Shown piece after piece: positions 1-64,000 of a stretch of DNA of 64,000 bases. Location: positions 186,001 through 250,000 of the forward strand of contig NZ_JAAAMG010000005.1 in NCBI RefSeq assembly GCF_010500815.1, written 5' to 3'. The first letter of the stretch is position 1, and each line of letters begins with the position of its first letter. Source of the stretch: Jiella pacifica. GTDB lineage: Bacteria > Pseudomonadota > Alphaproteobacteria > Rhizobiales > Rhizobiaceae. A program made the translations under genes and the position numbers. The notes beneath the pieces were generated by a model. That model was given only the letters and a program-made list of their open reading frames with translations. It had not been told where the DNA came from and did no database searches.

Positions 1-450
1 AACGGCATCGGCCGGCTGGATCTCGTCGAGAACCGCTTCGTCGGCATGAAGTCCCGGGGCATCTACGAGACGCCGGGCGGCACGATCCTCCTCGTCGCCC
101 ACCGGGCGATCGAGTCGATCACGCTCGATCGCGGCGCGGCACATCTGAAGGACGAGCTAATGCCGCGCTATGCCGAGCTGATCTACAACGGCTTCTGGTT
201 CTCCCCCGAGCGCGAGATGCTGCAGGCGGCGATCGATCTCAGCCAGCGCAACGTCGAGGGCGAGGTTCGCCTCAAGCTCTACAAGGGCAACGTCATCGTC
301 GAGGGCCGCTCCTCACCGAAGTCGCTCTATTCGGATGCCCTCGTCACCTTCGAGGACGACCACGGCGCCTACGACCAGAAGGACGCGGCCGGCTTCATCA
401 AGCTGAACGCGCTTCGGCTCAGGACGCTGGCAAAGCGCGACGGACGCTGA
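1..450 (+). CDS. argG: Argininosuccinate synthase, 3' end (partial)
   Basis: This is the C-terminal 149 residues of argininosuccinate synthase, which joins citrulline and aspartate (using ATP) in arginine biosynthesis. The reading frame is open from the first base, so the start lies outside the window. Segments such as [19 protein letters not shown] and YETPGGTIL are characteristic of the family's C-terminal synthetase/multimerisation domain, and the protein ends in the usual region after [15 protein letters not shown]. The next gene is convergent, and no clear terminator is visible in the 119-base gap. Identity is secure from family conservation. Confidence 0.95.
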
Positions 451-569
451 GCCGGGCCGAACGCCCGCCGACACAAACGGACGGTGCCGCGGCTTCCACG
501 ACCACCCCATGAAGGGCGGCGCAGCGGCCCGCCCTCATCCGCCCCTCCGGCAAGCCCCACGGGCCACGG

Positions 570-1076
570 TCAGGCTGCGGGTTCACGGCGCGGCGGGTTT
601 TCGCCGCGCATGTCCTCGTGCAGCCAGACCATGCGGTCGCAGAACCACAGCTTGCCGCCCATCGCGAGAACAAGGCCGAAGAGGGTCGGCCAGACCTGCA
701 GGACGGCAAGACCGTAGACGAGCGGCACCACGCCGGCGGCCGACACGCTTGTCAGGAGCAGCGCCACGCGCCGGTGGTGCGGCGGGACGGCGCGCTCCCG
801 CCTCGCGAGGAACAGCCGCTCGCCATAGGTCGCCCGCGCCGCCCAGCTGTCCTGCCGGGCGGGCGGCGCGAACAGCCGCGGATTGACGAAGACGAAGATC
901 ACGACGGCGGCGACGGGCAAGAGACACCACCAGCCGATCCAGGCCCGCGTCCAGAAGGCCAGGACGAGCAGCGGCAGCGTCGCCACCCGGCTCCAGACGC
1001 TGAGCGGGTTGGCGTGACGCGCCCAGGCCGCGTCGTCCATGCGCATCAGCCGCTCAGTGAGGGCGAAGACGTCCAT
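570..1076 (-). CDS. DUF6653 family membrane protein
   Basis: A 168-residue protein of unknown function resembling the DUF6653 family. Hydrophobic stretches at about residues 31-65 and 103-140 predict three or four membrane segments, joined by a basic loop. I chose the ATG at 1076 because GAGGAG lies nine bases upstream; an ATG eight codons earlier (1100) has no comparable ribosome site. It begins 29 bases after the end of cysK on the same strand, so the two may be co-transcribed. The sequence does not show its role. Confidence 0.7.
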   Translation of the reverse strand: MDVFALTERLMRMDDAAWARHANPLSVWSRVATLPLLVLAFWTRAWIGWWCLLPVAAVVIFVFVNPRLFAPPARQDSWAARATYGERLFLARRERAVPPHHRRVALLLTSVSAAGVVPLVYGLAVLQVWPTLFGLVLAMGGKLWFCDRMVWLHEDMRGENPPRREPAA

Positions 1077-1105
1077 CGCCTTGCGCTCCTCGCCGGCCAA
1101 CGGCG

Positions 1106-2098
<993 letters not shown>

Positions 2099-2513
2099 GA
2101 TGTCCTCCAAGTTTTTGTCCGGCATTCGCCGGGGCGAGATCTCGTTCGGCGCGACCGTTCGGCCTCGGGTCGGTGGCGTTCGGACCGGCGCGAGGATTTC
2201 GTCCTCACCGGCCTTACGCAGCTTGCCGCCAGACGCGGCTGCCCGGCTCGGGGAAAGCCGAACGGCCCATTGCGTCGAAACGTCGCTCGAAGGGAAGATA
2301 GGACGCTTGGCCGCTCGGTAGGAGGCCTGTTTTTCCCAATCCGCCCGGCATCGTCGGAAAAGCTTTGCGCGGCAGCCGCAGAACGCGAGGCGATCGGCAA
2401 TGTTTTAACCAAATTGTACTGCCGGCAGCGACCTGATCTTCAAGAATATATCGTCAGGCTGAACGCCGACGCAGAGTGCATACGAGCATTCGAAACGTTG
2501 CGGGGCCAACGAC
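2099..2513. other. Intergenic region between divergent cysK and GGDEF gene
   Basis: This 415-base gap separates two divergent genes and must hold both promoters. The half next to the GGDEF gene is A+T-richer (about 2395-2455, including AATATATCG). I see no convincing -35/-10 pair, repeat, RNA gene or conserved small reading frame. Confidence 0.5.
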
Positions 2514-3323
2514 ATGCAGCCATCATCAGACCGAATGAAAACCGTCTGGGGGGAGTTCGTTCTTCTTGCGGTCGTCGTGACGCTCGCGACCACGGCCCTG
2601 GCGCTGTGGTTCTTCAAGCCCTACGGCGAGGCGGTCATGCTGAGGGCCGTCGGCTTCACGGTTGCCGTCGCCGTAGCGAGTGCTCTTCCCTATCTTGCCT
2701 ATCTCGCCCTCAGGGTATCCTCGCTCTACGCCGACAATGACGGCCTGATGCGGGCAGCCCTGACGGACCGGCTGACCGGCGTTCTCAACCGCCAGGGTTT
2801 CGACCGGAAGTTCCGCAGCCATCTGCGCTTGCTTCTCGGCGAGAGCGACAAGGGACTGATGCTGCTTATCGTCGATGCCGACCATTTCAAGAAGATCAAC
2901 GATCGCTTGGGCCATCCCGTCGGCGACATCGCCCTGAAGAAGATCGCCGCGACGTTGAAGAAGCTGACCCGCGAAAGCGACGCGGTCGGACGGCTCGGCG
3001 GCGAGGAGTTCGTCATCTCGCTTCCCTGCAGCAATGCCGATCAGGGCGAGATGGTGGCCGAGCGTCTGCGCGAAGCGATCAATCGACTGCATGTCGGCTC
3101 GCACACGAAGGGCGCCCAGCTTTCCGTCTCGATCGGCGGCGTCTTCATGCGGTCGCCGCAGCCCTTCGCGCGGGTCTACGAGGCGGCCGACGCCAATCTC
3201 TACAAGGCCAAGGAAGGCGGCCGGAACCGCTGCACCATCACGGCGATAACCGCCCAGGGGAACGGCCGCCTGCGCGGCGGCGACGGACTGCGGACCGCCG
3301 CAGCCGTCCCGTTGGCTCGCTGA
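2514..3323 (+). CDS. Membrane-anchored diguanylate cyclase (GGDEF domain)
   Basis: A 269-residue enzyme predicted to make cyclic di-GMP from two GTP. Two hydrophobic segments (about residues 15-35 and 41-67) form a short membrane anchor with no recognisable sensory domain, followed by a full GGDEF domain. The active-site signature is GGEEF at 162-166. The inhibitory I-site RxxD (RESD, 153-156) lies five residues upstream, so product feedback should be intact. The metal-binding DADHFKKIND segment (121-130) and the DRLTGVLNR entry motif are present. No EAL domain is attached. The ATG at 2535 is an alternative start. The signal it senses is unknown. Confidence 0.92.
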   Translation: MQPSSDRMKTVWGEFVLLAVVVTLATTALALWFFKPYGEAVMLRAVGFTVAVAVASALPYLAYLALRVSSLYADNDGLMRAALTDRLTGVLNRQGFDRKFRSHLRLLLGESDKGLMLLIVDADHFKKINDRLGHPVGDIALKKIAATLKKLTRESDAVGRLGGEEFVISLPCSNADQGEMVAERLREAINRLHVGSHTKGAQLSVSIGGVFMRSPQPFARVYEAADANLYKAKEGGRNRCTITAITAQGNGRLRGGDGLRTAAAVPLAR

Positions 3324-3406
3324 TCGGCCGCGCCGATTGGGAGGCGTCGATGTGATGGGCCGGCCCGATGGCAATCCGAGAGAATGCATCCGGCCGCCAG
3401 GGGGCC

Positions 3407-3877
3407 TCAGTTCTGCCCCGTCGAGCCGAACCCCCCCTCACCCCGAACCGAGCCGGAAAGTGCCTCGGCCAGCGTGAACGCCGCCCGCGTCACGGGGGCG
3501 ATCACGACCTGGGCGATCCGGTCGCCGTGGGAAATCATCACCGGCTCGGCGCCGAGATTGATCAAAAGCACCTTCACCTCGCCGCGATAGTCGCTGTCGA
3601 TCGTGCCGGGGCTGTTGAGCACCGTAACCCCCTGGCGCGCGGCAAGACCGGATCTCGGCCGGATCTGCATCTCGAATCCGTCGGGCAGCTCGACCGCCAG
3701 CCCCGTCGGCACCAGGGCGCGCTCGCCGGGTTCGAGGGTCAGCGGCGCCACCAGGGCGGCGCTGAGATCGGCGCCGGCCGCGCCTTCGCTGGCATAGCTC
3801 GGCAACTTCGCGTCTTGGCCGTTTTCGAGCCGCATGACGCGGACCGTCGCGCCTTCCGGTGATCGTGACACGCTCAT
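3407..3877 (-). CDS. dut: dUTP diphosphatase
   Basis: Hydrolyses dUTP to dUMP and pyrophosphate, which keeps uracil out of DNA and supplies dTMP synthesis. The 156-residue product has the trimeric dUTPase motifs: the GADLSA region (motif 1), RPRSGLA (motif 2), [10 protein letters not shown] (motif 3) and the C-terminal [10 protein letters not shown] (motif 5). The ATG at 3877 overlaps the coaBC stop codon as ATGA, so dut is probably translationally coupled to coaBC. Upstream frame extensions lack a ribosome site. The coaBC-dut pairing is common in alphaproteobacteria. Confidence 0.95.
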
Positions 3878-5094
3878 TTCCTGACGCTCCGCCCGAGCCG
3901 CGCTGCAATCCAGCCCGCCAGCCGTCCGGCTGCCGCGTCCTTGGCGAGCTTCGGCCACTCTTCCACCCCATCGGCCGTGACGAGGCGGATGGTGTTGTCG
4001 CTGCCCCCCATCACGCCACCCTCAGGCGAGACATCGTTGGCGAGGATCGCATCGGCGCCCTTCCGTTCCAGCTTGTTACGAGCGTTGGCCAACAGATCGT
4101 CGGTCTCGGCCGCAAAGCCGACGACGAGGCCTGGCCGCTTGGCATGATGGCCGATGGTGGCCAGAATGTCCGGGTTCTCGGCCAAGGCAAGGCTTGGGGG
4201 GCCCTCGGCAGTCTTCTTGATCTTGCGCAGACTCTCGGCCGCGACCCGCCAATCCGCGACGGCGGCGACGAAGACGGCGATGTCGGCCGGCAGCGACGCC
4301 TCGACGGCAGAGAGCATTTCGGCCGCCGTTTCGACATGGCGCACCGAGACCCCTTGTGGATCCGGCAGCGTCACCGGGCCGGAGACCAGCGTCACGTCCG
4401 CGCCGGCATCGCGCAAGGCCGCCGCGATCGCATGACCTTGACGGCCCGAAGAGCGGTTGGCGATGTAGCGGACGGGGTCGATCGGCTCGTGGGTCGGCCC
4501 GGAGGTAACGACGGCCGACAGCCCCGCGAGCGGCCGCTCCTTCGGCGACAGGATGGCTTCGGCGGCGGCGACGATCTCCAGCGGTTCCGCCATTCGGCCG
4601 ACGCCCGCCTCGCCCTTTTCGGCCATCTCGCCCGTGCCGGGGCCGACGAAGCGAACGCCGTCCTCGCCGAGCCGCGCTAGATTGCGGCGGGTGGCGGGAT
4701 GCTCCCACATCGCCGGGTTCATCGCCGGCGCCATGAGGACCGGTGCGCGGGTCGCCAGCAGGATCGCCCCGGCGAGATCCTCGGCAAGCCCGCCCGCAAG
4801 ACGCGCCATGCGGTCGGCGGTCGCCGGCGCGACGACGACGAGACCGTGCTCGCGGGCAAGGCGGATGTGGCCGACGTCCTGCTCGTCCTCGCGGTCGAAG
4901 AGATCGGAATAGACCCGGTTCGCGGCCAGCGCGCCGACCGAAAGCGGTGTGACGAACTCGGCCGCCGCCCGCGTCATCACCGGTGTGACGCCGGCGCCGC
5001 GCTCCTTGAGGCGGCGGATGAGGTCGAGGCATTTATAGGCCGCGATGCCGCCGCCGATGATGAGGAGGATGCGCTTGCCGGCAAGAGCGCTCAT
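3874..5094 (-). CDS. coaBC: Bifunctional phosphopantothenoylcysteine decarboxylase/synthetase
   Basis: Carries out two steps of coenzyme A synthesis: 4'-phosphopantothenate plus cysteine to phosphopantothenoylcysteine (CoaB), then decarboxylation to 4'-phosphopantetheine (CoaC). The 406-residue protein has the N-terminal flavin domain (GGGIAAYK, catalytic H76 in [19 protein letters not shown]) and the C-terminal synthetase domain ([20 protein letters not shown], and [15 protein letters not shown] near residue 350). Its ATG overlaps the stop of the upstream vapC-like toxin (ATGA), and its own stop overlaps dut. An essential gene is therefore coupled to a toxin-antitoxin pair. Confidence 0.95.
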
Positions 5095-5492
5095 GGGGCC
5101 AGGGCCGCCGTCACGTCGGTCGCCGCGAAGTCGTCGCCCTTGAAAAGCAGCGGCGCATCAAGAGATTGTGCCAGCGCGTAGGAGAAGCAGTCGCCGAAAT
5201 TCAGCTTCGCGGCGCTGCCCGAACCACGGTCGTAGCGCTGCCAGGCGACTGCTGCGATGTCGGCCATTTCCTTCGTGAAAGGTATCATTTGAATGTTTGT
5301 GGACGCGACCAAGGCTTCGAGCCTCGGCTTGTATTGCGAACCGATGCGCGCATTGAGACCGATGCTTGTCTCTAGAAATGAAGGAGCAGCCATTGCTGCT
5401 TCACGCTCGACGATCAGCGCGCCGGCAAGGCCTTCTCCATCGGGCTCGGACAGGAGGATGGCTACTAGTGCCGAGGTGTCGACGACAATCAC
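5091..5492 (-). CDS. PIN-domain toxin, VapC type
   Basis: A 133-residue PIN-domain ribonuclease, predicted to be the toxin of a type II toxin-antitoxin pair; known VapC proteins cleave tRNA or rRNA. The acidic active-site set is intact: D5 in IVVDTSAL, E41 in SFLETSIG, D101 in NFGDCFSYA, and D120 in FKGDDF. The last region matches FitB/VapC-type PIN proteins. The ATG overlaps the antitoxin stop (ATGA) and the stop overlaps the coaBC start (ATGA). It therefore sits seamlessly inside the ubiB-coaBC operon. Nothing suggests inactivation. Its target cannot be read from the sequence. Confidence 0.85.
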   Translation of the reverse strand: MIVVDTSALVAILLSEPDGEGLAGALIVEREAAMAAPSFLETSIGLNARIGSQYKPRLEALVASTNIQMIPFTKEMADIAAVAWQRYDRGSGSAAKLNFGDCFSYALAQSLDAPLLFKGDDFAATDVTAALAP

Positions 5493-5872
5493 TCGACGAA
5501 GCTCCAGAGCTCGTCGGTGAAGGCCTTCTGATCAAACGGCTCGGATGAAGGGGGTACCCGAAGAGCCATAATCGCTTCGAAGACGCGCTTCTGCTCCTCG
5601 GGCGATCGCACCGGATGGCCGACGAGGGCCGGCTGACCGAGAGCGATGCCGAGATCGGAAACTCCCTCGCCGCTTTTGATTTTCTCCAGAACCAGAGCCA
5701 CCCGCCGATCCAGATCGGCTTCTCGTTCCGCCTTCGAGGCGGGAACATCGTTCAAGTGTTCCACGAGCAGCGATTTCGCCTCATCGGCCACAGACCGATT
5801 GTGGTTCCTGGCCATGGCCTCGAGACGCTCCAGCGCGGCGTCATCCAGATCGTCGATCGTCAGGCTTGCCAT
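5489..5872 (-). CDS. FitA/VapB-like ribbon-helix-helix antitoxin
   Basis: A 127-residue protein predicted to neutralise the adjacent PIN toxin and bind the module's promoter. The N-terminus (MASLTIDDLDDAALERLEAM, then ARNHNRSVADEAKSLL) matches FitA-type ribbon-helix-helix DNA-binding domains; the rest is a longer, charged toxin-binding tail. I chose the ATG at 5872 because AGGAGG lies six bases upstream; an ATG two codons earlier abuts that site. It lies 107 bases downstream of ubiB on the same strand, and its end overlaps the toxin start. Antitoxin before toxin is the usual order. Confidence 0.8.
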   Translation of the reverse strand: MASLTIDDLDDAALERLEAMARNHNRSVADEAKSLLVEHLNDVPASKAEREADLDRRVALVLEKIKSGEGVSDLGIALGQPALVGHPVRSPEEQKRVFEAIMALRVPPSSEPFDQKAFTDELWSFVE

Positions 5873-5979
5873 TCGCATCCTCCTGCCGGCCTGCATCTTC
5901 CGTCACAGTATCTAACCCTGCGCATTCCTCCCGGCAACGCAGCCGCGCGCCCCGCCGCGAGCAACGCGCCACCCCCGTC

Positions 5980-7566
5980 TCACCCCAAGACCAGCGCGCC
6001 CGCGATGGTGACGAGGGCGATCGCGATCACCCAGCGCTCGACATGGCCGAGGATGATGCTCGCCTTGCCGTCCTGGACGAGGTCGTACAGCGTGTCGTCG
6101 TTGAGGCGGATGCCGTTTTCGATCAGTTCGGGGAGTTCGCGGCCGAGGATTTCCAGGCCGACGGCGAGTTCCGGCGCCTTGCGCAGAAGCTTCATCCCGG
6201 CCTGAAGCCCGTCCCGCGCCTCCTGCAGCTTCGCCGCCGGGCCGAGTTCGGCCATGATGTATTCGGAAACCACCGGCTCGGCGGCGACCCACATGTTGAA
6301 CTTCGGATCGAAGCTGCGCGCGACGCCCTCGACGACGACCATGGTCTTCTGCAGGAGGACGAGTTCGGGCCGCGTCTGCATTTCGAAGAGCTGGGTGATC
6401 TCGAAGAGCAGCGACAACAGGTGCCCCATGGAGATCGTTTCCGCCGGCTGGCCGTAGATCGGTTCGCCGATTGCCCGGAGCGCCTGGGCGAAGCTCGCGA
6501 CGTCCTGGGTGCGCGGCACGTAGCCGGCCTCGAAATGCACCTCCGCGACGCGGCGGTAGTCTCGCTGGATGAAGCCGTAGAGGATCTCGGCGAGGAAGCG
6601 CTTGGAATCGCGGCTGAGCCGGCCGACGATGCCGAGGTCGACCGCGACGATCGTGCCGTCGGGCGCGATGAACAGATTGCCCTGATGCATGTCGGCGTGG
6701 AAGAAGCCGTCGCGCATCGCGTGCTGCAGGAACGACTGGACGACGGTGACGCCGATCTTCTTGGTGTCGTGCCCCGCGGCAATGACTGCGTTCACGTCCG
6801 AGAGCTTGATCCCGTCGATCCACTCCATGGTGATGACGTCGCGACCGGTCCGCTCCCAGTCGATCCCCGGTACGCGGAAGCCTTTGTCGTGCGCGACGTT
6901 CTCTGCCATTTCCGAGGAGGCCGCCGCTTCGAGCCTGAGATCCATCTCGATGCGGGTCGACTGGGTGAGCGTCTCGACCACGGCGACCGGGCGCAACCTT
7001 CGGGAGGATTCGACGAAGCGTTCGAGAAAGTCGGCGATGAAACGGAACGTGTCGAGTTCGCGGCGAAAGCGCGCCCGGATGCCCGGCCGGATCACCTTGA
7101 CCGCGGCAAAGCGCTCGCTGCCGTCGGGATTGCGGATCCGCGCCTTGTAGACCTGGGCGATCGAGGCTGCGCCCACGACCTCGCCGAGATCAATGTAGAG
7201 GTCGTCGAGCCGTCGCCCCAGGGTCGTCTCGATCTCGGCAACGGCGAGGTGCCGCTCGAAAGGCGGCACCTTGTCCTGCAGCGCGCCGAGTTCGCCGGCG
7301 ATGTCTGCCCCGACGATGTCCGGGCGCGTCGCCAGAAACTGCCCGAGCTTCACATAGGACGGGCCGAGCCGGTGCAGCGCCCGCGACAGCCGGTCGGAGC
7401 GGTCCCGCCCCTTCGTCGATCCGCGCTGGATCAACCGCGCGAAACGGTGCAGCAGCTTGGCGCCGGCCGGCAGGCCCTCGGCGGGAAAGGCGCCGACGAC
7501 GCCCTCGCGCGCCAGCACGAAGACGGCCCGGACAAGCGCGAACGTCCCGGAAATTGGATTGGTCAC
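5980..7566 (-). CDS. ubiB: Ubiquinone biosynthesis atypical kinase UbiB
   Basis: A 528-residue member of the ADCK/UbiB family, an ATPase-like accessory factor needed for ubiquinone biosynthesis at the inner membrane. The family hallmark KxGQ is seen in PSYVKLGQFLATRPD, followed by the invariant lysine region FAAVKVIRPG, the HADMHQGNL catalytic loop and the VDLGIVGRL metal-binding segment. A C-terminal hydrophobic segment (ERWVIAIALVTIAGALVLG) is the membrane anchor. It follows ubiE on the same strand after a 124-base gap, the usual Rhizobiales arrangement. Its historical name is 2-octaprenylphenol hydroxylase. Confidence 0.94.
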   Translation of the reverse strand: MTNPISGTFALVRAVFVLAREGVVGAFPAEGLPAGAKLLHRFARLIQRGSTKGRDRSDRLSRALHRLGPSYVKLGQFLATRPDIVGADIAGELGALQDKVPPFERHLAVAEIETTLGRRLDDLYIDLGEVVGAASIAQVYKARIRNPDGSERFAAVKVIRPGIRARFRRELDTFRFIADFLERFVESSRRLRPVAVVETLTQSTRIEMDLRLEAAASSEMAENVAHDKGFRVPGIDWERTGRDVITMEWIDGIKLSDVNAVIAAGHDTKKIGVTVVQSFLQHAMRDGFFHADMHQGNLFIAPDGTIVAVDLGIVGRLSRDSKRFLAEILYGFIQRDYRRVAEVHFEAGYVPRTQDVASFAQALRAIGEPIYGQPAETISMGHLLSLLFEITQLFEMQTRPELVLLQKTMVVVEGVARSFDPKFNMWVAAEPVVSEYIMAELGPAAKLQEARDGLQAGMKLLRKAPELAVGLEILGRELPELIENGIRLNDDTLYDLVQDGKASIILGHVERWVIAIALVTIAGALVLG

Positions 7567-7690
7567 GAGTCTCGCCGCCTGGCCCGGCCGGACTGGGACG
7601 CGGTCGGAATCACGCGAGCCCCCCGTCTACGGTTTCGATGAAGCACGGATGTTTCCGCTGGTGCGATGTCGACTGCAAGCGTCACCGGCG

Positions 7691-8470
7691 TCAGAGCTTC
7701 CATCCCGAATGGATGGCCGCGATGCCGCCGGACAGGTTGCGGTAGTCGACCCGCTCAAAACCGGCCTCGCGGATCGCCGCCGCGAAGTTCGCCTGGTTCG
7801 GAAACCGGCGAATCGATTCCACCAGATAGGCGTAGGAGTCGCGGTCGCGCGCGACGAGTTCGCCGATCCGCGGAATGGCATTGAACGACCAGGCGTCGTA
7901 GATCTTGTCGAGAACCGGCAGGTCGACCTCGGAGAATTCCAGGCACATGAAGCGGCCGCCGGGCTTCAGCACACGGTAGGCCTCTTTCAGCGCCTCGCCG
8001 ATCCGCGGCACGTTGCGGATTCCGAAGGCAATCGTATAGGCGTCGAAATGGTTGTCCAGCAGGGGCAGTTCCTCAGCGTTGCCCTCGGTGAAGGTCAGAT
8101 TGCCGCCGAGCTTCTTCTTGATCGCCCGCTCCGCCCCGACGGCGAGCATCGAGGCATTGATGTCGAGCACGGTCCCGTGGGCGCGGCCGCGCGTGGCCTC
8201 GACGATGCGGAAGGCGACGTCGCCGGTGCCGCCGGCAACGTCGAGGAAGCGATATTCCGGCCGGTGCGGCGGGCTGAGCCAAGCGACCATCGCCGCCTTC
8301 CAGGCCCGGTGCAGGCCGCCGGACATGAGGTCGTTCATCAGGTCGTAGCGTTCGGCGACGCGGTGGAAGACCTCGTTGACGCGCTCCTGCTTCTCGCCCC
8401 GGCCGCTGACGGTCGCATAGCCATAGGCCGTCTCCATGGCTTCGGCTCCGGTGACGCGCGACTGCGACAT
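7691..8470 (-). CDS. ubiE: Demethylmenaquinone/2-methoxy-6-polyprenyl-benzoquinol C-methyltransferase
   Basis: A SAM-dependent C-methyltransferase of ubiquinone synthesis (259 residues). The SAM-binding motif [11 protein letters not shown], the family segment [18 protein letters not shown] and [20 protein letters not shown] are all present, and the end [20 protein letters not shown] is typical. The ATG at 8470 is preferred (AAGG nine bases upstream) over one seven codons earlier. It is divergent from mutM across 171 bases and is the first gene of the ubiE-ubiB-antitoxin-toxin-coaBC-dut set. Confidence 0.95.
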
Positions 8471-8641
8471 GACATTCGACCTTCGTTGCAACGCATCGGT
8501 TCGATGCGGATAGTGCGGGCACCCGACTCATCGCCTGGCGGGCAGCGAGAAGACGTCGCGCGGGACGGGCCTAACGGCTTCTTCGCGCCCCGCCAAGAGG
8601 CCGCCGCCAAGCGCCCATTTCAGCAAAGGACTTAAGCGCAC

Positions 8642-9535
8642 ATGCCGGAATTGCCAGAGGTGGAGACCGTGCGACGCGGCCTCGAGCCGGTCATGGCGGG
8701 CGCCCGGATCGAGCGGGTCGTCCTTGCCCGCCCGGATCTGCGCTTCCCGCTACCGGAAAACTTCGCCGTGCGCCTCGCCGGCCGCAGGATCGAGGGGCTC
8801 GGACGGCGGGCGAAATATCTCCTCGCCGATCTCGAAGGCGGCACCGTTCTCGCCATGCATCTCGGCATGTCCGGCTCGTTCCGCATCGAGAGCCCGGCCG
8901 GAGCGAGCACACCCGGCGTTTTCGTCCACCCCCGATCGAGCGAGCGGCTGCACGATCACGTCCGCTTCGAGCTGGAGACCGCCAAGGCGACGGCCGTCAC
9001 GGTGATCTTCAACGACCCGCGGCGCTTCGGCTATATGAGTCTGATCGAGAGGGTCGACTTCGACGCCCATCCGCATTTTCGCGGGCTCGGCATCGAGCCG
9101 ACCGGCAACGCCTTGTCCGGCGCGGCGTTGGCGCCGTTCTTTGCGGGCCGTGCCGCGCCGTTGAAGGCGGCACTTCTCGACCAGAAGGTCGTCGCCGGCC
9201 TCGGCAACATCTATGTCTGCGAGGCGCTTTGGCGAGCCAAGCTGTCGCCGCGCCGGGCCGCCGGCACCCTTGTGACGGCGAAGGGCGGGCCGACGAAGCG
9301 GCTCGACGAACTCGCCCGGCAGATCCGCGAGACGATCTTCGATGCGATCGCCGCCGGCGGTTCCTCGCTGAAGGACTACCGCCAAGCCGACGGCTCGCTC
9401 GGCTATTTTCAGCATTCCTTCGCTGTCTATGGCCGCGAGGACGAGCCGTGCCGGCGCGAGACATGTCGCGGCGTCGTCAAGCGGATCGTCCAGTCCGGCC
9501 GCTCGACATTCTTCTGCCCGCTCTGCCAGCGCTAG
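8642..9535 (+). CDS. mutM: Formamidopyrimidine-DNA glycosylase
   Basis: A base-excision repair enzyme removing 8-oxoguanine and formamidopyrimidines, with AP lyase activity. The 297-residue protein starts [14 protein letters not shown]: the N-terminal proline is the nucleophile and E3 is catalytic. K58 in RRAKYLL is the conserved beta-hairpin lysine. The central [16 protein letters not shown] helix-two-turn-helix is intact. The C-terminal zinc finger has four cysteines (CRRETC and CPLC) with the DNA-binding GRSTFFCP loop. The gene is complete. Confidence 0.97.
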
Positions 9536-9658
9536 CGCTCGACGGGCGGGGGAACCTGCGCCGTCAAGTCGTATTGCGTTCGCTGCCTCGATCGTCCAAG
9601 CATGGCGAAAAGCAAGCGTCGGCGTTGCGTTCGGCGCATGTCGAGACGGTGGAGCGCC

Positions 9659-10432
9659 ATGAGCTACGAGACGATCAAAGTCGAGACCCGCGGCCGTGTC
9701 GGCCTCGTCACTTTCAACCGGCCGAAGTCGATGAACGCCTTGAGCGTCCAGATGATGCGCGAGATCGTCCAGGCGCTGCAGACGTTCCAGAGCGATGCCA
9801 AGATCGGCGCGGTGGTGCTGACGGGGTCGGAAAAGGCCTTTGCCGCCGGTGCCGATATCAAGGAGATGCAGGGGCTGGACTTTCCCGAGGCCCTGACGAC
9901 CGATCTCTGGGCCGAGTGGGAGGGGCTGGGCGATTTTCGCAAGCCGACGATCGCGGCGGTCGCCGGCTACGCCCTCGGCGGCGGCTGCGAAGTCGCGCTG
10001 ATGTGCGACATCGTGATCGCTGCCGACAACGCCAAGTTCGGCCAGCCGGAGATCACCCTCGGCGTCATCCCGGGCATGGGCGGCACCCAGCGCCTCGCCC
10101 GTTCGATCGGCAAGGCGAAGACCATGGATCTCTGCCTCACCGGCCGGCTGATGGACGTGCAGGAGGCCGAGCGCTGCGGCCTCGTCGCCCGAATCGTGCC
10201 GGCGAGCGACCTCGTCGAGGAGGCGCTGCGCACCGCCGACAAGATCGCCAATTTTTCCCTGCCGGCGGTCATGCTGGCCAAGGAAGCCGTCAACCGCGCC
10301 TTCGAGGTCCCCTTGTCCGAAGGACTGCGATTCGAGCGGCGGGTGTTCCACGCGCTGTTCGCCACGGAGGACCAGAGCGAGGGCATGGAGGCTTTCGTGC
10401 AGAAGCGCTCGCCGCAGTTCAAGAATCGCTGA
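9659..10432 (+). CDS. Enoyl-CoA hydratase
   Basis: A crotonase-fold enzyme (257 residues), predicted to hydrate 2-enoyl-CoA in fatty-acid or related acyl-CoA breakdown. The oxyanion-hole motifs AGADIKEMQ and [11 protein letters not shown], and the catalytic glutamate region [19 protein letters not shown], are intact. The ATG at 9659 has GGAG four bases upstream. Frame extension to 9602 lacks this and is not family-like. The gene sits between mutM and rpsT as in many Rhizobiales, where it is annotated echA or fadB-like. Substrate chain length is unknown. Confidence 0.93.
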
Positions 10433-10503
10433 AGCGCCCGCCTGCCTGCGCCTCCGCCCTCACCCCCGGGCGCTCGATGACGACGCGATGACGACGTCGA
10501 AGG

Positions 10504-10532
10504 TTGACGCGGCGCCGCCATTTTCTTATAAG
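10504..10532 (+). promoter_or_regulatory. Promoter of rpsT (sigma-70 type)
   Basis: TTGACG at 10504-10509 and TATAAG at 10527-10532 are separated by exactly 17 bases, a near-consensus housekeeping promoter. Transcription would start near 10539, about 100 bases before rpsT, leaving a leader long enough for control of this ribosomal-protein mRNA. Confidence 0.65.
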
Positions 10533-10638
10533 GCGCGCCAATTGGCGGTGCCTAGCGGGCGCCGCCCAGTTCTTTTGTGCGCTGCGTAGCCTGCTGAACG
10601 CTGGCGCTTCATGGTCCGATCAGGAAAGAGAGACGACA

Positions 10639-10908
10639 ATGGCCAACACTCCTTCGGCCAAGAAGGCGACGCGAAAGATCGCTCGCCGCACGGCCATCAA
10701 CGGTGCCCGCCGCTCGCGCGTACGGACCTTCCTGCGCAAGGTCGAAGAGGCGATTGCCGCCGGCGACAAGGAGGCCGCAGTCGCCGCGTTCCGCAATGCC
10801 GAACCGGAGATGCGCCGCGCCGCATCCAAGGGTGTCTTCCATCGCAACACCGTTTCCCGGAAGATCTCTCGCCTGTCGCATCGCGTGAAGGCGATCGCGG
10901 AGGCCTGA
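10639..10908 (+). CDS. rpsT: 30S ribosomal protein S20
   Basis: An 89-residue, lysine/arginine-rich primary 16S rRNA-binding protein of the small subunit. [18 protein letters not shown] and [14 protein letters not shown] are the conserved S20 helices, and [17 protein letters not shown] the conserved C-terminal helix. The ATG at 10639 follows a purine-rich GGAAAGAGAGAC site. A near-consensus promoter lies upstream and a terminator follows 25 bases after the stop, so it is probably a single-gene transcript. Confidence 0.98.
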
Positions 10909-10933
10909 TTTTTCCTCTGCGATGACTTTGAGA

Positions 10934-10960
10934 AAGCTCGGCTCGCGGCCGGGCTTTTTT
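10934..10960 (+). terminator. Rho-independent terminator of rpsT
   Basis: A nine-base-pair stem (AAGCTCGGC pairing with GCCGGGCTT, with one G-U pair) around a five-base loop is followed by a run of T residues ending at 10960. It lies 25 bases after the rpsT stop. Confidence 0.8.
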
Positions 10961-11388
10961 GATTCGAGGCTTGACGCCGACGACGGGCCGAGGATTCGGT
11001 CGCGGAAGGCGTCAGATTGTCGCGAGGCATCATGCCGTTGACACGTTGTTCAAAAAGACTCTTATTTATCAATTACTTGCCGAAGGTCGCCAATTCGACC
11101 GTCGTTGCCGGCTAACCAATTTCTGCCAAGCCTTTGAGTCAAGTAGCCCGTCGCGAATTCCGCAAAATTTATTCTTTCGAGGGTGCGAGGCGCGCAGCCG
11201 CAAGAGCCAAACCGCAGGGGCATAAGGGGTTCCGGCGGGAAGGCTGCGCGGAGGCGATGTCGGAGTCGCAACAAGGGCGCTGCCGTCGACCGGGAATCCC
11301 ATCGAGTCGGCTTGCCCCGGCCGCTCGGGTTTCGTAAATTCTCGCCATGACAAGAGCGGAGACAGACGTAGTGCGGGGACAAGCGGAC

Positions 11389-11397
11389 TTATCCAGA
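11389..11397 (+). promoter_or_regulatory. DnaA-box-like site
   Basis: TTATCCAGA differs from the DnaA box TTATCCACA at one base. It lies 155 bases before the rhodanese start and 575 before dnaA, so it could serve DnaA autoregulation. I saw no second good box nearby, so there is no case for a replication origin here. Confidence 0.35.
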
Positions 11398-11423
11398 GCT
11401 TCAAGCAGTCCTGTGATGGGTTC

Positions 11424-11452
11424 GCGGACGTCCTTCGCAACGTCCGCCTTTT
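11424..11452 (+). terminator. Hairpin with short T-run upstream of rhodanese gene
   Basis: GCGGACGT (11424-11431) and ACGTCCGC (11440-11447) form a perfect eight-base stem around an eight-base loop, followed by CTTTT. It could end a short transcript from the rpsT-dnaA gap, or attenuate the rhodanese-dnaA transcript. No upstream gene obviously needs it. Confidence 0.45.
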
Positions 11453-11552
11453 AGACTCTCAAATCCTATCATGAAATTTAGTGACGGTTGGTAGTCGGCC
11501 CGAAGGGCAGCCGGCTGGATACTGTCGTTGTACTCACTCTGGGGAAGGTGCG

Positions 11553-11987
11553 ATGGCGCAGGGCTATGAAGGCGATGTGAGCGTCCGGCAGTGCTGGTCG
11601 GTGCTGGCGGACGATCCGACCGCAATCCTCGTCGACGTGAGGACCGCGGCGGAATGGACCTATGTCGGGATCCCCGACCTCTCGCCGCTCGCCAAGACGG
11701 CGGTTCTGGTCGAGTGGCAGTCCTATCCCTCGATGGCGGTCGATCCGGCTTTCGTCGAGCGGGTCGAAGCGGCACTCGGCGAAGGGCCGGGCAAGCGGGA
11801 TGGTCAGATCTTTCTCCTCTGCCGCTCAGGGGTTCGCTCGGTCGCGGCCGCGCGTGCCCTGACAGCGGCCGGTTTCGAACATTGCATCAACATTCTCGAC
11901 GGCTTCGAGGGCGCCCCCGACCAGAATGGTCACCGGGGCACCATCGCCGGCTGGAAAGCGGAGGGTCTTCCATGGCTACAGAGATGA
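11553..11987 (+). CDS. Rhodanese-like sulfurtransferase upstream of dnaA
   Basis: A single-domain rhodanese-fold protein (144 residues) with the active-site loop CRSGVRS (C90), typical of sulfur transfer or redox roles. AILVDVRTAAEW is the conserved N-terminal strand and LDGFEG the usual C-terminal turn. The ATG at 11553 has GGGGAAGG about six bases upstream. Its last 16 bases overlap the dnaA start in another frame, and the dnaA ribosome site lies within its coding sequence, so the two are probably translationally coupled. A sulfur donor or acceptor is not evident. Confidence 0.88.
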   Translation: MAQGYEGDVSVRQCWSVLADDPTAILVDVRTAAEWTYVGIPDLSPLAKTAVLVEWQSYPSMAVDPAFVERVEAALGEGPGKRDGQIFLLCRSGVRSVAAARALTAAGFEHCINILDGFEGAPDQNGHRGTIAGWKAEGLPWLQR

Positions 11988-13543
11988 TTCGCGCCCGCCC
12001 GGCGGCAACGGGCCCGGCGAGAACCAAGATCGACGGCGCCATGAACGCGCCGCAAATGAAGAGCGGCAAGCACGGGGCAATGATGACGGATGTTGACTCA
12101 GACCGGGCGGAGGTGATCGAGCGCGTCAAGATGCGCCTCAAGGCTCAGCTCGGCCAGGACATCTACATGAGCTGGTTCCAGCGCATGAAACTCGACACTC
12201 TCGGCAAGGGTGTCTGCCAGGTCTCCGTGCCGACTGCCTTCCTGCGCTCATGGATTCAGTCGCACTATCAGGAGCTCTTGACCGAGATCTTTGCCGACGA
12301 GGTCCCCGGGACGCTGCGCGTCGACGTCGCGGTTCGCTCCGCCGTCCGGGGCGGCGGTGTCACCATCCGTTCGAGCCGAATCGGCGGACGCGCCGAACAG
12401 GCCGTTCCCCTGGCAGCCGGCGACGCGCGGCTCGTTCAGAAGCCGGTGGCCGAGGAACAGGAGCTGCTCGAAGCGCCGTTCACCGTATCGGGCTCGCCCG
12501 AATTCGGCTCGCCGCTCGATCCCCGCTACGTCTTCGAGAGTTTCGTCGAGGGGGCGTCGAACCGGGTAGCGCTCGCGGCGGCAAGATCCATCGCGGAAAA
12601 CGGGCCCGGCTCGGTGCGCTTCAACCCGCTTTTCGTCCACGCCGCGGTCGGCCTCGGCAAGACCCACCTCCTCCAGGCGATCGCCAATTCGGCGGTCCGC
12701 CGGCCCGACCGGCCGCGGGTGGTCTATCTGACCGCCGAATACTTCATGTGGCGCTTCGCCACCGCCATCCGCGACAACCGCGCCCTCGACCTCAAGGAGA
12801 CCCTGCGCGGCATCGACATCCTGATCATCGACGACACCCAGTTCCTTCAGGGCAAGTCGATCCAGCAGGAGTTCTGCCACCTCCTCAATGCACTGATCGA
12901 TTCGGCCAAGCAGGTGATCTGCGCCGCCGACCGGCCGGCGGCCGATCTCGAATCCCTCGATCCGAGGGTCCGCTCGCGGCTCGCCAACGGCATCACGCTG
13001 GAGATCGGCGTTCCCGATTACCCGATGAGGAAGGCGATCCTCGAAAGCCGCGCCGCCGCCATGCGGGCCGAGGATCCGACCTTCGCCATGCCGGACCACA
13101 TGATCGATACGATCGCCAAGCGGGTGATCGGCTCCGGCCGCGATCTCGAAGGCGCCTTCAACCAGATCGCCTTTCGCCACTCGCTCGGCCAGCCGTTGTC
13201 GGCCGAGCATCTGGAAGACCTGCTCAACCAGCTGACCCGGGCGAATGTCGAGCGGAAGGTGCGGATCGAGGACATCCTGAAGTTCGTCTCGCGCCACTAC
13301 AACGTGACGCGCACCGACATTCTCTCCGCGCGGCGCACCAAGACCATCGTCCGCCCGCGCCAGATCGCCATGTATCTCGCCAAGACGATGACGCCGCGCT
13401 CCCTGCCGGAGATCGGCCGGCGCTTCGGCGGCCGGGACCACACGACGGTGCTGCATGCCGTCCGCAAGATCGAAGGCGAGCGCTCCAAGGACGAGACGTT
13501 CTCCAACGAGCTCGACCTGATCCGGCGGATGATCGAGGAATAG
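11972..13543 (+). CDS. dnaA: Chromosomal replication initiator DnaA
   Basis: The replication initiator ATPase that binds DnaA boxes and opens the origin. The 523-residue protein has an N-terminal extension of about 40 residues, the domain I segment RLKAQLGQDIYMSWFQRMKL, then an AAA+ domain with Walker A AVGLGKTHLL, Walker B ILIIDDTQFLQG and the arginine-finger region DPRVRSRLANG. The C-terminal DNA-binding signature is GGRDHTTVLHAVRKIE. I chose the ATG at 11972 because GGAGGG lies six bases upstream; ATGs at 12041 and later are weaker. The TQFL form of the usual IQFL segment is a mild variant. Confidence 0.97.
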   Translation: MATEMIRARPAATGPARTKIDGAMNAPQMKSGKHGAMMTDVDSDRAEVIERVKMRLKAQLGQDIYMSWFQRMKLDTLGKGVCQVSVPTAFLRSWIQSHYQELLTEIFADEVPGTLRVDVAVRSAVRGGGVTIRSSRIGGRAEQAVPLAAGDARLVQKPVAEEQELLEAPFTVSGSPEFGSPLDPRYVFESFVEGASNRVALAAARSIAENGPGSVRFNPLFVHAAVGLGKTHLLQAIANSAVRRPDRPRVVYLTAEYFMWRFATAIRDNRALDLKETLRGIDILIIDDTQFLQGKSIQQEFCHLLNALIDSAKQVICAADRPAADLESLDPRVRSRLANGITLEIGVPDYPMRKAILESRAAAMRAEDPTFAMPDHMIDTIAKRVIGSGRDLEGAFNQIAFRHSLGQPLSAEHLEDLLNQLTRANVERKVRIEDILKFVSRHYNVTRTDILSARRTKTIVRPRQIAMYLAKTMTPRSLPEIGRRFGGRDHTTVLHAVRKIEGERSKDETFSNELDLIRRMIEE

Positions 13544-13713
13544 CCGGCCCACCGGCGCCCTCGCCTCCGATGCGGCCGAAGACGGCGGTGCAGCGCGCTT
13601 TTGGCGCGCCGCCCCGCCGCTTCGCCCTTTTCAAGCCGCGAGCGAGCCTCTAAGAACGTTGGTCCCGGAAGGCTCTTGGTCGGGTCCCCGGAACCTATGG
13701 AACGGCAGACCCC

Positions 13714-14838
13714 ATGCGTATCATCATCGAGCGTTCGAACCTTCTGAAGTCGCTGTCGCACGTCCACCGCGTGGTCGAACGGCGCAACACGATTCCGATC
13801 CTGTCCAACGTGCTGGTGCGCACCGAGGGCGACGGCATGCGGCTGAAGGCGACCGATCTCGACATCGAAATCACCGAAACCGTTCCGGCGATGGGCGAGG
13901 AGACGGGCGCGACGACGGTGCCGGCCCACCTCCTCTACGACATCGTCCGCAAGCTGTCCGAGGGCTCCGAGGTCAAGCTCGCCACCAATGGCGAGGGGAC
14001 GCAGATGACGATCTCCTCCGGCCGGTCGAACTTCCGCCTGCAGTGCCTGCCCGAGTCGGACTTTCCCGACATCACCGCCGGCAGCCTCAGCCACAATTTT
14101 TCCCTCAAGGCGGCGGACCTCCTGCGGCTGATCGAGCGGACCCAGTTCGCGATCTCCACCGAAGAGACGCGCTACTATCTCAACGGCATCTATCTCCACA
14201 CCGTCGAGGTCGACGGCGACCTCTCGCTGCGAGCCGTTGCGACCGACGGCCACCGGCTCGCCCGGGCCGAGGTCAATGCGCCGTCGGGCTCGGAGGGCAT
14301 GCCGGGCATCATCGTGCCGCGCAAGACCGTCGGCGAGGTGCAGAAGCTCCTCGGCGAATGCGGCGAAGACGACATGGTGGCGGTCGAACTCTCCGATTCG
14401 AAGATCCGCTTTTCCATCGGCGCCGTGGTGATGACCTCCAAGCTGATCGACGGGACCTTCCCGGACTATCAGCGGGTCATCCCGCAGAACAACGACAAGG
14501 CGCTCACCCTCGACCGGCAGACCTTCTCGGCCGCCGTCGACCGCGTCTCGACCATTTCGTCGGAACGCGGTCGGGCGGTGAAGCTGTCGCTGTCGCCCGA
14601 CCAGCTGATGCTGACGGTGAACTCGCCGGACAGCGGCACGGCGACCGAAGAACTCGCCGTCGAATACGGCTCAGACGACATCGAGATCGGCTTCAACGCC
14701 CGCTATCTCCTCGACATCACCAGCCAGCTGTCCGGCGAAAGCGCCGTCTTCATGCTGGCCGATCCCGGCTCGCCGACCCTGATCCGGGACGGCGGCGACG
14801 AGACGACGCTCTACGTCCTGATGCCGATGCGGGTGTGA
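13714..14838 (+). CDS. dnaN: DNA polymerase III subunit beta (sliding clamp)
   Basis: The ring-shaped processivity clamp of the replicative polymerase (374 residues). MRIIIERSNLLKSLSHV and VVERRNTIPILSNVL mark the first clamp domain, YYLNGIYLH the second, and the C-terminus ends in TLYVLMPMRV, the conserved partner-binding tail. It lies 170 bases after dnaA and 20 bases before recF on the same strand, the classical dnaA-dnaN-recF order. Confidence 0.97.
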   Translation: MRIIIERSNLLKSLSHVHRVVERRNTIPILSNVLVRTEGDGMRLKATDLDIEITETVPAMGEETGATTVPAHLLYDIVRKLSEGSEVKLATNGEGTQMTISSGRSNFRLQCLPESDFPDITAGSLSHNFSLKAADLLRLIERTQFAISTEETRYYLNGIYLHTVEVDGDLSLRAVATDGHRLARAEVNAPSGSEGMPGIIVPRKTVGEVQKLLGECGEDDMVAVELSDSKIRFSIGAVVMTSKLIDGTFPDYQRVIPQNNDKALTLDRQTFSAAVDRVSTISSERGRAVKLSLSPDQLMLTVNSPDSGTATEELAVEYGSDDIEIGFNARYLLDITSQLSGESAVFMLADPGSPTLIRDGGDETTLYVLMPMRV

Positions 14839-14858
14839 GGCAAGCGGCGAGGCCGGCT

Positions 14859-16013
14859 TTGAGCGATACCGCGCCGTCTTCTGTGCCACTGCCCTCGACG
14901 CGGGTGGAGCGGCTGCGGCTCGGCGACTTCCGCAACTATCCCACCCTCGATCTGTCCTTCGACAGCGGCTTCGTCGTCTTCTTCGGCGACAACGGCGCCG
15001 GCAAGACCAATCTGCTCGAAGCCCTGTCGCTGCTCTCGCCGGGCCGGGGCATTCGCCGCGCCACCTATGGCGAAATGGCGCGCAAGGGCGGCAGCGGCGG
15101 GTTCTTCGCCAGAGCCGCGGTGGTCTCGAACGACGGCGAGGTCCTTGTCGAATCGCGGCTGCATCCGACGGCGGACGGGCCCGCGAGCCGTGCCCTCAGG
15201 ATCGACGAAACCGCGGCGAAGACCGCCGACGAGCTTCTGGATATCTGCCGCGTCCTCTGGCTGACGCCCGCGATGGATGGCCTGTTCACCGGGCCTGGCG
15301 CCGACCGCCGGCGGTTTCTCGACCGGATGGTTCTCGCCATCGATCCGGCCCATGGCCGCCGCGCCAGCGACTACGAGCGGGCGATGCGCTCGCGCAATCG
15401 CCTCCTCTCCGAAGACCGCATGGACGACGCTTGGCTCTCCGGCCTCGAGGCGCAGATGGCCGAACTCGGCGTCGCCATGGCGATCGCCCGCACCGAACTC
15501 GCCGACATGCTGGCGACGAAGATCGCCGCGGCGGCGGATGCAAGCCCGTTTCCGGCCGCGCGGCTGTCGCTCCAGTCCGGCTTCGAGGACGTGGATCTGG
15601 CCGGTCCCGCCGTCGACGCCGAAGAGGCGGTACGCCTCGGTCTCAAGCGCTCACGCTCCCTGGACAGGGCCGCCGGCCGGACGCGTGAAGGGCCGCACCG
15701 TGCGGATCTCTCGGTGTTTTTCGCCGCCAAGGACATGCCTGCCGCCCTCGCCTCGACCGGCGAACAGAAGGCCCTCCTGATCGGTCTCGTCCTCGCTCAC
15801 GCCCAACTCGTCGCGCAGGTTTCGGGCTTCCGGCCGATTCTCCTCCTCGACGAGGTGGCCGCCCATCTCGATCCCGGGAGGCGCCAGGCGCTGTTCGATC
15901 TCGTTTCGACGCTCGGGGTCCAGGCCTTCATGACCGGGACGGACGAGGCGCTGTTCGAGGCGCTCGAGGGGCGGGCGAACATGATCCCGATCGGCCGGGC
16001 GAGTGGAGAATGA
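14859..16013 (+). CDS. recF: DNA replication and repair protein RecF
   Basis: An SMC-like ATPase that helps load RecA at single-strand gaps. The 384-residue protein carries Walker A GDNGAGKT (43-50), the signature region ASTGEQKALLIGLVLAHA and Walker B PILLLDEVAAHLD. No ATG precedes the conserved start. The TTG at 14859 follows a GGCGAGG site and gives a normal length; a GTG at 14883 is the alternative. It begins 20 bases after dnaN and nearly touches the next gene. Confidence 0.93.
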   Translation: MSDTAPSSVPLPSTRVERLRLGDFRNYPTLDLSFDSGFVVFFGDNGAGKTNLLEALSLLSPGRGIRRATYGEMARKGGSGGFFARAAVVSNDGEVLVESRLHPTADGPASRALRIDETAAKTADELLDICRVLWLTPAMDGLFTGPGADRRRFLDRMVLAIDPAHGRRASDYERAMRSRNRLLSEDRMDDAWLSGLEAQMAELGVAMAIARTELADMLATKIAAAADASPFPAARLSLQSGFEDVDLAGPAVDAEEAVRLGLKRSRSLDRAAGRTREGPHRADLSVFFAAKDMPAALASTGEQKALLIGLVLAHAQLVAQVSGFRPILLLDEVAAHLDPGRRQALFDLVSTLGVQAFMTGTDEALFEALEGRANMIPIGRASGE

Positions 16014-16017
16014 GACG

Positions 16018-16803
16018 ATGAGGCAGACCAAGGCCCCCACCGCGGGGCAGGCGCTCGGACGGGACGAGATCGAGCGCTACGCGCGCCACATCGTACTGCC
16101 GGAAGTCGGCGGCGCCGGTCAGCAGAGGCTCAAGACTGCCCGGGTGCTCGTCGTCGGTGCCGGCGGCCTCGGCTCGCCGGTGGCGCTCTATCTCGCGGCG
16201 GCCGGCGTCGGGCGGATCGGCATGGCCGACGACGACACGGTGTCGCTCTCCAACCTGCAGCGGCAGGTGATCCACGCCACCTCCGACATCGGCCGGCCGA
16301 AGCTCGACAGTGCCGGCGAGCGCGTCGCCGGCCTCAATCCGCATGTCGCCTTTGCGCCCCATGCGGTGCGGCTCGACGCGCAGAACGGACCCGAGATCGT
16401 CGCGGGCTACGATCTCGTCGTCGACGGTTCGGACAACTTTTCCACCCGCTATCTGATGGCCGATCTCTGCGAAGCGGCAAGGATCCCGCTGGTGACGGCG
16501 GCGGTGCAGCGCTTTTCCGGCTCGCTCACCGTGTTGGCGCCGCATCTGACAGACGCGGACGGACGGCAGAACCCGCGCTACCGCGATCTCTTCCCCGAGA
16601 CCCCTCCCCCCGGCGTCGTGCCGTCCTGCGCCGAGGCCGGAATCCTCGGCACCACCACCGGCGTCCTCGGCACGCTCGCGGCCAACGAGGCGATCAAGCT
16701 GATCTGCGGCATCGGCGAGCCGCTGATCGGCAAGCTGTTGATGGTCGACCTTCTCGGCCCGCGCTTCGAGACCATCCGCTACAAGCGACCCAAGACCGCC
16801 TGA
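16018..16803 (+). CDS. moeB: MoeB/ThiF family adenylyltransferase
   Basis: A 261-residue E1-like enzyme that adenylates the C-terminal glycine of a ubiquitin-like sulfur carrier (MoaD or ThiS). VLVVGAGGLGSPVALYLAAAGVG is the nucleotide-binding fold, DDDTVSLSNLQRQVIH the conserved R/Q/H loop, and PSCAEAGILGTTTGVLG the family's C-terminal segment. The rhodanese domain of eukaryotic relatives is absent. The ATG at 16018 has GGAG nine bases upstream; a GTG at 16003 overlaps recF. MoeB and a HesA/ThiF paralogue cannot be separated by eye. Confidence 0.85.
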   Translation: MRQTKAPTAGQALGRDEIERYARHIVLPEVGGAGQQRLKTARVLVVGAGGLGSPVALYLAAAGVGRIGMADDDTVSLSNLQRQVIHATSDIGRPKLDSAGERVAGLNPHVAFAPHAVRLDAQNGPEIVAGYDLVVDGSDNFSTRYLMADLCEAARIPLVTAAVQRFSGSLTVLAPHLTDADGRQNPRYRDLFPETPPPGVVPSCAEAGILGTTTGVLGTLAANEAIKLICGIGEPLIGKLLMVDLLGPRFETIRYKRPKTA

Positions 16804-16840
16804 CACGAAAGGTGCCTCAAAGCCGCAACGGGCATGACGG

Positions 16841-18237
16841 CTATTCGGCCGCGACGGCATCCACAGTCGGCGAAGGCGCCGCCGGCGCGTCGATGGCGGT
16901 TTCAGGAATGGCCAGCGACAGGACGATCGCCGACAGGCCGGCGAGGGTGATCGGCGTCGCAAAGACCTGGCGGATGAAGTCCGGCAGCTGCTGGGTGGCG
17001 TCGGGCACGAGCGTGACGCCGAGGCCGAGGCCGAAGGACACGGCCATGATATAGGCCTTGCGCCGGTCGATATCCTCGCTGGCCAGGATGCGGATGCCGG
17101 CGACGGCAATGGTGCCGAAGAGAACCAGCGTCGCGCCGCCGATCACCGGCTTGGGGATCATCAGGAAGACGCTGCTGATGATCGGCAGGAAGCCCATCAC
17201 CACCAGGATGCCGGCGATGTAGAGGCCGACATGGCGGCTGGCGACGCCGGTCATCTGGATGACGCCGTTGTTCTGGGAGAAGGTCGTGTTGGGGAAGGTG
17301 TTGAACAGCGCGGCAAGGCCCGAATTAACGCCGTCGGCAAGAACGCCGCCCTTGATGCGCGACAGGTAGAGATCGCCCCTCACCGGTTCGCCGGCGATCA
17401 CCGAATTGGCGGTGAGGTCTCCCGTCGTCTCGATGGCGGTGATGAGATAGATGAAGGCGATCGGCAGGAACAGCGCGAGGTCGAAGTCGAGGCCGTAGCG
17501 CAGCGGCATCGGCAGCGCGAACAGCGGTCCGGTGCCGAAGGACGAGACGTCGACCCTGCCGAGGACGAGGGCGACGAGAAACCCCGCCACCAGCCCCAGC
17601 ATGATCGCCGAGATGCGGATCATCGGTTGGAATGGAAGCTGAGGACGAGGATCACCGCCACGACGAGAAAGCCGAGGGCGAGATTGACCGGATCGCCGAG
17701 ATTCTCGCCCGCCGTCGCGCCGCCGGCAAAATCGGTGAAGCCGACCTTGACCAGCGACAGGCCGATCACGGTGATGACGACGCCGGTGACGGTCGGCGTG
17801 ATGATCCGGCCGAGCTTGCCGATGAACTGGGAGAGCGCGATCTCGACGAGGCAGCCGACGAGGCAGAGGCCGAAGATCATCGCCAGGATGTCTTCGGGCG
17901 TGCCACCCCGTCCCTTGACGGCGAAGCCCGCCGCGAGGACCGCGCCGAGAAAGGCGAAGCTCGTGCCCTGCAGGCTGAGGAGGCCGGAGCCGACCGGGCC
18001 GATCCGCCGGCACTGGATGAAGGTGGCAACGCCCGAGACGAACAGCGACATGGCGATGAGATAGGGAACCTCGGCGCCCAGCCCCAGCACCCCGCCGATG
18101 ATCAAGGTCGGCGTGACGATGCCGACGATCGCCGCGAGGATGTGCTGGACCGCAGCCAGCGTCGCCGGCCCCGGCGGCGGCACGTCGTCGAGCTTGTAAA
18201 TCAGTGTGCCAAGCGGCGCTGCCGTCTTTTCGCGCAT
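16841..18237 (-). pseudogene. NCS2 uracil-xanthine permease split by a one-base deletion
   Basis: The two parts together would form one nucleobase:cation symporter-2 permease of about 465 residues. The N-terminal part (17620-18237, 205 residues, start MREKTAAPLGTLIYKLDD with GGAGG five bases upstream) holds the first membrane helices. The C-terminal part (16841-17623, 260 residues, from MIRISAIMLGLVAG) holds the rest, including NTFPNTTFSQNNGVIQMTG, the conserved NCS2 motif. The parts differ in frame by one missing base near 17621. The break creates ATGA: the stop of the first part overlaps an ATG of the second. This may be a true frameshift, a sequencing error or a coupled split gene. Confidence 0.85.
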
Positions 18238-18430
18238 CGATGCCTCCACTTGCGTCAGCCGGGCGGACGGGCAGCCCTTCATGGGCGTCCTTGCCGTCCA
18301 GCGACAAGCCAAGCAGGAAGCGTACCAGTTCACCAAGGATCGCAAGACTGCCGAATTCGCCTCGCTGCTCAAAGCATCAGAGCTTCGCCACCCTCATTCA
18401 GCGCCGATGCCGCCTCGCATGAGATCGAAA
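18238..18430. other. Gap between NCS2 permease and hsp20 terminator
   Basis: This stretch lies upstream of the permease on its strand and should hold its promoter. I see no clear -35/-10 pair, RNA gene or conserved small reading frame. Confidence 0.4.
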
Positions 18431-18460
18431 CAGAAACGCCCCCGGTGTTTGCCGGGGGCG
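18431..18460 (-). terminator. Terminator of hsp20
   Basis: CGCCCCCGG (18437-18445) and CCGGGGGCG (18452-18460) form a perfect nine-base-pair stem with a six-base loop. On the minus strand it is followed by TTTCTG. It lies about 70 bases past the hsp20 stop. Confidence 0.75.
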
Positions 18461-18530
18461 AGGCAGTTCGCATATCGTGTGCTTGCGACGACGCGGGCGC
18501 CGAACGGCAAGCGCAGGCTGTCGTGCGGCC

Positions 18531-18998
18531 TCAGGCCGCGGCGGCCTCGATCTGCTTCTCGTTGGCGTTGCCGGCGGTCGAGACGATCTCGATCTTGCGC
18601 GGCTTCATCGCCTCCGGAATGATCCGGACGAGATCGACGTGAAGGAGGCCGTTTTTCAAGCTGGCGCCCCGGACCTCGACATGCTCGGCGAGCTGGAAGC
18701 GCCGCTCGAAGGCGCGGCCGGCGATGCCGCGATAGAGGGTCTCGCTCGCGCCGTCTTCCTTCTCGGCCTTCTCGCCCTTCACGGTCAGCGTGTTCTCACG
18801 CGACTCGATCGAAAGCTCGGTCTCGTCGAAGCCCGCGACCGCCATGGTGATGCGGTAGGCGTTCTCGCCGGTGCGTTCGATGTTGTAGGGCGGATAGGTC
18901 TGGCCGTTGTCGGGCTGGGACAGCCCGTCGAGCATCGAGACGAGGCGGTCGAAGCCGACGGTGGAACGATAGAGGGGGGCAAAATCAACGTGACGCAT
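18531..18998 (-). CDS. Small heat-shock protein, Hsp20/IbpA family
   Basis: A 155-residue ATP-independent holdase that binds unfolded proteins under heat stress. MRHVDFAPLYRSTVGFDR and YPPYNIERTGENAYRITMA are hallmarks of alphaproteobacterial IbpA/HspA proteins. The alpha-crystallin domain spans about residues 37-135 with the RGIAGRAFERRFQLAEHV core and a C-terminal tail. The ATG at 18998 has GGAG six bases upstream, and that site is sequestered in a ROSE-like hairpin. An RpoH-type promoter lies upstream and a strong terminator downstream, so it is a single-gene heat-shock unit. Confidence 0.94.
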   Translation of the reverse strand: MRHVDFAPLYRSTVGFDRLVSMLDGLSQPDNGQTYPPYNIERTGENAYRITMAVAGFDETELSIESRENTLTVKGEKAEKEDGASETLYRGIAGRAFERRFQLAEHVEVRGASLKNGLLHVDLVRIIPEAMKPRKIEIVSTAGNANEKQIEAAAA

Positions 18999-19092
18999 GA
19001 TGTTCTCCATAGGAAGCAACAAGTTTCGTCCATGACCGATCGAGCAACCCGTCTGGCGTTGCTTCGGTCCTGCGGCCCTTTCCAGCGGCCGC
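18999..19092 (-). ncRNA. ROSE-like RNA thermometer in the hsp20 leader
   Basis: The predicted 5' leader folds into successive hairpins. The last (19001-19021) pairs TGTT with AACA and TTCC with the GGAG ribosome site around a TAT loop, leaving an unpaired GC opposite. ROSE elements of rhizobial small heat-shock genes hide the ribosome site against a U(U/C)GCU segment with a bulged G in this way; here the strand reads TTGCTTCC. An upstream hairpin pairs CTTCGGT with ACCGAAG, and GCGGCC with GGCCGC. Melting on warming would release translation. Confidence 0.75.
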
Positions 19093-19098
19093 ACCGAA

Positions 19099-19128
19099 GA
19101 ATTGGTCGCGCCTGCTGGGCGGTTCAAG
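19099..19128 (-). promoter_or_regulatory. RpoH-type heat-shock promoter of hsp20
   Basis: On the minus strand CTTGAA (19128-19123) and CCAATTC (19105-19099) are separated by 17 bases and resemble the sigma-32 pattern of CTTGAA plus a C-rich -10. Transcription would start near 19092, giving a leader of about 93 bases, a usual ROSE length. Confidence 0.5.
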
Positions 19129-19214
19129 AGAGAATTCGAAGCCGGCAAAATTTTTTGGCGACGTCGCAGCTCGCTCTGCGCCCGTGCCGGAACGGCCGGG
19201 CAACCGGGGCTGCA

Positions 19215-19436
19215 CCCTGAACGGTAGATGAACGGCGGCTTCCGGCCCCGTTCAGGGGGCTGGTGCGATGTTCCACGGCATGGAGCAGCCGGTCGTCAAC
19301 CAACACCACGATCTGCCGCTCCGCCGCCAACCGTCTTTCACAATCGGCGGTGAGAAACGGTCGCAGTGTCCCGTCCCTTCCACTGTGGCCGCTCGACCGG
19401 GAGTCTTGAAGACGGGGCTCCCGGTCTCTTTTTTTT
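19215..19436 (+). ncRNA. Candidate structured small RNA divergent from hsp20
   Basis: A perfect ten-base inverted repeat (CCCTGAACGG at 19215-19224, CCGTTCAGGG at 19248-19257) is followed about 140 bases later by a very strong rho-independent terminator on the same strand. No protein family is recognisable on either strand. A 57-codon frame from 19268 runs through the terminator and so is unlikely to be the product. The 5' end is not defined and no promoter stands out. It does not carry the conserved features of SRP RNA, RNase P RNA or tmRNA that I know. Confidence 0.45.
19395..19436 (+). terminator. Strong rho-independent terminator with no coding gene upstream
   Basis: GACCGGGAG (19395-19403) pairs perfectly with CTCCCGGTC (19418-19426), followed by TCTTTTTTTT. 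It is oriented for plus-strand transcription, but the nearest plus-strand protein gene upstream is moeB, more than 2.5 kb away behind convergent genes. It therefore argues for a non-coding transcript. Confidence 0.85.
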
Positions 19437-19840
19437 GCTGAAGACGCGTTTTTGGTGACGTCTCGCCGCCGTCCCTCGGCGTCTGCCGCTACCGCATTCA
19501 CAAATCTCATCATCTGCGGTGCGGCCCGCGACTCGCGCGGCACAACGACGTCGCAGAATGGGTCAAAGCATCAGGCCGCTTCGCCGCTGAGGAATGGATC
19601 CAGGCTCGATGGCCGGGATGACGAAGCTTCTCGCTTTGCGGCCGTTCTTCCACGCCGACCTTGCTTGGCATGGGCGACTGCTGACGAAGCCGGACAAGAC
19701 GTCTGAAGCGTAGGCGTCCGCCGTCCAGTCAAGCCTCGCGGCCCTCGCCTGCTCGTCTCGCCGGCAGGTCCAGATCGCGGATGCGGGCAGATCGGCCTCG
19801 CTGGGCCGGTCCTTCCTTCGACCTCAGGTGTCCCAGGCCT
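19437..19840. other. Non-coding stretch downstream of lapA
   Basis: About 400 bases lie between the terminator and the end of lapA. Neither strand gives a recognisable protein, and no strong hairpin or repeat stands out. In many Rhizobiales trp genes follow lapA here, but no trace of them is visible. Confidence 0.4.
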
Positions 19841-20218
19841 TCAGGCAGCGCGCGCAGCCGGCACGAGGGCTCTCGAGCCCGTCCCGGTCGTCGCAGCAGC
19901 CCGATCCTCCTCCAGCATGCGGATGCGCTCGTCCTTCTTGCCGGTTTCGCGCTGCAGCCGCTCGATCTCGTGCTTGCGCTTGTAGGAGGCCCGGCGGTGG
20001 TGGTTCTGGCTCAGAAACGTCCCGATGCCGCCGAGAACGAGACCGAAGATGACTGCGCCCATCATGAGGATGGACAGGGACACGTCGAAGCTGAGCTGCG
20101 GAATGCTGCCGAACGGATCGAGGCTGACCGTGACGTCGCCTCGATTGACCACCATGAACACCACGAGCACGATGGTGATCGGCAGGAGAACGATGGCGGC
20201 GGTGATTTTGGCGATCAT
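19841..20218 (-). CDS. LapA family (DUF1049) membrane protein
   Basis: A 125-residue protein with two membrane helices (about residues 4-25 and 44-68) and a charged coiled-coil tail (KRKHEIERLQRETGKKDERI), the DUF1049/LapA layout. LapA in enterobacteria assembles with LapB to control LPS synthesis through FtsH and LpxC; a similar role here is inference. The ATG at 20218 follows a GAAGAGA purine run. It lies 127 bases after ihfB on the same strand, a common Rhizobiales arrangement. Confidence 0.8.
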   Translation of the reverse strand: MIAKITAAIVLLPITIVLVVFMVVNRGDVTVSLDPFGSIPQLSFDVSLSILMMGAVIFGLVLGGIGTFLSQNHHRRASYKRKHEIERLQRETGKKDERIRMLEEDRAAATTGTGSRALVPAARAA

Positions 20219-20345
20219 GTCTCTTCGTCCAGGCTGGTCAGGGCGCGCGGCGACGCAGGAGGCATAAGATGGCAGAAGGGCGGGCCGCGTCAACGCGCCG
20301 GGCGCATTCTCGTCGCCGTCCGAGCCGGCAAATGCGCCATCGACG

Positions 20346-20627
20346 TCACTTGCGGTTCAGCCTTTCGCGCAATTCCTTGCCGGCCTTGAAGAACGGCACC
20401 CACTTCTCCTCGACGGAGACGGCTTCGCCGGTGCGCGGGTTGCGGCCCGAGCGCGGCGGCCGGTTCTTCACCGAGAAGGCGCCGAAGCCGCGCAGTTCGA
20501 CGCGGTTCGAGTCGGACAGAGCCTCGGTGATCTCGTCGAAAATGGCGTTGACGATCGTCTCGACGTCCCGCTGATAAAGATGCGGATTGCGGTTGGCGAT
20601 GGCCTGGACGAGCTCGGACTTGATCAT
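20346..20627 (-). CDS. ihfB: Integration host factor subunit beta
   Basis: A small DNA-bending protein (93 residues), partner of IhfA in the heterodimer that bends DNA in recombination, replication and sigma-54 promoters. [43 protein letters not shown] and the beta-arm [11 protein letters not shown], with its intercalating proline, mark it as IHF-beta rather than HU. It follows sppA by 99 bases. Its leader holds a nine-base inverted repeat. Confidence 0.95.
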
Positions 20628-20651
20628 TCGCGATATCCCTCATGCAAAACG

Positions 20652-20692
20652 CCGCAGCGGGCAGACGATGTCCTTGTCCCCCACCGCTGCGG
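20652..20692. repeat. Inverted repeat in the ihfB leader
   Basis: CCGCAGCGG (20652-20660) and CCGCTGCGG (20684-20692) are perfect nine-base arms around 23 bases, 25 bases before the ihfB start. It could be a leader hairpin or a protein site. No T-run follows on either strand, so it is not a standard terminator. Confidence 0.5.
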
Positions 20693-20726
20693 TACGTCGG
20701 CAAAACTTATAAAGAATTCCGAGGCT

Positions 20727-21710
20727 TCACTGAACATTTGCGCGGCTACTCAAAGGCTGCCAGAGCGATACGAGCCCGTCAAGCTGTCCCGCCTTCATCA
20801 TCAGCGCCGAGGGGAGATTTCCGGCCCGCAAGTCGAGGCCGACGATCTCATAGGCGAGCGAGCGAGCGGAGCCGAGCAGGGAAAAGGAGGAATCATCCTC
20901 CGGCTTGCGATCGACGAACTTCAGTCCGGCCGGGATCTTCTTGTCCGTCTCCAGCCAGCGACGCACCGCCTCCTCGCCGCCGATCTCGTCGACGAGCTTG
21001 AGACCAAGGCCCTGCTGGCCGGTGAAGATCGATCCGTCGGCCAGCCGCCGCGCCTCTCCGGGCGCGATGCCGCGCCGCTCGGCGACCAGCCCGACGAACC
21101 AGTCGTAGGTGTCCATCACCAGGCGGCGGATCATGTCCTCGGCGCCCGGCGGCGGCGGTCCGAAGGGCGATGGCTCGGCCTTCAGCGGCGCGGATTTGAT
21201 GGCGTTGACCTCGACGCCCACCGTAGCGAGGAGCTTCTCGGCGTTCACATACTGGAAGATCACCCCGATCGACCCGACGATGGAGGTGCGCCGGGCGACG
21301 ATGTGATCCGTACCGGCAGCGATCATGTAGCCCGCCGAGGCGGCCAGCGTCCCGACCTGCGCGGCGACGGGCTTCTTCTGCGCCACCGCTCGCACCGCCT
21401 GATAGATCGATTCTCCGCCCGCCGTCGTGCCGCCCGGTGAATCGATGCGCATGACGACCGCCTTGACGTTGTCGTCGTCCTTCAATTCGTCGAGGAGCTC
21501 CAGGAGCTTGCGATCCTCGAGGATCATCCCCTCGATCGAGACCCGGGCGATCTGATCGGACGACCGACCGTCGAAGGCGCTCGGAATCCCGACGAGAAAG
21601 GGCACGGCGATCAGGGCCACGACGGCGATCGCCACGGCCGTGATGCGCCAGAAGCTCAGTCTGCGCCGAAGTCGGCGACGATCGATCAACTCGCCGGCCA
21701 CATTGACCAT
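20727..21710 (-). CDS. sppA: Signal peptide peptidase SppA
   Basis: A membrane-anchored serine/lysine protease that degrades released signal peptides at the inner membrane (327 residues, short one-domain form). One N-terminal membrane helix (about residues 22-44) leads to the S49 peptidase domain. RIDSPGGTTAGGESIY is the oxyanion region, AASAGYMIA carries the likely serine nucleophile, SIVGSIGVI the following strand, and AIKSAPLKAEPSPF the likely catalytic lysine. The ATG at 21710 has GGAG six bases upstream. It is followed by ihfB, a widely conserved pairing. Confidence 0.93.
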   Translation of the reverse strand: MVNVAGELIDRRRLRRRLSFWRITAVAIAVVALIAVPFLVGIPSAFDGRSSDQIARVSIEGMILEDRKLLELLDELKDDDNVKAVVMRIDSPGGTTAGGESIYQAVRAVAQKKPVAAQVGTLAASAGYMIAAGTDHIVARRTSIVGSIGVIFQYVNAEKLLATVGVEVNAIKSAPLKAEPSPFGPPPPGAEDMIRRLVMDTYDWFVGLVAERRGIAPGEARRLADGSIFTGQQGLGLKLVDEIGGEEAVRRWLETDKKIPAGLKFVDRKPEDDSSFSLLGSARSLAYEIVGLDLRAGNLPSALMMKAGQLDGLVSLWQPLSSRANVQ

Positions 21711-22010
21711 TCCGCTCTCCGTTCCATTACCTCGTCTCACCAGACAGTTGGCTAGCGAAAAGCACGGCACCTGTGAAGTTCGAATGTGAGATCGGGGCGG
21801 GCGGCGACGCGGATCGGGACGGAGGAAACCTGCAATGGCCTTCGCCAGGACACGGAAGGCCGATAGTCGCCACGTCGATATGTCGCTTCCGTGCTATTGA
21901 CTGTCGCAAAACACGTTGATTGATGCTAAAGAGCGCCGCCTTGAGGTTCAGAACAGCTCGCAAGACGGCTCGAACTCGGATCGAGGAGCCGATTCCGATG
22001 AGAGGTTTCC

Positions 22011-22715
22011 TTGACATTACAGATGGTTGATCTCGACCCGCCACGCCGGGGCGACGCGGGCCGAGCGGAATTCTCGGCGACCAGACAGGCCGAGTTCTCG
22101 CGCGCCGTACGGCATTCCCGTCTCGTACGGATGCTGAAGATCGGCCTGCCCGTCGTGGCCGCGGTGATCCTTCTCGGCGGTCTGGTGCTCATTTGGCTGG
22201 CCCGCAGCGTGACCGACGACGTTTCGGTGACGAGCACCGCAATCGACGACGGCAGCGTGGTCATGCAGGACCCGCGCATGTCCGGCGTCGACAGCAAGAA
22301 CAGGCCCTACCAGCTCATCGCGAGCCGCGCGGTGCAGTCGCTCGACGGCGGCGGCATCACCCTCGACGCCATTCAGGCCACGGTCCCGATCGACGACGAT
22401 GTCACGGCTGACATCCGCTCCGAGTCCGGCTACTACGACGCCACGGTCGGAACGCTGCAGCTGAGCCAGGGCATCTCCGTCAAGACGACCAGCGGAATCT
22501 CGGTTCGACTCGCCGGCGCCGACATCGATCTGTCGTCGGGAACGATGGACGGAAGAGGCCCGGTGCTGATCAAGTCGGGGACGCAGACGATCGAGGCGCA
22601 GAGTTTGAAGGTTTCCGACGGCGGTCAGTTCCTGTCCTTCGGCGGCCGCGTGAAAATGCTGATCAACCCGGCCTCGCTGAAGAGCGAGGCTTCCGCTTTC
22701 CAGCCGAAAGAGTGA
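22011..22715 (+). CDS. lptC: LPS export protein LptC
   Basis: The periplasmic, membrane-anchored LptC component that passes lipopolysaccharide from LptBFG to LptA (234 residues). One N-terminal membrane helix (about residues 45-65) precedes a beta-jellyroll domain, visible in DPRMSGVDSKNRPYQLIASRA, a hallmark of alphaproteobacterial LptC. The TTG at 22011 has AGAGG five bases upstream; the ATG at 22023 is the alternative. It heads the lptC-lptA-lptB-rpoN-hpf-ptsN order, six bases before lptA, and diverges from sppA. Confidence 0.88.
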   Translation: MTLQMVDLDPPRRGDAGRAEFSATRQAEFSRAVRHSRLVRMLKIGLPVVAAVILLGGLVLIWLARSVTDDVSVTSTAIDDGSVVMQDPRMSGVDSKNRPYQLIASRAVQSLDGGGITLDAIQATVPIDDDVTADIRSESGYYDATVGTLQLSQGISVKTTSGISVRLAGADIDLSSGTMDGRGPVLIKSGTQTIEAQSLKVSDGGQFLSFGGRVKMLINPASLKSEASAFQPKE

Positions 22716-22721
22716 CAGAGC

Positions 22722-23363
22722 ATGAGCTCTCAGAATTTCTCCGCAAAGGCCCTCTCCGCAAAGGCCATTGCCGTCGCCGTCGTGATGGCGCTGAGCGGCC
22801 CCGTGGCGGCCCAGAGCGAGGGCGGCGCGAGGCAGACCTTCACCGGCCTGCAGCTTCGCGGCGACCAGCCCATCGCGATCGAGTCCAACCAGCTCGACAT
22901 CGACGACCGGAACACCGTCGCGACCTTCTCGGGCAACGTCTCGGTGAAGCAGGGCGAGGTGCAGCTGAGCGCCGGCAAGCTGATCGTCTATTACAAGAGA
23001 AACGGCAACGCGGCGAATAAGGCGAGCGGCGACGCCGCCGCCCAGTCTGAGCCGGGCTCGCTTCCGGGCGGCTCCAGCCAGATCGACCGGCTGGAGGCGA
23101 CCAACAACGTCTATGTGAAGTCCTCCAGCCAGGTCGCCACGGCCAACCAGGCGTCATTCGACATGGCGCAGAATCTCGTCACCCTGACCGGCAACGTCGT
23201 CCTCACTCAAGGCGAAAACGTCGCCGAGGGATGCCGTCTGACGATCCGCATGGACACCGGCGTCGCCAAGCTGGAAAGCACGCAATGTGGCAACACGGCA
23301 GGAGGCGGCCGCGTTCGTCTGATGCTGACGCCGGGCCAGAGTGGCTCCGGTCAGGCGCGCTAG
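22722..23363 (+). CDS. lptA: LPS transport periplasmic protein LptA
   Basis: The periplasmic bridge protein that carries lipopolysaccharide between membranes (213 residues). A signal peptide (AIAVAVVMALSGPVAAQ, about residues 15-31) is followed by the OstA/LptA repeat: PIAIESNQLDIDDRNTVATF, SGNVSVKQGEVQLSAGKLIV and a second half with LTGNVVLTQGENVAEGCRL. It lies six bases after lptC and ends just before lptB. Confidence 0.92.
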   Translation: MSSQNFSAKALSAKAIAVAVVMALSGPVAAQSEGGARQTFTGLQLRGDQPIAIESNQLDIDDRNTVATFSGNVSVKQGEVQLSAGKLIVYYKRNGNAANKASGDAAAQSEPGSLPGGSSQIDRLEATNNVYVKSSSQVATANQASFDMAQNLVTLTGNVVLTQGENVAEGCRLTIRMDTGVAKLESTQCGNTAGGGRVRLMLTPGQSGSGQAR

Positions 23364-23376
23364 AGAGGGCGAAGGC

Positions 23377-24150
23377 TTGAACGTTCGTTCGCAGCCCGAG
23401 GGCGAGGCCTCCAGCGCCGGTCGGTTCGATGGGACGCTGGTCGCAGCAGGCCTGACAAAGACCTATCGCGGCCGCCGGGTGGTGGACGACGTCGGGCTGG
23501 TGGTGCGCCGCGGCGAAGCCGTCGGCCTGCTCGGGCCGAACGGCGCCGGCAAGACCACCTGCTTCTACATGATCACCGGGCTCATACCGGTCGACACCGG
23601 ACGGATCGGGCTCGACGGCCACGACATCACCAAGGTGCCGATGTACAGGCGCGCCCGTCTCGGCATCGGCTATCTGCCGCAGGAAGCTTCGATCTTCCGC
23701 GGCCTCTCGGTCGAGGACAACATCCGGGCGGTGCTTGAGGTGGCGCAGCCCAACAAGAAGCTGCGGGAGGCCGAACTCGACGAGCTGCTCGAGGAGTTCC
23801 ACATCTCGCACCTGCGCAAGCAGGCCTCGACGTCGCTATCCGGCGGCGAGAGACGGCGATGCGAAATCGCCCGGGCGCTCGCTTCCAAGCCGACCTTCAT
23901 GCTGCTCGACGAGCCCTTCGCAGGTGTCGATCCGATTGCCGTCGCCGACATCCAGGGCCTCGTGCGTCACCTGACGGCGCGCGGCATCGGCGTGCTCATC
24001 ACCGATCACAACGTCCGGGAGACGCTCGGCCTGATCGACCGCGCCTACATCATGCACGCCGGCTCCGTCCTGACGCACGGCACCCCCCAGGCGATCGTCG
24101 ACAATCGCGACGTGCGCAGGCTTTATCTCGGTGAGCAATTCAGCTTCTGA
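23377..24150 (+). CDS. lptB: LPS export ABC transporter ATP-binding protein LptB
   Basis: The cytoplasmic ATPase that powers lipopolysaccharide extraction by LptFGC (257 residues). Walker A GPNGAGKTT, the Q-loop GYLPQEASIFRGL, signature LSGGERRRCEIARAL, Walker B FMLLDEPFAGVDP and the switch histidine in ITDHNVRETL are all intact. The TTG at 23377, with GAGGG and GAAGG just upstream, is the likely start; a GTG at 23341 lies inside lptA. The FxGLSVEDN segment is diagnostic for LptB. Confidence 0.93.
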   Translation: MNVRSQPEGEASSAGRFDGTLVAAGLTKTYRGRRVVDDVGLVVRRGEAVGLLGPNGAGKTTCFYMITGLIPVDTGRIGLDGHDITKVPMYRRARLGIGYLPQEASIFRGLSVEDNIRAVLEVAQPNKKLREAELDELLEEFHISHLRKQASTSLSGGERRRCEIARALASKPTFMLLDEPFAGVDPIAVADIQGLVRHLTARGIGVLITDHNVRETLGLIDRAYIMHAGSVLTHGTPQAIVDNRDVRRLYLGEQFSF

Positions 24151-24342
24151 GTTCCCCAGCGCCACTCACCGGGACGGACGGCGACATCGTCGATTGACAA
24201 GCCATGACCTCAACCGCTTTGATGGCGGCGCTGAGGCTTGGGAGAGGTCGTTGCGCCTTTTCCTGGAACCTTCGCACGTCGCCGCGTGACAATGGCACGA
24301 CGCCGCGTCACGCCCGGTTCACAGCGAGTTCGATCGGCGTAA

Positions 24343-25788
24343 ATGGCACTTTCCGCAAAGCTGCAGATCCGACAGTCGCAGTCGCTGGTGATGACGCCCC
24401 AGCTGCTCCAGTCGATCCGTCTCTTGCAATACAGCACCACCGAACTGCAGGCTTTCGTCGACACCCAGATGGAGTGCAACCCACTGCTCGTCCAGGGCGC
24501 CGGCCCGGAAGGCGAGCCTTCGCGAAGCGTTGCCGCGCCGGCTGCCGGGCCAGAGGCCGGCACGGCCGCGCCGAGCCTCGCCTCGACCAAGAGCGATCCG
24601 GCGAACCGCCCGGCCTCCGCGCCACGGTCGGGCTCCGAGCGAGGGCGATCGGGCGACGGCGACTTCAGCATCGAGGATCTCGCCGACCGCCGCATCTCGC
24701 TGCACCAGCACGCGTCGAAGGAAGTCGCCGACATTCTCGTCGACCGGGCGTCGCAGCGGATCGGAGCCGTCCTGGTCGAGCATCTCGACGAAAGCGGCTA
24801 CCTGCGGATCACCGAGCAGGACGTTGCGGCGAGCCTCGGCGAGTGCCCGAAAGCCGTCGCGGCCGCGATCGCCAAGCTGCAGGGCGAGGTCTCGCCGGCC
24901 GGCCTCTTTGCCCGCGACCTTTCGGAATGCCTCGCCATCCAGCTGAGACGGAAGAACCGCTACGACCCCGTCATCGCGGTGGTGCTGCAGAATCTCGACC
25001 TGCTCGCCCGGCGGGATTTTTCCACCCTGCGCCGCCTCACCGGCGAGGACGAAGCGGAGCTGATGGACATCCTGGCGGAGGTCAGGGCCCTCGATCCGAA
25101 ACCCGGCCATGCCTTCGACCACGACGGAACCGAGGCGATCGTGCCGGACGTCTTCGTCACGGAAGCGATCGACGGCGGCTGGCTGGTGGAGCTCAATTCC
25201 GACGCTTTGCCGCGCGTGATCGTCGACAACAGCTACCTCGCCGCCGTCCGCGGCGGCGCGCTGAAGGGCGAGGACGCGAGCTTTCTGTCGGAATGCCAGC
25301 AATCGGCCAACTGGCTCGTGCGGGCACTCGATCAGCGCGCCAAGACCATCCTGAAGGTCGCGACGGAGATCGTCCGCCGGCAGGACGGATTCCTCACCCA
25401 CGGGGTCGGCGGTCTCAAGCCGATGACGCTGATGTCCGTCGCCGAAGCCATCGGCATGCATGAATCGACCGTCAGCCGCGTCACCGCGCAGAAATACATC
25501 GCGACGCCCCGCGGTACCTTCGAGATGCGATTCTTCTTCACCGTGGCGATCGCCTCGGCCAATGGCGGCGACGCTCATTCGGCTCAGAGCGTCAAGCACC
25601 GCATCAAGATGCTGGTCGATTCCGAGAGCGTCCACAAGGTCATGTCCGACGACGACATCGCCGCCATCCTGAAGAAGGAAGGGATCGATCTGGCCCGGCG
25701 GACGGTGGCGAAATACCGCGAAGCGCTCGGCATTGCCTCCTCGATCCAGCGTCGGCGGGAGATGAACGCCCGCCGGCTCGCCTCCTGA
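24343..25788 (+). CDS. rpoN: RNA polymerase sigma-54 factor
   Basis: The sigma factor for -24/-12 promoters, dependent on enhancer-binding ATPases (481 residues). Region I (SAKLQIRQSQSLVMTPQLLQ with the leucine/glutamine-rich IRLLQYSTTELQ) is intact, followed by a low-complexity acidic region II, the core-binding domain, a helix-turn-helix (TLMSVAEAIGMHESTVSRV) and the RpoN box ARRTVAKYRE at 451-460. It lies 192 bases after lptB, as in other Rhizobiales. Confidence 0.96.
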   Translation: MALSAKLQIRQSQSLVMTPQLLQSIRLLQYSTTELQAFVDTQMECNPLLVQGAGPEGEPSRSVAAPAAGPEAGTAAPSLASTKSDPANRPASAPRSGSERGRSGDGDFSIEDLADRRISLHQHASKEVADILVDRASQRIGAVLVEHLDESGYLRITEQDVAASLGECPKAVAAAIAKLQGEVSPAGLFARDLSECLAIQLRRKNRYDPVIAVVLQNLDLLARRDFSTLRRLTGEDEAELMDILAEVRALDPKPGHAFDHDGTEAIVPDVFVTEAIDGGWLVELNSDALPRVIVDNSYLAAVRGGALKGEDASFLSECQQSANWLVRALDQRAKTILKVATEIVRRQDGFLTHGVGGLKPMTLMSVAEAIGMHESTVSRVTAQKYIATPRGTFEMRFFFTVAIASANGGDAHSAQSVKHRIKMLVDSESVHKVMSDDDIAAILKKEGIDLARRTVAKYREALGIASSIQRRREMNARRLAS

Positions 25789-25885
25789 GCCCGGCCTCGC
25801 CGTCCCCTTCCTCGAAATCCATCCGGGCTTCGGCTTCCATTGTGACGGTCCGAGCCATATCTAGCTGGTTCGGGAGCCGGCCGCG

Positions 25886-25914
25886 TTGACAGGTCCGAGC
25901 GACGTTTCTAGAAG
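25886..25914 (+). promoter_or_regulatory. Putative hpf promoter
   Basis: TTGACA at 25886-25891 and TAGAAG at 25909-25914 are separated by 17 bases. Transcription would start near 25921, about 125 bases before hpf. The site overlaps the rpoN terminator hairpin. Confidence 0.45.
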
Positions 25915-25937
25915 GCCGCACTTCCGGGTGCGGCTTT
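25914..25937 (+). terminator. Hairpin after rpoN
   Basis: GCCGCAC (25915-25921) and GTGCGGC (25928-25934) form a perfect seven-base stem with a six-base loop, followed by TTTGC. It is a modest terminator for rpoN that coincides with the start region of the next transcript. Confidence 0.5.
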
Positions 25938-26045
25938 GCTCGGTGCCGGGCAGGCGCTTCGGCGCGTCGGCGCCGCCCTCGGAAGCGCCGCGTCCCGGTC
26001 GACCGAAGCGTCGACGGGGCGACGGCGAAGGATAGGAGAGATGGA

Positions 26046-26618
26046 ATGGCCTTGCGCGTATCGGGAAAGCACATGGATGTCGGCGAAGCCTTTCGCCAGC
26101 GCATCGAAGAGCGCCTCGGCGAAGCGGTCGACAAATATTTCGACGGCAATTTCTCCGGTACCGTCGTCGTCTCGAAGGAAGGCAGCAGCCGCTTTGCCAC
26201 GGACTGCACGGTCCATCTCGATACCGGCGTCGTGTTCCAGGCAGCTGGCGAGGCCCACGATCCCGAAGCAAGCTTTGCCGGCGCCGCCGAGCGGATCGAG
26301 AAGCGGCTGCGCCGCTACAAGCGGCGGCTGAAGGACCATCAGAACAACAGCCACCGCGAGATGGCCTATCAGGTCATGGCGGCGATCCCCGAGGAAGCGG
26401 AAGAAGTTCCGGCCGACTACGCCCCCGCCATCATCGCCGAGACCACCCTCAAGGTCGGCACCCACTCGGTTGCCGGTGCGGTGATGGAACTCGATCGGCA
26501 GGACAGCCCTTTCGTGTTGTTCCGGAACGCCAATTCGGGCGACCTCAACATCGTCTTCCGCCGCGCTGACGGCAATTATGGCTGGGTCGATCCGTCGAAC
26601 TACTCGCGGGAATCGTAA
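26046..26618 (+). CDS. hpf: Ribosome hibernation promoting factor, long form
   Basis: Binds the 30S decoding region and dimerises idle ribosomes into 100S particles in stationary phase (190 residues, long HPF). The N-terminal S30AE domain covers about residues 1-105, with ALRVSGKHMDVGEAFRQRIE and RLRRYKRRLKDH. The C-terminal dimerisation domain has the conserved VMELDRQDSPFVLFRNANSG and ADGNYGWVDP. It lies between rpoN and ptsN, the conserved order in proteobacteria. Confidence 0.95.
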   Translation: MALRVSGKHMDVGEAFRQRIEERLGEAVDKYFDGNFSGTVVVSKEGSSRFATDCTVHLDTGVVFQAAGEAHDPEASFAGAAERIEKRLRRYKRRLKDHQNNSHREMAYQVMAAIPEEAEEVPADYAPAIIAETTLKVGTHSVAGAVMELDRQDSPFVLFRNANSGDLNIVFRRADGNYGWVDPSNYSRES

Positions 26619-26677
26619 CGGCGCGATAAGCTCCGCCCTCTAGGGTGACGTGCCTGAAGCGAGAAGGCTGGTCTTCG

Positions 26678-27142
26678 ATGGATGTCAATACGCTGATTGA
26701 CCCCGGCGCGATCATGCCCGATCTGCGGGCCAACTCGAAAAAGCAGGTCTTGCAGGAGTTGGCCGGCAAGGCCGCCGAGATCACCGGCATTTCCGAGCGC
26801 GAGATTTTCGAGACCATCTTGGGTCGCGAAAAGCTCGGCTCGACCGGCGTCGGCAACGGCATCGCCATTCCGCATGGCAAGCTCGGCGAGCTCGACCGCA
26901 TCGTCGGCCTGTTTGCCCGCCTCTCGCGGCCCGTCGATTTCGACGCTCTTGACGACCAGCCGGTCGACATCGTGTTCCTGCTTCTCGCCCCTCAGGGCTC
27001 GGGCGCAGATCACCTCAAGGCCCTGTCGAAGGTCGCCCGACTGCTGCGCAACCGCGACATCGTCGACGAGATCCGCGCGACGCGCGACGGCAGCGCCATC
27101 TACGCGCTGATGACCAGCGCCATGGCCCAGAACGCCGCGTAA
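26678..27142 (+). CDS. ptsN: PTS IIA-like nitrogen regulatory protein PtsN
   Basis: The EIIA-Ntr output protein of the nitrogen phosphotransferase system, which controls potassium uptake and other targets by its phosphorylation state (154 residues). H66 in GIAIPHGKL is the phosphorylated residue, and FETILGREKLGSTGVGNG is the conserved segment before it. The ATG at 26678 gives the usual N-terminus. It is 59 bases after hpf and is the last gene of the lpt-rpoN group. Confidence 0.94.
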   Translation: MDVNTLIDPGAIMPDLRANSKKQVLQELAGKAAEITGISEREIFETILGREKLGSTGVGNGIAIPHGKLGELDRIVGLFARLSRPVDFDALDDQPVDIVFLLLAPQGSGADHLKALSKVARLLRNRDIVDEIRATRDGSAIYALMTSAMAQNAA

Positions 27143-27469
27143 GCCGGCGCCCCTCGCGCCGCGCGGTCGACGCGAGAGAATGGCGGCGAAGGCCGCAAGC
27201 CGTTGATTGCGGCTGCGACACCTCACCCGGGCAGCTGCCGTCCTCCCGACCTTTCTCGCCGAGGCGTTTCGCCAGTCACACGGCGTCCATCTCGATTTGC
27301 GAGCATATTTCGGATGATGCACATATAGGTTGTGGATCGGCCGTCTTCTTTGCTAGGCTGCGCCGGTCGGCCCCGCGGCCGGATGGCCTCTCGCCGGAAA
27401 GCCGTCGCGGGATCGGTGCCGGTGGCGTTTCCGGCGATCCTCGGAACGGAGAGGGACGACACGGCTTCG
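27143..27469. other. Intergenic region between ptsN and vgrG
   Basis: A 327-base gap before the type VI genes, where composition drops to a more A+T-rich patch at about 27295-27355. I tested for a sigma-54 promoter and found the spacing off by one base, so I do not call one. No RNA gene or small reading frame is convincing. Confidence 0.4.
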
Positions 27470-29272
27470 ATGAGCGGATCGCTTCTGCAACAGACACGTA
27501 TCGGCGAATTGACGACGCCGTTCGGCGAAGACGTTCTGGTTCTCCACCGGCTGACCGGGACGGAAGCGGTCAGCGAAAATTTCGATCTGCGGGTCGACGC
27601 CCTGTCGAAACAGCCCGATCTCGATTTTTCCGCGGCGATCGGCGAACATTCGACCGTTCGCCTCAACACGATCCGCGACGGCGTCCGCTTCTTCGACGGC
27701 ATCCTCACGGATGCCGAATGGCTCGGTGCGGAAGAAGGCGCCTATCGCTACCAGTTGACCCTGAGGCCTTGGTTCGAACTCCTCGGCCACCGCGTCGACC
27801 GGCTGATCTTCCACGAGATGACGGCGCCCGACATCGTCTCGAAGGTGTTTTCCGCCCATGGCGGCCTCGCCCGATTCGAAAAGCGGCTGACGAGATCCTA
27901 TCCGACGCTGGAATACACGGTGCAGTTCGAGGAGAGCGATCTCGACTTCTGCCGCCGGCTCATGGAAGCGCACGGCATCGCCTATTATTTCAGGCACGGC
28001 CGCGGGGAACACACGCTGGTCATGGCGGACGGCATTTCCGGCTACGATCCGGTGCCGGGCTCCGTCCGCAACTATTATCCGCTCGATCGCCAGTACCGGC
28101 GCCCCGAGGAGCATCTCTCGCGCATCGTCGCCGGACGGCGCTTCACCCACGGCCGCACCACGCTGAACGACTACGACTTCAAGAAACCCGGTGCCGACCT
28201 CAGGTCGGAGCGCCGGGGCGACAGCGATTTTGCCCATGGCGACCTCGAGGTCTACCGCTTCCCCGGCCGCTATACCGAGCGGGGGGCCGGCGAGGATCTG
28301 GCGCGCGCCAGGATCGAGGCGACGCGCGCGCTCGACCGGCAGATGACGATGGAAGGCGACTGCATGAGCCTCTCGCCCGGCCACCTCGTCACCCTCGCCA
28401 ACCATCCGACCGGCTCGCTCAACCGCGAATATCTGACGCTGGCGGCGAGCCACCACTACCGGGCCGAGGACTATATCAGCGGCGCCTCGGGAGGCGAGGA
28501 TTCCTACGAGGGCGCCTACACCGTCCTTCCCGCCGACATCCCCTTCCTGCCGCTCTGTGCGACGCCCCGACCCAGAGCGCCCGGGCCGCAGACGGCAAAG
28601 GTGGTCGGCAAAGGCGAGATCGACTGCGACGAGCACGGCCGCATCCTCGTCAGGTTCCACTGGGACCGCCAGGGGGACCGGTCGATGCGCTGCCGGGTGA
28701 CCCAGGTCTGGGCCGGCAAGGGCTTCGGCGCCATCTTCATTCCCCGGGTGGGCATGGAGGTGATCGTCGAATTTCTCGACGGCGATCCGGATCGGCCGGT
28801 GGTCACCGGCTGCGTCTACAACGGCGACAACGAGCCGCCCTACCCGCTCGACGACAAGAAGACCATCGCCGGGTGGAAATCCAACTCGACGGTCGGCGGC
28901 GGGGGCTACAACGAGTTCGCCATCGACGATACCAGCGGCGACGAGCTGGTCCGCCTGCACGCCCAGCACGATCTCGAGGCGAAGGTCTTGAACAACGAAC
29001 GCCGCCAGGTACTGAACGACCGCACGAGCGGCATCGGCCACGACGACACGCTCGATGTCGGCCGGGACCTCACCGTCACCGCCGGCCGGCGCATCACGCT
29101 TCGGGTCGGCGCGAGTTCCATCGTCATGGAGGGCCAGTCGATCATCATCCAGTCGCCGAACGTCGAGATCAGAGCATCGCAGGAATTCACCTCGAAAGCG
29201 GGCTTGAACTCGGAGCACCAGGCCGGGATGACGATGGACATCAAGGGCGCCCTGGTGAAGATCAACACATGA
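27470..29272 (+). CDS. vgrG: Type VI secretion tip protein VgrG
   Basis: The spike protein at the tip of the type VI secretion tube (600 residues). The N-terminal gp27-like domain (about 1-370) contains QFEESDLDFCRRLMEAHGI, diagnostic for VgrG. The gp5-like OB fold follows (GRILVRFHWD, then FIPRVGMEVIVEFLDGDPDR), then VYNGDNEPPYPL and the beta-helix needle. No effector domain extends the C-terminus. I chose the ATG at 27470 for its family-like start; the ribosome site is weak. It overlaps the next gene by four bases. Confidence 0.95.
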   Translation: MSGSLLQQTRIGELTTPFGEDVLVLHRLTGTEAVSENFDLRVDALSKQPDLDFSAAIGEHSTVRLNTIRDGVRFFDGILTDAEWLGAEEGAYRYQLTLRPWFELLGHRVDRLIFHEMTAPDIVSKVFSAHGGLARFEKRLTRSYPTLEYTVQFEESDLDFCRRLMEAHGIAYYFRHGRGEHTLVMADGISGYDPVPGSVRNYYPLDRQYRRPEEHLSRIVAGRRFTHGRTTLNDYDFKKPGADLRSERRGDSDFAHGDLEVYRFPGRYTERGAGEDLARARIEATRALDRQMTMEGDCMSLSPGHLVTLANHPTGSLNREYLTLAASHHYRAEDYISGASGGEDSYEGAYTVLPADIPFLPLCATPRPRAPGPQTAKVVGKGEIDCDEHGRILVRFHWDRQGDRSMRCRVTQVWAGKGFGAIFIPRVGMEVIVEFLDGDPDRPVVTGCVYNGDNEPPYPLDDKKTIAGWKSNSTVGGGGYNEFAIDDTSGDELVRLHAQHDLEAKVLNNERRQVLNDRTSGIGHDDTLDVGRDLTVTAGRRITLRVGASSIVMEGQSIIIQSPNVEIRASQEFTSKAGLNSEHQAGMTMDIKGALVKINT

Positions 29273-29925
29273 TCGAGCCCCGCCAAGCGAGCCTTACCTC
29301 CGACGGGGCCGGCGGAAATCTGCCGGGGACGCGGCGTCCCGACCTGGCGATCCTGGCCCGGGACGTGTTTTCGGCAAGTCCCGCCATAGCCGACGACATG
29401 CGGGCCCGGCCCGGCGGCGAGACCAGCCCGCAGTTTCTCGCCCGGCTGATGTCCTCCACCACCCCGGAGGAAGCCGTGACCTTCTGCGCCTATCTGTTGC
29501 CGCCGGCCGCGGCCGTCGCCTGGGGCCATCGCTGCCTTGCGGCGCGTCCGCCGACGGACGGCCGGTCCGACGCCCGCCTCGTGGCACTGATCGCGGCGTG
29601 GCTCGCCGAATCTTGGGGCGATCTCAACCGCGAGGTGCTGCGGCGGGAGATCCTCGCCATCGCCGAGGCATCGCGGCCGCGGAGCCCGGCCGTCTGGATC
29701 TCTCTCGGTCTCGGCTGGAGCTCGGGCAGCATTTCGACGCCGGGACTGCCGGAGGTGTCGGCGCCTGCCTTCGCCACTCCGCGGGCGATCAACGCCGGCA
29801 TTCTCGGTCTCCTCGCCCGGAGCGAGATTGCCGCACGCGCCGCGACGCTTGACGAATTCGTCACCTTCGCGCGGCGCATCGCGGCAGCGATCGTCGCCGG
29901 CGAAGACCTTCCGCCGCAGCGGTGA
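29269..29925 (+). CDS. DUF6931-like protein of the type VI locus
   Basis: A 218-residue, alanine-rich, mostly helical protein with no signal peptide or membrane helix. The middle (TPEEAVTFCAYLLPPAAAVAWGHRCLA) resembles DUF6931-type proteins that accompany type VI genes. The ATG overlaps the vgrG stop (ATGA), and tagH starts 16 bases downstream, so it is part of the same operon. Position suggests an adaptor or chaperone for loading VgrG, which is inference only. Family assignment is tentative. Confidence 0.6.
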   Translation: MIEPRQASLTSDGAGGNLPGTRRPDLAILARDVFSASPAIADDMRARPGGETSPQFLARLMSSTTPEEAVTFCAYLLPPAAAVAWGHRCLAARPPTDGRSDARLVALIAAWLAESWGDLNREVLRREILAIAEASRPRSPAVWISLGLGWSSGSISTPGLPEVSAPAFATPRAINAGILGLLARSEIAARAATLDEFVTFARRIAAAIVAGEDLPPQR

Positions 29926-29941
29926 GAGGAGCAGGTGGAGC

Positions 29942-31432
29942 ATGCGCATCGAACTCGTCGTCGAAAATCTCGACAGGCTGGACAATGGCGGACCGACTGG
30001 GTTTTCCGCCACCGACCGCTCCTTCGAAATCGGCCGCGAGCCGCCGCGCGACTTCGTGCTGCCCGATCCCGAACGCATGATCTCCAGCCGCCACTGCGAG
30101 GTGCGCTTCGAAGGCGGCGGCTTTCTCCTCATCGACCATTCCACCAACGGCACCTTCGTCAACGGCTCGGACAGCCGCCTCGCCCGCCCGAAGCGGCTCG
30201 AGACCGGCGACCGCATCCAGATCGGCCACTACGTCCTCGCGGTCAGGATCGAGGCTGGCAGCGGCGGCTGGGACGAGGGGCCGTCTCCTCTCTCCCTTCC
30301 CGCCGGCCCGGGGCGCGGCAAGCCGCTCCCTCCGCCCCTTGAAGGCAATGGCGCGGCAATGGGGAACCCTTGGGCGATCGACGGACCCGTCGCGCCGCCG
30401 GTCGACCTGCAACCGCCGCGCCGGCCGAACCCGCCGGCCTTCGAGCAGGAGGCCTTCAGCTTCGACGTGCAGGGAGCGGCCGGGGCACCGGCCGGACCGG
30501 CCGGCGGATCGTCTCCCGACTGGTCGAGCCCTCCCGATGGACCGGCCCCAAGGAGCGGGGTCGAGGCTTTTCCCGGGGAGCGGCATGAGGCCAACGAGGA
30601 ATTCGATCGATCCCCGCCTCGCGGCGAAAGCGACGACGATCCGTTCGAGATCAACGCACCGGCGCCCTCCCCCGAGCCGCCGTCCATGCCCGCCGCTGCC
30701 GCGTGGCCGCGACCGGCGGGCGACCGTCGCAGCCTCGCGGCGACGCCGCCCGATCCGCGACCCATCGCCTGGCAGGACATGCCGCCGAGACCGGCTGCCC
30801 CGCCGGACATGGCAGGCTCGGCGCAACGCCTCGCCTCGCCCGCGGGAACCGATGCCGACACGCTGCTTTCGGCGATCGCCTTGGCGGCGGGCCTCGATCC
30901 CGGCGCCTTCGCCAAGCGCCCGCCGAAAGACGCCGCCCGGGAGATCGGTGTGCTTCTCGGCGTCGTCGCAAAGGGCGTCGGCGATCTGTTGAAGATGCGA
31001 GCCAAGGCGAAGACCCTCACCCGCAGCGCCGATCGCACGACGATCGAGGCCGCCGGCAACAACCCGCTGAAATTCTCGCCGACGGCCGAGGCCGCTCTCA
31101 CCAGGATGTTCGGCAGCGCGGGGCACGACTACCTGTCGGCGCAGGAGAGCTTCGAGGAAGCCTTCCGCGATCTTTCCGAACACGAACTGATCACCTTCGC
31201 GGCCATGCAGAAGGCCCTGAAGCGGCTGATCGACGACCTTTCGCCCGAAGCGGTCATGGCGCGGGTACCGACTTCGGTCGTGCCGTTCTCCAAGAAGGCG
31301 CAGGCCTGGGACGTCTTCGTCAACCGCTGGGACGCCAAGACGGAACCCTTCGAGCACGGCATGCTCGACGTCTTCCTGCAGTATTTCCGGGAGAGCTACG
31401 ACGACGGCGCCCGGGCGCGTCGGCGCGGATAG
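29942..31432 (+). CDS. tagH: Type VI secretion FHA-domain protein TagH
   Basis: A 496-residue scaffold protein of the type VI system. An N-terminal FHA domain (about residues 1-100) has the phosphothreonine-binding residues in EIGREPP, MISSRHCEV and HSTNGTFVNGS. A long proline-rich linker (about 105-300) leads to the C-terminal TagH domain with FSPTAEAALTRMFGSAGHDY and FEEAFRDLSEHELITFAAMQ. FHA proteins act in threonine-phosphorylation control of type VI assembly. No PpkA/PppA kinase or phosphatase, nor any tss sheath or membrane genes, occur in this window. Confidence 0.85.
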   Translation: MRIELVVENLDRLDNGGPTGFSATDRSFEIGREPPRDFVLPDPERMISSRHCEVRFEGGGFLLIDHSTNGTFVNGSDSRLARPKRLETGDRIQIGHYVLAVRIEAGSGGWDEGPSPLSLPAGPGRGKPLPPPLEGNGAAMGNPWAIDGPVAPPVDLQPPRRPNPPAFEQEAFSFDVQGAAGAPAGPAGGSSPDWSSPPDGPAPRSGVEAFPGERHEANEEFDRSPPRGESDDDPFEINAPAPSPEPPSMPAAAAWPRPAGDRRSLAATPPDPRPIAWQDMPPRPAAPPDMAGSAQRLASPAGTDADTLLSAIALAAGLDPGAFAKRPPKDAAREIGVLLGVVAKGVGDLLKMRAKAKTLTRSADRTTIEAAGNNPLKFSPTAEAALTRMFGSAGHDYLSAQESFEEAFRDLSEHELITFAAMQKALKRLIDDLSPEAVMARVPTSVVPFSKKAQAWDVFVNRWDAKTEPFEHGMLDVFLQYFRESYDDGARARRRG

Positions 31433-31754
31433 CGCATGATTGGAAAAGCGGGAATCGATATTTCCGGGAGGGCTACCGGCGAAGCGAAAGCCGCTCGCAC
31501 CCCCTGCCCGACTTGTCGGCACCGCTGCACCGGCGGATCGTCACTTCGCCATCTTCGTGCCATGTGCCAAGCCTCGGGGCCAGGGTCCCCCGTCATGGCG
31601 CGACTCCCGCAGAACCGAAACGTCCCCCGCGAGCAGGTCCCCCTCGCTCCCGACGAAGAAAATCGCCGAACCGTATACCACCATAGCCTCACGGGACGCA
31701 TTGCATGGCGCGGCACAAGCCGGTATGAGACCGGCCCACGGCCATTCGAGCCAT
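31433..31754. other. Intergenic region before tRNA-Gln
   Basis: A 322-base stretch between tagH and the tRNA gene. No recognisable protein on either strand and no clear terminator; the tRNA promoter must lie here but is not obvious. Confidence 0.4.
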
Positions 31755-31829
31755 TGGGGCGTCGCCAAGTGGTAAGGCAGCGGCTTTTGGTGCCGCCATT
31801 CGCAGGTTCGAATCCTGCCGCCCCAGCCA
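31755..31829 (+). tRNA. tRNA-Gln (anticodon TTG)
   Basis: The cloverleaf is complete: acceptor TGGGGCG pairs with CGCCCCA, the D arm carries AAGTGGTAAGGC, the anticodon stem GCGGC/GCCGC encloses TTTTGGT (anticodon TTG), and the T arm is GCAGGTTCGAATCCTGC. The discriminator is G at 31826, and CCA is encoded at 31827-31829. A broken integrase gene starts about 100 bases downstream, so its 3' end is a plausible integration site. Confidence 0.96.
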
Positions 31830-31935
31830 GACCCATCTAAGCTATTGAAATACTGATCGATCCGTTCCAGCTGGGGAGCCATTCCGCCAAATGGGACACA
31901 CGACTGTGACACAACCGTGTGACACGGAGTGTGAA

Positions 31936-32174
31936 ATGGGGATCACGACAGGTCTCGAACGACGCGGCGCCGTCTACTATTGGCGCAAGCGCCTGCCAGA
32001 TGGGCTCGCCGGGCGAATCGGGCTGACGCATGTTAAGCTCAGTCTCCGAGCTCGTGAGGTTCAGGAGGCACGCTATCTGGCGCTTGTCTGGACGGTATGG
32101 CCGCCGAATTGCTGATGAGCGAACTTCCTGAGATCACACGAGAGCAACTACAGTCGCTCTTCCGCAACCGTTAG
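31936..32174 (+). pseudogene. Tyrosine-type integrase, N-terminal remnant with frameshift
   Basis: The first 53 or so codons (MGITTGLERRGAVYYWRKRL, then PDGLAGRIGLTHVKLSLRAR) match the N-terminal DUF6538-type segment of phage-like integrases, which usually sit next to a tRNA. Near 32085 the frame shifts: the homologous continuation LDGMAAELLMSELPEITREQ lies in another frame and stops at 32174. The catalytic domain (R...HxxR...Y) is missing. The gene is dead, but it marks an old integration event next to tRNA-Gln. Confidence 0.75.
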
Positions 32175-32578
32175 CCGATCCAAGATTTCCGGCCGACTTC
32201 GACGGGCGATCACATCCGTGAGAACGGAAGACAACGACAGCAACTGCAAGCAGTGGTTCGACACCCGATCACCGCCTTCCCGCACGGTCAAGCTATCCGC
32301 GGGGCGGTGGCCACGAGCAGGAAGGAGACTGTCACCTCCTTAGCAGTGATCGTCGGAAACCTGCCCTTCGGGTTCCGCCCATCGCAACCCTCAGTCGAAT
32401 TTTGGGAACATCGAAGGCCGGCGTGCGTCAAGACGTGCAAAGGGCAGTGAATTGCCGAGCAGCAGGTCTAAACTACTGCCGCTTACGGTGCGCGAGACTC
32501 TCCATGCGATCTGCACCAAACCTGCATCTTTCCTCGACTGGCTGGCAATAGACATCTCGCGCAACCAGGAGGCCGCGC
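32175..32578. other. Non-coding stretch after the integrase remnant
   Basis: About 400 bases, somewhat richer in A+T than the flanks. No recognisable protein, repeat or RNA gene; probably decayed island DNA. Confidence 0.4.
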
Positions 32579-32710
32579 ATGATCGTCCGAAATTTCTTCA
32601 TCGTTTGCATTGTCTGCGGTGCCTTCGCCGTCTTGTTCGCCAAACTCGTCAACTACCAGCAGCACCACGACAATATGCAGCGGTTCGACCAGCCGTTCCG
32701 GCTGAGGTAG
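32579..32710 (+). CDS. Small single-helix membrane protein (43 residues)
   Basis: A short gene with an excellent ribosome site, AGGAGG six bases before ATG. The protein starts MIVRNFFIVCIVCGAFAVLF, one hydrophobic helix (about residues 5-22), followed by a polar tail rich in Q, H and R (NYQQHHDNMQRFDQPF). No family is recognised. It lies in the acquired segment between the dead integrase and the histidine-kinase gene. The strong ribosome site and clean membrane topology support a real small membrane protein; its role is unknown. Confidence 0.55.
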   Translation: MIVRNFFIVCIVCGAFAVLFAKLVNYQQHHDNMQRFDQPFRLR

Positions 32711-32798
32711 CCTCTGGACATCGAGTGGAGGTCGGGAAGTCCTTCGTCCTACGGGACGGAGCAGACGGCTGGAAACTATGCGTCCTTGCGCCCTTGGG

Positions 32799-33860
32799 CT
32801 AGGTCACGGTCTTGAATGCCATCTCGAACAAAGCACCGCCGCTCTGCGAAGGACGGTAGCGGACGCACCCGCCGTGCGCTTCGACGATGGCGCGGACCAC
32901 CGAAAGGCCGAGCCCGTTGCCGCCCAGTTCGCGCGACCGGATCGCATCGCCTCGCACGAAGGGATCGAAGATGCGCGTCGCTTTGTCCGGCGGAAGGCCC
33001 GGCCCCTCGTCGGCGACGCCGAGCACCGTCTCCCCGCCGCTCTGCCTCAGCGAGATCCTGATCGCACCGCGCATGGCATAGCGCCGTGCATTGGTGATGA
33101 GAGCGAGAAGGGCCTGCCGCACGCGCGTCGCGTCGACTTCGACCGTGACGTCCGACAGGTCGAGCGCGAGCGCGAAGCCCTGGGCCCTCAGCTCGGGAGC
33201 CAGCAGCTCGGCCATCTCGCGGATCTCCTTGGCGAGGTGAACGCGCTCGAGGCGCAGGTCGAGATGGCCGCTGTCGGCGAGTGTGACCGTGCGCAGATCC
33301 TCGACGAGCCGCGCCAGGCTGTCCACTTGGAGGACCAGCCCCCGGAGCGAACGCTCGTCCGGGTCGAACACACCGTCGATCATGCCCTGGAGGCGGCCTT
33401 TCAGGATGGTCAGCGGCGTACGCAGTTCGTGCGCGATCGTGGCGTTCCAGAGCGCCATGTCGGCGGCCATGTCCTGAAGGCGCTGCGCCATGGTGTTGAA
33501 GTCGTCGATGAGCGTCGCGATCTCGCCGAGCGAGCGGTCGCCGGGCGAGGCCCGCGCCGACAGATCGCCTTCCGCGATACGCCGGGCGCTTCGAGCAAGC
33601 GCCTCCAAGGGCTCCAGGATGCGCCGCGCGAGACGCAGGGCGACCACGGCCGCGACCGGCAGAGCGACGAGGATGGAGGCTCCCAAAATTGCGAGGTCGG
33701 TCGCGGTGAGCCATTCGTCCCCACTGTCCAGCCGTGGATAGAAGGCGATGATCACCGTGTAGGCGAGATAGGTCCCGAAGAAGACGAGGGTCCCGGCCGT
33801 CACGGTGATGGCGGACATGGCCAGGAGGATCTGACGGCTCAGCCCGGCGCGAAGCTTCAT
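32799..33860 (-). CDS. Sensor histidine kinase, AdeS/BaeS-like
   Basis: A 353-residue inner-membrane kinase paired with the adjacent regulator. Two membrane helices (about 11-33 and 54-77) flank a short periplasmic loop. A HAMP domain follows (about 78-130), then the H-box with phospho-acceptor H144 in TIAHELRTPL and the ATPase domain with VRQALLALITNARRYA (N-box), GVADEGPGLPP and GGNGLGLSVVRAIVEAHGG. The ATG at 33860 is five bases beyond the regulator stop; a GTG at 33869 overlaps it. Position opposite an RND pump suggests control of efflux, as for AdeRS. Confidence 0.88.
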   Translation of the reverse strand: MKLRAGLSRQILLAMSAITVTAGTLVFFGTYLAYTVIIAFYPRLDSGDEWLTATDLAILGASILVALPVAAVVALRLARRILEPLEALARSARRIAEGDLSARASPGDRSLGEIATLIDDFNTMAQRLQDMAADMALWNATIAHELRTPLTILKGRLQGMIDGVFDPDERSLRGLVLQVDSLARLVEDLRTVTLADSGHLDLRLERVHLAKEIREMAELLAPELRAQGFALALDLSDVTVEVDATRVRQALLALITNARRYAMRGAIRISLRQSGGETVLGVADEGPGLPPDKATRIFDPFVRGDAIRSRELGGNGLGLSVVRAIVEAHGGCVRYRPSQSGGALFEMAFKTVT

Positions 33861-33865
33861 GACCT

Positions 33866-34537
33866 TCACGCCGTCAGGCGGTAGCCGACGCCGCGCACGC
33901 CGGGCAGGAGCCCCTGCGCGCCCGCCTGCTCCAGCTTCTTGCGCAGCTTGCTGAGATGGCTGTCCACCGTGCGGTCGAGCGCGTCCGAACCCGGCAGGCA
34001 GGCATCCACCAGCTCGCTCCGGGTGAACACCTTCGTCGGGCTGCGCGCCATGTGGGCGAGAATGCGGAACTCGGTCAGCGTCAGCGCGAGGGGCGCGTCG
34101 CCGAGGCTCGCCTGGTAGGCGTCGAGATCGATCGAGAGCTCCCCGACCCGCAAGACGCCCGCCGCGCTCGCCAATCCCGACCGACGGAGCACCGCCTTCG
34201 CCCGCGCCACGACCTCGATCGGGTTGAACGGTTTCACCACGTAGTCGTCCGCCCCGATCCGCAGTCCTTGCAGGCGGTCGATGTCCTTGTCGAGCGCGGT
34301 GATCATGATGGCCGGCGTCGAGCCCCGGCGGCGCAGTTCGGCCAGCACCTCCCATCCATCGAGGCGCGGCATGGTGACGTCGAGAAGCACGAGGTCGGGC
34401 TTCAGCGCGAGGTGTAGGTCGAGCGCGGTGCGGCCGTCCCGTGCCTTGACCGTACGGAAGCCCTCGCGCACCAGATAGGCGTCGAGAATGGCGCAGATCT
34501 CCTCGTCGTCCTCGGCGATTAGGACAAGGGCTGTCAT
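33866..34537 (-). CDS. OmpR-family response regulator, AdeR-like
   Basis: A 223-residue regulator with a receiver domain (phospho-acceptor D53 in LLDVTMP, VKPF lysine near residue 102) and a C-terminal winged helix (LTLTEFRILAHMA, DRTVDSHLSKLRKKLE, GVRGVGYRLTA). The segments TALDKDIDRLQGLRIGADDY and KVFTRSEL closely recall AdeR of Acinetobacter, which controls the AdeABC pump. It is divergent from an AdeAB-like pump across 169 bases, so direct control of that operon is likely. The ATG at 34537 has AGGAG about ten bases upstream. Confidence 0.88.
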   Translation of the reverse strand: MTALVLIAEDDEEICAILDAYLVREGFRTVKARDGRTALDLHLALKPDLVLLDVTMPRLDGWEVLAELRRRGSTPAIMITALDKDIDRLQGLRIGADDYVVKPFNPIEVVARAKAVLRRSGLASAAGVLRVGELSIDLDAYQASLGDAPLALTLTEFRILAHMARSPTKVFTRSELVDACLPGSDALDRTVDSHLSKLRKKLEQAGAQGLLPGVRGVGYRLTA

Positions 34538-34706
34538 GGCGGGCGTTCTCCTTGACCATTGGATGCCATCCGGCACGGCGGCCGTCGAGCGCCCCGGCGC
34601 GTTCTCCACGAAACCGCAACCTATTCTGCACGCGGCGCCAACGGAACGGGCCGATAGGAGCGTCGTCGTCTGGACGCGACGAGACCGTTGCCATGGAGAC
34701 ACCGCA

Positions 34707-35873
34707 ATGCCGACCCTGCGCCGCTTCTCGATCCCCGCCTGTCTCGGCGCCGCCGCGCTGCTGCTCGCTGCCTGCTCGAAGGGCGAAACAGGCACGGCGC
34801 AGGCGGCCCCGCCCGCTGATCCGCCGCCTGTCGCCGTGGTCACGGTCGAACCGCGCCGGGTGGTCGTCACCGACGAGCTGCCGGGCCGCGTCTCGGCGCT
34901 GCGCACCGCCGAGATCCGCCCTCAGGTTTCCGGCATCATCCAGAAAGTTCTGTTCACCGAAGGTTCCGAGGTGACGGCCGACCAGCCGCTGTTCCAGATC
35001 GACCCCGCCCCGCTCGCCGCCGACGTCGAGGCGGCGAGTGCCGTTCTCGCACGGGCGCAAGCCGACCTTCTCAACGCGAACCTCAAATACGAGCGTGTCC
35101 AGGCGCTGTCGGCCACGCGCACGGCGAGCGCCGCCGCGCTGGGCGACGCCACGGCCGCGCTCGCCCAGGCCAAGGCGAGCGTCGCCGAGGCGACGGCCAA
35201 CCTGACGCGCCGCAGGCTGGAGCTGGCGCATGCCACCGTCCGAAGCCCGGTCCCCGGGCGGATCGGTCAGGCTCTCACCACCGAGGGCGGCCTCGCCACG
35301 GCCGGCGGCGCAACGGCACTCGCCGTCGTCCAGCAGCTCGACCGAGTCTATCTCGACGTGCGCCAGCCCTCGATCCGTCGCGAGGCTCTGGAGGACATGG
35401 TGGCGAGCGGGCGCAGCGAGGAGGCCGGCACGCTGGCCGTAGACATCCTGACGATCGCGGGCAAACCTTACGAGTTTCCCGGCAAGGTCCTGTTCTCCGA
35501 CAGCACGGTCGATCCGGGCACCGGCAGCATTGGCCTGCGGGTCGAAGTGCCCAATCCCTATCGCCAGCTCCTGCCCGGCATGTATCTGCGCGCCAAGGTG
35601 CCGAGCGCCGTCTATCCCGCAGCGCTCACTGTGCCGCAGCAGGCGGTTCAACGGGACGCGTCGGGCCAGCCGCAACTCGCGGTTCTGGGACCCGACAACA
35701 CCGCTACCCTCCGAGCGGTCGAGCTCGGTCCCCTGGTCGAGCGGCACTACGTGATTCTGTCCGGTCTTTCTGCCGGGGAGACCGTCCTCGTCGAGGGGCA
35801 GGATCGCGCCGAGCCGGGCCGTCCGCTCGCTCCCGTCCCCTACCAGCCCGCCGCATCCTCGCCCGAAGGCTGA
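34707..35873 (+). CDS. RND efflux membrane fusion lipoprotein, AdeA/AcrA family
   Basis: The periplasmic adaptor of a tripartite pump (388 residues). A lipoprotein signal with lipobox LAAC (C23) anchors it. The adaptor core is visible in VSALRTAEIRPQVSGIIQKV, the hairpin (about residues 95-170) and ATVRSPVPGRIGQALTTEGG, followed by the beta-barrel and membrane-proximal domains (PGMYLRAKVPSA). The ATG at 34707 has GGAG eight bases upstream. The pump gene starts ten bases later. No TolC/OprM-type outer-membrane gene follows. Confidence 0.93.
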   Translation: MPTLRRFSIPACLGAAALLLAACSKGETGTAQAAPPADPPPVAVVTVEPRRVVVTDELPGRVSALRTAEIRPQVSGIIQKVLFTEGSEVTADQPLFQIDPAPLAADVEAASAVLARAQADLLNANLKYERVQALSATRTASAAALGDATAALAQAKASVAEATANLTRRRLELAHATVRSPVPGRIGQALTTEGGLATAGGATALAVVQQLDRVYLDVRQPSIRREALEDMVASGRSEEAGTLAVDILTIAGKPYEFPGKVLFSDSTVDPGTGSIGLRVEVPNPYRQLLPGMYLRAKVPSAVYPAALTVPQQAVQRDASGQPQLAVLGPDNTATLRAVELGPLVERHYVILSGLSAGETVLVEGQDRAEPGRPLAPVPYQPAASSPEG

Positions 35874-35883
35874 AAGCTCTCCC

Positions 35884-38800
35884 ATGCCGCAATTCTTCAT
35901 CGACAGGCCGGTCTTCGCCTGGGTCGTCGCGATATTCATCACACTGGCGGGGCTTGCGGCGATCCCGCAGCTTCCCGTCTCGCGCTTTCCGGTGATCGCG
36001 CCGCCGAGCGTCAGCATCAATGCGACCTATACCGGCGCCGGCCCGCAGACCGTCGCCGACAGCGTGGTCGCGCCGATCGAGCGCGAACTGACGGCGGTCA
36101 AGAACCTCCTCTATTTCGAGTCTTCGGCGGACGCATCGGGCAATGCCAGCGTCACCGTGACCTTCAAGCCCGGCACCGATCCGGAGATGGCCCAGATCGA
36201 CGTGCAGAACCGCCTGAAGGCTGTCGAGCCGCGCCTGCCCGAGCCCGTGCGCCGCGCCGGCCTCTCGGTCGAGGCCGCCTCGTCCGGCTTCCTGATGATC
36301 GTGACGCTGCGCTCCGAGGGCGGCAAGGTGGCCACGCTGGCGCTCGAGGACTATCTTGCGCGGAGCCTGTCGCCTGAGCTCAAGCAGGTGGCGGGGGTCG
36401 GCCGCGTCCAGTCCTTCGGCTCGGAGGCAGCGATGCGCGTCTGGGTCGATCCCGCCCGCCTCGTATCCTACTCGGTCTCGATGGCCGAGATCGTCCAGGC
36501 CATCCAGACGCAGAACGTCCAGGTGGCGCCGGGGCGGCTCGGCGAGCCGCCGACCGTTCCCGGCCAGGCGGTCAGCGTGCCCCTGACCCTCAGCGGCCAG
36601 TTGGAGACGCCCGAGGAATTCTCCGCCATCGTTCTGCGCGCCGACCCGGACGGCTCGAAGCTGACGCTCGGCGACGTGGCGACGGTCGAGGTCGGCCCGC
36701 AGAGCATGGGCTTCTCGATCTTCGACGACGGCAAGCCCGCGACGGCCGCCGCGATTCAGCTTTCGCCCGGCGCCAACGCCGTCAGCACCTCGGAGGGCGT
36801 GCGCGCCCGCCTCGCCGAGCTCGCTCCCTCGATGCCGGAGGGCATTTCCTACGCCATCTCCTACGATACCGCCCCCTTCGTGAAGCTCTCGATCGCCAAG
36901 GTCGTCCAGACGCTCGGCGAGGCGATGGTGCTGGTATTCCTGATCATGCTCCTGTTCCTGCAGAACGTGCGCTATACGCTGATCCCGGCAATCGTCGCGC
37001 CGATCGCGCTCCTCGGCACTTTCGCGGTGATCTGGGGGATCGGATACTCGGTCAACGTGCTCACCATGTTCGGCATGGTGCTGGCGATCGGCATCATCGT
37101 GGACGACGCGATCGTCGTGGTGGAGAACGTCGAGCGCCTGATGGCGAGGGAGGGCTTGTCCCCGCGCGAGGCCACGCGCCGTGCCATGCGCGAGATCACC
37201 GGCGCAGTAGTCGGCATCACCCTCGTCCTGACGGCGGTGTTCCTCCCCATGGGCCTTGCGACCGGCTCGATCGGGGCGATCTACCGGCAGTTCACGGTCT
37301 CGCTCGCGGTATCGATCCTGTTCTCGGCCTTTCTGGCCCTCAGTCTGACGCCCGCGCTCTGCGCCACGATCCTGAAGCCGGTCACGGCCCATCACGAGCG
37401 CCGAGGCTTCTTCGCCTGGTTCAACCGGGGCTTCGATCGGCTGACGGGTCGCTATGTCACGTGGGTCGGTTGGCTGGTGAGGCGGGGCGCCCGCGTCATG
37501 CTGGTCTACGGCGCAATCGTCGGCGCGCTGGCGCTGAGCTTCGGCGCATTGCCAACAGCCTTCGTGCCGGACGAGGACCAGGGCACCTTCATGACCTCCT
37601 TCACCCTGCCGGCCGACGCGACGGCCGAGCGCACGCGCAAGCTGGTGGAGCGTTACGACGCCCATGTCGCGACGCGCCCCGACATCGCGGGCAACCTCTC
37701 GATCATGGGCTTCGGCTTCTCTGGCTCGGGATCGAACGCCGCCATGGCCTTCACGAGCCTGAAAGACTTCGACGAGCGGACCGGCGACACGGACACCGAA
37801 GTGGAGGCGGCAACGAGGGCGATGGCGCAAGCAACCGAGGGTGAGGTTCTCGTGATGAAGCCGCCGGCCATCGAGGAGCTCGGCACGACCTCAGGTTTCG
37901 CCCTGCGCCTCCTCGACCGAGCGGGCCGCGACGCCGCGGCGCTGCAGGCGTCGTCCGAGACGCTGGTGGACCTCGCGGCCAAAAGCGCGCTCCTCCAGAA
38001 CGTGCGCGTCGACGGCCTGCCGAGCGGCCCGACGGTGAAGCTCGACATCGACCGGCAGAAGGCCGGGGCGCTGGGCCTGTCCTTCTCCGCCATCACCGAC
38101 GCCCTCGGTGCGGCCATGGGCTCGACCTATGTCAACGACTTCCCGCGCGCCGGCCGCCTTCAGCAGGTCATCGTCCAGGCGCGAGCGGAGGACCGCATGC
38201 AGGTCGAGGACGTCCTCAAGCTTCACGTGCGCAACGACAAGGGCGGCATGGTGCCCCTCTCGGAGGTGGTGACGCCCACATGGTCGCTCGGACCGCTCCA
38301 ACTCAGCCGCACCAACGGCTATCCCTCGCTGAGCATCTCCGGCGATGCCGCGTCCGGCGTGTCGAGCGGTGATGCCATGAAAGAGATGGAGCGGCTCGCC
38401 GCCGAGCTTCCCGGAGGATTTGCCGTGGAATGGGTCGGCCAGTCCTTTCAGGAGCGTCAGTCGGGCGCCGAGGCGCCGATCCTCCTCGCAGCCTCCTTCG
38501 TGGTCGTCTTCCTCGTTCTCGCGGCTCTCTACGAAAGCTGGGCGATTCCGCTCTCGGTCATCCTGGTGGTGCCGCTCGGCATCGTCGGCGCCGTGGCTGC
38601 GGTGCATCTGAGGGGATTGGAGAACGACGTATTCTTCAAGGTCGGGCTCATCACGCTGATCGGCCTGTCGGCCAAGAACGCGGTCCTGATCGTGGAGTTC
38701 GCCCGCAAGCTGCGGGGTGAGGGCATGAGTCTGGCGGAGGCGGCGGTCGAGGCGGCGCGCCTGCGCCTGCGGCCGATCGTCATGACCTCGCTCGCCTTCA

Positions 38801-39006
38801 CCCTCGGCATCGTGCCGCTCGTGATCGCCAAGGGCCCGAGTTCCGAGACGCAGAACGCGCTCGGCACCGGCCTCTTCGGCGGCATGATCTCGGCCACCGT
38901 CCTCGCCGTCCTGTTCGTGCCGGTCTTCTTCGTCCTCGTCATGCGCCTCGCCGAGCGCAAGGCCAGGGATCGGATCGAGCCGAGCCCGGCGCCCGCCGGA
39001 GAATGA
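35884..39006 (+). CDS. RND multidrug efflux pump, AcrB/AdeB (HAE1) family
   Basis: A proton-driven inner-membrane exporter of hydrophobic and amphiphilic drugs (1040 residues, normal for HAE1). It starts [19 protein letters not shown], the family signature. The proton-relay pair is in helix 4 ([20 protein letters not shown]), with the lysine partner in helix 10 ([16 protein letters not shown]). The docking and porter domains are complete, and twelve membrane helices are expected. It forms an operon with the adaptor and probably uses an outer-membrane channel encoded elsewhere. Substrates cannot be deduced. Confidence 0.95.
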
Positions 39007-39088
39007 CCGTCCGGTGCAGGGCGATCCCCGCCGAGGCCGGGCCCGCACCCGCGCCCCAAAAATCCTCTTCCAATTCTGGAGACCTCCC

Positions 39089-39619
39089 ATGACTGCCATT
39101 CCGGCACCCGGCCGCATCACCCTCGACGTCGCGTCCGAAGCCGACCTGCCCCGCTTCCGCAAGGATCTTCAGGACGCCTTCGCGATCGCGGTCGTGGACA
39201 CGTTCGGATCGGTGGACAAGGGACCGATCCCGCTCGACGAGGAGGTTGCCGCCTCCTTCGACGCACCGAACGCGGTGGTTCACCGCATCCTCGAGGACGG
39301 GCGCTGGGTCGGCGGCGCCGTCGTCTCGATCGATGCGGAGACGCGCCACAATTCGCTCGATCTCCTCTTCGTGCGCGCAGACGAGTTGGGCCGCGGCATC
39401 GGTCGCAAGGCGTGGGCGGCGATCGAGGAGCGCTACCCGGAGACGGAGGTCTGGACGACCCACACGCCATACTTCGAAAAACGCAACATCCACTTCTACG
39501 TCAATGTCTGCGGCTTCCAGATCACCGCATACTACCATGCCGGCCACCCGAACCCGCACCGTCCGGATGATCCGGAACTGCCCGGCGACGGCGGAATGTT
39601 CCGCTTCGAGAAGCGTTGA
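39089..39619 (+). CDS. GNAT family N-acetyltransferase
   Basis: A 176-residue acetyl-CoA-dependent acetyltransferase. The acetyl-CoA loop ([20 protein letters not shown]) and the C-terminal strand [18 protein letters not shown] are characteristic of GNAT proteins. The ATG at 39089 has GGAG eight bases upstream. It lies 82 bases after the RND pump, so it may be co-transcribed and could modify a drug or amine. Its stop codon TGA coincides with the first bases (TGACCTGCC) of an insertion-sequence end, so a few native C-terminal codons may have been lost. Confidence 0.88.
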
Positions 39620-39966
39620 CCTGCCACTGAGTGTTTCCTCCATCTCAGATTAGAGATCGAAGGAAGGAGTGAGGAAGCGGAAGCGAATTACGCAAGAGCA
39701 GATCATCACAGTTCTGCGTGAGCACGAGGCATGTGCGAAGGCGGGCGACCTGGCCCGCCAGCACGGCGTCTGCGAGGCGACGTTATATAACTGTAAGGCG
39801 AAGTATGGCGGGATGAACGTCTCCGACGCCAAGCGCCCGAAGGCCCTGGGCGGCCCTGAACCCGTCCACTTTTCGGGCCAGATCGCCTTCGTCTGGACCG
39901 CAGGTCCAGACAAGATCATCGCCGCCGTCAAGCGTGGGGACACCAAGCGTCGGATTCAGTCCACTG
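39617..39966 (+). mobile_element. Insertion-sequence remnants (IS3-type OrfA and IS630-type 3' end)
   Basis: An IS3/IS407-like left end (TGACCTGCC at 39617) is followed by a GTG-started OrfA (39669 to about 39835): RKRITQEQIITVLREHE, ARQHGVCEATLYNCKAKYGG and MNVSDAKRPKAL, the usual helix-turn-helix transposase subunit. It then breaks off into a different sequence resembling an IS630-type transposase C-terminus (AFVWTAGPDKIIAAVKRG), whose expected end GHQASDSVH is displaced to another frame. Both elements are truncated and dead. The IS630 assignment is the less certain of the two. Confidence 0.7.
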
Positions 39967-40004
39967 GATGTTCAGTCCCGCAATGTGGTGGCGTGGAGTT
40001 CCCG

Positions 40005-41150
40005 TCAGAAGACCTTCCCCCGCGCGGTCACCGGCCACAGCGTCTCGACGGTCTGCCCGCGCACGGCAACGAACCAGTCGTGGAGATTGCAGGTCGGGTC
40101 GCAATGGCCTGGGACGAGCTTGATCCTTTCGTTGATGTCGAGTTCGCCGCCGTCGACCGCAAGGACGCCATGTTCGTCGGACGCGCCGGTGTATCGCACG
40201 CCTGGCTTGTCGAAGACCCTCGGGAGGCCGCTGTCGACAGCCAGAGCTTTCAAGCCGGCGTCGCAGACTGCGCGTTCGCGCGTCGGAAGGCTCAGGACGG
40301 AGGTCAGGACGAAGAGCGCATTCTCGAACCCGCCGACCCTCCCGCCGTCCTCCGCCCGGATCTTCTCATAGTCCGCATCCATGAAGACGTAGGAGCCGCA
40401 TTGAAGCTCGTTGTAGACGCCGGACCGCGCCTCGAACGGGAAGCTCCCCGTTCCGGCTCCCCCGACGATGTCGCAATCGAGGCCAGCGTCCCGGATGAGG
40501 GAAACCGTCCGGGCGGTGACGTCGGCGGCCGCCGCGATCGCGGCGGCTCTTTCGGCTGGATCGGCGATGTGCTGGGCGGGTCCGTGATAGGCCTGCAGGC
40601 CGGCAAAACGCAGAGCCTTCGCCCCCGCGATCGCCAGCGCCAGCCGCACGGCCGGCGGGCCGGGCTCGATGCCGCAGCGGCCGGCGCCGCAATCGATCTC
40701 CACCAAGGCTTCGATCGTGACGCCGTGGCGCTGCGCTGCCTGTGACAGCGGCTCGACATTCTCAGGAGCGTCGACGCAGACGATGATGCGGGCTCGCGTG
40801 GCGAGCCGGGCCAGCCGGTCGATCTTGACCGGATCGCGAACCTCATTGGTCACCAGGATGTCGGTGATGCCGGCGCGCACCATGGCCTCGGCTTCCGAGA
40901 CCTTCTGGCAGCAGATCCCGCAGGCCCCGCCCTGGCTCATCTGCAGCCTTGCGACGTCAGCCGACTTGTGGGTCTTCGCATGTGCCCGCAGGCGCATTCC
41001 GGCAGTCTCGGCAAAGCCGCGCATCCGGGCGAGATTGCGCTCCAAGGCATCAAGGTCGACGACCAGGGCCGGCGTCTGGATCTCGCCCGACGCCATACCC
41101 GGCAGAGCCGGCACGTCGTAACCGAGCTCGAGCTCTGACAGATCAGCCAT
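40005..41150 (-). CDS. D-threonine aldolase-like PLP enzyme (DSD1 family)
   Basis: A fold-type III PLP enzyme (381 residues) that cleaves or dehydrates D-beta-hydroxy amino acids. The PLP lysine is K59 in RLRAHAKTHKS. Near the C-terminus PGHCDPTCNLHDW gives H349-x-D351, the metal pair of D-threonine aldolases, rather than the H-x-C pair of D-serine dehydratases. D-threonine or D-3-hydroxyaspartate aldolase activity is therefore more likely. The ATG at 41150 is the chosen start; frame extension to 41228 is possible. It is divergent from the ROK regulator across about 83 bases. Confidence 0.82.
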   Translation of the reverse strand: MADLSELELGYDVPALPGMASGEIQTPALVVDLDALERNLARMRGFAETAGMRLRAHAKTHKSADVARLQMSQGGACGICCQKVSEAEAMVRAGITDILVTNEVRDPVKIDRLARLATRARIIVCVDAPENVEPLSQAAQRHGVTIEALVEIDCGAGRCGIEPGPPAVRLALAIAGAKALRFAGLQAYHGPAQHIADPAERAAAIAAAADVTARTVSLIRDAGLDCDIVGGAGTGSFPFEARSGVYNELQCGSYVFMDADYEKIRAEDGGRVGGFENALFVLTSVLSLPTRERAVCDAGLKALAVDSGLPRVFDKPGVRYTGASDEHGVLAVDGGELDINERIKLVPGHCDPTCNLHDWFVAVRGQTVETLWPVTARGKVF

Positions 41151-41233
41151 TTTGCCATTTTCCTTCTGCCATGACATATGCATCCTCATGCTGGAACGCG
41201 ATGTCGTCGCAATTTCATAAAGCTGCATAACAA

Positions 41234-42411
41234 ATGGGTTTCAGTCATTTGTCGAGACCGGGCGAGCGTTTTTCGGCCGCCGAGCTGACGCCGAGCGCAC
41301 GCGCCGTGTTTCGCAGCCTCGTGGCGAGCGGCCCCTCGACCCGGCCGCAGATCGGGGAGCAGCTGGCGCTGTCGCGGCCGACCATGTCCGCCTCGATCGG
41401 CGAACTGGAGCGGCTCGGCTATGTCGAGAAGGTCGGCGAGTCGCAGGGCAGCCCGGGCGCAAGGCGGCGCTCTACCGGGTCGGCGCCGGTGCCGGCCACG
41501 TGACGGCGGTCGATGCGGGCTCGACCCATGTGCGGCTGCGGGTGGCGACGCTCGATCACCGGCTGCTGCACAGCCGCACCTACAGGCTTCCCGCCAGCCA
41601 TCGGCTGATGAACGAAGAGATCAGCCGGGCCGTCGCCGAGGAGTTCGCGGCGGCAGCCGGCGAGACGGAGGCGACATGGGGGCCGCTGCGGGCCATCGGC
41701 ATCGCCCTGCCCTCGCGGGTGGTCGTCGACGGCGCCGAGCGCGCCTCCACCCGCCAGGACGAACTCTTCACCCATTTCGCGCCGCCGGACGGCCCCGAAC
41801 TGGTGCTGGAAAACAACGTCAACTGCGCCGCCGTCGCCGAGAACGTCTATGGCGTCGCGCAGGGCCGGGAAGACTTCGCCTATATCCAGATCGGCCTCAA
41901 ACTCGGCATGGGGCTGATGCTGGGGGGACGACTGATTCGCGGGCGCAACGGGGCGGCCGGCGAGATCGGCCACCTCGCCTATCCCTTCGCGCCCGGCCAC
42001 ACCCCGGTCGCCGGCGAGGCCGAAACCTATCTCGGCACGGAAATGCTGATGCAGCGGGTGCGCCAGGCGTGGCCGACGGCGGCGGCGGCTCCAGAAGACG
42101 CCGGCGCACTGTTCCTGCGGGCTGAAAACGGCGACGCCGTCGCCCGGGATCACGTGGAGCGGCATGCCGCCGATATCGGGGCGCTGGTCGCCAGCTGCGT
42201 CGCCATCGTCGATCCGGGCCTCGTCGTTCTCGGCGGCGGCGTCGGGACCAGCCAGCTGATCCTGCCGGTTGTGCGGACGGTCGCCAACGCCCTCAGCTAT
42301 CCGGTGAGCATCGAGACCAGTTCGCTCGGGCCCGATGCCACCGTGCTCGGCATCGAGAAGCTGGCGGTCGACCGCGCACTGGACGTCGTGCTGGCCCAGC
42401 CTTCGCTCTAG
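41234..42411 (+). pseudogene. ROK-family transcriptional regulator with a one-base frameshift
   Basis: An N-terminal winged helix (GPSTRPQIGEQLALSRPTMS) continues into a ROK sugar-binding domain (NNVNCAAVAENVYG, GGRLIRGRNGAAGEIGHLA). One base is missing near 41459: adding a C after CCCGGG restores GSPGRKAALYRVGAGAGHVT. As read, the first part ends at 41503 and the second could start at GTG 41500, a GTGA overlap. ROK repressors such as NagC control amino-sugar genes, and a sugar ABC operon follows. This may be a real frameshift, a coupled split gene or a sequencing error. The ROK zinc-site cysteines are not evident. Confidence 0.8.
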
Positions 42412-42618
42412 CGGAGCGACGCACCGAGCCGTCCCGGCGAGCCCATGCCGCCGTGCCCCCATCCGCCCCCGCGGCTGCCGCCCCCACCTCAGATCGCAGG
42501 ATATGCCGGCCTGGCGTGATCGGCCGACGGGCGATCCACCTAAGATCGGCCGCGGATCGGCCCCAGATGGAGGAACGAACGTTCGACGGGCTTTTCAGCT
42601 TGCGCATCCAATTTTGTT

Positions 42619-42635
42619 TGTTAACATGCCTAACA
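42619..42635. promoter_or_regulatory. Palindromic operator before the sugar ABC operon
   Basis: TGTTA (42619-42623) and TAACA (42631-42635) are perfect half-sites separated by seven bases in an A+T-rich patch, 59 bases before the binding-protein start. ROK repressors bind A+T-rich palindromes, so this is a natural candidate site for the adjacent ROK protein. Confidence 0.4.
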
Positions 42636-42694
42636 TAAGTCGCGCGGATCCTGCGGCTGAGAGTCTGGTGCAAGTCAAGCAAATGGAGAGCCTC

Positions 42695-43960
42695 ATGCGC
42701 AGTTCCGCCATGCTGAAGTCAGCAACCGTCCTCTTGGCCTTCGCGGCCAGTTCCGCCCGGGCGGCCGACGAGCCGGTAACGCTCGAATACTGGGTCTATT
42801 CGGACTTCGCCCAGGGCGACGCCCTGGCGCTGCAGCAGACGTTCATTTCCGAGTTCAAGGAAAAGCATCCGAACGTCACCATCAACATTTCCGGACGCGG
42901 CGACGACGACCTGACGGCGGGGCAGATCGCCGGCGCCGCCAGTGGCACCTTGCCCGACGTCTTCATGAACGGGCTGGCCGTCGGCGCGCAGCTCGTCGAG
43001 GTCGGGGCGCTGTCCAACCTCTACCCGCTGTGGATGGAGATGCCCGAAGAATACCGCGCCCAGTTCGACGCGGACGCGCTGAAGAGCTGCATGCCGAAGC
43101 CGGAAGAGCTTTATTGCCTGCCCTATACGGGCTTCGGCGAGATCATGTTCCGCAATCTGACGGTCCTCGAGGAAGCCGGGATCGACACCTCGCAACCGCC
43201 GAAGACCTGGGACGAATGGTACGGGCAGATGCAGGCCGTTCAGAAGGCGGGCAAATACGCCGTGCCCGACCAGACGCAGGTCTTCAATTCGGTCGCCAGC
43301 ACCTATGCGATCGTCGGCGGCATCGACGGCTGGGGCATCGATTTCGCGGCAATGAAGACCAAGATCGATCCCGAGACCTATGCCAAGGTCCTGCAGCTCT
43401 TCGTCGACATGGCGCCGCTCAACAGCGGCACCAGCCGCAACGACCAGTCGACCAAGGATCTCTTCATCACCAACCAGCTGGCGTTCCACGTCGTCGGCCC
43501 GTGGGTCAATCCGACCTACGAGCAGGCGGCGAAGGAGTCGGGCCTGAAATACGACTTCGTGCTGGTGCCCGGTATGAAGGAAGGCGAGCACGGCGGCATC
43601 AAGAGCTACGAGATCGTCGGCGTGGCGCCGGGCGACCACCAGAAGATCGCCTTCGAATTCGCCGCCTACATCACCGAGAAGAACCAGATGGCGCGCTGGG
43701 CGAAGCTCCTGTCGCGCTACAACGCCAATGCCGAGGCCATGGCGGATCCGGACGTCGCCGCCCTGCCGCTGATCGAGAAGTCGGTGCAGGCAGTGAAATA
43801 CGCCGTCGACGTCATGCCCCCCTATTTCGAGGGCGCTTATCCGAACTGCTACCGCTCGATCGTCACCGACAATGCCGCGATGGTCGCCGACGGCGATGCC
43901 TCCCCCGAAGAGGGCGCGAAGGAACTGGTCGAGGAGCTCAACGACTGCCTGGCCAACTGA
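42695..43960 (+). CDS. Sugar ABC transporter substrate-binding protein
   Basis: A periplasmic solute-binding protein of the MalE-like cluster (421 residues). The signal peptide runs to about residue 23 (ending SSARA before ADEP), followed by VTLEYWVYSDFAQGD. FEKEHPNVT-like FKEKHPNVTINIS, the hinge regions, and FITNQLAFHVVGPW are typical of sugar binders. The ATG at 42695 has GGAG six bases upstream; an in-frame ATG at 42683 lies just before. Two permeases and an ATPase follow in order, so the importer is complete. Ligand unknown; the downstream kinase and isomerase suggest an amino sugar. Confidence 0.92.
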   Translation: MRSSAMLKSATVLLAFAASSARAADEPVTLEYWVYSDFAQGDALALQQTFISEFKEKHPNVTINISGRGDDDLTAGQIAGAASGTLPDVFMNGLAVGAQLVEVGALSNLYPLWMEMPEEYRAQFDADALKSCMPKPEELYCLPYTGFGEIMFRNLTVLEEAGIDTSQPPKTWDEWYGQMQAVQKAGKYAVPDQTQVFNSVASTYAIVGGIDGWGIDFAAMKTKIDPETYAKVLQLFVDMAPLNSGTSRNDQSTKDLFITNQLAFHVVGPWVNPTYEQAAKESGLKYDFVLVPGMKEGEHGGIKSYEIVGVAPGDHQKIAFEFAAYITEKNQMARWAKLLSRYNANAEAMADPDVAALPLIEKSVQAVKYAVDVMPPYFEGAYPNCYRSIVTDNAAMVADGDASPEEGAKELVEELNDCLAN

Positions 43961-44007
43961 GCGATGAAAGCGCGTCCGGCCCTGCGGCCGGACGCCTGCC
44001 CGGGGCA

Positions 44008-44898
44008 ATGACCATGAATTTGAGACATCTGCCACATTATCTGATGGTGCTGCCCTTCGTGGCGCTGTTCGCGGCCTTCTTTCTCTATCCGATCGTCAGC
44101 GGCTTCTATTACAGCTTCCACGACTGGAACGCCGTAACCGAGCCGCACTTCGTCGGGCTTGCCAATTACGAGCGGATCGTCGGCTCGCGGGATTTCTCGC
44201 GGGCGATGTGGAACCTCGTCACCTACGTCGTCATCACCGTACCGCTCGGCATCGCGGTGGCCTTCGGCCTGGCGCTTCTCGTCGACAGCTTCAGCGGCTT
44301 CTGGTCGAACCTTTTCCGCAGCGTTTTCTTCCTGCCCGTCGTCCTGCCCGCCTTCCTGGCGGCGACGATCTGGCGGTGGATGTATGCGCCGAATTTCGGC
44401 CTGGTGAACATGGTGCTCGGCTGGTTCGGCTATCCGTCCGTCAACTTCCTCAACGACACCGACACGATGCTCTTCTCGCTGATCGCGGTCGACATCTGGG
44501 TGTCTGCAGGCTTCAACATGGTCATCCTCCTCGCCGGGCTGAAGAACATTCCGGTCGATCTCTACGAGGCGGCGCGGCTCGACGGCGCCAGCCGGCTGCA
44601 GCAGGTGCGCCACGTCACCATTCCGATGCTGGCGCCGGTGCTGTTCTTCGTCATGACCTACGGTCTGATCTCGGCCCTTCAGGTCTTCGACGTGCCGTGG
44701 CTTTTGACCGGCTCGTCCTTCACCAACTACGGCGGCCGGCAGAACGCGCTGCTCTTTCCCGTCATGGACATGATGGGCCGCGCCTTCGGGTCGGTCCGCT
44801 TCGGCCAGGCCTCGGCCTACGGCTTCATCCTCACCGCACTGATCATCGTCGTCACCGCCGGGATGTTCGGCCTTCGAGCCATGAGGAGCAAGCCATGA
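44008..44898 (+). CDS. Sugar ABC transporter permease, MalF type
   Basis: An inner-membrane permease (296 residues) with six predicted helices, starting MTMNLRHLPHYLMVLPFVAL. The cytoplasmic EAA loop (EAARLDGASRLQQVRHVTIP) that contacts the ATPase is intact. An ATG two codons later (44014) has better spacing from GGGG and may be the true start. It overlaps the next permease gene by four bases (ATGA). Confidence 0.92.
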   Translation: MTMNLRHLPHYLMVLPFVALFAAFFLYPIVSGFYYSFHDWNAVTEPHFVGLANYERIVGSRDFSRAMWNLVTYVVITVPLGIAVAFGLALLVDSFSGFWSNLFRSVFFLPVVLPAFLAATIWRWMYAPNFGLVNMVLGWFGYPSVNFLNDTDTMLFSLIAVDIWVSAGFNMVILLAGLKNIPVDLYEAARLDGASRLQQVRHVTIPMLAPVLFFVMTYGLISALQVFDVPWLLTGSSFTNYGGRQNALLFPVMDMMGRAFGSVRFGQASAYGFILTALIIVVTAGMFGLRAMRSKP

Positions 44899-45770
44899 CC
44901 CTCGCGATCGAGGCGACCGGGAGCCGGCGGAGCCGGTGGTCCTCCATCACGGCTTGGGACTTGTGCCGCTGGGCGATGGCGATCTGCGTGACCATCGTCG
45001 TGGTCTTCCCGATCTGGTGGATGGTCAACGTCGTCTTCACCGAGCCCGGGACGCCGGTTTCGATCAACCCGCGGCTCTATCCGACCTCGTTTGCGGCCGG
45101 CTGGGACAAGGTCGCGATGATCATGCGGGAGACCGGTTATCTCCACGCCTATTACATGTCGATGGCCTATGCGCTCCTGACCATCGCCGGCGTGCTGCTT
45201 CTCGGCTCGATGGCGGCCTTCGAATTCGCCCTGTTCGAATTCCCCGGAAAGCGTCCCCTCTTCGGCCTGATCATGCTGTCTTTGATGGTGCCGACGGCCG
45301 TCACCATCATCCCGACCTATCTGCTGACGGCCGAACTCGGCTGGATCAACACGATGCAGGGCCTCGTCGCGCCCGGCCTCGCCTCGGCCTTCGGCCTGTT
45401 CCTTTTGGTCGAATTCATGAAGGGCCTGCCGAAGGAGATGATCGAGGCGGCGCGGCTCGACGGGGCGCGGCACTTCCAGATCTACTGGCACGTCGTCCTG
45501 CCGCTGACCCGCAACGCCATGGTCACGCTGGCGATCCTCACCTTCATGAAGACCTGGGGCAATTTCATCTGGCCGCTCATCGTTCTGTCGAACGCCGAGA
45601 AATACACGGTCAGCCAGGTCGTCGGGCTTTTCAACGCACCCTTCTCCCACCAGACGGTGGACGTGGTGATGACCGCCAATCTTCTGGCGGCCATCCCGCC
45701 GCTCCTCTTCTTCCTCATCTTCCAGCGCAAGATCGTCGAGGGCATCGCGATGTCCGGATCGAAGGGCTGA
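44895..45770 (+). CDS. Sugar ABC transporter permease, MalG type
   Basis: The second permease of the importer (291 residues, six predicted helices). The EAA loop (EAARLDGARHFQIYWHVVLP) is intact and FIWPLIVLSNAEKYTVSQV is typical of carbohydrate-uptake transporter family 1. It overlaps its partner's stop, and the ATPase gene follows 18 bases later. Confidence 0.93.
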   Translation: MTLAIEATGSRRSRWSSITAWDLCRWAMAICVTIVVVFPIWWMVNVVFTEPGTPVSINPRLYPTSFAAGWDKVAMIMRETGYLHAYYMSMAYALLTIAGVLLLGSMAAFEFALFEFPGKRPLFGLIMLSLMVPTAVTIIPTYLLTAELGWINTMQGLVAPGLASAFGLFLLVEFMKGLPKEMIEAARLDGARHFQIYWHVVLPLTRNAMVTLAILTFMKTWGNFIWPLIVLSNAEKYTVSQVVGLFNAPFSHQTVDVVMTANLLAAIPPLLFFLIFQRKIVEGIAMSGSKG

Positions 45771-45788
45771 GGATCTACCGAGGCTCAG

Positions 45789-46895
45789 ATGGCACAACTC
45801 GATCTCACCGGCGTCGCCAAGAAATTCGGCGTCGTCGACGTCCTGCGCGACATCAATCTCAACATCCGGTCCGGCGAGTTCGTCGTCTTCGTCGGCCCGT
45901 CCGGCTGCGGCAAGTCGACCCTGCTGCGCATCATTTCCGGTCTCGAAGAGGTCACCGCCGGGGATCTCCATCTCGACGGCGAGCGTCTCAACGACGTCGA
46001 TCCGGCCCGCCGGGGCACAGCGATGGTGTTCCAGTCCTACGCCCTCTACCCGCACATGACGGCCGCCGAGAACATGGGCTTCAGCCTGAGGATGGCGGGG
46101 GCGAAGAAGGCGGAGATCCGCGAGAAGGTGGCAAAGGCCGCGGCCATCCTGCAGCTCGAGAAGCATATGGATCGCAGGCCCGGCCAGTTGTCCGGTGGCC
46201 AGAAGCAGCGCGTCGCCATCGGCCGGGCGATCGTCAGGGAGCCCAAGGTCTTCCTGTTCGACGAGCCGCTGTCGAATCTCGACGCCGAACTCCGCGTGCA
46301 GATGCGCGCCGAGCTGATCGATCTGCATCGGCGGCTCAAAGCGACGATGATCTACGTCACCCACGATCAGGTCGAGGCGATGACCCTGGCCGACCGGATG
46401 GTGGTTCTCAATGGCGGCGTCATCCAGCAGTGCGGACGCCCGCTCGACCTCTACGACGACCCGGACAACCGCTTCGTCGCCGGCTTCATCGGATCACCGA
46501 AGATGAATTTCTTGTCGGCGACGGTGAAGGAGGTGCGCCCCGACGCGATCGTCCTCGATCGCATCGGCGGATCGTCCACATCCCTCGTCATGCCGTTTGA
46601 AGGCTTCGACGCCGCCGAAGGGCCCATCGAGATCGGTGTGCGGCCGGAGCACGTCCGGCTCGCCCCTTCCGATGAAAGGCGCGACGGCGATGTCGAGGTC
46701 GACGTGACGCTCGTCGAGGAACTCGGCGACGTGACTTACGTGCATGCGACGATGCCGGCCGGCGAGCGGATCATCGCGCGCAGCGACAATGCCCGCCATC
46801 GCGCCGAAACGGCGAACCGGATCCGGCTCGACCCATCCCGCTTCCTGCTGTTCGGCGCCGCCGGCCAGCGCATCCGCCCAGCCGGTGCCGCATGA
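45789..46895 (+). CDS. Sugar ABC transporter ATP-binding protein, UgpC/MsmK type
   Basis: The importer's ATPase (368 residues). Walker A GPSGCGKST is at 36-44, then the Q-loop VFQSYALYPHMT, signature LSGGQKQRVAIGRA, Walker B VFLFDEPLSNLD and the switch VTHDQVEAMTLADRM. The C-terminal MalK-like regulatory OB domain (IEIGVRPEHVRLA) is present, so such ATPases may serve several importers. It overlaps the kinase gene by four bases. Confidence 0.94.
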   Translation: MAQLDLTGVAKKFGVVDVLRDINLNIRSGEFVVFVGPSGCGKSTLLRIISGLEEVTAGDLHLDGERLNDVDPARRGTAMVFQSYALYPHMTAAENMGFSLRMAGAKKAEIREKVAKAAAILQLEKHMDRRPGQLSGGQKQRVAIGRAIVREPKVFLFDEPLSNLDAELRVQMRAELIDLHRRLKATMIYVTHDQVEAMTLADRMVVLNGGVIQQCGRPLDLYDDPDNRFVAGFIGSPKMNFLSATVKEVRPDAIVLDRIGGSSTSLVMPFEGFDAAEGPIEIGVRPEHVRLAPSDERRDGDVEVDVTLVEELGDVTYVHATMPAGERIIARSDNARHRAETANRIRLDPSRFLLFGAAGQRIRPAGAA

Positions 46896-47878
46896 CGAGC
46901 GGGCAAGACGCAGACCGCGCAGGATCGACGGCAACGGTCGTCGGGATCGACATCGGCGGGACGAAGACGCATTTGCGGCTGCGCGGACCGGACCTGGCGA
47001 GGGATGAGGTCGTCCCGACCGCCAACTGGCGGCTGCGGGAATGGCATGCGGACGCCGCCGAGCTGTTGCGACTGGTCCACGACCTGTCAGAGGGAACTGC
47101 CATCGCGGCGATGGCCGTCGGGGCGCATGGCTGCGACGACGCGGCGGAGTGCGAAGCCTTCGAGGCGGCGTTTGCCCGAATAAGCCCGTTCCCGGTGCGT
47201 GTCGTCAACGACGCCGAACTGATGCCGGCAGCTCTCGGTCATCCGGGCGAGATCGGCCTCGTCGCCGGGACGGGCTCGATCGCCGTCTGCCGCACACCAA
47301 CGGGCGAGATGCTGGTCGCCGGCGGATGGGGCTGGATCATCGGCGACGAGGGCAGCGCCGCCAGTCTCGTCCGCGAGGCGGCAAGGGCCGTCGCCCGCCA
47401 TCTGGACGAAGGCGGCAGACGGGACGAGCCGCTGGTGGCCGCGGTCTTCGAGGCTCTCAAAATTCCCTCCCCCGCCCGGATCGGAAGCCGCCTCGGTCAG
47501 ATCGGCGGCCCCGTCGCCGCCGGCTCCTTCGCTCCCATCGTGTTTGCCGCCGAAGCGGCGGGATCGAGGCTCGCCGCGCGGGTAGTCAGTGAAGGTGGGC
47601 GTTCGCTCGCCGAACTCGTCGCACGGCTCGATCGCCGCGGCGCCGGCGCCCGAAGGGTCGTTGCCGGCGGCAGCGTGATTTCTTCGCAGCCAAGCCTCTG
47701 GCGCGCCTTCTGCGCGGGCCTCGAAGAAAGCTGCGACAGCCGGATCGAACCCATCCTCTTCACCGGCGCGCCCGTCGAGGGAGCCCACCGCCTCGCCGCG
47801 CAACTCGCCCGCAGCGAGCCGGGCGCGCTCTTCGTGCGGCCGCACACATCCACCATGACAGCAAAGGCATCTTCATGA
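46892..47878 (+). CDS. BadF/BadG-family ATPase, N-acetylglucosamine kinase-like
   Basis: An ASKHA-fold kinase (328 residues). GIDIGGTKTHLRLRG is the first phosphate loop, AGTGSIAVCRT the second, GGWGWIIGDEGSAASLVREA the sugar-binding segment seen in GlcNAc/glucosamine kinases of this family. It lies between the importer ATPase and a SIS isomerase with four-base overlaps on both sides. It would phosphorylate the imported sugar. Substrate is inferred from family and neighbours, not proven. Confidence 0.85.
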   Translation: MTSGQDADRAGSTATVVGIDIGGTKTHLRLRGPDLARDEVVPTANWRLREWHADAAELLRLVHDLSEGTAIAAMAVGAHGCDDAAECEAFEAAFARISPFPVRVVNDAELMPAALGHPGEIGLVAGTGSIAVCRTPTGEMLVAGGWGWIIGDEGSAASLVREAARAVARHLDEGGRRDEPLVAAVFEALKIPSPARIGSRLGQIGGPVAAGSFAPIVFAAEAAGSRLAARVVSEGGRSLAELVARLDRRGAGARRVVAGGSVISSQPSLWRAFCAGLEESCDSRIEPILFTGAPVEGAHRLAAQLARSEPGALFVRPHTSTMTAKASS

Positions 47879-48876
47879 GCTATCGATCGACAGTCGCCCG
47901 CCAGACGGAATCCCTGGCCGACAGCCTCGCCGCGGCACGGGCCGAACTCGCAGGCATGGATCTCTCCGGCTTCGGCGCGGGCCTGACGGCGGTGACCGGC
48001 ATCGGGGCGAGCTTCGCTGCGGCGGTGGTCGCCGCGAGCGAGATGCAGCGGCGGGGCAGACGGGCGGTGGCGATCCGCGCGGTCGACATGGCCGAAGGTT
48101 ACGATCTCGCCGATTCCATCATCGCCCTGTCGCATCGCGGCCGCAGCGTCGAGACGGTCGAGGCGCTTCGCAAGCTGCCGGGCGCCGAAAGCCTGGCGAT
48201 CACCAACAGCGCGGAAAGCCCACTGGCAAAGGCGGCCAACCATCACGTGACGCAGGCCAACGGCGCCGATGCGACGCCGTCGAGCACCGGCTACACCGCG
48301 ACGCTGCTCGTCGCCGGCCTCGTTCTCGACGCGATCACCGGCGGCAAAGGCACCGACTGGGACGCCCTGCCCGGACAGTCCGCGGCGATCCTCGAGGCCG
48401 CCGATGCCAAGATGGACCGGCTCGGGCGATTGTTCGCCGATCGGCGCGCCATCGACTGCGTCGGCGCCGGCGCGGCGCTCGGAACCGCCGACGAAGCCTC
48501 GCTGCTCATCCGCGAGGCCTCACGCATCCCGGCCGCCGCCTACGACACCCGCCATTATCTGCACGGGCCGATGGAATCGATGGATGAGACGACGGGAGTC
48601 GTGATCTTCGGCAGCGGCCGCGAGGTCGAACTCGCCCGCCAGCTCGACGCCATCGGCTGCCCGGCGCTGCTGGTCACCTCGAAGAGCGGGATTGCCGACG
48701 GCAGGACGCTGACCGTCCTCGAGGTCCCACACGCTGAGGATCGCATCTTGCAGGCGATCTTCGACATCTTCGCACCGCAGCTCCTCGCGGCCACCCTGTC
48801 GGACGCCGCGGGACTGACGGACACGAAGTTCCGCTACAAGCAGAGCGACACGAAGATCCTCGATCCCGCGGCCTGA
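47875..48876 (+). CDS. SIS-domain sugar isomerase (AgaS/GlmS isomerase-like)
   Basis: A 333-residue protein of two SIS domains, like the isomerase half of GlmS. GIGASFAAAVVAASEMQRRG and LSHRGRSVETVEALRKLPGA bind the sugar phosphate; the second domain contains GAGAALGTADEASLLIREAS and YLHGPMES, the family's conserved segment. No glutaminase domain is attached, so it should deaminate or isomerise a hexosamine phosphate rather than synthesise one. It ends the operon. Confidence 0.87.
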   Translation: MSYRSTVARQTESLADSLAAARAELAGMDLSGFGAGLTAVTGIGASFAAAVVAASEMQRRGRRAVAIRAVDMAEGYDLADSIIALSHRGRSVETVEALRKLPGAESLAITNSAESPLAKAANHHVTQANGADATPSSTGYTATLLVAGLVLDAITGGKGTDWDALPGQSAAILEAADAKMDRLGRLFADRRAIDCVGAGAALGTADEASLLIREASRIPAAAYDTRHYLHGPMESMDETTGVVIFGSGREVELARQLDAIGCPALLVTSKSGIADGRTLTVLEVPHAEDRILQAIFDIFAPQLLAATLSDAAGLTDTKFRYKQSDTKILDPAA

Positions 48877-49002
48877 TCGACCAGCCATCGTCCGGCCGCA
48901 GAAGATGACCGTCTCGGCCGACCGCTGAACAGCCGGCCACGACGAAGCGGCGATGCGCTCCCGATCGTCCGATGGCCAGGCGGGACCTGGAACGCACAAT
49001 CC

Positions 49003-49037
49003 GCCGGCATCTCGCTGCGCTCAAGCGAGATGCCGGC
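49003..49037. repeat. Perfect 14-base-pair hairpin after the sugar operon
   Basis: GCCGGCATCTCGCT (49003-49016) and AGCGAGATGCCGGC (49024-49037) pair without mismatch around a seven-base loop. There is no T-run on either side. It lies between the convergent SIS gene and the SMP-30 remnant and could protect mRNA ends or act as a bidirectional terminator. Confidence 0.7.
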
Positions 49038-49081
49038 ACGGTGAGATACCCCGTCGGATCACCTGTGGCAGAACCGCGGGC

Positions 49082-49520
49082 CTACTCGCTGTCGGCGGGG
49101 TTGGCTGCAGCCTTCGCCAGGGCTTTCACCGCGAATATCGTCGAGCCTTGGCCCTGATCCCAGTCATTGGTCAGGATCAGCATCTCGTCGGTTCCCGGCC
49201 GGATCGCCATGGAAGTCGATTGCAGATTGTGTCCCTCGTCGCGTCCCGGCAGGAGTCGGCATCCAGGCGAAGCGAATCCGGTCCCGCCCCCGTGAAGGTG
49301 TAGGTGACGACCGCGCCGAAGGGGGCGACGATGGTGGCGTCGGCGAGCGAGACCCTTTTGCAGCTTTCCGCCCGCCAGTTCCGTCACCCACAACGTCTTG
49401 CCGTCCGGGCTGAGGCCGATGCCGTTGGCGATCTTCAGGTTCGGCAGAACGGACAGGGGATCGCCACCGTCGGGCCCGACGTAGTAGACTCCACCGTCCG
49501 GGCTGCTGGAACCGCCCTTG
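49082..49520 (-). pseudogene. SMP-30/gluconolactonase-like remnant
   Basis: The strand reads [20 protein letters not shown], then ANGIGLSPDGKTLWVTELAG, the blade motifs of SMP-30/gluconolactonase/LRE proteins. The homologous reading then changes frame at least twice (GAVVTYTFTGAGPDSLRLDA in one frame, NDWDQGQGSTIFAVKALAKA in another) before stopping at 49082. The N-terminal half is missing and replaced by an HMG-CoA reductase fragment. It is certainly non-functional. Confidence 0.7.
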
Positions 49521-49745
49521 AAGCGACGATCGCGATGTTGCGGGCGTGCAACGCCATGTGTCCGCGCTGGCTACCCTCCGTCGCGAGCGCGCGAAGGGCC
49601 GCCATGTTCTGGGCGACCGCGACGGTCACCTCGGCCAACTCCTGCGCGCTCTGAACCTGCAGAATCTTCGGCGCGGCCTGAGCGGGGGGATGCGTTTTCG
49701 TCGCCCCCCGACAAGGCCGACGGCCATCGGCATTTCCAGGGTTCG
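49521..49745 (-). pseudogene. Class II HMG-CoA reductase fragment
   Basis: The fragment [12 protein letters not shown], followed after a frameshift in a C-run by [20 protein letters not shown], then [20 protein letters not shown] and [11 protein letters not shown], matches the C-terminal part of the degradative (mvaA-type) HMG-CoA reductase, including the histidine of RGHM. The rest of the gene is absent; it runs directly into the SMP-30 remnant. Confidence 0.6.
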
Positions 49746-49885
49746 CGCGCGGCCAGAAGTTTCAAGCGAGCCGCGAACGGATTGCCGATCCCGAGCAACT
49801 GGACCTGGGCCCGCATGGCCGGCAGCGTCGAAGATGTCTGAAAGCCGCCGTTGTCGCGGGCGATCCACGCCATATAGGACGCCGC

Positions 49886-50548
49886 CGCACGCCGGATGGT
49901 CCCGACCTCGACGACCTCAGGCACAAGCTTGCGCCCCACCGGCCGAAGCTCTTCTTCACCCAGTCCCAGGCGCACAATGCCACCGGCGGCTCGCTGGAAC
50001 CGCCGGTGGCATTCGGCCTTCTGCAGGCAGCTGAACAGTGGGGCTTCCTGATCGTCGAGAACGACGCCTTTGCCGACATCGTCCCACCTGCCTTCTCGCG
50101 TCTCGCCGCGCTCGATCAGCTCAATCGAGTTCTTTATCTCGGGACGTTCTCCAAGACGCTCTCTGCAAGCCTCAGATGCGGCTTCATCGCGGGCCATCCC
50201 TCCCTCATCGGCCCGCTGACGGACATGAAGCTCCTGACATGCGTCGCCACCTCCGATCATGTGGAGCGTTTCGTCTTCAATCTGATCCAGGGCGGCCAGT
50301 ATCTGCGGCATCTGCGCCGGCTTCGCTCACGCGTCGAGAGCGCCAATGCCGCGGCCGTGACAGAGCTGGAGGAGATCGGACTTTCCGTCCGGATGAGCAA
50401 GGTTCCGGCTTCTATCTCTGGGCCGAACTTGGCCAATCCGTCGACGAACTTGCCGTCTGCCGCGCCGCCGTCGGAGCTTTCGATCGCTGTAGTTCTGCTC
50501 GAACGGCGTGCGTGGTCTTGGCGCTGCCGTGAAGAACCTGGCCCATAG
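49886..50548 (+). pseudogene. MocR/PdxR-type regulator fragment (aminotransferase-like domain)
   Basis: [20 protein letters not shown] and [16 protein letters not shown], then [20 protein letters not shown], followed by the PLP-lysine motif in [20 protein letters not shown], match the aminotransferase domain of MocR-family regulators. The N-terminal winged helix and the first half of the domain are missing. After about 50390 the homologous reading (GFYLWAELGQSVDELA) moves to another frame. It is a decayed fragment. An ATG-started open frame at 50006 is part of it, not a separate gene. Confidence 0.7.
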
Positions 50549-50825
50549 CGCTTCCCTCTCTTTCGAGTTCAAAGATACGCCATCACACTGTGGGACTGAA
50601 CAGGCGCGGCCGAGCGGGGTGAAGGGGATGAAGTGACGCGGTCAAAAGCTGCCCTCGCTGGCAAACAGCGATTTGCGCTCGCCGGTCTTGCCAAGGCGGC
50701 TGCGACCTTGGCGTACGCCGCCTCGAGTTGATTTCCGGTGCGCTCGATCTGAGCATGAGGTCGTGTTCTTCGTCGGCAGCCTCGCCTCGGGACATATGAT
50801 AGATATGCCGCCGACACGGCCGGTA
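50549..50825. other. Unassigned stretch beside the graveyard
   Basis: About 277 bases after the MocR remnant. The minus strand shows short open frames but nothing I recognise, and no hairpin marks the end of the ten-gene operon. Confidence 0.35.
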
Positions 50826-51224
50826 CTATTTCGTCGAGCTTTCCTTCTGCACCACTGACAAGCCATTGTCCTTCCAGCCCGAAAAGCCGTTCCGCATGCT
50901 CCGCGCGTCGAGACCCATTTCCAGGGCGGTCTTCGCGGCGAGCAGGGAGCGCCACCCCGACGCGCAGTAGAAGACGAAGGTCTTCGGTTCAGCGAAGACC
51001 GGCCTGTGATACGGGCTTTCCGGATCGATCCAGAACTCCAGCATGCCGCGCGGAGCGTGGAAGGCGCCCGGAATCATGCCTTCGCGCGTCAATTCACGGG
51101 GATCGCGGACATCCACCAGAACGATATTCTCGTCATCAAGCGCTGCCGCCGCCTCTTCAACCGTGATGGAGCAGACGACAGCATCCGCCTCGGCGAGGAG
51201 ATCCTTGTATCCCTTGCGGGCCAC
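50826..51224 (-). CDS. Rhodanese-like sulfurtransferase (last gene of catabolic operon)
   Basis: A single-domain rhodanese (132 residues) with active-site C87 in FYCASGWRS. NIVLVDVRDPRELTREGMIP and GAFHAPRGML are the conserved CH2A and substrate-loop motifs; NGFSGWKDNGL ends the domain. It starts two bases after the CMD-family gene. Sulfur transfer or thiol redox chemistry fits the neighbouring CxxC protein and molybdoenzyme, but the donor is unknown. Confidence 0.9.
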   Translation of the reverse strand: MARKGYKDLLAEADAVVCSITVEEAAAALDDENIVLVDVRDPRELTREGMIPGAFHAPRGMLEFWIDPESPYHRPVFAEPKTFVFYCASGWRSLLAAKTALEMGLDARSMRNGFSGWKDNGLSVVQKESSTK

Positions 51225-51226
51225 GA

Positions 51227-51796
51227 TCAGCGCCCCATCGCATAGAATTCGGGGTTGGGGCGCATGCTGGTCGCATTCGCCAGGCGGTTCGACATGCCGA
51301 AGAACGCCGAGATCGCGGCGATGTCCCAGACGTCGTCGTCGGTGAAGCCGTGGCTCTTCAGCGTCTCCATGTCCTCGTCCCCCACCTCGTAGGCGCGCTG
51401 GGAGACCTTAATGGCGAAGTCCAGCATCGCCTTCTGGCGCTCGCTGATGTCGGCCTTGCGGTAGTTGATCGCGACCTGGTCGGCGATCAGCGGATCCTTG
51501 GCTCGGATGCGCAGGATCGCGCCGTGGGCGACCACACAGTACTGGCACTGATTCACGTTGCTGGTGGCCACGACGATCATCTCGCGTTCCGCCTTGGTGA
51601 TCGGGCCGGGCTTGTCCATGAGCGCATCGTGATAGGCGAAGAAGGCACGGAATTCATCCGGCCGGTGGGCAAGCGTCAGGAAGACGTTGGGCACGAAGCC
51701 GGACTTCTCCTGCACGGCGAGGATACGGTCGCGAATGTCTTCCGGCAGGTCCTCGATCTTGGGCACAGGAAAGCGGCTGATCGGCTGGTCGGTCAT
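51227..51796 (-). CDS. Peroxidase-related protein, carboxymuconolactone decarboxylase/AhpD family
   Basis: An AhpD-fold protein (189 residues) with the redox pair C84/C87 and H91 in NQCQYCVVAHG, as in alkylhydroperoxidase-like enzymes. The N-terminal SRFPVPKIEDLPEDIRDRIL and C-terminal FFGMSNRLANATSMRPNPEF belong to the peroxidase-related subfamily. It begins 14 bases after the molybdoenzyme gene and ends two bases before the rhodanese. A thiol-dependent peroxide or redox-relay role is inferred. Confidence 0.88.
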   Translation of the reverse strand: MTDQPISRFPVPKIEDLPEDIRDRILAVQEKSGFVPNVFLTLAHRPDEFRAFFAYHDALMDKPGPITKAEREMIVVATSNVNQCQYCVVAHGAILRIRAKDPLIADQVAINYRKADISERQKAMLDFAIKVSQRAYEVGDEDMETLKSHGFTDDDVWDIAAISAFFGMSNRLANATSMRPNPEFYAMGR

Positions 51797-51810
51797 GATG
51801 GAGGCACTCC

Positions 51811-54123
51811 TTATTCCGCCGCGATCGCGGCGAGGTTCTTCCGATAGGCCTCGAACGCGTCGGGAGCCTCTCCCGCATAGGGCTCGACGTGAACGAGGCA
51901 GGTGTGGGCCGAGCAGCCCTGGCCGAACTCGGAGGTTCCGATGTCGAGGGTCAGGACGTTCGGATTGCCGGCGAGGTCGAGGCCGCTGTTGCCGCTCGGC
52001 GTAAACCACGCCCCGGTCGGCAGCACGACGACGCCGGGCCGCACGGTGTCGGCGACGGTCGCCGTCGCAAGACAGGCGCCGCGGTCGTTGTACAGGCGCA
52101 CCGTCTCTCCGTCCGCGATGGAAAGGCGCCTCGCGTCCTCTGCGTTGAGGCGCGCCTGCTCCCGGCCGCCCCGTTTCATGGCAAGGCTCGCCTCGCCGGT
52201 CTCGAGTTGGCTGTGCAGGCGCCCGGCCGGCTGGTGGGAAATCAGATGCAACCGCCCGCCCGCATCGTCCCGGCCGAGCCATTCGGCGGGCTCCATCCAC
52301 GCAGGATGGGCCGGACAGCCGGCATGGCCGAGACGCTCCAGCTTGTCGCTGCCGAGCACGATCCGGCCGCTCTCCGTGACGAGCGCGTTTCGCTCCGGGT
52401 GCTCTCGGAATTCGGCCAGATAGGTGTGCCCCGTCTTCACCGGGCAGCGCGCATAGCCCGCCTCCCAGAACGCGTCGAAGTCCGGCATCTCGAAGCCGAG
52501 GCGGCTGGCGGCATCTTCCCTGCTCGTCTCGTAGAGATGGCGCAGCCAGGCCATCTCGTCACGCCCCTCGGCGAAGGCCTCGCCCACGCCGAGCCTTTCG
52601 GCGATCCCGTTGAAGATGTCGAAATCCGAGCGCGCCTCGCCCAGCGGCTCGATCGCCCTCTTCATGGCGATGATGAAGTCGGAGCGCTTGTTTCCGGCAA
52701 GGTCGTTGCGCTCGATGGAGGTGGAGGCGGGAAGAACGATGTCGGCACGCTGGGCGGTCGCGGTGAACATCGGGTCCTGGACGATGATCGTTTCGGGCCG
52801 AGTCCAGGCCTCGGACAGGCGATTGATGTCCTGATGATGATGATAGGGGTTGCCGCCGGCCCAGTAGACCAGCCTGATATCCGGATAGGTCCGCTCCGCG
52901 CCCTCATAGGTGAAGGTCTTGCCGGGGTTGAGCAGCATGTCCGAGATGCGCGCCACCGGAATGAAGCTGTCGATGACCTTCGCAAAGGGAGAGATGGCCG
53001 GCGAGCGGCCGAGATTGATCGGCGCGCCGACGCCGCCGAGCGAAGCGTAGCCATAGCCGACGCCGCCCCCCGGCAGGCCGATCTGGCCGACGATCGATGC
53101 CAGGCCCAGCGCCGCCCAGAAGGGCTGTTCGCCGTGATGGGCACGCTGCAGGCTCCAGCTCACCGTCAGCATGCTGCGCGTGGCGACGAGCGTATTTGCA
53201 AGCTCAGCGATCCCGGCCGCGTCGAGGCCGGTGATCGTGGCGGCCCAGGCCGCATCCTTGCGGACACCGTCCTCGTGGCCGTCGAGATAGGCGATCAGTC
53301 GCTCGGAGCCGCTGGTGCAACGTGCAAGAAAGTCGCGCGCCTCGCGGCCGTTCTTCAAGATCTCGCCGGCCAGCCCCAGCATCAGCGCCGTGTCGGTGTT
53401 CGGGCGGATCGGCCACCATTCGGCATTCAGCCATTCGGGGACGTCGTCCTTCAACGGCGAGACCAGGACGACCCGAACGCCGCGATCGGCGATCTGTCTG
53501 AGATAGGTTTCCAGCGAATGGGTGGCGATGCCGCCGGCCTCGCTCTGCGCCGTGCGCGGCGACAGCGCCCCGAAGACGACCAGCGTTTCGGTGTGTTCGG
53601 CAATCGTATCGAGCGTGTTGGCCTGTCCGCCGCAGGCGCCTTCGTCGCCGAGCGTATGGCGCAGGATCACAGGGCCGGCGGCGATCGAGTAGGTGTCGAC
53701 GTGACGGGTGAAGCCGCCGACGAGATTGAGCATGCGCTTCAGAAGCGTCGAGGCGTGGTGGAAGCGGCCGCAACTTGTCCAGCCATAGGATCCGGCGAAG
53801 ATCGACGCATTGCCATGGCTGCCCGCGACCCGCGTGATCTCCTCAGCGACGAGGCGTGTCGCCTCGCCCCAGCTCACCGGCACGAATTTCTCCTTGCCGC
53901 GGCCGCGCCGATCGCTCTTCTCGCGCTTTTCCAGCCAGCCTTCGCGCACCATCGGACGAAGGACGCGCCGATCGGATTTCGCCCACTCCGCGACGGAGTG
54001 AATGATCGGCGACGGCGCCGGATCATGCTCGAAGGGTTCGACGCCGACGATCGCCCCGTTCTCGACGAGGATCGTATAGGCGCCCCAATGGCTGCAATGC
54101 GGAATGCGTTCGACAGTACCCAT
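51811..54123 (-). CDS. Molybdopterin oxidoreductase, BisC/DMSO reductase family
   Basis: A bis-molybdopterin enzyme (770 residues). The likely molybdenum ligand is S117 in GSYGWTSCGRFHHA, as in DMSO, TMAO and biotin-sulfoxide reductases. GGNPYHHHQDINRL, IVLPASTSIERNDLAGNKRS and the C-terminal GNPNVLTLDIGTSEFGQGCS match the family. There is no Tat signal and no N-terminal Fe-S cysteine motif, so it should be cytoplasmic like BisC. Known relatives reduce S- or N-oxides. Lying inside a sugar-acid-like catabolic operon is unusual. It begins 19 bases after the ThDP gene. Confidence 0.9.
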   Translation of the reverse strand: MGTVERIPHCSHWGAYTILVENGAIVGVEPFEHDPAPSPIIHSVAEWAKSDRRVLRPMVREGWLEKREKSDRRGRGKEKFVPVSWGEATRLVAEEITRVAGSHGNASIFAGSYGWTSCGRFHHASTLLKRMLNLVGGFTRHVDTYSIAAGPVILRHTLGDEGACGGQANTLDTIAEHTETLVVFGALSPRTAQSEAGGIATHSLETYLRQIADRGVRVVLVSPLKDDVPEWLNAEWWPIRPNTDTALMLGLAGEILKNGREARDFLARCTSGSERLIAYLDGHEDGVRKDAAWAATITGLDAAGIAELANTLVATRSMLTVSWSLQRAHHGEQPFWAALGLASIVGQIGLPGGGVGYGYASLGGVGAPINLGRSPAISPFAKVIDSFIPVARISDMLLNPGKTFTYEGAERTYPDIRLVYWAGGNPYHHHQDINRLSEAWTRPETIIVQDPMFTATAQRADIVLPASTSIERNDLAGNKRSDFIIAMKRAIEPLGEARSDFDIFNGIAERLGVGEAFAEGRDEMAWLRHLYETSREDAASRLGFEMPDFDAFWEAGYARCPVKTGHTYLAEFREHPERNALVTESGRIVLGSDKLERLGHAGCPAHPAWMEPAEWLGRDDAGGRLHLISHQPAGRLHSQLETGEASLAMKRGGREQARLNAEDARRLSIADGETVRLYNDRGACLATATVADTVRPGVVVLPTGAWFTPSGNSGLDLAGNPNVLTLDIGTSEFGQGCSAHTCLVHVEPYAGEAPDAFEAYRKNLAAIAAE

Positions 54124-54142
54124 CGTTCTTCTTTCAAGCCGC

Positions 54143-55693
54143 TCAGATCACCGCTTCGATCAGGAAGGGGCCCTTTCGCCGGCACGCTGCGGAAAGAAGC
54201 GTCTCGAAACCCTCCGCCGTGTCGGCGCGTGCGGCCTCCACCCCCATGCCACCCGCGATCTTCACCCAGTCGAGTTCCGGATTGTCGAGGTCCAGCATGC
54301 GCCGAGCGTTCTCGCCGGGCGCACCGGCGCCGACATTTTCCAGCTCCTTGTGCAGGATCTGATAGCGGCGATTGGCATAGACGATCGTCACCACGTCCAG
54401 CGCCTCGCGGGCCTGGGTCCAGAGCGCCTGAACCGTATACATGCCGCTGCCGTCGGCCTGAAGACCGATCACCTTGCGGCCCGGACAGGCGACGGCCGCC
54501 CCCGTCGTCAGCGGCAGGCCGATCCCGATGGCGCCGCCGGTGAGCTGCAGGAAGTCGTGGGGCTCGGCACCATGGGTGCTGCGGAAGAAGTCGCGGCCCG
54601 ACGAGACCGACTCGTCGCAGACGATCGCATCGGCAGGCATGTGGTGGGCAAGCGCGATCGCCATCGCCTCGGGCGTCAGCCGCCCGGACAACAGGGGGGG
54701 CCGGTACCGCTCGGCGAGACGGGGGGCCGCCACGTGGCCGATCCCGACCGCCTCGGCCAGGGCCTCGATCGCCGCGACGACGTCGCCGCCCTCTTCGATC
54801 AGTTCGAGGACCGCACAATCCTCCGGCAGCATGGAACTCGGCTTGCCCGGATAGGCGAAGAAGCCGACTGGAGCCTTCGCGCCGATGAGGATAACCTGCT
54901 CGGTGTCGCGGAAGGTGGCGAGCGCCTGGTCGATGACATAGGGCACCCGGTCGAGCGCCGGGCGCCCTGCGCCGCGCTGCATGCGGCCATTGGCCTGCTG
55001 AGCCATCAGCCGCGCGCCGGTCGCATTGGCAAGACGGTCGAGAAGTTTCAGCTGCCGCTCGCGCAGGGCGAGGCCGGAGACGAGGATGGTCGTCTGCCGA
55101 CCGGCCCGCAGCGCCCTTGCCGCCGTGTCGACACGCGCTCCGTCGGGCGCCGTGGGCGCCAGTCGCGGAGCCCGTTTCGCGACGGCCCGATCGGTCGAAT
55201 TCCAGGCCGCGTCGGCGTGGAGGATCAGCGTCGCGATCTGGCCTGGTTGCCGCGTCGCAGCCGTGATTGCCTCCTCCGCCCGCTGTCCGACGAGATCCGC
55301 GCGCTCGGCCCGGCCGAGCCAGTGCGACACCGGTCGCGCCAGGGACTCGATGTCGGAGGTCAGGGGGGCGTCATAGGCAAGGTGATGGGTCGCATGGTCG
55401 CCCACCACGTTGACCATCGGCGTGTGGGCGCGGCGGGCATTGTGCAGATTGGCGATGCCGTTGGCGAGGCCCGGACCGAGATGGAGAAGCGTCGCCGCCG
55501 GCTTGTCTGCCATGCGCGCATAACCGTCCGCCGCGCCGGTCACCACGCCCTCGAACAGGCCGAGGACGCAGCGCATCTTCGGCTGCCGGTCGAGGGCGGC
55601 GACGAAATGCATCTCCGACGTGCCGGGATTGGCGAAGCAGACGTCGATGTCGTTGGCGAGCAGCGTCTCGCAGAGAAGATCGGCGCCGTTCAT
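54143..55693 (-). CDS. ThDP-dependent enzyme, acetolactate synthase large-subunit-like
   Basis: A thiamine-diphosphate enzyme of 516 residues with the three-domain pyruvate-oxidase layout. E49 in LGLFEGVVTGAADGYARM is the catalytic glutamate, and ADGSGMYTVQALWTQA through IVYANRRYQI is the ThDP/magnesium motif. It is shorter than true acetolactate synthase, and no regulatory subunit is near. A 2-oxoacid decarboxylase or ligase is as likely. The ATG overlaps the FGGY-kinase stop (ATGA), with AAGGAG upstream. Confidence 0.86.
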   Translation of the reverse strand: MNGADLLCETLLANDIDVCFANPGTSEMHFVAALDRQPKMRCVLGLFEGVVTGAADGYARMADKPAATLLHLGPGLANGIANLHNARRAHTPMVNVVGDHATHHLAYDAPLTSDIESLARPVSHWLGRAERADLVGQRAEEAITAATRQPGQIATLILHADAAWNSTDRAVAKRAPRLAPTAPDGARVDTAARALRAGRQTTILVSGLALRERQLKLLDRLANATGARLMAQQANGRMQRGAGRPALDRVPYVIDQALATFRDTEQVILIGAKAPVGFFAYPGKPSSMLPEDCAVLELIEEGGDVVAAIEALAEAVGIGHVAAPRLAERYRPPLLSGRLTPEAMAIALAHHMPADAIVCDESVSSGRDFFRSTHGAEPHDFLQLTGGAIGIGLPLTTGAAVACPGRKVIGLQADGSGMYTVQALWTQAREALDVVTIVYANRRYQILHKELENVGAGAPGENARRMLDLDNPELDWVKIAGGMGVEAARADTAEGFETLLSAACRRKGPFLIEAVI

Positions 55694-57198
55694 GCGCAAG
55701 GCTCCTTCATCACGGCCTGCCGGCGCAATGCCGAGAAGGCTTCCCAGTTCGGCGCCACGGCATCGAGGAGGCGGACGAACAGATCGTATTTCGCCATGGC
55801 GTAGTCGCGGACGGGGCCCGTGCCCGGCTCGATGGCCTCGTCCGGCGGGCCGATCCAGCTGGCAATCTCTGCGTCCGAGGCACCCAGGAGAAATTTCGCG
55901 CCGATCGTGCCGAGCCCGCGCAGACTCGCATGTCCCGTCGTCGTCCGCTCGACCTTCGCGCCGAGAAGCGTCGCGAGGAAGCTCGCAAACGTCGCGTCGC
56001 CGGCAAGGCCGCCGCCGAGCGACAGCGCACCGGCGGGGGCGTTCATCATGTCGTGGCTCTTGCGGGCGACGAAGGCCAGCGCCTCGCGCGCCGCCCAGGC
56101 GATCTCCTCTGGCCGGGTCTGCGCGGTCAGGCCGAAGATCGCGCCGGTCGCATGCGGCGTCGTCACGGGCGCGCGTTCGCCGCCGGGCTCGAAGAACGGG
56201 TGCAGGATCAGGTCGGAATAATGCGGCGCGCTCCGCTCCGGCACACCCGCCATCAACCTGCCGAGATGGGACATCAGCGTCGCGCCGTTGAAGCTCGGGT
56301 GAAAGCAGAGATAGCCCTCGCCGAGGGCGAATTGCTGCACCATCGCTCCGGCGGGTTCGGTGGGGACCACACCGGCGTCGGTGATGTGGCAGGCATGGAT
56401 GGCGCTGGTGCCGAAGATCGAGGCGCGGCTGACACCTGGACGCGTTCCGAGGCCGAGCCCGATCAGCGTCGTCTGGACGTCGCCTGGACCAAGGAGAACG
56501 GGAATGTCCCGTCCCGCGATGCCGATCTCGGCTGCGGCCTCGCCCGAGAGGAATGCCGTGCAGGCGTCGATCGGCGCGAGTTCGGGCAACAGGGCGATGC
56601 CCTTGTTTAGGCCGATCGCCACCTCGACGAGGCGCGACGTCGCGCCGGTGCGCCAATTACCCCATACCGGCAGAACGGCGCTCGGTTCCGCCATCGCCTT
56701 GCCGGTCAGGCCGAGGAACAGCCACTCCTTCAGGCGCAAGGCGAAGCGGATCTTGGCGAAGCGCTCCGGCTCGTTGCGGCTGAGCCAGAAAAGCTGCAGG
56801 CTCTGCGAGGCGGAGGTCGGGCGCGAACCGGTGAGCAGGCGGATTTCATCCAGAGCGCCCTGCTCCGCCAGATCCCCCGCCAGCGCGCGGCAGCGGCCGT
56901 CGAGCCAGGTCATCGCCTGGCCGACGGGTTCGAGATCCTCGCCCACCGGCCAAAGCCCGTCGCCCTGCCCGGTGACGACGATGCCCGCGACCGGGCCGGA
57001 CAGTTGGCTCGCGCAGTCCCTCAGGACGGCAAACCCGTCTTGGCGGGACATGCCCATGTCCTGTTCGACCCGCTCGGCGCTCCGCCTGAGCGCACGGTTC
57101 GGCCGCTCCGCGGCCGCGAGCAGACGCCCGGAACCGTCAAAGGCTGCAGCCTTGACAGCCGTCGTGCCGGAATCGAGACAGAGCAGGACCGGGTTCAT
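55690..57198 (-). CDS. FGGY-family carbohydrate kinase
   Basis: A sugar or polyol kinase (502 residues). CLDSGTTAVKAAAFDGSGR is the N-terminal phosphate loop, VTGQGDGLWPV and MTWLDGRC (likely catalytic aspartate) the substrate site, and GALSLGGGLAGDATFASFLA the C-terminal adenosine motif. The closest family feel is erythritol/xylulose kinases, but the substrate is not deducible. It follows the class II aldolase by five bases, so kinase and aldolase probably act in sequence on one intermediate. Confidence 0.88.
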   Translation of the reverse strand: MNPVLLCLDSGTTAVKAAAFDGSGRLLAAAERPNRALRRSAERVEQDMGMSRQDGFAVLRDCASQLSGPVAGIVVTGQGDGLWPVGEDLEPVGQAMTWLDGRCRALAGDLAEQGALDEIRLLTGSRPTSASQSLQLFWLSRNEPERFAKIRFALRLKEWLFLGLTGKAMAEPSAVLPVWGNWRTGATSRLVEVAIGLNKGIALLPELAPIDACTAFLSGEAAAEIGIAGRDIPVLLGPGDVQTTLIGLGLGTRPGVSRASIFGTSAIHACHITDAGVVPTEPAGAMVQQFALGEGYLCFHPSFNGATLMSHLGRLMAGVPERSAPHYSDLILHPFFEPGGERAPVTTPHATGAIFGLTAQTRPEEIAWAAREALAFVARKSHDMMNAPAGALSLGGGLAGDATFASFLATLLGAKVERTTTGHASLRGLGTIGAKFLLGASDAEIASWIGPPDEAIEPGTGPVRDYAMAKYDLFVRLLDAVAPNWEAFSALRRQAVMKEPCA

Positions 57199-57203
57199 CG
57201 GCT

Positions 57204-57881
57204 TCAGGACGCCTGACGATAGCCTTCGACGACCTTCGGACTCTGCTGCCCGTAGGTCTTGAACTTCACCAGCACCTCGGCGATCTGCTCTTCGCTGAGG
57301 ACCGGCGGCTCGCCGGTCGGCAGGCAGAGAAGATACTGGCTGGCAAGCTCCTCGACAGTGACGGCCAAAGCGAGCGCCCGGGCGATGGAGACATGGGCCG
57401 CGATCACGCCGTGATGGGCGAGCAGGCAGGCGCGCGAGCCTTCCAGCGCCTCGATGGCGCGATCGGCGAGCTCCTGGGAGCCGAAGATCTCGTAAGGCGC
57501 GCAGCGGATCCTGGACGCCCCGGTGGCGGCGATCGCGTAATGGATGGCCGGAATGTCCTTTTCGAGGATCGAGACCGCCGTCGCCTTGGTCGAATGGGTG
57601 TGGACGATGGCGTTGAGATCCGGCCTCGCCTGAAGAATGTCCCGATGGAAGCGCCATTCGCTCGACGGCAGCACGTCGCCCTCGAAGGTCGCGTCCCAGC
57701 GCATCGCCACCACGTGCTCCGGTGTCAGCTTGTCGTAGGGAACGCCCGTCGGCGAGATCAGGAGACCCTCGCCATGGCGCACGCTGACATTGCCGGCCGT
57801 GCCCTTATTGATGCCGAGCCGGCTCATGTTCTGGCAGGCTTCGACCAGTTCCGTGCGCAGCTTCAGTTCGTCGTCCATCAT
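57204..57881 (-). CDS. Class II aldolase/adducin family protein
   Basis: A zinc-dependent fuculose-phosphate-aldolase-type enzyme (225 residues). GINKGTAGNVSVRHGEGLLI is the phosphate-binding segment, SSEWRFHRDIL carries the catalytic glutamate, and the zinc histidines are in IVHTHSTKA and LLAHHGVIA. It would cleave a ketose or acid phosphate. ATG at 57881 is chosen; a GTG at 57890 overlaps the dehydrogenase stop. It sits between the dehydrogenase and the kinase genes. Confidence 0.9.
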   Translation of the reverse strand: MMDDELKLRTELVEACQNMSRLGINKGTAGNVSVRHGEGLLISPTGVPYDKLTPEHVVAMRWDATFEGDVLPSSEWRFHRDILQARPDLNAIVHTHSTKATAVSILEKDIPAIHYAIAATGASRIRCAPYEIFGSQELADRAIEALEGSRACLLAHHGVIAAHVSIARALALAVTVEELASQYLLCLPTGEPPVLSEEQIAEVLVKFKTYGQQSPKVVEGYRQAS

Positions 57882-57886
57882 CGATC

Positions 57887-58933
57887 TCACTTCGTCGGAT
57901 AGAGGGGGGAGCGGCCTTCCAGGAGACGGCCGATATCCTCGGCGATCATTTCGGCGGCCTTATGGGCGGAATAGCGCGACGCGCCGGCGATATGCGGCGA
58001 CAGCGTCACGTTGGGCAGCTTGAGAAGCGGCAGGTCCGCCGGCGGAGGCTCGGGATCGAAGGTGTCGAGGGCCGCGCCCTTCAGATGCCCCGACACGAGC
58101 GCGTCGAAGAGCGCCTGATAGTCGAGCACCTGCCCGCGCGTCGTGTTGATGATGTAGGCGCCAGGCTTCATCATCGCGATCTGGGCTCGCCCGATCATGC
58201 CGCGGGTCTCCGGCGTGACGCGGGGATGGAGGGTGACGACGTCGCTCTGGCGCAGGAGATCGTCGAAGGGAACCTTCTCGATTCCCATCGCGCGGTCCGC
58301 CTCCGTCAGCTTCTTGAACGGATCGGCGACCAGGATGCGCGCGCCGAAGGCGTGGAGGAGCCGTGCGACGCGGGTGCCGATATCGCCATAGCCGACGATG
58401 CCGACGGTCATTTCACAGAGCTCCGGCCCGGTCTGGTCGTAATGGAAGAATTCGCGGCCGAACCCACCGCCGGCGACGTTCAGATGCCCGCGGACGAGAT
58501 TGCGGGTTTCGGCGAGGATCGAGGCGATGGTGAATTCGGCGACGGCCGAGGCGTTTCGTCCCGGCGTGTTGATCACGGTGACCCCCCGCTCGCGCGCCGC
58601 CGGCATCTCGACGTTCACCGGCCCGCCGCGCGAGACGGCGATGATCTTCAGCTTCGGCGCATGGGCAAGGCTCTCGGCGGTGATCGGCGCCAGATGGGTG
58701 ATCAGGATGTCGAGATCGGCGAGGAAGTCGAAATACTCCTCCGGCCGCCCCAGAAACTCCGCCACCGGCAGGCTTGGGTCCTTCTTGGTCGTCTGCAGTC
58801 TCAACGGCCAGTCCGGCATCATGCTCTGGTAGCGAACCGGCCGCTCGCCGAGACGCCTGCGCAGCGCCGCCTCGAACAGCTGCGGCTGCATGAAGCCGTC
58901 GCCGATCGTTCCGATGGTGATCGTCTCGGTCAC
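57887..58933 (-). CDS. D-isomer-specific 2-hydroxyacid dehydrogenase
   Basis: An NAD(P)-dependent dehydrogenase (348 residues). GIVGYGDIGTRVARLLHAFG is the nucleotide-binding motif. The catalytic arginine, glutamate and histidine lie in INTTRGQVLDY, LDTFDPEPPP and SPHIAGASRYS. The only family-like start is GTG at 58933, with AAGGGG just upstream. It would interconvert a 2-hydroxyacid and a 2-oxoacid, possibly feeding the ThDP enzyme. Confidence 0.9.
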   Translation of the reverse strand: MTETITIGTIGDGFMQPQLFEAALRRRLGERPVRYQSMMPDWPLRLQTTKKDPSLPVAEFLGRPEEYFDFLADLDILITHLAPITAESLAHAPKLKIIAVSRGGPVNVEMPAARERGVTVINTPGRNASAVAEFTIASILAETRNLVRGHLNVAGGGFGREFFHYDQTGPELCEMTVGIVGYGDIGTRVARLLHAFGARILVADPFKKLTEADRAMGIEKVPFDDLLRQSDVVTLHPRVTPETRGMIGRAQIAMMKPGAYIINTTRGQVLDYQALFDALVSGHLKGAALDTFDPEPPPADLPLLKLPNVTLSPHIAGASRYSAHKAAEMIAEDIGRLLEGRSPLYPTK

Positions 58934-58946
58934 GTCGCGCCCCCCT

Positions 58947-60152
58947 TCAGGCGGTCTTGGTCTTGACGGAAGGCGCCGCTTCGAGCCCCGGCAACACGTC
59001 CTGATAGTCCGCGCCGGCAACGCCGATGCCGGCCAGGATGTCGGCGGTGTGCTCGGCGAAGGCCGGCGGCTTCATGCGATAGCTCGCCGGCGTCCGCGAC
59101 AGTTTGATCGGGCTTCCCGTGCCGCGATAATTGCCGATGTCGACGATCATGCCCCGATGATGCGTATGCGGGTCGGCGACCACCTGGTCGATGGAGCGGA
59201 CCGCACCACAGGGGACACCGGACTTGATCAGGCGTTCCGCCAGGACTTCGCAGTCATGCTCCGCCAGCGCCTCCTCCAGTAAGGCCTTCAGCGCGTCGCG
59301 GTTGACGTTGCGGGTGCCGTTGGAGGCAAAGCGGGGATCCTCGGCAAGCTCCGGCCGGCCGATCGTCCGGCAAAGCTGCGCGAACTGGCGATTGTTGCCG
59401 ACCGCGAGGAAGATCGGCTCCGTCCCCGTCGCAAAGGTATCGTAAGGGCAGATGTTCGGGTGTGCGTTGCCGGAGGGCTTGGCCGGCACCTCGTTCAGAT
59501 AGTAGTTCGGCAGATGCGGGTGGAGGAGCGAAACCCCGCAGTCGTAGAGCGTCGTCTCGACGAACTGACCCTTGCCGCTCTCTCCGCGTTCGGCCAGCGC
59601 CATCAGGATCCCGATGACGGCGTTCAGCCCCGTCACCATGTCGACGACCGGCAGCCCGACCCGCAGGGGCTGGCCGCCCTTTTCGCCGTTGACGCTCATG
59701 ATGCCGCAGGTTGCCTGGACGGCCGCGTCGTAGCCCGGCAAGCCGCCGAGCGGCCCGTCGGCGCCGAAGCCGGAGACCCGGCAGTGGATCAAACGCGGAA
59801 AGCGCGTCTCCAGTTCTTCCGGGCCGAGGCCCCATTTCTCCAACGTGCCGGTCTTGAAGTTCTCGATGAAGACATCGGCGTCTTCGAGAAGCCGCAGGAG
59901 GAGCTCGCGCCCGGCGGGCTGGGAGAGATCCAGCGCCATGCCGCGCTTGTTGCGGTTGAGCCCCAGGAAATAGCTCGCGGCGTCATCCAAAAATGGCGGC
60001 CCCCAGCCCCGCGTCTCGTCGCCCGTCGGCGGCTCGACCTTGATGACGTCCGCGCCGTGGTCGGCGAGAACCTGGCCGGCATAAGGCCCGCCGAGCACGC
60101 GGCTGGCGTCGATGACCTTCAGATGAGACAGTGAACCGCGATCGGTCGTCAT
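58947..60152 (-). CDS. CaiB/BaiF-family (class III) CoA transferase
   Basis: A formyl-CoA-transferase-like enzyme (401 residues) that moves CoA between carboxylic acids. VIDASRVLGGPYAGQVLADH and GADVIKVEPPTGDETRGWGP are the N-terminal signature, SYFLGLNRNKRGMALDL the CoA-binding region, and GLPGYDAAVQATCGIMSVNG the active-site region. It lies between the two-subunit CoA transferase and the dehydrogenase with 12-13 base gaps. The acid it activates is unknown. Confidence 0.92.
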   Translation of the reverse strand: MTTDRGSLSHLKVIDASRVLGGPYAGQVLADHGADVIKVEPPTGDETRGWGPPFLDDAASYFLGLNRNKRGMALDLSQPAGRELLLRLLEDADVFIENFKTGTLEKWGLGPEELETRFPRLIHCRVSGFGADGPLGGLPGYDAAVQATCGIMSVNGEKGGQPLRVGLPVVDMVTGLNAVIGILMALAERGESGKGQFVETTLYDCGVSLLHPHLPNYYLNEVPAKPSGNAHPNICPYDTFATGTEPIFLAVGNNRQFAQLCRTIGRPELAEDPRFASNGTRNVNRDALKALLEEALAEHDCEVLAERLIKSGVPCGAVRSIDQVVADPHTHHRGMIVDIGNYRGTGSPIKLSRTPASYRMKPPAFAEHTADILAGIGVAGADYQDVLPGLEAAPSVKTKTA

Positions 60153-60164
60153 GAGCACTCGCTT

Positions 60165-60932
60165 CTATGCCGCGCTGGCGCAGCCATCGATTTCCCGGCG
60201 AAGCTCAGCGGCGAAGCCGGGATAGGTTTCGTGGAGTTCGTCGAGAACGCGGCCGCGAAGAAGCGCCAACGTTTCCTCGTTCGGGGCTGGCGTGAAGGGT
60301 GGCCGCTCGTCGTGTTCGAAGGCGAATCCGGTCGCCGCCTTGATCTCGCGTAGATCATGGGCCGGATGGATGCTTTCGAGTCGGAAGCCGGGACGGCTTC
60401 GATCGAAGGAGAACAGCCCCTTGCTGGTGACGAGGGCCGCGGGGCCGCCTTCGCGCCAGACGCCCGGTTCGCTGACGCCGGGGGCGCTGATAAAGTCGAC
60501 CTTCTCGACGAACACCCGGGGCGTATGCTCCTCGCGGAACAGGATGACGCGGGGCACGGCGAAATAGAGATAGGCGGAGCCGAAGGAACCGGGCCAGCGC
60601 ACCTTCGTCGCCGGATAGTCGCCAACGCCGACCAGATTGACGTTGCCGCGACCGTCGATCTGGCCGCCGCCAAGAAAGAAGGCGTCGATCCGCCCCTGCC
60701 CCGCGCAGTCGAAGAGTTCCGCCGAACCATTGGTGAAGAAATTGTGTTCGACCGAACCGAGGATCGAAAGACGCACTCTCTCGGCCTTCGCCTCTTGCTT
60801 CAGGGCGCGCAGCAGCATGGCGCCGGCCGCCGGGATCGGCGAAGCCGCACCGACGGCGACGTGGCGCACGCCGTCGAGCAGCCGCGCTATGGCGGTGATC
60901 AGGATCTCGCGGGAGGTTGCAGGTCCGCTCAT
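60165..60932 (-). CDS. CoA-transferase subunit B (GctB/IpdB-like)
   Basis: The beta subunit of a class I CoA transferase or related CoA-thioester hydrolase (255 residues). LSILGSVEHNFFTNGSAELF, GRIDAFFLGGGQIDGRGNVN and VRWPGSFGSAYLYFAVPRVI match the GctB/IpdB group. I could not locate the catalytic glutamate of true transferases with certainty, so an IpdAB-like ring-cleaving hydrolase is an alternative. Its ATG overlaps the subunit A stop (ATGA). Confidence 0.82.
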   Translation of the reverse strand: MSGPATSREILITAIARLLDGVRHVAVGAASPIPAAGAMLLRALKQEAKAERVRLSILGSVEHNFFTNGSAELFDCAGQGRIDAFFLGGGQIDGRGNVNLVGVGDYPATKVRWPGSFGSAYLYFAVPRVILFREEHTPRVFVEKVDFISAPGVSEPGVWREGGPAALVTSKGLFSFDRSRPGFRLESIHPAHDLREIKAATGFAFEHDERPPFTPAPNEETLALLRGRVLDELHETYPGFAAELRREIDGCASAA

Positions 60933-61738
60933 CGCGCGGCCTCCCGCAGATCGCCGCTCATGTAGTCGGCAAAGCCTTCGGCCGAACGCGCGGCCGCGGC
61001 GTAGCGTTTCAGCTCCGCGGTATCGGTCTCGTACTCGCCCCATAGCCCATAGGGCCAGGCGCCCCGCTCGGCGACCGCGACATCGCTGACGTAAATGCCC
61101 GGCAGCGTCCCTGCGGCCGTGGTCTCGTCGGCGAGCAGGCTGCGTTCGACGATCCGCTCCACGGTGACGAGGGTCGTCCGGGACGCATAGGCCATGGCCG
61201 CCAGCTCGCGGCGGCGGCCGATCCAGACGTTGCCGTCACGGTCGGCCATCGGCGCATGGAAGATCGCGACGTCGGGATGGATCGCCGGCACGAGGACGAT
61301 CGGATCGCCCGCCGCTTCGAAGGGATTGTCGATCACCCGCCAGTCGCCCCGGTTGGCAAGGACGTCGGTGCCGATCAGCCCCCGGATGGGAACGAAGGGG
61401 ACACCCTTCTGGCTGGCAAGAAGCCCTGCATGAATGGCCGGACAGGTGGCGTCGCAAATCTCGATCCTTGCGGATTTGACCGCATCGTTGAAGCGCGGCG
61501 CGCCGCCGGCCTCGCCGAGCGAAACGGCACTCGTCTCGACGCGAGCGACGAGGCCCGCTCCGATCAGCATGTCCACCTGCAGACCACCCGTCGGCACGCA
61601 CACCAGATGCAGGCGATCGGCGCCATGCTCGATCAGCGGCCGGGTCATCGCCATGGAAACGCCGGCATAATCCACCGGCAGTGCGATGCACATGCCCGGC
61701 TGGACCGCCTCCGCCATTCGTCTCAGATCAGAACCCAC
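60929..61738 (-). CDS. CoA-transferase subunit A (GctA/IpdA-like), first gene of operon
   Basis: The alpha subunit (269 residues). CIALPVDYAGVSMAMTRPLI, HGADRLHLVCVPTGGLQVDM, IGAGLVARVETSAVSLGEAG and HPDVAIFHAPMADRDGNVWI are family segments. The start is the GTG at 61738, with GGGAGG five bases upstream; in-frame ATGs further out lie beyond the predicted transcription start. It heads a ten-gene minus-strand operon and diverges from a PotA-type transporter gene. Confidence 0.84.
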   Translation of the reverse strand: MGSDLRRMAEAVQPGMCIALPVDYAGVSMAMTRPLIEHGADRLHLVCVPTGGLQVDMLIGAGLVARVETSAVSLGEAGGAPRFNDAVKSARIEICDATCPAIHAGLLASQKGVPFVPIRGLIGTDVLANRGDWRVIDNPFEAAGDPIVLVPAIHPDVAIFHAPMADRDGNVWIGRRRELAAMAYASRTTLVTVERIVERSLLADETTAAGTLPGIYVSDVAVAERGAWPYGLWGEYETDTAELKRYAAAARSAEGFADYMSGDLREAAR

Positions 61739-61776
61739 GCTTGCCTCCCGCGACAGCAGCCGCGATCGCGCCCCAT

Positions 61777-61793
61777 GTTCTATAATTCGGAAC
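61777..61793. promoter_or_regulatory. Operator-like palindrome 1 (GTTC-N9-GAAC)
   Basis: GTTC (61777-61780) and GAAC (61790-61793) flank TATAATTCG. A near-identical site lies at 61980-61996. It is about ten bases downstream of the predicted start of the minus operon, a repression position. IclR-type regulators often bind such palindromes. Confidence 0.6.
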
Positions 61794-61796
61794 GCC

Positions 61797-61809
61797 GTTC
61801 TAAATGAAC
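61797..61809. promoter_or_regulatory. Operator-like palindrome 2 (GTTC-N5-GAAC)
   Basis: GTTC (61797-61800) and GAAC (61806-61809) with a five-base spacer overlap the -10 end and start point of the minus-operon promoter. It shares half-sites with the two longer palindromes. Confidence 0.5.
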
Positions 61810-61837
61810 TATATTCTTTGTTCGAGGCCCCTGTCAA
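61808..61837 (-). promoter_or_regulatory. Promoter of the ten-gene catabolic operon
   Basis: On the minus strand TTGACA (61837-61832) and TATAGT (61813-61808) are separated by 18 bases, a near-consensus sigma-70 promoter. Transcription would start near 61801 and meet two GTTC...GAAC palindromes before the GTG at 61738. Confidence 0.65.
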
Positions 61838-61979
61838 ACGCGCCTCTCCGGAGGACTCATGAGGATGCTGGAGCGCGTCAAAGCTCTGTTTTTGTTGGAT
61901 CATTCCTGAACGCCGGTGCCGGGTCCACCGGCCGCTTGACAAACGGCTTTACTCGGGAAAATATGAATTCTGGAAAGCT

Positions 61980-61996
61980 GTTCTATATTATGGAAC
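61980..61996. promoter_or_regulatory. Operator-like palindrome 3 (GTTC-N9-GAAC)
   Basis: GTTC (61980-61983) and GAAC (61993-61996) flank TATATTATG, close in sequence to palindrome 1. It lies just upstream of the transporter ATPase start (62017) and downstream of a TTGACA at 61936-61941, so one repressor could control both divergent operons. Confidence 0.6.
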
Positions 61997-62016
61997 AGAC
62001 CCGGAAGGAACATGAG

Positions 62017-63168
62017 ATGGAAGATTCGGCTCGCGCGCCGCAGGGTTGGGCGGACGCCTCGGCACCCGCTCGACCGGCGGCTTCCAGTCCCGCCAATCAG
62101 ACGATCGGCAGCAGCGTCGACGTCAGGAGTGTGACCAAGTACTACGGGCATTTTCGTGCCGCGGACGATATCAGCCTGAGCGTCAGCCCGGGCGAGTTCA
62201 TCACCCTCCTCGGACCGAGCGGCAGTGGCAAGACCACGCTTCTGAATCTCGTCGCCGGCTTCCAGAAAATCGATGCGGGAGAAATCCTCGTCGACGGCAA
62301 GCCCATCCATCACGTGCCGACCCACAAGCGCGGCTTCGGCATGGTGTTCCAGGGCTACGCCCTTTTCCCCAACATGACGGTCACGCAGAACGTCGCCTTT
62401 CCGCTGCGCATGGCAGGCGTCGATCGGCAGACCGCGGAGCGACGGGTCGCCGAGACGCTCGAGATCATGCGCATGTCGGACCACGCGCACAAGGCGCCCT
62501 CACAGATGAGCGGCGGCCAGCAGCAGCGCGTCGCGATCGCCCGCGCGATCGTCATGCGCCCCAAGGTCGTCCTGATGGACGAGCCGTTGAGTGCTCTCGA
62601 CCGGCGCCTGCGGGAATCGATCCAGATCGAGATCCGTGATCTCCATCAGACCCTCGGCTCGACGATCCTCTTCGTCACCCATGACCAGGGCGAAGCGCTG
62701 ACCATGAGCGACCGGATCGCGGTGCTGAATGCCGGGCATATCGTCCAGGTCGGAACGCCCGTGGAAATCTATCGCCATCCGGTCGATCGTTTCGTCGCCT
62801 CCTTCGTCGGCGAGAGCAATCTGATCGAGGCGGAGGTGATGCAGAAGCGCGGGGACATGATGACGCTGCGCAACCGCGCCGGCTACACGTTCAGCGCCCG
62901 AAGCCGAAACGCGATCGACGTCGGCAAGGCGACGGTTCTGGTGCGCCCCGAGCGGATCACGATTTCGAACGAGGCCGGGAAGAACTCCATCCCGGTCACG
63001 GTGACGTCCGCACTGTTTCTCGGCGAGATCCTGCGTATCGAGGCCGAGATGGAAGGTGGGGAAAAGCTCCTGATCCGCTGTTCGGACAGCGCGCATCGCG
63101 GACTGCCTGCGATCGGCGGGACGCTCCACGCCAGCTGGGGCGCCGACGACTGCTGGATGCTGTCATGA
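62017..63168 (+). CDS. ABC transporter ATP-binding protein, PotA family
   Basis: The ATPase of a spermidine/putrescine-type importer (383 residues). Walker A GPSGSGKTT, Q-loop VFQGYALFPNMT, signature MSGGQQQRVAIARAI, Walker B VVLMDEPLSALD and switch VTHDQGEALTMSDR are intact, followed by a TOBE domain (TVLVRPERITI). The ATG at 62017 has AAGGAA about nine bases upstream; an in-frame ATG at 61990 would lie inside palindrome 3. It overlaps the permease gene by four bases. PotABCD-type systems import polyamines but also many organic acids. Confidence 0.92.
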   Translation: MEDSARAPQGWADASAPARPAASSPANQTIGSSVDVRSVTKYYGHFRAADDISLSVSPGEFITLLGPSGSGKTTLLNLVAGFQKIDAGEILVDGKPIHHVPTHKRGFGMVFQGYALFPNMTVTQNVAFPLRMAGVDRQTAERRVAETLEIMRMSDHAHKAPSQMSGGQQQRVAIARAIVMRPKVVLMDEPLSALDRRLRESIQIEIRDLHQTLGSTILFVTHDQGEALTMSDRIAVLNAGHIVQVGTPVEIYRHPVDRFVASFVGESNLIEAEVMQKRGDMMTLRNRAGYTFSARSRNAIDVGKATVLVRPERITISNEAGKNSIPVTVTSALFLGEILRIEAEMEGGEKLLIRCSDSAHRGLPAIGGTLHASWGADDCWMLS

Positions 63169-64000
63169 GCGCCCCGGCCCTCGACTTGCCCGCCGCCGGC
63201 TCGCGTGCGGTGCCGTTCTCGCAGCGATTGCGCAATCCGATCTGGCTGCTCGCGCCGGCGGTCATCTTCCTCAGCTTCATCTACCTCGTCCCGCTGATCG
63301 ACCTGATCCGCATCAGCTTCAACGGCTCGACACCCTGGATCCATTTCGAGCGGGTATTCTCGCTGCCGCTCTACTGGGATTCTCTCGTCAGGACGATGGG
63401 GATCTCGGTCACCGTCGCCATCCTTTGCTGTATCTTCGGCTATCCGACGGCCCTGATGATCCATCGCACGCGTGGCTGGGTCCAGGTCTTCGTCGCGACC
63501 ACCATCATCCTTCCCTATTTCATCGCGATCCTGATCCGCACCTACTCATGGATGGTGCTTCTCGGCCGCAACGGGCCGATCAACAAGCTCGCCGTCGCCC
63601 TCGGCATTTTCGACGAGCCGATGCAGCTCCTGTTCAATCGCGGCGCCGTGCTGCTCGGCATGACGGCCGTGCTTCTGCCGATCATGGTGCTGTCGATCTA
63701 TTCGAGTGTCGCCCGCCTCGACAGCGGGCTGACGCGTGCGGCCGCGGCGAGCGGCGCAGGGCCGATCGCCACCTTCTGGCGGGTCCTCCTGCCGCTCACC
63801 CTGCCGGGGGCAGGCGCCGGCTTTCTCCTGGTCTTCGTCATGGGCCTCGGCTTCTTCATCACGCCGACGCTGCTTGGCGGGCCGGGCGACCAGATGTTCG
63901 CCATGCACATCACCCAGCAGGCGAACTTCGTCACCAGCGAAGGCTTCCTGCAGGCTCTCGGCGTCGTCCTCCTGGTGATCACCCTCGTCGTGGTCGGTGT
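63165..64000 (+). CDS. ABC transporter permease, PotB family (partial)
   Basis: The N-terminal 278 codons of a PotB-type permease; the gene runs off the window. The first helix is in NPIWLLAPAVIFLSFIYLVP, and the EAA-type loop AAAASGAGPIATFWRVLLPL contacts the ATPase. Helices continue to the edge. The ATG overlaps the ATPase stop (ATGA). A second permease and binding protein are expected beyond 64000. Confidence 0.92.
   Translation, partial: MSAPALDLPAAGSRAVPFSQRLRNPIWLLAPAVIFLSFIYLVPLIDLIRISFNGSTPWIHFERVFSLPLYWDSLVRTMGISVTVAILCCIFGYPTALMIHRTRGWVQVFVATTIILPYFIAILIRTYSWMVLLGRNGPINKLAVALGIFDEPMQLLFNRGAVLLGMTAVLLPIMVLSIYSSVARLDSGLTRAAAASGAGPIATFWRVLLPLTLPGAGAGFLLVFVMGLGFFITPTLLGGPGDQMFAMHITQQANFVTSEGFLQALGVVLLVITLVVVG

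What the first reader, a model, noticed from the sequence alone, without database searches (positions are those of the whole stretch)
50826..61738. Ten-gene catabolic operon with an unusual enzyme mix (candidate undescribed pathway)
Seen: ten co-directional genes with gaps of -4 to 19 bases encode GctA/B-like CoA transferase, CaiB-type CoA transferase, 2-hydroxyacid dehydrogenase, class II aldolase, FGGY kinase, ThDP enzyme, BisC-family molybdoenzyme, CxxC AhpD-like protein and rhodanese. Known: kinase plus class II aldolase usually cleaves a phosphorylated ketose; CoA transferases activate acids; BisC relatives reduce S- or N-oxides. Inference: one imported compound is phosphorylated and split, one fragment being a hydroxy/oxo acid activated to CoA, another possibly sulfur-containing (molybdoenzyme, rhodanese, CxxC protein). 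I know no described pathway with this set.
Basis: partly seen in the sequence, partly recalled or inferred. Interest (0 to 1): 0.85.

Follow-up and report, generated by a model that had tools for sequence, protein, structure and literature searches.

The report
Conserved ten-gene operon, pathway unknown
Ten neighbouring genes, kept together in several soil and sea bacteria with their own importer and probable switch, look like one pathway, which I could not find described, that imports an unknown compound, adds phosphate, splits it and feeds the pieces into central metabolism.

Summary
The ten-gene operon is real at 50826-61738 (minus strand, gaps -4 to 19). The same ten genes in the same order lie in 12 other fetched loci, back to back with one polyamine/opine-type ABC transporter and, where the stretch reaches it, iclR. 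A palindrome (GTTCYATANTATRGAAC) occurs twice in 17 of 18 divergent promoter regions, so this is probably one regulon. In three relatives the FGGY kinase and 2-hydroxyacid dehydrogenase are replaced by a PfkB kinase and an SDR, while transporter, IclR, a FucA-type aldolase, GctAB, BisC-like and AhpD-like genes remain; this supports an oxidise-phosphorylate-cleave core giving DHAP plus an aldehyde. One correction: the 'GctA/B CoA transferase' lacks the catalytic glutamate. An invariant cysteine (Cys99, A subunit) aligns with catalytic Glu105 of IpdA, so the pair probably cleaves or decarboxylates a CoA ester, and CaiB is the likely transferase. Substrate and BisC reaction remain unknown; sulfur chemistry is possible, not shown. 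My searches of open-licence papers found no described pathway with this set. Confidence in the outline of the mechanism is 0.5.

The parts
60929..61738 (-). GctA-like subunit (gene 1), 269 aa; invariant Cys99 where IpdA has catalytic Glu105
60165..60932 (-). GctB-like subunit (gene 2), 255 aa; Ile57 where CoA transferases have the catalytic Glu
   Evidence: passages of PMC5380842
58947..60152 (-). CaiB/family III CoA-transferase (gene 3), nearest NCBIfam model succinate--glutarate CoA-transferase (below cut-off)
57887..58933 (-). D-2-hydroxyacid dehydrogenase (gene 4)
57204..57881 (-). FucA-like class II aldolase (gene 5), 262.5 bits against a cut-off of 264 for PRK08087
55690..57198 (-). FGGY kinase (gene 6), fastest-evolving member (mean 60% to 14 orthologues)
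54143..55693 (-). ThDP enzyme of family PRK07586 (gene 7), probable 2-oxoacid decarboxylase
51811..54123 (-). BisC-like molybdoenzyme of the DMSO reductase group (gene 8), probably cytosolic
51227..51796 (-). AhpD-like CxxC protein TIGR01926 (gene 9)
50826..51224 (-). single-domain rhodanese (gene 10); not in L018, L071, L073, L074, L021 or L092
61777..61793 (.). operator-like palindrome 1, before gene 1 (3 mismatches to GTTCTATANTATAGAAC)
61980..61996 (.). operator-like palindrome 2, before the transporter (1 mismatch)
61804..63168 (+). ABC transporter ATPase (PotA-like); the family match begins near residue 100, so the real start is probably near 62100
63165..63998 (+). ABC transporter permease, runs past the window end; binding protein (L011:1988-3079), iclR (about L011:3290-4046) and an aldehyde dehydrogenase (ending L011:5533) follow on contig C45

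Best explanation
The ten genes, the divergent ABC transporter and IclR form one catabolic regulon, often with an SSADH-like aldehyde dehydrogenase beside it. Shown by sequence: conserved gene content and order, shared operator-like sites, and replacement of kinase plus dehydrogenase by unrelated equivalents. Inferred mechanism: a polyol-carboxylate (sugar-acid-like or opine-like) compound is imported and brought to the ketone level (2-hydroxyacid dehydrogenase or the GlcD-like FAD enzyme here, SDR in the variants). FGGY (or PfkB) phosphorylates it. The FucA-type aldolase cleaves it to DHAP and an aldehyde fragment. That fragment passes through 2-oxoacid decarboxylation (ThDP) and/or aldehyde oxidation to an acid, is loaded with CoA by CaiB, and its CoA ester is cleaved or decarboxylated by the GctAB-like pair, which is not a classical CoA transferase. 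The BisC-like enzyme reduces an S- or N-oxide (or related oxo group) on the substrate or the acid fragment, perhaps with dithiol help from the AhpD-like protein.
For: All ten genes in order in 12 further loci. Transporter proteins 64-93% and IclR 72-94% identical to those of P. methylovorus in the V1 and V2 loci where they were seen. Two operator-like sites in 17 of 18 divergent regions and one in the other; mononucleotide shuffles of the same regions give two sites in 0.005 of 18 on average, though the pattern was read from these regions. In the window 2 sites where dinucleotide-preserving shuffles expect 0.01. PfkB+SDR replacement in L071, L073 and L074 with a FucA-type aldolase, GctAB, BisC-like, AhpD-like, transporter and IclR kept. 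Distance matrices of nine genes over 13 loci correlate at 0.56-0.92, fitting co-inheritance, though plain vertical descent would also give this. The acid half (GctAB, CaiB, AhpD-like, with BisC-like or ThDP) occurs alone with TRAP transporters in L021 and L092. Binding protein in the opine/polyamine/GABA group.
Against: Substrate unknown. Three V1 enzymes (2-hydroxyacid dehydrogenase, ThDP, rhodanese) have no counterpart in the V2 stretches, so their steps cannot be universal. L073 and L074 have no CaiB nearby; the best in those genomes is 53-54%. The aldehyde dehydrogenase is beside iclR in 7 of the 15 loci where that side is visible (own genome, L088-L091, L093, L027) and not in 8 (L014-L018, L071, L073, L074). 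Genome-wide at up to 3 mismatches the operator pattern has 3 places, but the control pattern read backwards has 7, so weak sites alone mean nothing. L071 has its transporter at the far end of the operon and one site. FucA-like and BisC-like proteins fall short of their curated cut-offs. Sub-blocks also occur alone. A BisC copy 67% identical stands without the other genes in Haematobacter. No transcript, enzyme or growth data were seen.
Confidence: 0.5

Rival explanations
1. The substrate has no sulfur. It is a plain sugar acid or opine-type polyol-acid. The BisC-like enzyme does another oxo-transfer (N-oxide, N-hydroxyl or an unknown dehydroxylation), and the fragment is a C3-C5 hydroxy- or dicarboxylic acid fed to CaiB.
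For: CaiB nearest to succinate--glutarate and oxalate transferases. SSADH-like aldehyde dehydrogenase in several loci and AcuI-like genes near the cluster in the own genome and L096. V2 kinase of L073 nearest to 5-dehydro-2-deoxygluconokinase, with an SDR of gluconate-5-dehydrogenase/rhamnose-dehydrogenase type, all below cut-off. Opine-binding relatives of the binding protein.
Against: Leaves the conserved BisC-like gene without a clear role.
Confidence: 0.4
2. The substrate carries a methylthio/sulfoxide group. The kinase/aldolase half works like the DHAP shunt for 5-methylthioribose, giving DHAP plus a sulfur-containing aldehyde that ALDH, CaiB and the GctAB-like pair process; the BisC-like enzyme reduces sulfoxide forms; rhodanese and AhpD-like protein handle released sulfur.
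For: BisC-like gene in all V1 loci whose stretch reaches it and in the three V2 loci. Rhodanese and CxxC protein in the operon. FucA enzymes can take 5-deoxy- and methylthio-ribulose 1-phosphate (recalled).
Against: None of the ten is an MtnA/MtnK- or DmdD-type protein. Rhodanese is absent from L018 and from the variants. Close AhpD-like proteins occur in unrelated contexts. 2-hydroxyacid dehydrogenase and ThDP are not explained.
Confidence: 0.18
3. An aromatic acid pathway: 2-hydroxyacid dehydrogenase, benzoylformate-decarboxylase-like ThDP enzyme, ALDH and CaiB shorten an aromatic side chain; the kinase and aldolase act on an attached polyol.
For: ThDP enzyme nearest to benzoylformate decarboxylases in the PDB. 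A polyamine-family (COG0687) binding protein of R. palustris, RPA4648, bound p-coumarate (passages of PMC3223731), and 3rpw, the closest solved relative of this binding protein, is from R. palustris; whether they are one protein was not established.
Against: V2 stretches lack HADH and ThDP but keep the transporter. No ring-cleaving gene among the ten. PRK07586-type enzymes occur in many other plasmid records.
Confidence: 0.1
4. Chance assembly of unrelated genes under one promoter.
For: Sub-blocks occur alone elsewhere.
Against: Full order kept in named Hyphomicrobiales and Rhodobacterales with paired operator-like sites.
Confidence: 0.03

Closest known systems
L-fucose-type pathway (FGGY fuculokinase + FucA aldolase)
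   Same: FGGY kinase beside a FucA-type aldolase; DHAP plus an aldehyde expected
   Different: No isomerase among the ten; kinase matches xylulokinase models best and no fuculokinase model at E <= 0.001; aldolase below both FucA cut-offs; seven further enzymes
Inositol pathway IolC/IolJ (5-dehydro-2-deoxygluconokinase + aldolase)
   Same: V2 loci carry a PfkB kinase (nearest IolC in L073) plus an SDR and an aldolase; cleavage of a keto-acid phosphate to DHAP plus a semialdehyde is the model chemistry (recalled)
   Different: Aldolase is of the FucA type; V1 uses an unrelated kinase
IpdAB (COCHEA-CoA hydrolase of steroid catabolism)
   Different: Catalytic Glu105 of IpdA aligns with an invariant Cys here; 24% identity
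AibAB (3-methylglutaconyl-CoA decarboxylase)
   Different: Its B-subunit cysteine aligns with Ile57 here
BisC / DMSO reductase
   Same: Full-length match, 1014.2 bits to bisC_fam
   Different: Just under the 1017.55 cut-off; apart from a lone 67% copy in Haematobacter and a 60% copy in THAF37, the plasmid relatives listed (60 of 191) are 46-50% identical; substrate unknown
FGGY + 2-hydroxyacid dehydrogenase + class II aldolase triads (Shinella, Sinorhizobium, Gemmobacter, Paracoccus seriniphilus)
   Same: Homologous dehydrogenase (about 50-57%) and the same three enzyme types together
   Different: Kinase much further apart; other transporters; no CoA, ThDP or BisC-like genes beside them

Membership tests
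Family I (glutaconate-type) CoA transferase | CoA-transferase I fold | tested here: met
Family I (glutaconate-type) CoA transferase | Catalytic Glu in the B subunit (Glu54 of GCT) | tested here: not met
   Position read as Ile57 through alignment to AibB; I or V in 29 and L in 1 of the 30 sequences aligned; the 1poi_B alignment itself does not cover the position; role of Glu54 from passages of PMC5380842
IpdAB hydrolase | Catalytic Glu105 in the A subunit | tested here: not met
   Aligned residue is Cys99, in 30 of 30; 6coj is titled E105A
IpdAB hydrolase | C-C hydrolysis of a CoA ester | not testable with these tools
   needs enzyme assay
AibAB decarboxylase | Active-site Cys in the B subunit | tested here: not met
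   Ile57 at that column; that this Cys is catalytic is recalled
CaiB/family III CoA transferase | Full-length CoA_transf_3 with the catalytic Asp | tested here: met
   residues 8-369 over profile 1-366; Asp in VVDMVTG in the six loci printed; role of Asp recalled
L-fuculose-phosphate aldolase (TIGR01086) | Curated equivalog score 400.25 | tested here: not met
   253.6 bits
BisC family (TIGR00509) | Curated subfamily score 1017.55 | tested here: not met
   1014.2 bits, 3 bits short over the full length
BisC family (TIGR00509) | S- or N-oxide reduction | not testable with these tools
   SYGW and TYS motifs in 20 of 20 aligned; their roles in DMSO reductase are recalled
FGGY kinase | FGGY_N and FGGY_C domains | tested here: met
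   106.3 and 45.5 bits; no equivalog cut-off reached
PRK07586 ThDP enzyme | Curated score 363 | tested here: met
   769.5 bits; the family's reaction is not established here

The most novel reading that the evidence does not exclude
An undescribed alphaproteobacterial pathway with a new kind of step: a GctAB-type pair that uses an invariant A-subunit cysteine, in place of glutamate, to cleave (thiolase- or hydrolase-like) or decarboxylate a CoA ester made from the aldehyde fragment of a phosphorylated, oxo-group-bearing polyol-acid that the BisC-like enzyme reduces first.
Probability: 0.35. Interest if true: 0.75.

Novelty: new variant of a known kind. Interest (0 to 1): 0.58.

Why it matters
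The regulon occurs in Paracoccus denitrificans PD1222 and has a clear operator-like motif, so its substrate can be sought by direct tests. It marks a GctAB-like protein group (33 of 199 genomes of the order, own genome included, have a GctA match at E <= 1e-50; 9 of 341 of the order of G452 at E <= 1e-60) as probably misannotated CoA transferases, and offers a context in which to find what they and this BisC-like branch do.

Tried and rejected
Rejected or left open. Oxalate degradation (CaiB plus ThDP): the ThDP enzyme's best models are PRK07586/PRK12474 and no oxalyl-CoA decarboxylase is among the 25 shown of 50. 3-deoxy-octulosonate as substrate: judged against only by recalled stereochemistry of FucA. 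A specific BisC-AhpD partnership: AhpD-like proteins 62-79% identical lie in six unrelated contexts viewed (from the list), and AhpD-like sits with GctAB without a BisC-like gene in the stretches L075 and L092. Neighbours of more distant GctAB pairs gave no single theme. Literature searches found no matching pathway and nothing relevant for 3RPW; RPA4648 was in one paper only. The binding-protein model was poor (pLDDT 54.3); I used its match list only for entry titles and near relatives, beside the sequence search. Mechanical gene calling on fetched loci mis-called frames in GC-rich stretches; I relied mainly on tblastn matches. Of the 35 places, 17 were newly fetched and three (window, L009, L010) were already held; 15 were not examined. 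Of the 9 places all were fetched: six are V1, L092 is partial, L094 and L095 show GctAB alone among the cluster genes. Of 12 kinase records, six were viewed.
Full report
Observation. Ten co-directional minus-strand genes lie at 50826-61738 with gaps of -4 to 19 bases, exactly as described, and Pfam confirms each class named. Only the AhpD-like protein (TIGR01926) and the ThDP enzyme (PRK07586) reach a curated NCBIfam cut-off; the FucA-like aldolase (262.5 against 264) and the BisC-like protein (1014.2 against 1017.55) fall just short; the kinase, 2-hydroxyacid dehydrogenase, CaiB, both GctAB subunits and rhodanese reach none.

The unit is conserved. That makes 12 loci besides the window; in L089 and L091 the rhodanese is cut by the stretch end. 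L018 (Sagittula) has nine and no rhodanese; L093 and L088 are cut by the stretch or contig end. I call these V1. The kinase is rare: 4 of 199 genomes of the order at E <= 1e-40, own genome included, one of the four (G172) being a different cluster; 2 of 398 of the phylum at E <= 1e-60, own genome included. Mean identity of the window proteins to 14 V1 orthologues (13 for AhpD-like, 10 for rhodanese) is 67-84%, but only 60% for the FGGY kinase. Pairwise distances of nine genes over 13 loci correlate at 0.56-0.92; this fits a block that travels together, though plain vertical descent would also give it.

The regulon is larger than the operon. In the V1 loci an ABC ATPase, permease and binding protein are transcribed divergently, followed by iclR where the stretch reaches it. 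An SSADH-like aldehyde dehydrogenase lies next to iclR in the own genome, L088-L091, L093 and L027, but not in L014-L018, L071, L073 or L074 (7 of 15 loci where that side is visible); L008 has one on the other side. An acyl-CoA synthetase follows in L008, L014, L015, L017 and L096; FAD-binding (GlcD-like where scanned) oxidoreductases lie nearby in L009, L010, L016-L018, L073, L096 and the own genome. The palindrome GTTCYATANTATRGAAC lies twice in the divergent region of 17 of 18 loci (15 V1 neighbours, the window, L073, L074) and once in L016, at up to 4 mismatches; mononucleotide-shuffled regions give two sites in 0.005 of 18 on average. The pattern was read from these regions, so the count is partly circular. 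The outer GTTC and GAAC are invariant in all 35 sites. In the window there are two sites where dinucleotide-preserving shuffles expect 0.01. In the whole genome at up to 3 mismatches there is one further place, without the GTTC arm; the control pattern read backwards has 7 places, so three-mismatch sites alone mean nothing genome-wide. IclR (nearest models BhcR and PcaR, below cut-off) probably controls this divergon; that it binds these sites is inferred.

Variants show what is replaceable. L071 keeps transporter (at the far end of the operon, not divergent), IclR, GctA, GctB, CaiB, FucA, BisC-like and AhpD-like genes and one exact palindrome before GctA, but has a PfkB-family kinase and an SDR instead of FGGY, 2-hydroxyacid dehydrogenase and ThDP. 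L073 and L074 keep the divergent transporter, IclR, GctA, GctB, BisC-like and AhpD-like genes with another FucA-type aldolase, a PfkB kinase (in L073 nearest to 5-dehydro-2-deoxygluconokinase, 124.8 bits, cut-off 300) and an SDR. Whole-genome searches show that the best-scoring relatives of the window's 2-hydroxyacid dehydrogenase in G019 and G194 are 36% identical; G143 has one at 53% elsewhere. Kinase and dehydrogenase have thus been swapped for unrelated proteins of the same type next to an aldolase, which is hard to explain unless oxidation, phosphorylation and aldol cleavage of one compound are the core. The acid-processing half exists alone: Sulfitobacter THAF37 has GctAB-CaiB and BisC-AhpD-like genes with a TRAP transporter and one operator-like site; L092 has GctAB-CaiB-ThDP-AhpD-like with a TAXI TRAP transporter; Diaphorobacter has GctAB-CaiB. 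The sugar-type half exists alone as FGGY + 2-hydroxyacid dehydrogenase + class II aldolase beside sugar ABC transporters or sulfatases. A BisC copy 67% identical stands in Haematobacter without the other cluster genes, near malate synthase and glycolate oxidase genes.

Substrate. The binding protein was searched with the P. methylovorus orthologue (own-genome copy 78-82% identical). Its closest solved relative is 3rpw from Rhodopseudomonas palustris CGA009 (E 1.8e-185), then proteins solved with opines (agropinic, mannopinic and glucopinic acid), GABA and polyamines. Opines combine a polyol with a carboxylate, which suits a kinase-aldolase pathway joined to acid activation. A COG0687 binding protein of R. 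palustris, RPA4648, bound p-coumarate (passages of PMC3223731); I could not establish whether it is the 3rpw protein. The BisC-like enzyme keeps the SYGW and TYS motifs in 20 of 20 aligned sequences; their link to S-oxide reduction in DMSO reductase is recalled. I therefore leave the sulfur reading open.

Literature. Searches for combinations of these enzymes found no matching pathway; the library holds open-licence papers only, so a description elsewhere cannot be excluded.

Verdict. I rate it a new variant of a known kind (a kinase-aldolase catabolic regulon) with an unusual CoA-ester half.

Noticed in passing
L019:13965-15083 and L021:4713-16782 (Sulfitobacter sp. THAF37 plasmids d and b): A shortened FGGY kinase copy (48% over two thirds of the query) lies beside IS6 and an integrase on one plasmid, while the GctAB-CaiB and BisC-AhpD-like parts lie on another plasmid that also carries IS6: the cluster may have been broken up.
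   Followed up: partly
L027:14001-19006 (Pseudorhodobacter turbinis): Apparently decayed cluster: GctA, GctB, CaiB and FucA present, ThDP only 275 aa, kinase, dehydrogenase and BisC-like gene not found in the stretch.
   Followed up: partly
L018:20173-27634, L024:9970-17005 and L031:10946-18371: A second cluster (GntR, HpcH/HpaI aldolase, FAD-binding oxidoreductase, TRAP, SDR, ICL/PEP mutase) follows the operon in Sagittula and also follows the FGGY-dehydrogenase-aldolase triad in two Shinella records, hinting at linked metabolism.
   Followed up: no
L029 and L030: Sinorhizobium pSymB and Gemmobacter clusters join the FGGY-dehydrogenase-aldolase triad to a GlpD-like dehydrogenase and a second class II aldolase; substrate not known to me.
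   Followed up: no
L020:13965-25154 (Diaphorobacter sp. HDW4B): A GctAB-CaiB set lies about 5-6 kb from a cysteine dioxygenase, a 3-sulfinopropanoyl-CoA desulfinase and a second CaiB gene.
   Followed up: no
L028:12001-14277 (Haematobacter massiliensis): A BisC-like gene 67% identical to the window's, unannotated in the record table, stands alone near iclR, malate synthase G and glycolate oxidase genes.
   Followed up: no
window 32818-38961: RND efflux genes 81% identical to a plasmid of Aureimonas sp. AU20, the best-covered plasmid record for window 24000-48900; suggests an Aureimonas-like host.
   Followed up: no
window 42335-48876: Sugar ABC transporter genes with a weakly NagK-like kinase and a SIS/GlmS-like protein: a separate, perhaps amino-sugar-type cluster.
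   Followed up: no
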